This document shows, one piece after another, positions 1 to 30,538 of a stretch of 30,538 nucleotides of DNA. Numbering within the stretch: position 1 is the first letter of the stretch; the number at the start of each line of letters is the position of its first letter. Under the pieces are notes generated by a model that was not told where the DNA came from, did no database searches, and saw only the letters and a program-made list of their open reading frames with translations. Origin of the DNA: a virus; IMG/VR virus record IMGVR_UViG_3300046009_001969, positions 1 to 30,538 of that record; one strand, 5' to 3'. Made by a program: the position numbers and the translations under genes.

Positions 1-1128
1 CCTATTATAGGCGATTGGACGTACAAAATGAATTATATAATTCAAATGTATGATGTACCAAGCATCGAGACACCATATGGTATCGCAGGTAAAAAATATT
101 ATGGTCCGCACAAACGATATCAGTATTGGTTTACAGGGCAGAACACTGAAATTTTAGATATGGATTTTAATTTTAACTATCTATATTTTAATAGTGTGTT
201 AGGATTAGGACCATCAGTTGAGGCAGCCGGTAGTGGTGGACAGACAAGCGCAGGTGGTAGAGAATCACAAAATCCTGCAAATAATTCTGGACCCGGTACA
301 GGCGGCTCAAATGGTACTGGTAGTGCGGGTAATACAGGATTGCGTTCAGATGGCGGCGGAGGAGACAATCCAGCCGGTACAGCGACAGGCGGTGGCGTGA
401 TGCCCATCGCGACCGGTGTAAGAAATAACGGCGACAGGACATCAGCATTAGGTGTGGGCCTAGAAGCACAAAATAGTGTATTAACCTACTTAAATGATTT
501 GGGAGCATATTATTCAGGTCGTATGAAAATCTTAGGCGACCCCGATTTTCTTATAAGAGATGCAGCGACCTCTATCAATTCTCTGTATGATCAATTTTAT
601 GATACAGATGGATTTACTATCAATGCACAGGGCGGACAAGTCTTTGTCGAAGTTTCTTTTAAAGAAGGCAAAGACTATAAAGATAAAACAGGTTTGCAAA
701 ACATAAATCAAAACATTTTGTTCATTGAATATCCAGACGATGTTAAAGCTATAGCAAAGGATAATATAGTTTATATACTTACTGAAGTTGATAGTGTATT
801 TGCAAACGGTAGATTTGAGCAAACATTGAATTTGATAGGCCCGACATTTCCGGGAAGCAAACCTGCTAAAGCACCGCAAGAAGGTTCTCCCGCGATACAA
901 TCAGCACCTGCACAACAAAGTAGTCAACAAACTAAAAATACGCCTCAAGGCGCCGTCGCTGATGACGATAGTAATGTTCAACCAACTCCGGACAACGCCC
1001 CGCAAACAGAAAACCAAGGTAGAGAACCAACAGATTTAAATAGATTGAGTGATGCTGAATTGTTTAATTTAGGCTATATGCCAGATGAGATTGAAGCGAT
1101 TCGCACAGGAAGATTTACAGGACCTTAA
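1..1128 (+). CDS. baseplate/hub-type virion structural protein, 5' truncated by the window
   Basis: The first ATG in this frame is at 28, but the frame is open from base 1 and its nine preceding codons read smoothly into the protein (PIIGDWTYK before MNYII). The gene therefore most likely starts upstream, and 375 residues are visible. Numbering from ATG 28: residues 1-55 form a beta-rich stretch with SIETPYGIAGKKYYGP and an FTGQNTEILD segment. Residues about 62-145 are a Gly/Ser/Thr/Asn low-complexity linker. Residues 150-275 form a second folded part ending in NGRFEQTLNLIG, resembling the 'G-x-F-x-x-T-L' strand seen in baseplate hub proteins. Residues 278-335 are a Gln/Pro/Ala-rich linker, followed by a short helical tail (LSDAELFNLGYMPDEIEAIR). 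The gp5-like gene lies 13 bases downstream, so a hub role comparable in position to gp27 is likely, but I cannot name the family with certainty. Confidence 0.75.
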   Translation, partial: PIIGDWTYKMNYIIQMYDVPSIETPYGIAGKKYYGPHKRYQYWFTGQNTEILDMDFNFNYLYFNSVLGLGPSVEAAGSGGQTSAGGRESQNPANNSGPGTGGSNGTGSAGNTGLRSDGGGGDNPAGTATGGGVMPIATGVRNNGDRTSALGVGLEAQNSVLTYLNDLGAYYSGRMKILGDPDFLIRDAATSINSLYDQFYDTDGFTINAQGGQVFVEVSFKEGKDYKDKTGLQNINQNILFIEYPDDVKAIAKDNIVYILTEVDSVFANGRFEQTLNLIGPTFPGSKPAKAPQEGSPAIQSAPAQQSSQQTKNTPQGAVADDDSNVQPTPDNAPQTENQGREPTDLNRLSDAELFNLGYMPDEIEAIRTGRFTGP

Positions 1129-1141
1129 TTAGGAGATATTA

Positions 1142-2620
1142 ATGGCACAAGACGTTCAAAAAGCAAAAGGTCCTACAAAACGTAGTAGTCCATTTAGCGG
1201 TGGAGCTAATCCTAGAATTGCTCCCGTTATAGGCATAGTGAAAAATAATAGCGACCCAAAACGAATGGGTACGTTAGAAGTATATTTGCTTGACAACAGC
1301 GGCACCGATCCTGAAGATTATCGCAACTGGCGCAAAGTACAATTCTTAAGCCCTTTCTATGGGCTGACTAGAGCAGCAAGCCCTGAATCAGGTGAAGGCA
1401 CATACAAAGGAAATTCAAGTAGTTATGGCATGTGGTTTAGTCCACCTGATGTCGGCACACAAGTGCTTTGTATTTTTGCTGATGGTCAATTGGATAGCGG
1501 ATTTTATATAGGTTGCATACCTGAAGCTGACGCATTACAAATGGTTCCTGCTATAGGCGCGACAAATGTGATCGTACCTAATCAGGCTGAAGCAAAAAAA
1601 TACGGTGATGCTCCTATATTGCCCACTACAAATATAAATTCAAACAATCCAGAATTTACAAAAACAACAAAATATTTGACCGCGGCTAAACCAGTACAAA
1701 GCTGGATAGCAAGCACGATGTGGCAGCAGGGCGTAATCCGCGATCCTATTCGTGGACCAATCACTAGTAGCGCACAGCGCGAGAATATTAGTAGAGTAGG
1801 ATTTGGTATAAGCACTCCCGGCAGACCAATTTATGAAGGTGGATACAACGACGAGACGGTTGTTGACAACTTACAAGAAAAAAATAAACAATTAAAAGTT
1901 GTTGCCAGAAGAGGCGGACATACTTTAGTTATGGATGATGGCGACATCGCCGGTAAAGATAATTTAATACGTATACGTAGTTCGTTAGGTCATCAAATAA
2001 TGATGAGCGATAGCGGTCAAACATTAATGATATTACATGCTAATGGACAAAGTTATGTTGAATTAGGTAAAGAAGGAACTGTAGACATTTACTCAACAAA
2101 CAGTTTTAACGTAAGAACACAGGGCGACATCAACTTACATGCTGATAATAATATAAACATAAACGCTACTAAAAATTTAAACATACAAGCAGAAAATATA
2201 CAGATTGAAAGTAAAAAAGATACAAAAGTAAGAGTAGGCGCTAACTTTAATCAATATACTATGGGCACACATACTGTTAAAGCTGATGGTCCATATAGCA
2301 TGTATAGTCAAGGCGATATTAGCATGGCTAGTGGTGCGAAAGCATTTGTGAATGGTAGTCGAGTTAATTTAAATTCAGGAAAAACATCGACTAACCCACA
2401 AACAGTGCCAGTCATCGATCAAACTCAACATACTGATACGTTGTTTGATAACACGAAAGGTTGGACTGCTGCTCCTAATAAACTTAAGAGCATTACAAGC
2501 CGTGCACCTGCACATGCTCCTTGGGACATGGCAGGATTAGGGGTTAATGTACAAACAAGTGGTGCAGCTAATAATAAATTACCGCAATCACCTAAAGCCT
2601 CGTTACGAGGTGGAAGATAA
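1142..2620 (+). CDS. gp5: gp5-like baseplate central spike (OB fold plus beta-helical needle)
   Basis: This is the central spike at the tip of the tail tube, which pierces the cell envelope during contraction. Residues about 25-130 look like the gp5/VgrG OB fold, with IAPVIGIVKNNSDPKRMG, the strand GTLEVYLLDN, and GMWFSPPDVGTQVLCIFADG leading to GFYIGCI. Residues 250-310 hold a conserved pre-needle segment (RRGGHTLVMDDGD, then LIRIRSSLGHQI). Residues 312-410 are short alternating repeats such as GDINLHADNNININATKNL, typical of the triple-stranded beta-helix of gp5 and VgrG. T4 gp5 (575 residues) carries a lysozyme domain between the OB fold and the needle. Here residues 135-250 show no lysozyme-like motif. 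The ATG at 1142 has a good Shine-Dalgarno (AGGAG, 1131-1135, spacing 6). The stop is six bases before the next gene. Confidence 0.88.
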   Translation: MAQDVQKAKGPTKRSSPFSGGANPRIAPVIGIVKNNSDPKRMGTLEVYLLDNSGTDPEDYRNWRKVQFLSPFYGLTRAASPESGEGTYKGNSSSYGMWFSPPDVGTQVLCIFADGQLDSGFYIGCIPEADALQMVPAIGATNVIVPNQAEAKKYGDAPILPTTNINSNNPEFTKTTKYLTAAKPVQSWIASTMWQQGVIRDPIRGPITSSAQRENISRVGFGISTPGRPIYEGGYNDETVVDNLQEKNKQLKVVARRGGHTLVMDDGDIAGKDNLIRIRSSLGHQIMMSDSGQTLMILHANGQSYVELGKEGTVDIYSTNSFNVRTQGDINLHADNNININATKNLNIQAENIQIESKKDTKVRVGANFNQYTMGTHTVKADGPYSMYSQGDISMASGAKAFVNGSRVNLNSGKTSTNPQTVPVIDQTQHTDTLFDNTKGWTAAPNKLKSITSRAPAHAPWDMAGLGVNVQTSGAANNKLPQSPKASLRGGR

Positions 2621-2626
2621 AAAATT

Positions 2627-4576
2627 ATGATAGTTGAAAATGCAAATATCATAAAAGCAACTAAAACCCCTGAGGTCAGTCCTAGCATAGGACCTTTAAC
2701 CACGCAAGCAACACTTGGAACTATAGCACAAAATGTTGCTCAAAGTAATTTAGCACCTGCTGCTACTAAAGGATTTACAACTGTAGAAACTCAACAGGGC
2801 ATAGACACGTATATAGGACAATATGCACTTACACCTAAACAGTTAGAGAACGCAGGTATAATAAAGCCGGGCTCATCTGGTTTAGTACAAAGTTTACTAT
2901 CATCAGGTGTAGACATATCAAAAGCCATGCCACCTGCAATCTTTACAGGTAAATCTGGAGCAAAAGATTATAATAGTTTTGTAAGAAATATACCTGCACA
3001 ATCAAATGCTGTTGTAAAAAACTTGCAAGTTGCACAGACTAGCCTTCAGAATGCAGGATTAATTACTGGAGCGGAAGCACCTAGCGAGATCAATGGAGTC
3101 ATTTTAAGCGCAGCAAATAACGGCGTTGATAACGTTTTAGGTGTTATCAAAAGTAATAAAGATGTAAATGGTAGTATACTTCAAAAAGAACCAAGAGGCG
3201 ATTTAAACGCAACTCAAAAAGATATTGAAGCAGGTAACTTTGCAGGTAAGCTTGCAGAAAGCGGATTAGGCTCTTTAGATGGTGTAGAGACAGCATTGCA
3301 AAGTTTAGCAAAAAATCCGGCTACAAGTGGTTTAGTAAGCACAGGAAGAGGGTTGCAAGCTGATGCTTATGAGACCATAAAAAATAGCATTCCAAATTTA
3401 AAACCAAATGTACCAAATGATTTAACAGAAGCACAAAAAAATAAAGCATTACAAGTGTCCGGAGCATCATTGAGCGCATCATCAAATCAATTGGCTCAAC
3501 AAGCACAGGGTAAAATCTCAAATATTACTAAATTACCTCAAAATATTACTAATATCGGTCAATCATTGATGAATTTAGCTAACATGCCTAGCAATGGAAG
3601 TGAATCAGTACAATCAAATCAATCTATAAGTAGTTCTATAGCAAGTCCTTTTGGACAAGCTGAATTACCAGACTTACTGTCAAATCCATTTACCGGAAAC
3701 ACATTAAAAGATTTATCTAGAGCGACAGTTACAGGTTCTTTGTCTACAACAGCAGCATCTTTAGCGGCAGGGTTAAACAATTTACCCGGCGCTTTAGGAT
3801 CAGTAGCAAGCATCACAGACTTTAGCAAGGGAAATCTTCCCTCATTGCCCGGCACTGCCGACTTACAAGCACAACTCAAAAACTTGTCAACAGACGCATT
3901 AAACAACATACAGTCAAATGCTTTATCGTTAGCAAACAGTTTATTTTCACAAAATAATTTAACGTCGTTAAAGGAAGCAGGCGTGAATGGCTTGATTGAT
4001 ATGGCTACAAGTAAGTTACCCGCCGGCGCAGCTTCTCTTTTACAAAACGCATTAGGTTCAATCGCTGCAGCAGGTTTAGGATTAAAGTCCCCTAGCGCCG
4101 GCGTCAATACTGTGCCAGATAGAAAAACAATTGCAGCCGAACTTAAGAATGCTATGAATGATGCTGCAATACCTGAGCCTAATTATATAGGTGTAAGTGA
4201 ACAAGCATCTGGTAAAATTGAAAAGACCACTGAAGAAAGAAAAGAATTTATCGTGAAACAAAAACAACTTAAAGAAGAGTATAAAAAGAAAAATGACGAA
4301 TTTATAGCAGCCTACACAGCATATGGTTTAGCTGAAAACACATTGCCGCAAGGATCAAGCGTAGTAGCAAGCCTAAGAGCAAAATATGAAGCAAAAGCAG
4401 CAGAGCGCAATGCGGTAAAGAAACAATTGGACAATCTATATAACGAATTCCCACAATTCGCTATAAGAAACACCGCAGATACAAGTAAAAACAGCACAAG
4501 CCAGACTACTAGTGGTCAGCCAACTAATAGAGTTGTATCGGGAAGTTTATCTAGCGGCGTTGGAAGTAGAGGTTAA
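2627..4576 (+). CDS. Ala/Ser/Asn-rich virion structural protein of unknown role
   Basis: I do not recognise a named family for this 649-residue protein. It is rich in Ala, Ser, Asn, Leu and Gly, with no signal peptide or clear membrane span. Residues about 55-200 contain an ordered-looking region with two similar turns, QLENAGIIKPG and LQNAGLITG, and a FTGKSGAKDYNSFV segment between them. Residues 270-500 are repetitive amphipathic sequence of the type 'LxNLPxxLGSVASI'. Residues 520-615 are strongly charged (EERKEFIVKQKQLKEEYKKK) and probably form coiled coil, followed by a Ser/Thr/Gly tail. The ATG at 2627 has GGAAG at 2612-2616. Its place between the gp5-like spike and gp25 argues for a baseplate or tail-tip component. 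A tape-measure role is less likely because of its modest length and its position. Confidence 0.8.
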   Translation: MIVENANIIKATKTPEVSPSIGPLTTQATLGTIAQNVAQSNLAPAATKGFTTVETQQGIDTYIGQYALTPKQLENAGIIKPGSSGLVQSLLSSGVDISKAMPPAIFTGKSGAKDYNSFVRNIPAQSNAVVKNLQVAQTSLQNAGLITGAEAPSEINGVILSAANNGVDNVLGVIKSNKDVNGSILQKEPRGDLNATQKDIEAGNFAGKLAESGLGSLDGVETALQSLAKNPATSGLVSTGRGLQADAYETIKNSIPNLKPNVPNDLTEAQKNKALQVSGASLSASSNQLAQQAQGKISNITKLPQNITNIGQSLMNLANMPSNGSESVQSNQSISSSIASPFGQAELPDLLSNPFTGNTLKDLSRATVTGSLSTTAASLAAGLNNLPGALGSVASITDFSKGNLPSLPGTADLQAQLKNLSTDALNNIQSNALSLANSLFSQNNLTSLKEAGVNGLIDMATSKLPAGAASLLQNALGSIAAAGLGLKSPSAGVNTVPDRKTIAAELKNAMNDAAIPEPNYIGVSEQASGKIEKTTEERKEFIVKQKQLKEEYKKKNDEFIAAYTAYGLAENTLPQGSSVVASLRAKYEAKAAERNAVKKQLDNLYNEFPQFAIRNTADTSKNSTSQTTSGQPTNRVVSGSLSSGVGSRG

Positions 4577-4582
4577 TAAATA
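4575..4582 (+). promoter_or_regulatory. possible T4-type late promoter box (AATAAATA)
   Basis: AATAAATA overlaps the stop codon of the preceding gene and lies six bases before the gp25 start. It fits the NATAAATA form of late promoters in T4-like phages. A start about 6-7 bases downstream of the box would give an almost leaderless gp25 message, which weakens the case. Confidence 0.3.
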
Positions 4583-4588
4583 AGTTAT

Positions 4589-5038
4589 ATGCCACAATAT
4601 ATTGGATTCAGTACAATAAACGCAAACAAGCCTAGATCCACAAACATGACTCCTGGCTATCAGGGAGGTGTAGGTTCAATAACTAATCCAATTATTGCAG
4701 GAAAAAAGTATCGTATAGTTGATGAAAGACTAGTCGTACAGGATTTAATCAATGCTCTAAACATACGTCAGGGCGAGAAAGTAGGTCAACCCGACTATGG
4801 GACAACGATATGGGGATATGTTTTTGATCCTAACATACAAGACACACAACTTGCTTTAGAAACTGAAATTAGACGTATCGCCAGTCAGGATCCTAGATTG
4901 ATGGTCAATTATGTTAATGCTTACCCGCAACAAAACGGTATATTATTAGAAGTAGAGATGTCTATCGTCCCCTTCAATCAAACAGAACTATTAAGCATAT
5001 TTTTAGACGCTAATACAAACAGTGCTAGCGTAGCTTGA
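4589..5038 (+). CDS. gp25: gp25-like baseplate wedge protein
   Basis: This is a small wedge protein of the GPW/gp25 family, conserved across contractile tails, R-type pyocins and type VI secretion (TssE). Within the inner baseplate it binds gp6 and is thought to act in nucleating the sheath. At 149 residues it is slightly longer than T4 gp25 (132). The domain spans about residues 45-138: a helix VVQDLINALNIRQGEKVGQP, the signature DYGTTIWGYVFDP (69-81), a helix QLALETEIRRIASQDPRL, then strands ending in ILLEVEMSIVPFN. The N-terminal 40 residues (NANKPRSTNM) are an extra tail. It is followed directly by gp6, its wedge partner. The start is the ATG at 4589; no strong Shine-Dalgarno is visible. 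Confidence 0.92.
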   Translation: MPQYIGFSTINANKPRSTNMTPGYQGGVGSITNPIIAGKKYRIVDERLVVQDLINALNIRQGEKVGQPDYGTTIWGYVFDPNIQDTQLALETEIRRIASQDPRLMVNYVNAYPQQNGILLEVEMSIVPFNQTELLSIFLDANTNSASVA

Positions 5039-5043
5039 TCTTA

Positions 5044-5057
5044 AAAAACCGGTTTTT
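5044..5057. repeat. perfect 14-base palindrome in the gp25-gp6 gap
   Basis: AAAAACCGGTTTTT is a perfect palindrome five bases after the gp25 stop and just before a late-promoter box. As RNA it could form only a 5-bp all-A:U stem with a CCGG loop, so it would be a poor terminator. It may be a protein-binding site or chance in AT-rich DNA. Confidence 0.35.
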
Positions 5058-5064
5058 ATGGTTA

Positions 5065-5072
5065 GATAAATA
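5065..5072 (+). promoter_or_regulatory. T4-type late promoter box (GATAAATA) upstream of gp6
   Basis: GATAAATA fits the late-promoter form (T4 TATAAATA; NATAAATA in cyanophages) recognised by a gp55-type late sigma factor. It lies in the 54-base gp25-gp6 gap, 20 bases before the ATG at 5093, leaving room for a leader of about 13-15 bases. The same box recurs before the 28184, 28829 and 29804 genes. It is the nearest good candidate promoter for both gp6 and the giant gene. Confidence 0.65.
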
Positions 5073-5092
5073 ATTAAAATACGAGATTGATC

Positions 5093-8000
5093 ATGGCTAC
5101 AAGTTCTAGACAGGCAGCATTGTTTGGTATAAATGATTGGAAAACAATCTATCAAACCTTCCGTGAAGCCGACTTCCGCAGTTATGACTATGAAACATTA
5201 CGTAAAAGTTTCATAGATTACCTACGCATTTACTACCCTGAAACATATAATGACTATGTAGAAAGTTCAGAATTCATAGCATTATTAGACGTTATGGCGT
5301 TCATGGGTCAAGGTCTAGCATTCAGAAACGATCTAAACGCCCGCGAAAACTTTATAGATACAGCCGAACGCCGCGATAGCGTCATCAAACTAGCTAATCT
5401 TGTGAGCTATACCCCAAAACGCAATTTATGTGCTGAGGGAATGTTAAAGGTAGTAAGCATACAAACAACACAGAACATCACAGATTTTAACGGCATTAAT
5501 CTAAGTAATGCCATCATACTTTGGAACGATCCAGCAAATCCAAATTGGTTTGAACAATATAATACGATCATTAACGCTGCATTGATAAGCAGTCAGCGCA
5601 TCGGTCGCCCAGGAAATGTGAGTGATTTATTAGGAATCGCAACAGCGGAATATGCATTACAAATACCTGCTAATAGTTTGCCGATAGTACCGTTCAGCAC
5701 ATCAGTAGATGGCATCAGTATGAATTTCGAATTGGTAAGTGTATCAAGTGTAGATAGTGATGCATTATATGAATTACCTCCTGCGCCTACCGGCAAATTC
5801 AACATGTTATACAGAAATGACAAGTTAGGATTCGGTAGCGCAAATACAGGTTATTTCTTTTACTTCAAACAAGGTTCGCTTAACAATTATGACTTTGTGC
5901 TAGAACAACAAATTGCTAACCAAGCGGTGCCGGTCAATATACAAGGTATCAATAATACAGACACATGGTTATATCAACTTAATGCCAATAACAATACACG
6001 CATTTTGTGGAATCAAGTTGATAATGTTTATGCTGATGCTTATTTGCAAACAGAAACATCACGTAAAAGTATTTTTAGTGTAAGCTCAAGATTTAACGAT
6101 CAAGTCACTTACAATTTTGGTGATGGTGTGTTTAGTAATATTCCTGTCGGGACATTTAGAGCCTATGTTCGTGCAAGCAATGGATTGACTTATACAATCG
6201 ATCCAAACGAGATGCAAGGTGTGACGGTCGCGTTCACGTACATCACAAGAGAGGGTCGCGCCGAGACCTTAACTTTAGGCTTACAGTTAACACAACCTGT
6301 AAGCAATGCGCAGGCACGCGAAAGTTTGCCAAGCATCAAGCAACGCGCACCAACACGCTACTACACACAGAATCGCATGGTGAACGGTGAGGATTACAAC
6401 AACTTTCCTTATACATTATACAGTTCAATCATTAAATCAAAATCAATAAACCGTAGTAGTATCGGCGTATCAAAAAATTTAGATTTACTAGATCCAACTG
6501 GAAAATATTCAAGCATCAATAGTTTCGGCGACGATGGCGCAATATGGGAAAACGATGATAATATTGTTTTAGATTTAACAATTAACAATAACAGCGATGT
6601 TATTAATTTCTTTACTGATACTTTAGCAGGTGCATTATCATTAAATCGCGCAAATCAATATTATATAAATGAATCATCGATAAACGAAGGTAGTTGGTAT
6701 AAAAGATTTACTTTACCAACTACAGGATCATCAGCGGTATATTGGCAAACAAGCACTGTAGATGCTAATAGTGAAAACGGATATTTTTATAATATTGATT
6801 TGACTATCAGAACACCTACACAGATAGGTATCTTCTCAACTAACAATACAAAATACATCACTAAAGGTGCTATGCTACAATTTACGGCGCCAACCGGTTA
6901 TTATTTTGATGTCAATAATAGATTAGTATTAGGATTACCTGGTACTAATCCAACTACATTATGGACAACAGTATTAAATGTTGTCGGTGATGGATCTAAT
7001 AATGGCGAAGGTAATTTCAGTAATGGTACTGGTCCTGTGACGTTGAACGGATTTGTACCTAGCGGCTGCTTATTAACACAGATAATACCCGTGTTTGATA
7101 ATTCTATAAGCATTTCTAATATTCAAGAAGCTATTATTAAAATGGAATTAGAACAAGATTTTACGTTAGTATTCAACAACTCACTATTAGTAAACCAAGA
7201 TAGATGGACTATAAGACCACATAGTGACGCAAATTGGTTTGTTAAATTCACAAGCTTAGGCAATCGTAGATATCAAATTTTAGTTCGCTCACTACGTTAT
7301 TATTTTGGTAGCGTGAGTGATACAAGATTTACTTTTAATTTAAATCAAGTTGTATACGATCCTTTTACTGGTAAGATATTACAAGATTTCATCAATGTCT
7401 TAGGAATTAATACAGCTCCTAGTTCTACTAGTGCCTTAGGTCGTGATTACAAAGTTAATATATTAGGACAGACAGTAGAAAGTGATGGATATATAAATGA
7501 TTTTGAAGTTGAAGTCAGCGCGACTGATACTAATAATAGTCAGCTTATTTTAAATCCAGATTTCTTCTATTCATTGACAGGCGTAGAGACCGGTAGTAGC
7601 AATATAGGAAAATATGTATTTTTCAGAACGGTCCAGGATGCCGTGAATCTAACTCGTTTAGAAATAGTTCCGTCGACTGATATCATATATCAATATGCTA
7701 CTGAAGATCAGATTGAAGTTATAAAATATGATTACCCTGTAGGTCAATTATTCTACGCTTATAGCGATAATATTTTCTTTAAAACGGTGCAAGATACAAC
7801 AGTCAGAACACCTTTTTATGTATTAGTGCCGCAGCCAGAATATTCAATCAAGTATGGCAGACAAGGATTCAGTTTCCAATATAGACATAACAGCAATAAT
7901 ACTACACGCATCGACCCGGCTACTACTAATATTATTGATTTGTATGTTGTGACTCAAGCATATTACACCGCATATCAGAATTATATACAAGACACTACAA

Positions 8001-8482
8001 ACACTGTGCCCGAACCACCTAGACCTACTATATCTGAATTATCAGCAAGTTATAGTAAAGTCAACGATTACAAAATGTTGAGTGATTCTGTGGTTCTAAA
8101 TAGTGTAGTGTTTAAACCTTTATTTGGACCAAAAGCAGCACAAGCATTGCGCGGCACAATTAAAGTTATTAAAAACAATACAACAACAGCAAGTGATAGT
8201 GAAATACGTAGCGCGGTATTGACAAGCATGAATACATATTTTGATATTAATAGTTGGAACTTTGGAGATACTTTCTTCTTCTCAGAATTAAGTGCATACT
8301 TGCATAACCAATTAGGTGATCTAATTAGTTCGGCTGTGCTTGTTCCAAACGACCCATCTGAGCCATTTGGTACATTGTATGAGATTAAGTGTGCTCCATA
8401 TGAAATATTTGCTAATGCTGCGACAGCAAATGATATTTTAGTAATCCCTGCATTAACACCTAACGAATTACAAATAGCATAA
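5093..8482 (+). CDS. gp6: gp6-like baseplate wedge protein, enlarged
   Basis: gp6 makes the continuous inner ring joining the six baseplate wedges. The N-terminus is diagnostic for T4-like gp6: FGINDWKTIYQTFREADF, then LRIYYPETYNDY, then FIALLDVMAFMGQGLAFRND and RENFIDTAERRDSVIKLA. A middle stretch VTYNFGDGVFSNIPVGTFRAYVR with 'REGRAE' resembles the baseplate_J core. The C-terminus has VVFKPLFGPKAAQALRGTIK and a 'FxxxSWNFGDTFFFSELSAYLH' block. At 1129 residues it is much longer than T4 gp6 (660); much of the excess appears to lie in residues about 460-830, a Tyr/Asn/Thr-rich beta region. An in-frame TTG at 5087 is possible, but the ATG at 5093 is preferred because ACGAG (5082-5086) then sits at proper spacing. 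The stop is one base before the next ATG, suggesting coupled translation. Confidence 0.9.
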   Translation: MATSSRQAALFGINDWKTIYQTFREADFRSYDYETLRKSFIDYLRIYYPETYNDYVESSEFIALLDVMAFMGQGLAFRNDLNARENFIDTAERRDSVIKLANLVSYTPKRNLCAEGMLKVVSIQTTQNITDFNGINLSNAIILWNDPANPNWFEQYNTIINAALISSQRIGRPGNVSDLLGIATAEYALQIPANSLPIVPFSTSVDGISMNFELVSVSSVDSDALYELPPAPTGKFNMLYRNDKLGFGSANTGYFFYFKQGSLNNYDFVLEQQIANQAVPVNIQGINNTDTWLYQLNANNNTRILWNQVDNVYADAYLQTETSRKSIFSVSSRFNDQVTYNFGDGVFSNIPVGTFRAYVRASNGLTYTIDPNEMQGVTVAFTYITREGRAETLTLGLQLTQPVSNAQARESLPSIKQRAPTRYYTQNRMVNGEDYNNFPYTLYSSIIKSKSINRSSIGVSKNLDLLDPTGKYSSINSFGDDGAIWENDDNIVLDLTINNNSDVINFFTDTLAGALSLNRANQYYINESSINEGSWYKRFTLPTTGSSAVYWQTSTVDANSENGYFYNIDLTIRTPTQIGIFSTNNTKYITKGAMLQFTAPTGYYFDVNNRLVLGLPGTNPTTLWTTVLNVVGDGSNNGEGNFSNGTGPVTLNGFVPSGCLLTQIIPVFDNSISISNIQEAIIKMELEQDFTLVFNNSLLVNQDRWTIRPHSDANWFVKFTSLGNRRYQILVRSLRYYFGSVSDTRFTFNLNQVVYDPFTGKILQDFINVLGINTAPSSTSALGRDYKVNILGQTVESDGYINDFEVEVSATDTNNSQLILNPDFFYSLTGVETGSSNIGKYVFFRTVQDAVNLTRLEIVPSTDIIYQYATEDQIEVIKYDYPVGQLFYAYSDNIFFKTVQDTTVRTPFYVLVPQPEYSIKYGRQGFSFQYRHNSNNTTRIDPATTNIIDLYVVTQAYYTAYQNYIQDTTNTVPEPPRPTISELSASYSKVNDYKMLSDSVVLNSVVFKPLFGPKAAQALRGTIKVIKNNTTTASDSEIRSAVLTSMNTYFDINSWNFGDTFFFSELSAYLHNQLGDLISSAVLVPNDPSEPFGTLYEIKCAPYEIFANAATANDILVIPALTPNELQIA

Positions 8483-8483
8483 A

Positions 8484-11400
8484 ATGACTAGAATACGTAC
8501 TTTAGAATTTTTACCGAGTATTTTTCAAACCCCTACAAATAGCCAATTTCTAGCGGCTACATTGGATCAACTTGTAAATCCCCCTCTGACTAAAAAAATT
8601 CAGGGATACGTAGGAAGTAAATTTGGTTATGGCGTGAATGCTAATGATTTTTATGTGACAGAACCTACTAAAGTTAGAACAGATTATCAACTAGAGCCAG
8701 GGGTCACATTTCTTAAAAATAATGAATCTGTCGCAAAAGATTTTATAAGTTATCCAGGTATACTAGACGCATTAAAACTACAAGGCGGAATCACTACGGA
8801 TAATAGTAAACTGTTTAATAGCCAATTCTATAGCTGGGATAGTTTTACCAACTTAGACATGATCATCAATTATAACCAGTATTACTGGTTACCTGAAGGT
8901 CCTCCCGCTGTTATAGTTGCTAGCGATACAGTCTTTTTGAACAATGAATATATCGTAGAAAGTTTACCAAACACATATAATATTAGAGCTATTGGTGCAG
9001 GCGCCGGCGCGGATAATCCTACAATCACATTGATTCGCGGCGGTACTTATAATTTTTACGTAGACCAAGATACAGAATTTTGGATACAAGGCAAACCGGG
9101 TGTCACAGGAAAAGATCCTAGTCAGCCAAACATTAACACACGAATGGTATACGGAGTAGACAACAACGGCGAAGATAGGGGTATAGTCACATTTAATGTA
9201 CCGTTCAAAGATGCACAGAATGAATTTAATTTTCCAGGCAACAATCTAGTAGATGTCGTGAGTACACTACCTTTCTCGCAAGTTAATGGTGCAAGATTAT
9301 CAGACATTAATAATATTGACGGGGTGACATCACTGAATGGTAGAACAGTTATGTTCTATAATCCCAATAATAGACCTGAAGAATTTACTAATGAAATAGG
9401 ATATGTCTCAAACTTCTTTGCTGAGGGGACATATGATACTAACTATGGTAATTTAGTTGCGCCTATCACTAAGACAGCTACCGCTATAAGCGGGTCAGGA
9501 GATATCACATTATCGAATGTAGCAAACCTATCGATAGGTGGAAGCATAACATTTAGTGGTCCAAGCTTTGGTGGTTTGTTTCCATACACACCGCTTCGAT
9601 ATGTTGAAATACCTTCATCATCGATGACCGCAGGCTTGATGTATTGGATCACAGAATTAGGTGATACTAATTGGATAAATGCTGGTGTGACCTCAAATGC
9701 GACATTGAATGGTGAAATAAACGGCAATCTATTGACAGTAGAAACGGTCATATCAGGCGCGTTTAATATTGGTATGACCATAACAGGTTCAGGAATCGCT
9801 TCAGGAACCACAATAACAGGTTATGATGCTGAAACAAGTGGACTCACTGGTAAAGACACATATTATGTAAGCGTTTCTCAAACTGTACCAAATACAAATA
9901 TTGATGTCTACGATCTTTCTGACGGAAAAATATTTACATCAACTGGACCTTTAGCCGGTACTGGTAAAGTAAGACGCTATCAGCCTGTCATATATTATAT
10001 TAAGACTATTAATTCAGTTAATAATACTATCACAATCAGCCTATCTCTAGATGGACCAACATATGTCCCTAGCGCAGCGGCTATCGGCAATATGATAGTA
10101 CGAGTAAATGAAGGATTATACGAAGAAGGTTTTTATGTAAATGTAAATGATTATTTCTTTAATATCACTTATGTAGGTGATGTCACTGATCCTGTATTAA
10201 AACTCACTCCTGTTCCAAATGGTCTGATCCCTTCCGAACAAAAAATTACTGCGCAATTTGGAACTAATTATATAGGTCAGAATTTCTTTAAAAATGATTA
10301 TGGTTATGTCCAACTAATTCCTTATATCTCAGCACCACTAGATATATTATATTATCAAGATAATGTCAATCCAAACAAAGTAGGTGTCATACGATTGATT
10401 GAAAGTAATGCTCTTAATACTTTAAATGTCAATACTGAGATATTAGGAAAGAAAAATTTCACATCAACAAATGGCGTTGTATTTACAAATGGATTAAAAG
10501 TAGAATTTGACGGAGACGTAATTCCAACAAGTTATCTATCCGGACAGTATTATGTTCAAGGAGTTGGTACGGCTATCGAATTGATTCCTGTTGATACATT
10601 AGTTGTACCAGAAAGTTTCACTACTCAGACATCATTACCATACGATACAACGAACTTTGATATCGGTAACTTTGACGCTTCATTATTTGTTCCAGAAAAT
10701 CCAGATTATATCACTATCGCTAGAAATAGCATCAACAAAAATGCTTGGTCACGTAGCAACAGATGGTTCCATAGTGATGTCATAAAAGCAACTTCAGAAT
10801 ATAATGATAATCCTGATATTTTAACAACTTTTGCGAATGCTACAAACAAAGCAAAAAGACCAATCTTAGAATTTTATCCTAACTTGAAACTATTCAATAG
10901 CGGCACAGTTGGAAAATCAAGCGTTGACTTTGTAGATACAAGAACTACAGATGCATTTTCTGCTGTAGCAGGTCAAGCAGCATATTATCCTGACGTTGAA
11001 ACCTATACAAATTATTCTACGTCAGCCACTATCGCCGCAAGTCCTACTGTAACACAAGGTCAATTTTTATTAGGACAACAATATAGAATTACAAATATAG
11101 GAACAACTGCACCTGCTGCTTGGGTAGCGTTAGGTGTTAATGTTTTTGTTGAGGGAGAATTTGTCCCCGGCATTGAATATGTTATTACATTATTAGGTAG
11201 TACTGATTGGAATGCTATTGCAGGAACGGCAGATATCTCACCTTCAAATTTAACCGTCGGTAAAGAATATGAGATTACTATCTTAGGAAATACTGACTGG
11301 AATAGTATAGGATATATAGGAGTACCCATAGTAGGGGGTACATTTATAGCTACAGCCACAGGATCAGGAACAGGATTGGTTGATGGTGTGTATGAAGTAG

Positions 11401-14400
11401 GTTCAATCTTCACTGCTGTATATTCCGGTGAAACTGTAGGTTCTGGTGGTGGACAAGCCGCTGAAACTCTATTTACAGCACAAAGTACCGGTGTGATTAA
11501 TTCAGGTGATTTGATCGCAGATTTAGAATATACTATTACAGAATTAGGCACCACATTATGGAATAATATTAGTTATTATGATCCATTAAATCCAAGCGAT
11601 CCTGATAATCGCAGTTGGGGAGCAGGAGATCCCGTTGTAGGTGGGACATTTATTGCTACAGCAGCAGGTGTCGGTACTGGCTACGCTACTCAAGGTGATG
11701 GCACTGCCCTTTCATTGACGGCCACTACTATCACAATACCTGCAAGCACAGTAGTAGGTAATTTGACAGTAGGCATGTACATTAACGATCAAATCAGAGG
11801 CAACCAAAGTCAATTACCTACTAACACAAGAATCTTATCTATAGATGGTACAAGCACCTATACTATTACAGTATTTTACCCATTACCAACAATCATTCCT
11901 GGTAGTGCAAGCCTAATCTATCCACCCTCATTCACACCTCCTGAAATTTCATTCGTAGCTAATAGTAAAAATAACAGCGACTTATTATTATTTGCAGGCG
12001 CAAGAATTGTATTCTTGAATGAGAGTAATCCTATAGTCAAAAACAAAATATATGTAGCCAACTATAGCACAACAGTTAGCGGCTTATATCCTATCATCAC
12101 ATTGACAGAAGCCTTAGACGGAGAGATTTTAGCAAATGACCAATTTGCTGTATTACGAGGTCAAAATTATCAAGGTACAAGTTTTTATTATGACGGTGAA
12201 AACTTTATACAAGCACAACAAAAAACTACCATCAATCAGCCTCCAAAATTTGATGTATACGATAAGAACGGTATAAGTTTCGGCAACGAAGATTTTTACG
12301 AATCTACAACTTTTAATGGTTGTGATTTATTAAGATATAAAATAGGTACTGGTGCTAATGACTCTGTATTGGGTTTTCCAATAAGTTATAGTTCACTTAA
12401 TAATGTAGGTGACATCACTTTTGAAGTTGCACTTAACACTGATACATTTAATTATGTAACTGGTATACAGCAAAACGTAACAGAAACACAAAAAGTAAAC
12501 ACTGGATATGTATATAATGTCACAAGCAGAACCGAGTTTGAAAGACTACTTGGTTGGCAGACGGCAGTAGCACCCAGCACACAATATCAAATATTTGAAT
12601 TTAAATATACTCCGGATCCTTCAATAGAATTTGCTGAAGGCGATACAATTTTCTATACTGTAAATTGTGATGTATCACAATTAAGCGTGTCCGACACGAT
12701 TTGGCCGAGCCTCGAAGTATATAATAACAATAACATTTTGATAATCAACACTGATTATACTGTAGAAAATGGAAGTGATTTTACAAATATCACAGTTCAA
12801 ATACCTGGATTATTTGAAACAGTCATACAGGTAGCAATCCTAAGCAATCAAACAAGCCAGAATGCCTATTATAGCATACCAATCAATCTAAGCAATAATC
12901 CTTTCAACAGTGATGTCACAACTGTTGATATCGGTGACATACGCGGTCACTATCAAAGCATTTTTTATAATAATCCTGATACTACTGGGGTAGTGTTTGG
13001 TGCTAACAATACTAGAGATTTAGGCAATATTGTTCCGTGGGGTAATAGAATTATTCAAAACAGCGCAAGCTTGGTACTGCCAGGATCATTTTTGCGTCAG
13101 GCAGAACATAGTCTATTTGATTCTTTATTGTTTAATAGTAGAGAATATATCAAGTTTAAATCTTTGCTTATCGATACAGCAAATAAAATCGATTGGCAGC
13201 AAAGATACAACCCATCAGCATTATTAGATGAAGCGTTAGATCAAATTACAAGTGTCAAGAATCAAGAGATGCCTTTCTTTTGGTCAGATATGATACCGAA
13301 CAAGGCACCTTTCATCACTAACACTTATACATTCTTTAATAATATCGATACTAGCACTTTCCCATTAAGTAAAATTTATAATTTCGATGCAGCAAATTAT
13401 GACGGTGTATTGGTATATTTGCAAACTACGGCTGAAGGGACAACAATCACTAAACAGTTAGTGAAAAATATAGATTATACGATAAGCTCAGATACTCCTT
13501 CATTAATCGTCACAAAAGATTTGATTAATGGCGATAAAATCGTTATCAAAGAATACAATCAGACATATGGATCATATGTTCCAAATACTCCAACTAAGTT
13601 GGGACTATACCCAGCATCTGTACCTAGTGTTATTTTAGATAGTTCTTATAATCAACCAACATATTTTATTTTAGGACATGACGGTTCATATACAAAATTA
13701 TATGGCAATTACGACCCTGTATTAGGATTGATTGATTATAGAGATCAAGTCTTACTAGAATTTGAAACTAGAGTTTATAATAACTTAAAATTAAGCAACA
13801 CTATCCCAATACAAGCTGCTGATATCATACCTGGATATTTTAGAGACAACACTGTTAATTACGACGAGTGGCTAAGCATTTATAGTTCTACATTTTTAGA
13901 TTGGGTAGGACAAAATAGATTAGATTATAAAACACAATTGTATTTGTCTACTAATGAGTACACTTACAATTATACAAATAGCAGAAATAAATTAGATAAC
14001 GCTATTATTCAACAAGGTAACTGGCGCGGTATCTACATGTACTACTTTGATACTAGCACACCAAACACTACACCTTGGGAAATGATTGGATATGCCAACA
14101 AACCCAGCTGGTGGGAAACTCAATATGGTCCTGCCCCATATACAAGCGATAACTTGATATTATGGCAAGATATGGAAAACGGTTATGATTATAATAACGG
14201 TAACCCTGTAGAAATCGAAATATATAAACGCCCAGGTTTATTAAATATTCTACCTGTTGATGATCAGGGCAATTTGATTAATCCATTATTTGCTCTAGTT
14301 GGAAATTACAATCCTAACACTTTCCAGCGTGATTGGACTATAGGTGATGTAGGTCCAGTAGAGTTTAGCTATCGCCGTAGTTCAACTTGGCCGTTTGATT

Positions 14401-17400
14401 TGATGAGATTGCAAGCATTATTGAAGCCTGCCAACTTCTTTAACTTAGGCGTAGATATCGACAATTACAAGTACAACGCTGAATTCAATCAGTTCTTGAT
14501 TAATGATAGAACGCACTTAGTTCCTGCTGATATAGAAATATATGGCAACGGCACAGCTAAAACATCTTATATAAACTGGATCGTTGATTATGAAAAACAA
14601 CTAGGCGTAAATGCTACTGAAAATATCAAGAAACTATTAACTAATCTTGATGTCAGATTGGTTTATAGACTTGCGGGCTTTAGCGACAAAACGTTATTAA
14701 AATTCTTTGTTGAAAAAGGCACACCGGGATCAAAGAACTCATCATTGTTAATTCCAGATGAGAGTTATCAAATATTGCTCTATGAAAATCAACCATATGA
14801 TAAATTGATTTACAGTTCTGCGATTGTGCAATTAACTGAAAATGGTTATAAAGTATTCGGTAATAGTCAAACAACAAACTACTTTAAAACTTTAGTTCCG
14901 ATCATAAATTCAAATACAAAAACTATAACTGTTGAAGATCAATCAGTTAAAGTTGCTGATGATTACGAGTCAACCATTAAGTTAGTTCCATATGGAACAT
15001 TGTTCTATACAGCCCAAGAAGTTGCTCAATTCTTGATGAGTTATGGTGCTTATTTAGAATCAGCAGGTGCAAAATTTGATGTAATAGAATCAGGCATAGA
15101 ACTTAACTGGGAACAAATGGTAGCTGAATACTTGTACTGGACACAAGTTGGCTGGAGTATAGGAAGTATAGTCACTTTAAACCCTGCGGCAAATACTTTA
15201 GTAATTGATAAAGAAAGTCAAATAGTACAGCCTTTGACTTTCCAACAAACAAACTTTGTATTGAATCAAAACTTATATCCTATCGAAACTAAAGATTTAG
15301 CAATATTAAGAGATGGTACTGCGTTTAGCGTATCAGCTTTAAATGCAGGTGATAGTGTTGCTTACGGGCAGTTTAATTTAAGTAATATCGAACATGGTAT
15401 CGTATTTGACAACACAACTATTTTCGGTGATGTGATTTATAATTTAGTATCTGGTTTAAAACAGAATCGTATATCCTTGCAAGGAACAAAGAGTGCTGAA
15501 TGGAACGGCACTATGTTTGCTAGCGGATTTATCTATAATCAAGATAATGTTGAAGAATGGCGCGAAAACACAAAATATACCAAAGGCGCTATCGTTAAGT
15601 TTAAAAACAAATATTTTACAGCATTAGCAATCATTCAACCGAGCAAAGAATTTAGAGAAACTGAATGGAAAGAAACTGATTATAATGAGATTCAAAAGGG
15701 ATTATTGCCTAACAGTAGCACAAGAAGTTATGAAAGTTCTTTATACTACAACACTAATGAGGCAAATCTTGAGGATGATGCTGATCAAGTATCATTTAGT
15801 TTGATTGGCTTCAGATCAAGACCATATATGGCAAGTGCTGATTTGACTGATATCACGCAAGTAAACGTTTATAAAAACTTTATTAAAGAAAAAGGAACAC
15901 GCGCTGCATTGAGCGTATTCAAGGGCGCGAATCTACCTCAGGGCGGCATAGATTATAATATCTATGAAAACTGGGCTATAATGTCCGGTACTTTCGGTGG
16001 AGTTTTAAACAATAACTTTATCGAATTTAAATTAAATCAAAACGTATTGACAGGAAATCCAGGCATAGTTGGGTTGACTACCGGTCAAGAAGTAGAAGGT
16101 GCGCAGCAAATAGTACCATTATATAGTCTAACAAACTATGGGCAACCTGTAAGTGATTCATCAGTATTACCAACTGTAAGCCAGTATACTCCTAATACAG
16201 TTTTTCCTGACGCAGGATATGTAAACTTCAACGATGTAAAAATGAGTGCTTACTTCTTTGAGCAATTGGCTGTAGGCGTGAATCAAAATGGAATCATAGT
16301 ACCTATCAATGATTTTTATGTAGGTGATTATGTTTGGTTAGCAAATTATCTAGCAAAATGGCAAGTAATGACACCAAATGTTATCGCTCAAGTAGTTGAG
16401 GCAAACGCAAATTTAAACGGTACCACTACTATAATATTTGATAAACCTCACAATCTAAATCAATTTGATATCTTTGCTATCATCAATTTTGATAATAGTG
16501 TAAATGGATATTATGTCGCTACTCAGATTGTAAATCCATATCAAGTGATTGTGCCATTAATTTTAAGTAATGGTGTAAGAACTATCACTGGACAGGGTAT
16601 TGCATATAATTTTAGTTCACAGCGAGTAGATCAGCCTAGCGATATTCAAAACTTAAATTTACTTTCTAAAGAATTTGTTAAGAACACTGCATGGGTAGAT
16701 TTAAACAACGACGGCGGATGGGCTGTTTATAGAAAAGGCATCAATTATCAATACGACGAAGAGTTTACAATAGAAAATAGTGTAACATTTGGTTCATCTG
16801 TAGCATATACCAGCAAGGGCGATTATCTATTCGGTGATGCCGGAGCAGGTAAAGTTTATAGATTCCAGTACGATGCTTTAAACAAAATCTATGAACAGGA
16901 TCAAACAATCACAAATGATGTAAGTTTCGGTACTAATATTGCGTATGCTCAAAATATCTATGCTATCTCGCAAGCAACTGTAGACCCTACAATATACTTC
17001 TATTATGTAAATGATACTACAATCACAGACGACATTGAACCATTTAATACAAATACAAATATTGTAGCACCAATCGGCGCAACTAATTTCGGTACTGGAT
17101 TAGCAATGTCAGGCGATGCTAACTGGTTGTATATTGGCGATTATGACACAAATCCATTAAACATAAGAAACAAAGTTCATGTTTATCGTAGAAATAATAG
17201 TTTAGTTTCAGCGACTAATTTAGATGCATTTAAAACATATCAAATCACAGAATTAGGCGATACTGACTTTACGACATTGGGAGCAGTAGAAAATAAAGTA
17301 GGTATTTACTTTGTATATAACGATGTTGCTGCAACAGGTACAGGTACAGTAACAAATGTCGATTACGAGTTCGTAACCACACTAGAAAGTCCTGAGATCA

Positions 17401-20400
17401 CTGCCGACAAATTTGGTTCTGTGCTATCAACAAACTATTATGGCGATGTTCTTGTAGTAGGCGCGCCAGAATACGATTATGATATCAATACTGAAAACTG
17501 GGGCAAGGCATATGTGTATAATAGAATTATACAAAACTTTGAAGTTCAGGAAAATTCAAGCGCCACACCAGCAACTTTCACATTAGCATTTACTCCTAGC
17601 GGCAGCGTAGATCCAATCATTTATCGCAATGGTACTAAGGTAAGTGACACGAATTATAGCATAGTAGGCACATCTTTAATTTACACAGGCACATTAAAAG
17701 CAGGTGATATTATTGAAGTTGATAGTTGTAATTTTAGTTTAGCGCAAGTATTGACTACTGAGACTAATCCAAGAATCGGCGTGATGTTCGGTACTGGATT
17801 AGACACTAACAAGTATGGCACAGAGATACTAGTTGGTGCCCCATTCGCTCTTAATAGCACAAATGAAGAAGGTGCAGTCTATAGATTTACAAATGCAGGC
17901 GCACGTTTTGGTATTGTGATAGGTACAGAAAATGTCGATGTAACCACTAACAGAGACTTATTGATAAATGGTTATCTTGTAACTATACCACCGGGTGATA
18001 GTGATCTAGTTGCATTGACAATTAATCAAGCAAAGATAACCAATGTCGAGGCAGTGTCTACAAATGGTAAATTAATTATTTCTGTGATTAACCAAGACTT
18101 GGCACCTATCAATGAAAAACTAGTATTAAATTTCACTGATCAAGACACATTAACAGAATTAGGATTGACATTATTCAATCAAACACAAGTGATACAGTGT
18201 CCACATTTGACCGGCCCAACACAATTCGGAACAACGATAGCATTCAACGAGAGCAATTCAGTTGTGATAAGTGCGCCGTCTGGCACAAGATATGCTCAAA
18301 CAACGTTTGATTTTGTTGATGATGATAATTACGCCAATGATTTAGTATTTGACAACAACGCTACACAATTTATAGATTCATATCCTAACGCCGGCGCCGT
18401 CTACATGTATGATTATCTAGCAAATTATGAAGAAAACTTAAACAACATAGGGGCATATACATATGCTCAAAGTTGTAATGCTAGAGATCAAATATATGGT
18501 TCACAACCATATTACGGTACAGTGTTAGACTTTAACGAGAATAAAGTTATAATAGGCACGCCAACATATCGTCCAGATGATATAGACGGACAAGTTGTCG
18601 TATACATCAACGAATTAGGAGTTCCTAACTGGTCTGTCTACAGACAGACAAATCCTATTGTTGATATTAATAGAATTCAAAATATTCAGATTTACAACAG
18701 CGAAAGCAATCAAACATTAATCAACATGGATTATTTTGATCCGTTGCAAGGTAAATTACTGGGTGCTATAAGACAAAATATCGACACAATATCAAATGTT
18801 GATCCAGCGACATATAATAATGAAACAAACACTCAGAGCGGATTTGTTTGGGGAGCGGATCAAACAGGAAAAATATGGTTAGATACAACTAATCTAAGAT
18901 TTGTAAATTATCATCAAAATGATAATGTATACAACGCAAAATATTGGGGCTCACTATTCCCGGGTAGTGATGTTGCTGTATATACTTGGATAGCAAGTAA
19001 TGTATTACCAACAGACTATCAGGGCCCGGGTATACCAAGAGATGTCAACAGTTATACAGTACAGACTGTCATCAACAGTTCAAACACTATACAACCTATC
19101 TATTATTTCTGGGTAAGAAATAGCGGATTAATTCTAGGAAACAAAACACTTGCTGATGTTAATATCGCTTCTTATATCGCCAATCCTTTAGCATCAGGAA
19201 TAACTTATTTTTCACCTGTCAATACAAACGTTTTTGCATTATATAACAGCCAGCAATATATCAACGCGCAAGAAAGCGTATTACACATAGGTTATAGTAA
19301 TGGACAGAATGATGATCCAAGTCACCAATCTTATCAGTTGATACGCGAAGATTTTGCTAGCGACTTCTTACCTGGATTCGTAAATCCATCAAAGGGTATT
19401 TTTGAACCACGCGGTCTATATGATAGAATGCTTGACAGTTTAGCGGGCGTAGACGAAGAAGGGGGTGTATTACCGGATCCGTTCTTACCTAAACTTGTAC
19501 AAACAGGTGTACTCGCACGTCCAAGACAGAGCTTCTTTTATAATAGATATAAAGCATTGCAAAATTACTTGCAATATGCAAACACTATTTTAAGTTTATT
19601 CCCTATCACTGAATTAAGACCATTGATTTCTTTCTTAAACGAGAAGGGTGACTACTATGACACGACATTATATTGGGAGCGCGTCAACTGGTGGGCACCT
19701 GGTTATGATAATAATACAAAGGCAGCTATACAAGTTCCATTATACGCGGATTTGTCTACGCTAAATGTGTCAGTAGGCACTATCGTTGCTGTAAATCAAA
19801 ATAGTCAAGGCTTTACAGAATTTTATCGTTTTGATGAAAATGGTATCTGGACCAGAATTGGATTACAAAACGGTACTATTAGATTTAAAACAGAACTTTG
19901 GAATTATGATGAAGGACAGACAGGTTACGGTGATGACTTTTATGGTACTACACCATATGATCAATATCCAAGCGAAGAAACACGCTGGATCATTCGTGCA
20001 TTAAACGAACAAATTTATACAAATGATTTACTAATATATCGTAATAAGTCATTAATTTTGTTATTCGAATATATCCAGGCTGAAACAGTTGAGAATCAGA
20101 ATTATTTGCCGTGGTTAAACAAAACATCTTTAGTAGACGTTTCGCATAAAATACGCGAACTTGTCCCATTACAAAACTTTAAGTCTGATAATCAAGAATT
20201 CTTGTCTGGTTATGTCAATGAGGTTAAACCATATCACGTAGTCATCAAAGAATTCTTGTTTGAATATACAGGAGAAGATATCTATCAAGGTAATCTAACT
20301 GACTTTGATCTACCTGCGACATATGATTTCACTACACAATCCTTCATAAGTCCGCAGCTTGTCTATAGTAATCCAAATCAATCAAGTGAATTTTTACCAG

Positions 20401-23400
20401 ACGACTCAATTTGGGAATTATCGCAATATACCGAATGGCGCAACAATTATGGCGTAAGTCTAGTAGGACAGGATAATTATTTAATCACTACTACAGTAAG
20501 TTATCTACCTATCGGCGCAACTTTCCTAATATTAGACAACGCTCAGGGTTTCCCAATTAATGGTACTATCAAGATTGCTGACGTAGAAAATCCCTCACGT
20601 TTTGAAATTATTGGTTATAGTTCAGTTGACACTAGCACTAATACATTATTTGGCTTGACTAGAGGATTAAACGGTACTGAAGAATATGATCATATTCCTG
20701 GCGAAAATGTTTATATTGATTTGCCTGCTGTTGTAGTTTTAGACGGCGGCAGAGGTTATAGTAACCCGCCTAGAGTGCTAGCTCAGATAGATTTAAGCAA
20801 ATACCCTGCACCTAAAGAAGAAGCAGTATTAGAGGCAGTGATGAGTCTTGACTCTGTTGTTGCTATCAATGTGATTAATCCTGGAATAGGATATCCAGTA
20901 CTACCTAACATAATCATCGAACCCGCAGCATCATTTACTTTTGGTAGTGACAGCGTGACAGCGATTGAAAGCACAATAGAACTTTATGCACCTGATTTAC
21001 AAACAGGCGACCTAGTGCGTTATGTCAAGGTATCAGGTCAAAATATCGGGGGATTAGAAAATAATCAATATTACTATATTAATGTATTAAGTAATAGCCC
21101 TCTTACAATTCTTGCATTATACGCAAATTATAGCGATGCTATAAAAGATCAAAATAGAGTTGAAATATATAGCCAAGGATCAGGTTCTGATCATAAATTT
21201 GAATTAGGTGCAAAAGCTAGCGCAATCAGCTCAAGTTATCCAGTTAGAGAAAATAATATAACACTACGTTTCGACAGAACAACATACGATACGCAAGTTA
21301 CAGACTGGGTACCCGGCTCATTCTATGGCGCATTCTTTGCAGGTTCATATAACAATACTGAAAACATAAGCAGTTCAAGTATTGAGTTACAGTCAACATT
21401 GCCACCAATCAATACAATTTTGTCAAGTAATGATGGACTTGTTTTACCTCTTGTAAACGTAGACAATGAGCGTGTACTAGATTGGTCAGAATTTGAACGC
21501 AATGTTTTAAGCACTAATTTGTCAAGCAATATTATTACTTTAGATGTGGACGTTGCATCTGAAAATGCTAGCGGTTCAACAATAGGTTTTACTGTTGGGA
21601 TGCCAATTAAATTTATAGGTACCGCCGGAACTAGCTCAATCGTAAGTGGTACAACTTATTATGTAAACGAGATCATCAGCGATACTCAATTTAAGATAAG
21701 TGCTACACAATATGGAACTGTTTACAATGTGGGTAATAGTTCAGCAGGAACTGATTTCAAATGCTACACGGCGCAAATTATCGACACAGCTATTGTTTCT
21801 ACATACTATCCAGGAATCAGAACTGTTACTGCAACTTCAGCTAATAATAGCATTGTCACTATTCCATTGACTGATATTGGTACAGGTGGTACAGCAGGTT
21901 TATATACTGGTATACCAGTCGTATTTACAGGAAATGTATTTGGCAACATCGAAGAACATGTTGTGTATTTTGTGACTTCTGTTCTTGATGATGAAAACTT
22001 TACTATTAGCGATACGGATGAGTTTGTCCGCATCAAAGCTTTAAGTATCAATGCTGCCAATCAAATAATTGTTCAAAACACTACTGGCTTAAATGTCAAT
22101 GATCGCATCGTCTTTAGCAATATGACGATTGAAGGAGAGGCAGTTACCGAGTGGGGCAATATTCAGCAAGGCACGATTTATTATGTTAAAACTATTGATG
22201 TTAACGTAATTACTATCAGTGAAATATTGGGAGGGGCTACATTCGCCGTTTCTCCTGTGACATCAAATAGTCAAACATATTGCTTCTTTGTAGATCAGGA
22301 AAACAATTTTACTCTCGACAACGCTTCTGGCAATATGACAATTAACATACAGTTACCAGCAAGTCCTGGTCAAGTTAACGGTCAATTATTTACGTTCTAT
22401 CCAACTAGTAATCAATACGTCAATATTACATCTACGGATTATGGTAATCTAGTTGAAAGAACAGTAGAGTACGCATCTTCAGATGCTAATTTAATCACAT
22501 TAACTAGCCAAAGCGGCGGCACTAATAGCATGTATATTGGTATGCCGATCACTGTTGATCAAAATATTGGTGGGCTTGTAGCAAATACAACTTATACTAT
22601 AGAAGATATAGGTGAAATTACTGTAGCCATAACAAATTCTTCGGCATCAAGCAATACATTCACTGTAGACGGTACAGTTGACAGTTTATATATCGACATG
22701 CCTATCGTATTTTCAGGTAATCCATTAGGCAGTATCATAATTGGCGTAACATATTATGTTGAAAGTATTGATACTATAAACAACAAATTTACAATTAAAG
22801 ACAGTTTGACAGGAACTGAATTAGCACTCACTACCAATACAGGCAGCATGATAGGAACAGGTCCTGCATATATCAAATTGAACACAACTATCACTTCAAA
22901 TCAATATGGACCTGTAACGTTGAATCAAAAGATAACAACAGACCCAGTGTTTGACGTAAGTTATATCTTAGGTGGTTATAGAGTCATCATTTCAGACCCG
23001 GGTGCAGGATTTACGGTCAACAACACTATCACTATACCCGGTAATTTGTTAGGAGGATATTCCCCACAAAATGACCTTACACTAAAGGTCAACAAGATAG
23101 ATGCTATTGTTCCCGGCACATACAGTTGGTCATTACCTATCGAAAGTAACGGTAATATAATCAACGTTATTTGCTCAGGTACACCAAATGCAACAACTAA
23201 TAATTACTATCTAAAAGTAATCGGCTCAAATACATTTAAGGTATATAGCGATCCTAGAATGACTGTTCCTGTAAGTGGATTAACTCTAGGATATGACGGT
23301 GCTACGATCTCAACAGCAAATACTGTTGCGTCTAACGGTGTGATTACTGTAGATGATGCATCCTTGTTTGAGATAAACAATTCTATTGTATTTACCGGCG

Positions 23401-26400
23401 ATGTGTTTGGAAGTATCACTTTAGGTCAAACTTATTATATAACAAACATCAATACAGGCACTAATGAAATCACTATTAGTGATGAGCCAGGTGGCAGCCC
23501 CGTCGTAACTACACCAGAATCTGGTACTATGACAGTTGCAACACCGGGCTCATACATGTTCTTGCCTGAACCATTCTACTTTAATCAAAGCATCGTCAAA
23601 TACAACAACCGCGTTTATATTTGTGTTGTATCAAACAATGACGATCAATTTGTGTTTGGTAAATGGGAAGAGTTAAACAGCGGTGATCGTAGATTGAATG
23701 CTATGGACCGTGTGAAGGGCTATTATCAGCCAACAATTAATATGCCTGGTACTGATCTAAATCAATTGTTTGCCGGTGTAACATATCCAAATACAACTTA
23801 TAAGGGTAACGCTTTCGATCCTGCTGAACAATATGAAATAGATACATTATTACAAGATCAAATTTTCTATCCAGACAATGTTAATATTACAGGTATCGCA
23901 TGGGATGGCGTAAACTATATCGCCCCTGCAAATTTACCAAATTATACTGCATTAGCAAAAGACATTGAAGTAACTGATGATTGGTTGTTAGGAAGATTGA
24001 GCAATAAGCCTTTAAGCATAACAGATATCATCAAAACAGATGATTTATTTGTAATGACTTCTACGAACAGTGCTACGCCAATATTGACAAGTACTGATGG
24101 CACCGGTTGGTCAACTAATGGATTCTTCATACCATTTGGTGTCGAGGATAACGAATTAGAATTCGAAAGAAAATTATTAATACAATCTAAATTAACATTC
24201 AACAAGGTTGCATACGGTAATGGAAAATATGTAGCGGTCGGAGAAAATATTTGCACTAGTGATTCTGCAGTAAATTGGTTAGAAACATATAAATTTGATA
24301 CAGGTTCAAATGGCTATATCTATGATGTTGCTTATGGCTCTACTTCATTCTTTACGGGTTTCATCGCTGTAGGTACTAAAAATTCTACAAAAATATTCCT
24401 ACAGAGTATAGACGGTATAACATGGATCGAACGCACAGCATTTGATTATTCTATACCTGCTACATTACCACAGAGAAATGCTACTTTGAGAACAGTAACG
24501 TTTGGTAGTTCATCTGTAGTCATTGGTGGTGATCTAGGAGTAGTTTATCGTTGGCCAGGCGGACCAGTTGTATATCAAGGTGCTTTTGGATCCGCGACAT
24601 CTTGGAATGATGCGCTGTTCGCACAAAACACATTTGCAATAGTTGGTAATAATGGCAAATTATTAACAAGTGCTAACGGTATAAATTGGGTCGAAAAAGC
24701 GACAGGCACGACAGAAAATTTAAACAAAATTTATTACAACACTGAACGCCCTGAGTGGACAATAGCAGGTAATAATAATACATTATTCCAGACTCTAGAT
24801 ATAACAACTGATCCTATAGTATGGGATAAAACTCAACTCTTTAGCATCCCTGACCCTGCTTATACAGTAAAGGGCGATCCGTTCATGTCAGGTTATGGCC
24901 CAGAAGAGCTGGTACCGGGTATTGTTACAGACCAATTGACTATGATCGTAAATACACGTCCAGGAACTAATTGGGCAGCTACAGAATATGCACATGTTGG
25001 ATATAATGTAGTAAGTGTAGAATTAGATTATGAAAGCAATAATGAATATAGTTTTGCTGACGTAGTAGCTGTCCCATCTAATATATCTGTATATGTAATC
25101 ACTGATGGTTTAGCGACAGGAATTTATTCAAGCATAGACTATACAGTAGATTATGTCAACAAGACAATTGAATTAACTACAAACATCTCAAACACACAAC
25201 AATTACGTGTAGATGTTTATGAAGTAGGAAATGGCGACCAGTTAATCAAATCAAATACACAAATCGACCCGTTGCGTCAAAATAATACTACTGGCTTCCA
25301 AGAAATCTTATTAAACTGTAATTACACCGCTGAAAGACTAAATGGCGGCGGTATTATCAGACCAGCTACCGATCCTACTTCAACAGATGCAACAGCAACA
25401 GATAGTTTGCTCAACACGATTACAGTAAATGATGTTTCTATCTTTACAGTAAATGATGATGTATATTTCACTGGCGAAGTATTCGGTAATTTAGAGGAAA
25501 ACACACCATATTATGTCAAGACAATAGATCCTGTACAAAAAACTATCACTGTGTCAGAAACTATCAATGATGGAATAGCCGGACCGATCTTTAATGTCAG
25601 TTCTGATTCTGGCAATATGGTAGCAGTAGCACAAAATGGTCCAGGACAATACTGGACTCCGCCTGCAGTGCTCCATAATGGAAATAGATTAATCAATGGT
25701 GAAACCAATTTAGTAGTTAGAAGTAAATCTTCATCTAATTCTCTAATAACTTATTCAACTGTTGGATTACTTCCAAATCAAAAAATTATATTTGATAATA
25801 ACATATTTGGTGGCTTGGTACCTCATCAAACTTATTATATCAAAGATGTTTTCACAAGCGGAACAGAATTCACTGTGTCAGAAACAGAAGGCGGATCTGT
25901 AGTAGTTCTTAACAATGCTTTAGGTAAATCCAACTTTATCACACAAGATTATGCTGTGATGTTAGCTGATAATCAAATCTCAGCTAAGGTTGTATTTGCA
26001 GCCGAGTATAACACGAATACTGATTATATTTCATTTACTTTCTTTGGCGAAACTTTACCTACTCAGTATGGCTATACTGTACCAGAAACACAGGTATTTT
26101 ATGGAAACGGCACAAGGGGTAATTATTATCTTACAAACTATTTAGGCGAAGATAATGATACTAATGCTATCGTTGAGGTCAATGGTTTAAGAATAATGCC
26201 AGATCAATATGTTATTAACTATAACCAAGAAGTACTTGTATTCGATACTCTAGAGCCAACATCAAATGATGTCATCGCGGTGACTACTTTTAATGATACT
26301 CAAAGACAATATCTAAACACACAATATGAATTGAGTCCGATCAACGTAATTTCTATCGATAATGTTTATAATACGATAACTACCCCACTGATTGATACTC

Positions 26401-28016
26401 AAACTTTACAAACTCAGACAGTGGGATCAACATTATATTATGTAGCAAGTAACATCACTAATTTTATCGTAGGTCAAAATATAGTGTTCCAAGTTGCTGA
26501 AACAGGCTCTATCCCGTTTGGAGGAGTACAAATAGACGGTACTGTTTATACATTAGTCGAAGTAAATGGAAACAATTTTAGAGTAGAAGATGAGAATGGC
26601 ATTTCTTACCCATCTGGTTCAGGAACCGGATTGATGCACGTAGTAGTAGGAGGTCAGCCTGCAGTTCGTGTACAAACCACAGATCCGCATCAGTTGTCAA
26701 CAAATGATTTAGTTCGTATTGACGGCATCACGGGATCCGTTCAACTTAATAACAATATTTTCTATGTCCACGTTATAAGTGAAACATTGTTCGACTTGTA
26801 TCAATATTTCCCAGATAATCCTGAAGAAAACTACAGTCCATATGTAGATGCTGTAAATCATCCTATCACGATTTGTGACAGTTACGTAAGTGATGGTTAT
26901 GTTTGGTTGTCAAATACTTGGACACTAGAGACAACAACTGTAACAAGTTGCACAAGTTTAGAATTGTCTGTAGATAATGTATTGCCCCTAGTATTACATA
27001 CTCCTGTATACTTTACAGAAAACAATATAGCGTTGGGTGAACCAACAAGCATACCACAAATCATCGCAGGTGAAAAATATTATATCAGCGGGATAGATGT
27101 TGACAACAATACAATTACCATAAGCGAAACTATTGACGGAACAGATATCACACTAGCCCCACAAGGTACCACTAATATTGTGTTGACACAGTGGGAACAA
27201 ACAAATGTAGATCGCTTGTGGGTGACAGTTAACGGCGAGCGCGTGCCATCTTCATCTCTAAGATTAAATGCAGGAAATCAAGTAAGCATCCTCGCACCAA
27301 TAAACATAGGCGACGAAATCATTATAACTAGCATGATGCCTTCTGCTACACCTAACGAGTTAGTATATGTCAATACTGTAAATAAAAATAATGAGGGAAC
27401 AGTATATAGAGCTAACGGTGACAGTAGAACATGGTTGACAGAAGCATTGACGGAATACCAAAATATTGTGTATGTAAATGATATTAATAATTTGACTTAT
27501 AAGAGTGAACAAACAAACACAACACCTGCTAAAGAATTAGGATATTATTATATACCACTCAATGCTGACAAGAATGATATTATTGACGTAAGCATCTATA
27601 ATAACGCAGCAGGACGTGCAGGTTATATCGAGGAAGATTTCTTACAACTAGAAGTAAGATCGACCGGTGCGTTCATTAGAATTCAAGAGGGTGATTGGAT
27701 AGAAGAGGGAGACTCATTAACGATTACAGTTTATGAGGGTAAAATCATCTACATGCAGGGTGAATATATGCGCGTACTAAGTGTAGATCAATTTACCAAT
27801 AGTATGGAAGTAGAGCGCGGAGCAAACGGATCTGGTATACAAGTGTATATTCCAAAATACTCTGAAGTTTATAGCTTTTTAGATAAGAACACAATGACTA
27901 ACATAAATTATAACGATACTTGGAATAAGATTCCTGGACTTTATAATTCAACGATGGGAGATCCGTTACAAATCGCTATAGGATCAGCTGCAGAATTCTT
28001 AAGAATGGATGAATAG
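8484..28016 (+). CDS. giant modular baseplate/tail structural protein, 6510 residues
   Basis: This is a single open frame of 6510 codons (roughly 0.7 MDa), starting one base after gp6, the place of gene 7 in T4 order. I see no similarity to T4 gp7 by eye. It is rich in Asn, Thr, Tyr, Ile and Val, low in Cys, and has no signal peptide or membrane segment. Approximate residue map: 1-150 opening block (TRIRTLEFLPSIFQTPTN); 177-241 cupredoxin-like; 331-516 interrupted beta repeat; 560-850 conserved-looking block with SINKNAWSRSNRWFHSDVI; 861-1072 tandem 'YxIT' modules; 1506-2340 a Trp/Tyr-rich block (GNWRGIYMYYFD); 2357-2400 CBM-like; 2764-3379 FG-GAP propeller; 3893-3946 a block with NEVKPYHVVIKEF; 4348-6233 beta repeats interrupted by a second propeller (5178-5456); 6420-6510 closing block with PGLYNSTMGDPLQIA. 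A fused wedge/fibre or host-contact role is inferred from position and domain types. The weak Shine-Dalgarno suggests coupling to gp6. Confidence 0.85.
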   Translation: MTRIRTLEFLPSIFQTPTNSQFLAATLDQLVNPPLTKKIQGYVGSKFGYGVNANDFYVTEPTKVRTDYQLEPGVTFLKNNESVAKDFISYPGILDALKLQGGITTDNSKLFNSQFYSWDSFTNLDMIINYNQYYWLPEGPPAVIVASDTVFLNNEYIVESLPNTYNIRAIGAGAGADNPTITLIRGGTYNFYVDQDTEFWIQGKPGVTGKDPSQPNINTRMVYGVDNNGEDRGIVTFNVPFKDAQNEFNFPGNNLVDVVSTLPFSQVNGARLSDINNIDGVTSLNGRTVMFYNPNNRPEEFTNEIGYVSNFFAEGTYDTNYGNLVAPITKTATAISGSGDITLSNVANLSIGGSITFSGPSFGGLFPYTPLRYVEIPSSSMTAGLMYWITELGDTNWINAGVTSNATLNGEINGNLLTVETVISGAFNIGMTITGSGIASGTTITGYDAETSGLTGKDTYYVSVSQTVPNTNIDVYDLSDGKIFTSTGPLAGTGKVRRYQPVIYYIKTINSVNNTITISLSLDGPTYVPSAAAIGNMIVRVNEGLYEEGFYVNVNDYFFNITYVGDVTDPVLKLTPVPNGLIPSEQKITAQFGTNYIGQNFFKNDYGYVQLIPYISAPLDILYYQDNVNPNKVGVIRLIESNALNTLNVNTEILGKKNFTSTNGVVFTNGLKVEFDGDVIPTSYLSGQYYVQGVGTAIELIPVDTLVVPESFTTQTSLPYDTTNFDIGNFDASLFVPENPDYITIARNSINKNAWSRSNRWFHSDVIKATSEYNDNPDILTTFANATNKAKRPILEFYPNLKLFNSGTVGKSSVDFVDTRTTDAFSAVAGQAAYYPDVETYTNYSTSATIAASPTVTQGQFLLGQQYRITNIGTTAPAAWVALGVNVFVEGEFVPGIEYVITLLGSTDWNAIAGTADISPSNLTVGKEYEITILGNTDWNSIGYIGVPIVGGTFIATATGSGTGLVDGVYEVGSIFTAVYSGETVGSGGGQAAETLFTAQSTGVINSGDLIADLEYTITELGTTLWNNISYYDPLNPSDPDNRSWGAGDPVVGGTFIATAAGVGTGYATQGDGTALSLTATTITIPASTVVGNLTVGMYINDQIRGNQSQLPTNTRILSIDGTSTYTITVFYPLPTIIPGSASLIYPPSFTPPEISFVANSKNNSDLLLFAGARIVFLNESNPIVKNKIYVANYSTTVSGLYPIITLTEALDGEILANDQFAVLRGQNYQGTSFYYDGENFIQAQQKTTINQPPKFDVYDKNGISFGNEDFYESTTFNGCDLLRYKIGTGANDSVLGFPISYSSLNNVGDITFEVALNTDTFNYVTGIQQNVTETQKVNTGYVYNVTSRTEFERLLGWQTAVAPSTQYQIFEFKYTPDPSIEFAEGDTIFYTVNCDVSQLSVSDTIWPSLEVYNNNNILIINTDYTVENGSDFTNITVQIPGLFETVIQVAILSNQTSQNAYYSIPINLSNNPFNSDVTTVDIGDIRGHYQSIFYNNPDTTGVVFGANNTRDLGNIVPWGNRIIQNSASLVLPGSFLRQAEHSLFDSLLFNSREYIKFKSLLIDTANKIDWQQRYNPSALLDEALDQITSVKNQEMPFFWSDMIPNKAPFITNTYTFFNNIDTSTFPLSKIYNFDAANYDGVLVYLQTTAEGTTITKQLVKNIDYTISSDTPSLIVTKDLINGDKIVIKEYNQTYGSYVPNTPTKLGLYPASVPSVILDSSYNQPTYFILGHDGSYTKLYGNYDPVLGLIDYRDQVLLEFETRVYNNLKLSNTIPIQAADIIPGYFRDNTVNYDEWLSIYSSTFLDWVGQNRLDYKTQLYLSTNEYTYNYTNSRNKLDNAIIQQGNWRGIYMYYFDTSTPNTTPWEMIGYANKPSWWETQYGPAPYTSDNLILWQDMENGYDYNNGNPVEIEIYKRPGLLNILPVDDQGNLINPLFALVGNYNPNTFQRDWTIGDVGPVEFSYRRSSTWPFDLMRLQALLKPANFFNLGVDIDNYKYNAEFNQFLINDRTHLVPADIEIYGNGTAKTSYINWIVDYEKQLGVNATENIKKLLTNLDVRLVYRLAGFSDKTLLKFFVEKGTPGSKNSSLLIPDESYQILLYENQPYDKLIYSSAIVQLTENGYKVFGNSQTTNYFKTLVPIINSNTKTITVEDQSVKVADDYESTIKLVPYGTLFYTAQEVAQFLMSYGAYLESAGAKFDVIESGIELNWEQMVAEYLYWTQVGWSIGSIVTLNPAANTLVIDKESQIVQPLTFQQTNFVLNQNLYPIETKDLAILRDGTAFSVSALNAGDSVAYGQFNLSNIEHGIVFDNTTIFGDVIYNLVSGLKQNRISLQGTKSAEWNGTMFASGFIYNQDNVEEWRENTKYTKGAIVKFKNKYFTALAIIQPSKEFRETEWKETDYNEIQKGLLPNSSTRSYESSLYYNTNEANLEDDADQVSFSLIGFRSRPYMASADLTDITQVNVYKNFIKEKGTRAALSVFKGANLPQGGIDYNIYENWAIMSGTFGGVLNNNFIEFKLNQNVLTGNPGIVGLTTGQEVEGAQQIVPLYSLTNYGQPVSDSSVLPTVSQYTPNTVFPDAGYVNFNDVKMSAYFFEQLAVGVNQNGIIVPINDFYVGDYVWLANYLAKWQVMTPNVIAQVVEANANLNGTTTIIFDKPHNLNQFDIFAIINFDNSVNGYYVATQIVNPYQVIVPLILSNGVRTITGQGIAYNFSSQRVDQPSDIQNLNLLSKEFVKNTAWVDLNNDGGWAVYRKGINYQYDEEFTIENSVTFGSSVAYTSKGDYLFGDAGAGKVYRFQYDALNKIYEQDQTITNDVSFGTNIAYAQNIYAISQATVDPTIYFYYVNDTTITDDIEPFNTNTNIVAPIGATNFGTGLAMSGDANWLYIGDYDTNPLNIRNKVHVYRRNNSLVSATNLDAFKTYQITELGDTDFTTLGAVENKVGIYFVYNDVAATGTGTVTNVDYEFVTTLESPEITADKFGSVLSTNYYGDVLVVGAPEYDYDINTENWGKAYVYNRIIQNFEVQENSSATPATFTLAFTPSGSVDPIIYRNGTKVSDTNYSIVGTSLIYTGTLKAGDIIEVDSCNFSLAQVLTTETNPRIGVMFGTGLDTNKYGTEILVGAPFALNSTNEEGAVYRFTNAGARFGIVIGTENVDVTTNRDLLINGYLVTIPPGDSDLVALTINQAKITNVEAVSTNGKLIISVINQDLAPINEKLVLNFTDQDTLTELGLTLFNQTQVIQCPHLTGPTQFGTTIAFNESNSVVISAPSGTRYAQTTFDFVDDDNYANDLVFDNNATQFIDSYPNAGAVYMYDYLANYEENLNNIGAYTYAQSCNARDQIYGSQPYYGTVLDFNENKVIIGTPTYRPDDIDGQVVVYINELGVPNWSVYRQTNPIVDINRIQNIQIYNSESNQTLINMDYFDPLQGKLLGAIRQNIDTISNVDPATYNNETNTQSGFVWGADQTGKIWLDTTNLRFVNYHQNDNVYNAKYWGSLFPGSDVAVYTWIASNVLPTDYQGPGIPRDVNSYTVQTVINSSNTIQPIYYFWVRNSGLILGNKTLADVNIASYIANPLASGITYFSPVNTNVFALYNSQQYINAQESVLHIGYSNGQNDDPSHQSYQLIREDFASDFLPGFVNPSKGIFEPRGLYDRMLDSLAGVDEEGGVLPDPFLPKLVQTGVLARPRQSFFYNRYKALQNYLQYANTILSLFPITELRPLISFLNEKGDYYDTTLYWERVNWWAPGYDNNTKAAIQVPLYADLSTLNVSVGTIVAVNQNSQGFTEFYRFDENGIWTRIGLQNGTIRFKTELWNYDEGQTGYGDDFYGTTPYDQYPSEETRWIIRALNEQIYTNDLLIYRNKSLILLFEYIQAETVENQNYLPWLNKTSLVDVSHKIRELVPLQNFKSDNQEFLSGYVNEVKPYHVVIKEFLFEYTGEDIYQGNLTDFDLPATYDFTTQSFISPQLVYSNPNQSSEFLPDDSIWELSQYTEWRNNYGVSLVGQDNYLITTTVSYLPIGATFLILDNAQGFPINGTIKIADVENPSRFEIIGYSSVDTSTNTLFGLTRGLNGTEEYDHIPGENVYIDLPAVVVLDGGRGYSNPPRVLAQIDLSKYPAPKEEAVLEAVMSLDSVVAINVINPGIGYPVLPNIIIEPAASFTFGSDSVTAIESTIELYAPDLQTGDLVRYVKVSGQNIGGLENNQYYYINVLSNSPLTILALYANYSDAIKDQNRVEIYSQGSGSDHKFELGAKASAISSSYPVRENNITLRFDRTTYDTQVTDWVPGSFYGAFFAGSYNNTENISSSSIELQSTLPPINTILSSNDGLVLPLVNVDNERVLDWSEFERNVLSTNLSSNIITLDVDVASENASGSTIGFTVGMPIKFIGTAGTSSIVSGTTYYVNEIISDTQFKISATQYGTVYNVGNSSAGTDFKCYTAQIIDTAIVSTYYPGIRTVTATSANNSIVTIPLTDIGTGGTAGLYTGIPVVFTGNVFGNIEEHVVYFVTSVLDDENFTISDTDEFVRIKALSINAANQIIVQNTTGLNVNDRIVFSNMTIEGEAVTEWGNIQQGTIYYVKTIDVNVITISEILGGATFAVSPVTSNSQTYCFFVDQENNFTLDNASGNMTINIQLPASPGQVNGQLFTFYPTSNQYVNITSTDYGNLVERTVEYASSDANLITLTSQSGGTNSMYIGMPITVDQNIGGLVANTTYTIEDIGEITVAITNSSASSNTFTVDGTVDSLYIDMPIVFSGNPLGSIIIGVTYYVESIDTINNKFTIKDSLTGTELALTTNTGSMIGTGPAYIKLNTTITSNQYGPVTLNQKITTDPVFDVSYILGGYRVIISDPGAGFTVNNTITIPGNLLGGYSPQNDLTLKVNKIDAIVPGTYSWSLPIESNGNIINVICSGTPNATTNNYYLKVIGSNTFKVYSDPRMTVPVSGLTLGYDGATISTANTVASNGVITVDDASLFEINNSIVFTGDVFGSITLGQTYYITNINTGTNEITISDEPGGSPVVTTPESGTMTVATPGSYMFLPEPFYFNQSIVKYNNRVYICVVSNNDDQFVFGKWEELNSGDRRLNAMDRVKGYYQPTINMPGTDLNQLFAGVTYPNTTYKGNAFDPAEQYEIDTLLQDQIFYPDNVNITGIAWDGVNYIAPANLPNYTALAKDIEVTDDWLLGRLSNKPLSITDIIKTDDLFVMTSTNSATPILTSTDGTGWSTNGFFIPFGVEDNELEFERKLLIQSKLTFNKVAYGNGKYVAVGENICTSDSAVNWLETYKFDTGSNGYIYDVAYGSTSFFTGFIAVGTKNSTKIFLQSIDGITWIERTAFDYSIPATLPQRNATLRTVTFGSSSVVIGGDLGVVYRWPGGPVVYQGAFGSATSWNDALFAQNTFAIVGNNGKLLTSANGINWVEKATGTTENLNKIYYNTERPEWTIAGNNNTLFQTLDITTDPIVWDKTQLFSIPDPAYTVKGDPFMSGYGPEELVPGIVTDQLTMIVNTRPGTNWAATEYAHVGYNVVSVELDYESNNEYSFADVVAVPSNISVYVITDGLATGIYSSIDYTVDYVNKTIELTTNISNTQQLRVDVYEVGNGDQLIKSNTQIDPLRQNNTTGFQEILLNCNYTAERLNGGGIIRPATDPTSTDATATDSLLNTITVNDVSIFTVNDDVYFTGEVFGNLEENTPYYVKTIDPVQKTITVSETINDGIAGPIFNVSSDSGNMVAVAQNGPGQYWTPPAVLHNGNRLINGETNLVVRSKSSSNSLITYSTVGLLPNQKIIFDNNIFGGLVPHQTYYIKDVFTSGTEFTVSETEGGSVVVLNNALGKSNFITQDYAVMLADNQISAKVVFAAEYNTNTDYISFTFFGETLPTQYGYTVPETQVFYGNGTRGNYYLTNYLGEDNDTNAIVEVNGLRIMPDQYVINYNQEVLVFDTLEPTSNDVIAVTTFNDTQRQYLNTQYELSPINVISIDNVYNTITTPLIDTQTLQTQTVGSTLYYVASNITNFIVGQNIVFQVAETGSIPFGGVQIDGTVYTLVEVNGNNFRVEDENGISYPSGSGTGLMHVVVGGQPAVRVQTTDPHQLSTNDLVRIDGITGSVQLNNNIFYVHVISETLFDLYQYFPDNPEENYSPYVDAVNHPITICDSYVSDGYVWLSNTWTLETTTVTSCTSLELSVDNVLPLVLHTPVYFTENNIALGEPTSIPQIIAGEKYYISGIDVDNNTITISETIDGTDITLAPQGTTNIVLTQWEQTNVDRLWVTVNGERVPSSSLRLNAGNQVSILAPINIGDEIIITSMMPSATPNELVYVNTVNKNNEGTVYRANGDSRTWLTEALTEYQNIVYVNDINNLTYKSEQTNTTPAKELGYYYIPLNADKNDIIDVSIYNNAAGRAGYIEEDFLQLEVRSTGAFIRIQEGDWIEEGDSLTITVYEGKIIYMQGEYMRVLSVDQFTNSMEVERGANGSGIQVYIPKYSEVYSFLDKNTMTNINYNDTWNKIPGLYNSTMGDPLQIAIGSAAEFLRMDE
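9012..9206 (+). other. cupredoxin-like beta-sandwich module in the giant protein
   Basis: Residues about 177-241 run NPTITLIRGGTYNFYVDQDT, then a FWIQGKPGVTG segment, then VYGVDNNGEDRGIVTFNVP. The 'NPT-x-T-x-x-x-G-x-x-Y-x-F-x-V' opening and 'G-V-x-N-N-G-x-x-x-G-x-I-T-F-x-V-P' closing resemble cupredoxin-type domains found in phage and bacterial surface proteins. I see no His/Cys/Met set for a type 1 copper site, so the module is probably structural. The assignment is by eye only. Confidence 0.5.
9475..10030 (+). repeat. 'F-G ... Y-Y-I' beta repeat split by guest modules
   Basis: Residues 331-365 (GDITLSNVANLSIGGSITFS, then GPSFGGLFPY) match the first half of the beta repeat that dominates residues 4348-6233. 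The second half, VIYYIKTINSVNNTITISLS, appears only at about residues 499-518. Between them lie a 'YWITELGDTNW' module and a 'GMTITGSGIASGTTITG' strand-turn module. This reads as guest modules lodged inside one repeat unit. Confidence 0.5.
11065..11697 (+). repeat. tandem cluster of four 'Y-x-I-T-x-x-G-x-T-D-W' modules
   Basis: Four degenerate copies lie side by side: QQYRITNIGTTAPAAWVALG, IEYVITLLGSTDWNAIAG, KEYEITILGNTDWNSIG and LEYTITELGTTLWNNIS. The third and fourth end in VVGGTFIATAAGVGTG or a close variant; the second lacks that half. The motif is common in phage fibre and bacterial surface proteins; its ligand is not known to me. Single copies occur elsewhere in this protein (about 9625-9690 and 17222-17352). 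Confidence 0.65.
15552..15680 (+). other. CBM5/12-like carbohydrate-binding segment in the giant protein
   Basis: Residues 2357-2400 read EEWRENTKYTKGAIVKFKNK, then YFTALAIIQPSKEF, then TEW. The spacing 'W ... Y-x-x-G-x-x-V-x-x-x-x-x-x-Y-x-A ... P ... W' matches the small aromatic-rich modules of the CBM5/12 type, which bind chitin and related polymers. A looser look-alike occurs near 23568-23680 (SIVKYNNRVYICVVSNNDDQ, then KWEEL). Glycan binding on the host surface is an inference from pattern only. Confidence 0.5.
16774..18620 (+). other. seven-bladed FG-GAP beta-propeller with inserted domains
   Basis: Seven blade signatures occur in order: VTFGSSVAYTSKGDYLFGDA (near 16781), VSFGTNIAYAQNIYAIS (16920), FGTGLAMSGDANWLYIGD (17088), FGSVLSTNYYGDVLVVGAP (17412), FGTGLDTNKYGTEILVGAP (17787), FGTTIAFNESNSVVISAP (18225) and YGTVLDFNENKVIIGTP (18514). 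Most blades are followed by a 'G-x-V-Y-x-Y' type strand (GKVYRFQY, NKVHVYRR, GKAYVYNR, GAVYRF, GAVYMYDY, GQVVVYI). This is the integrin-alpha style FG-GAP pattern. Blades 3, 4 and 5 carry extra domains after that strand. A 16-base stretch is identical in blades 3 and 5 (17088-17103 and 17787-17802). Confidence 0.75.
17560..17745 (+). other. 'N-G ... D-x-N-Y-x-I' module, guest of propeller blade 4
   Basis: The segment ATFTLAFTPSG leads to IIYRNGTKVSDTNYSIVG and ends in LKAGDIIEVDS. It resembles the small beta domain common in phage fibres (similar in pattern to the T7 fibre N-terminal domain: 'V-x-x-N-G ... D-Y-x-V ... G-D-x-I-x-V'). Comparable copies are near 12697-12870, 13396-13570, 25078-25250, 26160-26300 and 27205-27340 in the same gene. 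Confidence 0.5.
20496..20730 (+). other. 'T-R-G-L-N-G-T' beta module, first of two
   Basis: Residues about 4005-4083 read SYLPIGATFLILDNAQGFP, then ADVENPSRFEIIGYSSVD, then LFGLTRGLNGTEEYDHIPGE. A diverged second copy near 27740-27880 has EYMRVLSVDQFTNSMEVERG with GANGSG. This module type (E-x-I-x-Y ... T-R-G-x-x-G-T ... H) is frequent in phage tail proteins. It is followed by two 'G-x-G-Y' motifs (GGRGYSNPPRV, NPGIGYPVLPN). Confidence 0.55.
21526..27180 (+). repeat. dispersed family of about ten 'F-x-G-x-x-F-G ... Y-Y-V' beta repeats
   Basis: A degenerate unit of roughly 75-85 residues recurs with the order 'N-x-I-T-V ... I-V-F-x-G-x-x-F-G-x-I ... Y-Y-V-x-x-I ... F-T-I-S ... G-G'. Clear copies: VVFTGNVFGNIEEHVVYFVT (near 21920), IVFSGNPLGSIIIGVTYYVE (22705), IVFTGDVFGSITLGQTYYIT (23384), VYFTGEVFGNLEENTPYYVK (25460) and IIFDNNIFGGLVPHQTYYIK (25785). 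Weaker ones lie near 21606, 22107, 22548, 26450 and 27006. Stretches between 23520 and 25385 are other modules, including the second propeller. An extra split copy lies near 9475-10030. Confidence 0.7.
24016..24850 (+). other. second beta-propeller, Asp-box/BNR-like class
   Basis: Residues about 5178-5456 show five to six repeats of 'V-x-Y-G-N-G-x-Y-V-A-V-G ... T-S-x-D-G-x-x-W'. Examples: ILTSTDGTGWSTNG, KVAYGNGKYVAVGENICTS, IFLQSIDGITWIER, VTFGSSSVVIGGDLG, FAIVGNNGKLLTSANGINW and WTIAGNNNTLFQTLD. The 'S-x-D-G-x-x-W' turns recall Asp-box/Ycf48-like propellers. Sialidase catalytic residues are not evident, so a binding or scaffolding role is more likely than an enzyme. Confidence 0.65.
27740..28016 (+). 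other. C-terminal block of the giant protein
   Basis: The last 90 or so residues include IIYMQGEYMRVLSVDQFTN, VYIPKYSEVYSFLDKNTMT and PGLYNSTMGDPLQIAIGSAA. They differ from the repeat modules in having Trp, Met and Pro at fixed-looking positions. They look like a dedicated terminal domain, perhaps for attachment or capping. I recall similar endings in structural proteins of marine T4-like phages but cannot confirm this here. Confidence 0.5.
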
Positions 28017-28019
28017 GTT

Positions 28020-28184
28020 ATGATAAATAAATCTATAGGGAATAAATCGGAAATTAAGGACAAAAAAGAGGGAATTATAGAGAAAAAGCCCGATGAGAAA
28101 AGCGGTGTTTATTTCTCCTCACATGTCAAAATTTACGATCCTAACACTAAAGAAGTATTTGTACAAAAGAGGGCCGACGATTAA
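28020..28184 (+). CDS. 54-residue Lys-rich protein with a KIYDPN motif
   Basis: This short gene fills the space after the giant gene (three-base gap). Its stop overlaps the next start (TAATG, 28182-28186). Residues 1-32 are Lys/Glu-rich and probably unstructured. Residues 35-54 read HVKIYDPNTKEVFVQKRADD, which aligns with residues 11-30 of the next protein (FLKIYDPNSLEVFVDKKNAI) at 11 of 20 identical positions, with many synonymous codon differences. That conservation, and the tight packing, argue that it is translated. A late-promoter box (28022-28029) overlaps its start codon, so translation from this ATG would depend on read-through transcripts. Function is unknown; a small connector or assembly peptide is possible. 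Confidence 0.7.
   Translation: MINKSIGNKSEIKDKKEGIIEKKPDEKSGVYFSSHVKIYDPNTKEVFVQKRADD
28022..28029 (+). promoter_or_regulatory. T4-type late promoter box (GATAAATA) at the 54-residue gene start
   Basis: GATAAATA lies six bases after the giant gene's stop and overlaps the ATG of the 54-residue gene. If used, transcription would begin near 28036, past that ATG. It would then serve the 28184 gene with a leader of about 150 bases. Confidence 0.5.
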
Positions 28185-28798
28185 TGATAACTGTATCCTA
28201 TAAAATTGAAGGATTTCTTAAAATCTACGACCCTAATAGCCTTGAAGTTTTCGTAGACAAAAAGAATGCTATTAACTACGAAAACATGAGCGAAGCATTA
28301 GCTGATACATTAAGTAATCGTGGTTATGGGGAAATTTACCAAATGGCATTTGGTAATGGTGGCGCGTCGGTTGACGAAACAGGTATTATTACTTACTTGC
28401 CACCCAACACGACGGGGCAAAATGCAGCTTTATACAATGAAACTTATGCAAAGATTGTTGATGATACTAGCGTTTTCAACCTTGACCCTACAAGAAATAA
28501 GATGACTGTAAATCATACGTCTGGTAAACTTTATAGCGACATCTTAGTTTCTTGCTTATTGGATTACGGTGAGCCTGCAGGACAGGGTGCATTTGATAAT
28601 AGCACTCAAACAGATTCAGATTACATATTTGACGAATTAGGATTATTAGCTAATTATGGGACAGATAATGAAGGTAATGTTATAACTAGACTATTAACTC
28701 ATGTTATATTCCATCCCGTTCAGAAGTCATTAAACCGTCAAATTCAAATAGATTACACAGTGAGAATACAAAGCCTCACAAACCTATTAACTATATAG
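28184..28798 (+). CDS. conserved-type virion structural protein, 204 residues
   Basis: No named T4 homologue is recognised. The N-terminus carries the KIYDPNSLEVFVDKKNAI motif shared with the preceding 54-residue protein, followed by a helix (MSEALADTLSNRGYGEIYQM) and a GNGGASVDETGIITYLPP turn. Near the end, LLTHVIFHPVQKSLNRQIQI leads into DYTVRIQSL, a beta-strand pair that I recall as typical of structural proteins in marine T4-like phages. GAGGG at 28169-28173 provides a Shine-Dalgarno ten bases from the ATG, which overlaps the upstream stop. Its place between the giant protein and two fibre genes suggests a connector between baseplate and fibres; that is inference. Confidence 0.8.
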   Translation: MITVSYKIEGFLKIYDPNSLEVFVDKKNAINYENMSEALADTLSNRGYGEIYQMAFGNGGASVDETGIITYLPPNTTGQNAALYNETYAKIVDDTSVFNLDPTRNKMTVNHTSGKLYSDILVSCLLDYGEPAGQGAFDNSTQTDSDYIFDELGLLANYGTDNEGNVITRLLTHVIFHPVQKSLNRQIQIDYTVRIQSLTNLLTI

Positions 28799-28799
28799 A

Positions 28800-28807
28800 G
28801 ATAAATA
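28800..28807 (+). promoter_or_regulatory. T4-type late promoter box (GATAAATA) before the 28829 fibre gene
   Basis: GATAAATA begins two bases after the 28184 gene's stop. A start near 28814 would leave a leader of about 15 bases holding a Shine-Dalgarno (GGAG, 28815-28818) for the ATG at 28829. Confidence 0.65.
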
Positions 28808-28828
28808 CAAAAGCGGAGTTTATTAGAT

Positions 28829-29773
28829 ATGGCATATACGATTGTAAAAAGCGATGGACAAGTATTAACTACTATCGCTGACGGTCAAATTAACACAGAC
28901 AGCACCTCATTAGGTTTGCCTGGCAGAAACTACGCTGGTTACGGACAGGTTCTAGATACAAACTTTGTACACGTTACAGAGAATTTTGCAAGCACTGAAC
29001 CTCCTGCTAACCCATTACGCGGTCAATTATGGTATAACACAAATAATGCAACTTTATATGTTTGTCCTGAAGATGGCGAAGCTGTTGCAGCAAATTGGCT
29101 TTCGCTAGCAACTACTAGCGCAAGTGGAAATACCACATTTGGTGGTGTCACAGTTATAGGTACTATAAGCGCAAATAATGCGATCATAACTAATAACTTA
29201 TCCGTACCTAACGTTGCTTGTCAAACAATCAGCGTTGCAGGTACCGCTACTATACAGACAGCAAATATCACTACAGCAAACATAGGTACTCTGAATACAA
29301 CTGTCATCACTACAGGTGGTGCAGGTACTGCAGGTGCATTGACAGGTAACTGGACATTGACAGCAGGATCCCGCTTACAATCAACATATGCTGACTTAGC
29401 AGAACGTTTTGAGTCTGACCAAGAATATGAAGCAGGCACAGTTGTAGAATTGGGCGGTAACAAGGAAATCACAGCGGTCAAGTACGAATTAAGTGAAGAT
29501 ATTTTCGGAGTCATTTCGCATACAGCAGGTTACTTGATGAATGCAGGTGCCGGATCAGATAGAACACATCCTCCTGTCGCGGTCTCGGGACGTGTTAAAG
29601 TGAATGTTATAGGTCCTGTAGTAAAAGGCCAGCGTTTAGTAAGTGCAGGTAAGGGACTAGCGAGAGCCGCTAAAGACGGTGAGGCCACAGCGTTCAATAC
29701 TATTGGACGTTCACTTGTGACTAAGACAAGTGATGATGTAGGTGTCGTCGAAGCAATTGTAACTATAAGATAA
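28829..29773 (+). CDS. tail-fibre-like protein with C-terminal Peptidase_G2-like domain
   Basis: Three parts are visible in 314 residues. Residues 1-95 form an N-terminal domain seen in fibre proteins of T4-like phages: VLTTIADGQINTDSTSLGLP, then YGQVLDTNFVHVTENFAS, then NPLRGQLWYNT. Residues 100-180 are short Thr/Ala/Ile/Asn repeats (ATIQTANITTANIGTLN), which probably form a trimeric beta-helical shaft. Residues 183-314 form a globular end: STYADLAERFESDQEYEAGT, then DIFGVISHTAGYLMNAGAG, then HPPVAVSGRVKVNVIGPVVK. This resembles the fold class of the Peptidase_G2/intramolecular-chaperone domain at the end of some phage spikes, but I cannot identify a cleavage site. A side or short fibre role is likely. 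Confidence 0.78.
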   Translation: MAYTIVKSDGQVLTTIADGQINTDSTSLGLPGRNYAGYGQVLDTNFVHVTENFASTEPPANPLRGQLWYNTNNATLYVCPEDGEAVAANWLSLATTSASGNTTFGGVTVIGTISANNAIITNNLSVPNVACQTISVAGTATIQTANITTANIGTLNTTVITTGGAGTAGALTGNWTLTAGSRLQSTYADLAERFESDQEYEAGTVVELGGNKEITAVKYELSEDIFGVISHTAGYLMNAGAGSDRTHPPVAVSGRVKVNVIGPVVKGQRLVSAGKGLARAAKDGEATAFNTIGRSLVTKTSDDVGVVEAIVTIR

Positions 29774-29776
29774 ATA
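29769..29776 (+). promoter_or_regulatory. T4-type late promoter box (GATAAATA) before the 29804 gene
   Basis: GATAAATA overlaps the stop codon of the preceding fibre gene. A start near 29783 would give a leader of about 21 bases with a Shine-Dalgarno (AGGA, 29792-29795) eight bases before the ATG at 29804. Confidence 0.65.
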
Positions 29777-29803
29777 TATTCATAAGTTTATAGGATTTGC
29801 AAA

Positions 29804-30538
29804 ATGAGTTACGCACAATTTAATCTAATTGAAGCCAGCGATTACAACGGATTAGTAGGTGGAAATCCCACTACTACATCAGGTACGTTAAATGCTGTAT
29901 GGGCAACAGGTGGAGCCCAGACAGGATATGGTCAAACAGCAGTAGGCAACGTAGCAATTGGTCAGACTGTCGCAGCAACCAATTGGGCTTCATTGATTAA
30001 CAGCGTAAACAGCGCAAACTCACACCAAGGAGCCGCATCAACTAGTTTGACAGCACCAGTCGCAGGTGGAGTAATTACTTACTTGTCAGGCTTACCTACT
30101 GCACTTACCAACATTTATACTAATCGCGGCAACGCAGTAGCGCAAGGATCAACCAGCACAACATCAGTTTCCAATGCATCAGCATGGTCCGACTATGCTA
30201 ACTTTGCATTTACAGTTTCTTTCGCTAATGGTGACGCTGCCCGTTATTTCTTTAACGCAGGCGGTCAATTAAGATTAACATGCTCACACTCTAATACTGC
30301 CGCAGGCATCAATTCAGCGATGAATTCTTTATGTACAGCAGTAGGTAATATTTGGTTAAGCGGACAAAATTCAGGATCACGTAGCATAGCAGGAACTAGC
30401 TTTAATGGTATAACTAAGACAGGCGGAAGCGGTTCTACAGAAACATTAGCAACTAACGCAGGTTATTTTGGCCTCAATACAGCAAACACATTAATACTAG
30501 ATCAAAATTCTGGTACTGCGCCATATACTACTACGCCT
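29804..30538 (+). CDS. fibre-like structural protein, 3' end beyond the window
   Basis: The frame from the ATG at 29804 stays open to the last base, giving 245 complete codons. The N-terminus is MSYAQFNLIEASDYNGLVGG. The sequence is rich in Ala, Gly, Ser, Thr and Asn, with GYGQTAVGNVAIGQTVAATN, a NWASLINSVNSANSHQG helix, and a beta segment FTVSFANGDAARYFFNAGGQ followed by RLTCSHSN. The 'F-x-V-x-F-x-N-G-D-x-A-R-x-F-F-N-x-G-G' stretch is familiar from tail proteins of marine myoviruses. With its own late-promoter box and Shine-Dalgarno, it is probably another fibre or fibre-associated gene. The specific role is unknown. Confidence 0.75.
   Translation, partial: MSYAQFNLIEASDYNGLVGGNPTTTSGTLNAVWATGGAQTGYGQTAVGNVAIGQTVAATNWASLINSVNSANSHQGAASTSLTAPVAGGVITYLSGLPTALTNIYTNRGNAVAQGSTSTTSVSNASAWSDYANFAFTVSFANGDAARYFFNAGGQLRLTCSHSNTAAGINSAMNSLCTAVGNIWLSGQNSGSRSIAGTSFNGITKTGGSGSTETLATNAGYFGLNTANTLILDQNSGTAPYTTTP

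Follow-up and report, generated by a model that had tools for sequence, protein, structure and literature searches.

The locus described here was compared with the connectors that, in several phages, join the wedge of the baseplate to the fibres. According to excerpts of the respective sources, gp8 of T4 is a dimer, present in 12 copies per tail, which touches gp10, gp7, and gp6 (PMC3004832), and gp105 of A511 forms the proximal part of the fibres and attaches the receptor-binding proteins (PMC11406892). Excerpts of a further study name both gp8 and A511 gp105 as the connectors that link wedge protein 3 to the fibre network (BW3TFN), describe the three connector dimers of A511 as beads on the string of an extended wedge-3 chain, and report that connector dimers in crystals accept each other's His-tags (PMC10811340). 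In the same excerpts, the gp8/gp105 fold is assigned to the Milano garland (gp125/gp127), and the authors ask what its "glue" or "string" may be, suggesting gp126, which has a long N-terminal string and was not detected in the Milano proteome (PMC10811340). The excerpts mention no separate head gene for the connectors of T4 (gp8), A511 (gp105), or phi812, and the titles and abstract openings of the papers listed by literature searches name no small hairpin/connector gene of the type presented below, which is no proof of its absence.

The window (the whole stretch of 30,538 nt that was analyzed, from IMG/VR record IMGVR_UViG_3300046009_001969) was recognized from its ORF list and family searches as the tail module of a large myovirus, in which a gene of 54 codons lies between a giant virion gene and a gene of 204 codons. 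The features of the window are:

1142-2620: hub/tail-lysozyme-like protein, the first listed gene of the tail module
2627-4576: 649-aa protein, encoded between the hub/lysozyme-like gene and that of the gp25-like protein, for which family searches gave no convincing match
4589..5038, + strand: gp25-like baseplate wedge protein (PF04965)
5087..8482, + strand: gp6-like baseplate wedge protein (phrog_10646 and phrog_219, each a baseplate wedge subunit)
8484..28016, + strand: giant 6510-aa virion protein, directly 5' of the 54-aa ORF (phrog_10938, virion structural protein)
28020..28184, + strand: 54-aa small gene with an ATG start, encoding a tail, a KPDExxG motif, and a beta-hairpin
28020..28085, + strand: variable N-terminal tail of the small protein, residues 1-22 (pN/pS 0.74; pLDDT blocks 49 and 55; predicted to be disordered)
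28086..28106, + strand: KPDEKSG, the conserved [K]P[DN]ExxG head motif, residues 23-29, from the family alignment; also present on fused connectors
28122..28169, + strand: hairpin motif HVKIYDPNTKEVFVQK of the small protein (AlphaFold2 strands 35-39 and 46-51; blocks 31-50 at pLDDT 91-94)
28182..28186, + strand: TAATG stop/start overlap, found at 72 of 81 loci, where translational coupling is likely
28184..28798, + strand: 204-aa connector-like, probably baseplate protein (phrog_11259, a family of unknown function)
28214..28261, + strand: N-terminal hairpin FLKIYDPNSLEVFVDK of the 204-aa protein (model strands E5-15 and E22-30)

The gp25-like and gp6-like genes precede the giant gene, which is followed by the connector, an order that supports the predicted tail-gene context and underlies the comparison of the connector with T4 gp8 and A511 gp105. 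By the gene order of T4, the giant protein would occupy the position of gp7, a wedge protein, and may represent the wedge-3 equivalent. Its PHROG match ("virion structural protein") lies in its first part, and its last 2510 residues (20484-28013) have no PHROG match at E 0.1. The annotated matches of the 204-aa protein comprise 60 records, at identities of 32-52%, and the closest annotated phages are jumbo phages, that is, Sinorhizobium Phosso, Agrobacterium Atu_ph07, and phages of the RaK2/CBB and PA5oct types; homologues are annotated as "structural protein" in some records, such as those of CBB and 7t3.

The original prediction was that adjacent genes with overlapping stop and start share a short motif, and the coordinates, the motif, and the overlap were all confirmed. 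The sequences HVKIYDPNTKEVFVQK and FLKIYDPNSLEVFVDK are identical at 11 of 16 residues and 31 of 48 bases, with different codons at six of the 11 identical residues, and none of 300 shuffles of the small protein reached their ungapped 16-mer score of 61 (the best shuffle scored 39). The last base of the TAA stop of the small gene (28182-28184) is common to the next ATG, and the same TAATG junction was found at 72 of the 81 loci compared, the window included, with the ATG directly after the stop at eight loci and three bases later at one. Read-through of the stop into the connector was considered and rejected as a conserved arrangement, because only these nine loci (eight starting directly after the stop, one a codon later) have the two genes in the same frame. 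In the AlphaFold model of the small protein, based on 53 sequences, a confident hairpin is preceded by a disordered tail (pLDDT 49-55) and a KPDE segment of intermediate confidence (77). The Arg at position 51 is invariant in the 53 aligned sequences of the small family, and the connector of the window has neither this Arg nor the KPxE motif.

In 80 of 80 IMG/VR loci, the small ORF occupies the same position with an open frame, and these loci are near relatives, because they are the best 80 of at least 600 matching stretches; 78 of these frames were established by script and two (L049 and L069) by reading, and the start is unsure in L061, which lies at a contig end. In the core of the protein (residues 22-54), the pooled pN/pS is 0.22 and the median dN/dS 0.12 (530 usable pairs of 69 distinct sequences), compared with a pN/pS of 0.74 and a median dN/dS of 0.77 in the N-terminal tail, and 0.09 and 0.03, respectively, in the 204-aa gene (the pN/pS here on the 58 of 69 rows without indels), all of these values being rough, because the synonymous sites are near saturation. 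Between the small genes of the window and locus L001, for example, there are 9.5 synonymous changes over 29.3 sites and 7.5 non-synonymous changes over 132.7. To judge by these comparisons, the small gene is under purifying selection, and the comparative data are stronger evidence of selection at the protein level than the codon divergence of the motif pair, on which the claim of a similarity held at this level was initially based. Neither a loss or frameshift of the frame nor a Ka/Ks near 1 was found among the close relatives. The open frames and the low dN/dS of the core rule out a spurious ORF, and bear out the view that a real, selected small gene had been overlooked.

A search of the window record with the small protein, at E up to 10, recovered only the protein itself and the N-terminus of its neighbour (E 0.0015). 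A hairpin module common to both proteins is supported, but the motif was not matched, at E up to 10, by the gp6-like, giant, and fibre-like proteins of the window. When nine large IMG/VR records were searched with a family profile, each yielded the small ORF, at E 2e-23 to 9e-29, and the N-terminal part of the 204-aa homologue, at E 2e-6 to 5e-4. Matches of any kind were obtained in 11 of 13 whole records, the exceptions being RaK2 and CBB; in Phosso, only the connector was matched (E 1e-4), and in Atu_ph07, both the small ORF (7e-11) and the connector (0.009). Beyond the small ORF and the connector, the 13 records yielded a single match, at E 0.057, inside a giant protein, and the recurrence of the motif in further proteins is not supported at the sensitivity of these searches of the window record and the 13 whole records. 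In four of these records, the match of the profile to the small ORF crosses a stop upstream of the start codon, and the script sets the start after that stop.

The small protein of the window has no Pfam, PHROG, or NCBIfam match, and tblastn against the phage collection, at E up to 10, gave none either; its homologues in cultured phages were found through synteny and profiles. The cultured Pseudomonas aeruginosa phages of the Paride/PA5oct/MIJ3 group have a gene of 41 aa (for example, WPK40665.1) at the same place, with KKPDE followed by HVKIVDLKTNKELLNKRG, and 11 P. aeruginosa phage records match this gene over residues 15-41 (27 of the 41 residues, all identical), two of them without an annotated feature at this position. 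Atu_ph07 has a head gene of 42 aa (FDI40_gp179), and a GIY-YIG/NUMOD3 endonuclease-like gene intervenes between it and the gene of the connector. In several of the distant small proteins, namely those of Atu_ph07, L115, L122, L195, L247, L289, and L292, the P[DN]E motif is not clean. The mass spectrometry of the Atu_ph07 virion, in the excerpt of its source, gives 131 proteins, with a cluster at CDS 170-215 (PMC6102473), and the excerpt on the MIJ3 particle names four proteins only, with no bearing on the small protein (PMC6892783). When the small-family alignment (A1) was searched against solved structures, a match to 7on8_A (SAKe6AR; E 0.0056, over 11 positions) was taken as chance.

Wider scans, based on the Phosso homologue (16 loci), CBB (the best 80 of 82), L157 (the best 80 of 243), and Paride (4), brought in 180 loci, a few of them repeats. 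When 269 loci were classified by one script, the head was found as a separate gene in 94 (a count that overstates independence, given that 81 of these consist of the window itself plus the 80 loci kept from a single search around it), fused to the connector in 45 (a class defined by a regular expression, which numbers 39 under a tighter cut of the N-terminus and a P[DN][EDV] head), in neither form in 130, and in both forms in none. Some of the 269 loci represent one phage twice (L084/L124, L083/L140, and L157/L209), and the partial L123 and the re-fetched stretches of records already included (L085-L107) were left out. Even with a looser motif, none of the 94 split loci carries a head on its connector, and the separate head is absent where the homologue of the neighbour itself starts with the tail, [K]P[DN]ExxG, and hairpin.

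A connector beginning with the tail, the P[DN]E motif, and the hairpin was observed in L146, L157, L170, L203, and most of L209-L246, as exemplified by the fused head KKPDEASGIYVRGHIKIHDPESGEVFIDKPNAIHYENIS of L216, where a long upstream ORF overlaps the start of the connector. In L157, L170, and L209-L216, a long ORF, open on the contig side and taken as the giant protein, stops no more than a few bases from where the connector starts; L146 and L203 have a different upstream ORF, of about 310-320 aa. Upstream of the connector, the nearest ORF of at least 150 aa lies at a median of 167 nt from its start in 93 split loci versus 8.5 nt in 44 fused loci, and as this gap is under 100 nt in 42 of the 44, these have no room for the small gene. 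No upstream ORF was obtained at 29 of the 269 loci, and the fused loci L235 and L237 have no ORF of 150 aa close upstream. For the loci with neither form, the possibility that the upstream protein carries the motif near its C-terminus was considered and rejected, with KP[DN]E present in the last 150 residues of none of the 130. A looser [DN][ED]xx motif is matched by 16 of these loci, in some cases by chance; L218, where KTDEHQG represents a fused head that has diverged, is one of them, as are marine loci with short heads, for instance L272. Given that 130 of the 269 loci have neither form, the head is dispensable in many lineages.

For the trees, 268 connector bodies were reduced to 101 rows, and a careful tree was built from 59 of these, with the hairpin left out. 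This tree requires six changes of the split label, and well-supported branches impose at least four of them; among 200 bootstrap trees of the same set, not one needs only one change; a quick tree of the 101 rows requires seven changes, of which two are forced. These repeated changes indicate that the head changed place, or was lost, repeatedly. The direction, from split to fused or the reverse, is not readable from these trees, and the similar ends of most of the small proteins (KRG, KRA, GRG, and others) may hint at one old separate gene.

The AlphaFold model of the 204-aa connector has a mean pLDDT of 90.2, and was based on 71 of 74 non-redundant connectors (L061, L190, and L199 were left out); its hairpin (strands 5-15 and 22-30) is mostly confident, with block means of 77, 96, and 95. 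Foldseek found nothing significant for this model (best E 0.074): every entry of its list, which included lectins and astrovirus spikes, was above E 0.07. The seven top rows of VIA-align 2, run over Foldseek's top 1000, were the HFTV1 tail (Z 10.4), phiKZ gp139 (7.9), the phiKZ outer baseplate (7.5), A511 gp105 (6hhk, 7.4), the phi812 arm segment (9fko, 7.3), Klebsiella KP1 (7.2), and the phi812 baseplate (6.7), followed by a row at 4.3, where a Z under 8 may reflect only a common arrangement. Apart from phiKZ gp139, these rows are all chains from the tails or baseplates of tailed viruses, and T4 gp8 itself is not among the rows shown. The best of them, an HFTV1 tail protein (9h4p, chain BD), aligns over 135 residues at 2.6 A, but differs in belonging, as a domain, to an archaeal virus chain of 953 residues, with 17% identity. 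For phiKZ gp139 and 9euj, the aligned part of the model starts only past the first strand or the hairpin (residues 25 and 49), so that these two alignments are silent on the hairpin itself. Sequence searches of the PDB with alignments A2 and A3 found no phage match among the solved structures (best E 0.16 and 0.33). The structural alignments are suggestive of a baseplate fibre-connector like A511 gp105 and the phi812 arm segment.

The homology of the head and the N-terminus of the connector, the purifying selection, the either/or distribution, and the repeated change are all demonstrated by comparison of the sequences. The either/or distribution, together with the forced changes of the split state, leads to the interpretation of the small protein as the detached head of the 204-aa family, and it is rather probable that this N-terminal head plays in trans the part that the fused head plays in cis. 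The small gene probably serves the virus and is not junk, because the head is separate or fused, and never both, among the relatives examined. The separate head would probably be translationally coupled to the connector, which in this window keeps only its own hairpin, and, given the prevalence of TAATG, coupled translation may provide the small protein in proportion to the connector. The hairpin, which resembles the first hairpin of the connector, might seat the small protein beside it in the virion, with the tail and the P[DN]ExxG motif being offered to a further baseplate partner, and the connector, if similar to T4 gp8 and A511 gp105, would join the wedge (the giant protein) to the fibres. 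This makes the small protein a candidate accessory subunit of the virion, with a putative location, partner, and stoichiometry.

A number of observations stand against this detached-head interpretation. The connector of the split phages keeps its own hairpin, so that the small hairpin is no simple replacement, almost half of the loci (130 of 269) lack either form, the motif is unclean in several of the distant small proteins, and the fold of the connector is only suggestive. A bolder version, which is considered rather unlikely, is that the detached head, as a free peptide of hairpin and tail, is the "string" of a jumbo-phage baseplate, by which one gp8/gp105-type connector dimer would be clipped or threaded to the next, and all of them to the giant wedge protein, in which case the repeated swaps between cis and trans would alter the stoichiometry of the connectors and the flexibility of the fibre network. 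Any likeness to Milano gp126 would lie in this proposed string role. What emerges is a conserved small-gene family, with members in cultured Pseudomonas and Agrobacterium phages, and a head module of a probable baseplate connector that moves repeatedly between cis and trans; the question of what strings the gp8/gp105-type connectors, as raised in the excerpts on Milano (PMC10811340), would become testable in laboratory-grown phages.

Other functions of the small protein were weighed against the detached head. It is unlikely, for example, that the protein is a non-virion assembly chaperone, which caps the connector or the giant protein during the assembly of the wedge and leaves before maturation: it is small, its gene overlaps that of the connector, its tail is disordered, and the neighbour's proposed analogue, T4 gp8, acts according to the excerpted source as a chaperone for the folding of gp6 (PMC3004832), but the head is part of the connector chain in the fused phages, and would stay in the particle unless cleaved. 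The original prediction of a competitor, plug, or assembly timer, with the small hairpin contending with that of the connector for one site, is now improbable. It draws on the similarity of the two hairpins and the overlap of the genes, but head and connector form one chain in 45 of the 269 loci, where there are no two separate competitors, and the KPxE and invariant Arg 51 of the small family are missing from the connector of the window. This idea is weakened further by the lack of loci with both forms and the repeated change of state, which a component supplied in trans fits better than an antagonist of the neighbour.

The gene itself, rather than its product, would matter if it were a regulatory leader, the translation of which serves the coupling to the connector. 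The TAATG overlap at 72 of 81 loci is in keeping with this role, which nevertheless seems quite improbable, given that selection is far stronger on the C-terminal protein core than on the tail, that the same residues are found inside fused connectors, and that another gene lies between the two in Atu_ph07. The possibility of a decaying partial duplicate, devoid of function, is very slight: the gene is clearly a partial copy of, or a source for, the 5' end of the neighbouring gene, but its frame is open in 80 of 80 loci, the dN/dS of its core is about 0.12, and it is present in phages of distant hosts.

A few further observations concern the genes around the head and the connector. The last ORF of the window, which runs off its end, has no family match, and the 314-aa protein at 28829-29773 matches Peptidase_G2 (intramolecular chaperone autocleavage) above the Pfam cut-off. 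The connector homologues of XacN1 (L207:4968-6176) and RAS14 (L208:4986-6182) reach approximately 400 aa, with a large insertion between conserved blocks. The gene situated exactly between the detached head and connector genes of Atu_ph07 (gp178, L082:5252-5965) combines a GIY-YIG domain (LEM-3-like) with NUMOD3. In L002, L003, L007, L009, L014, L046, L047, L052, and L073, the head and connector lie in the same frame, with the stop and at most one or two codons between them, and the same arrangement is found in L250:3809-4120.
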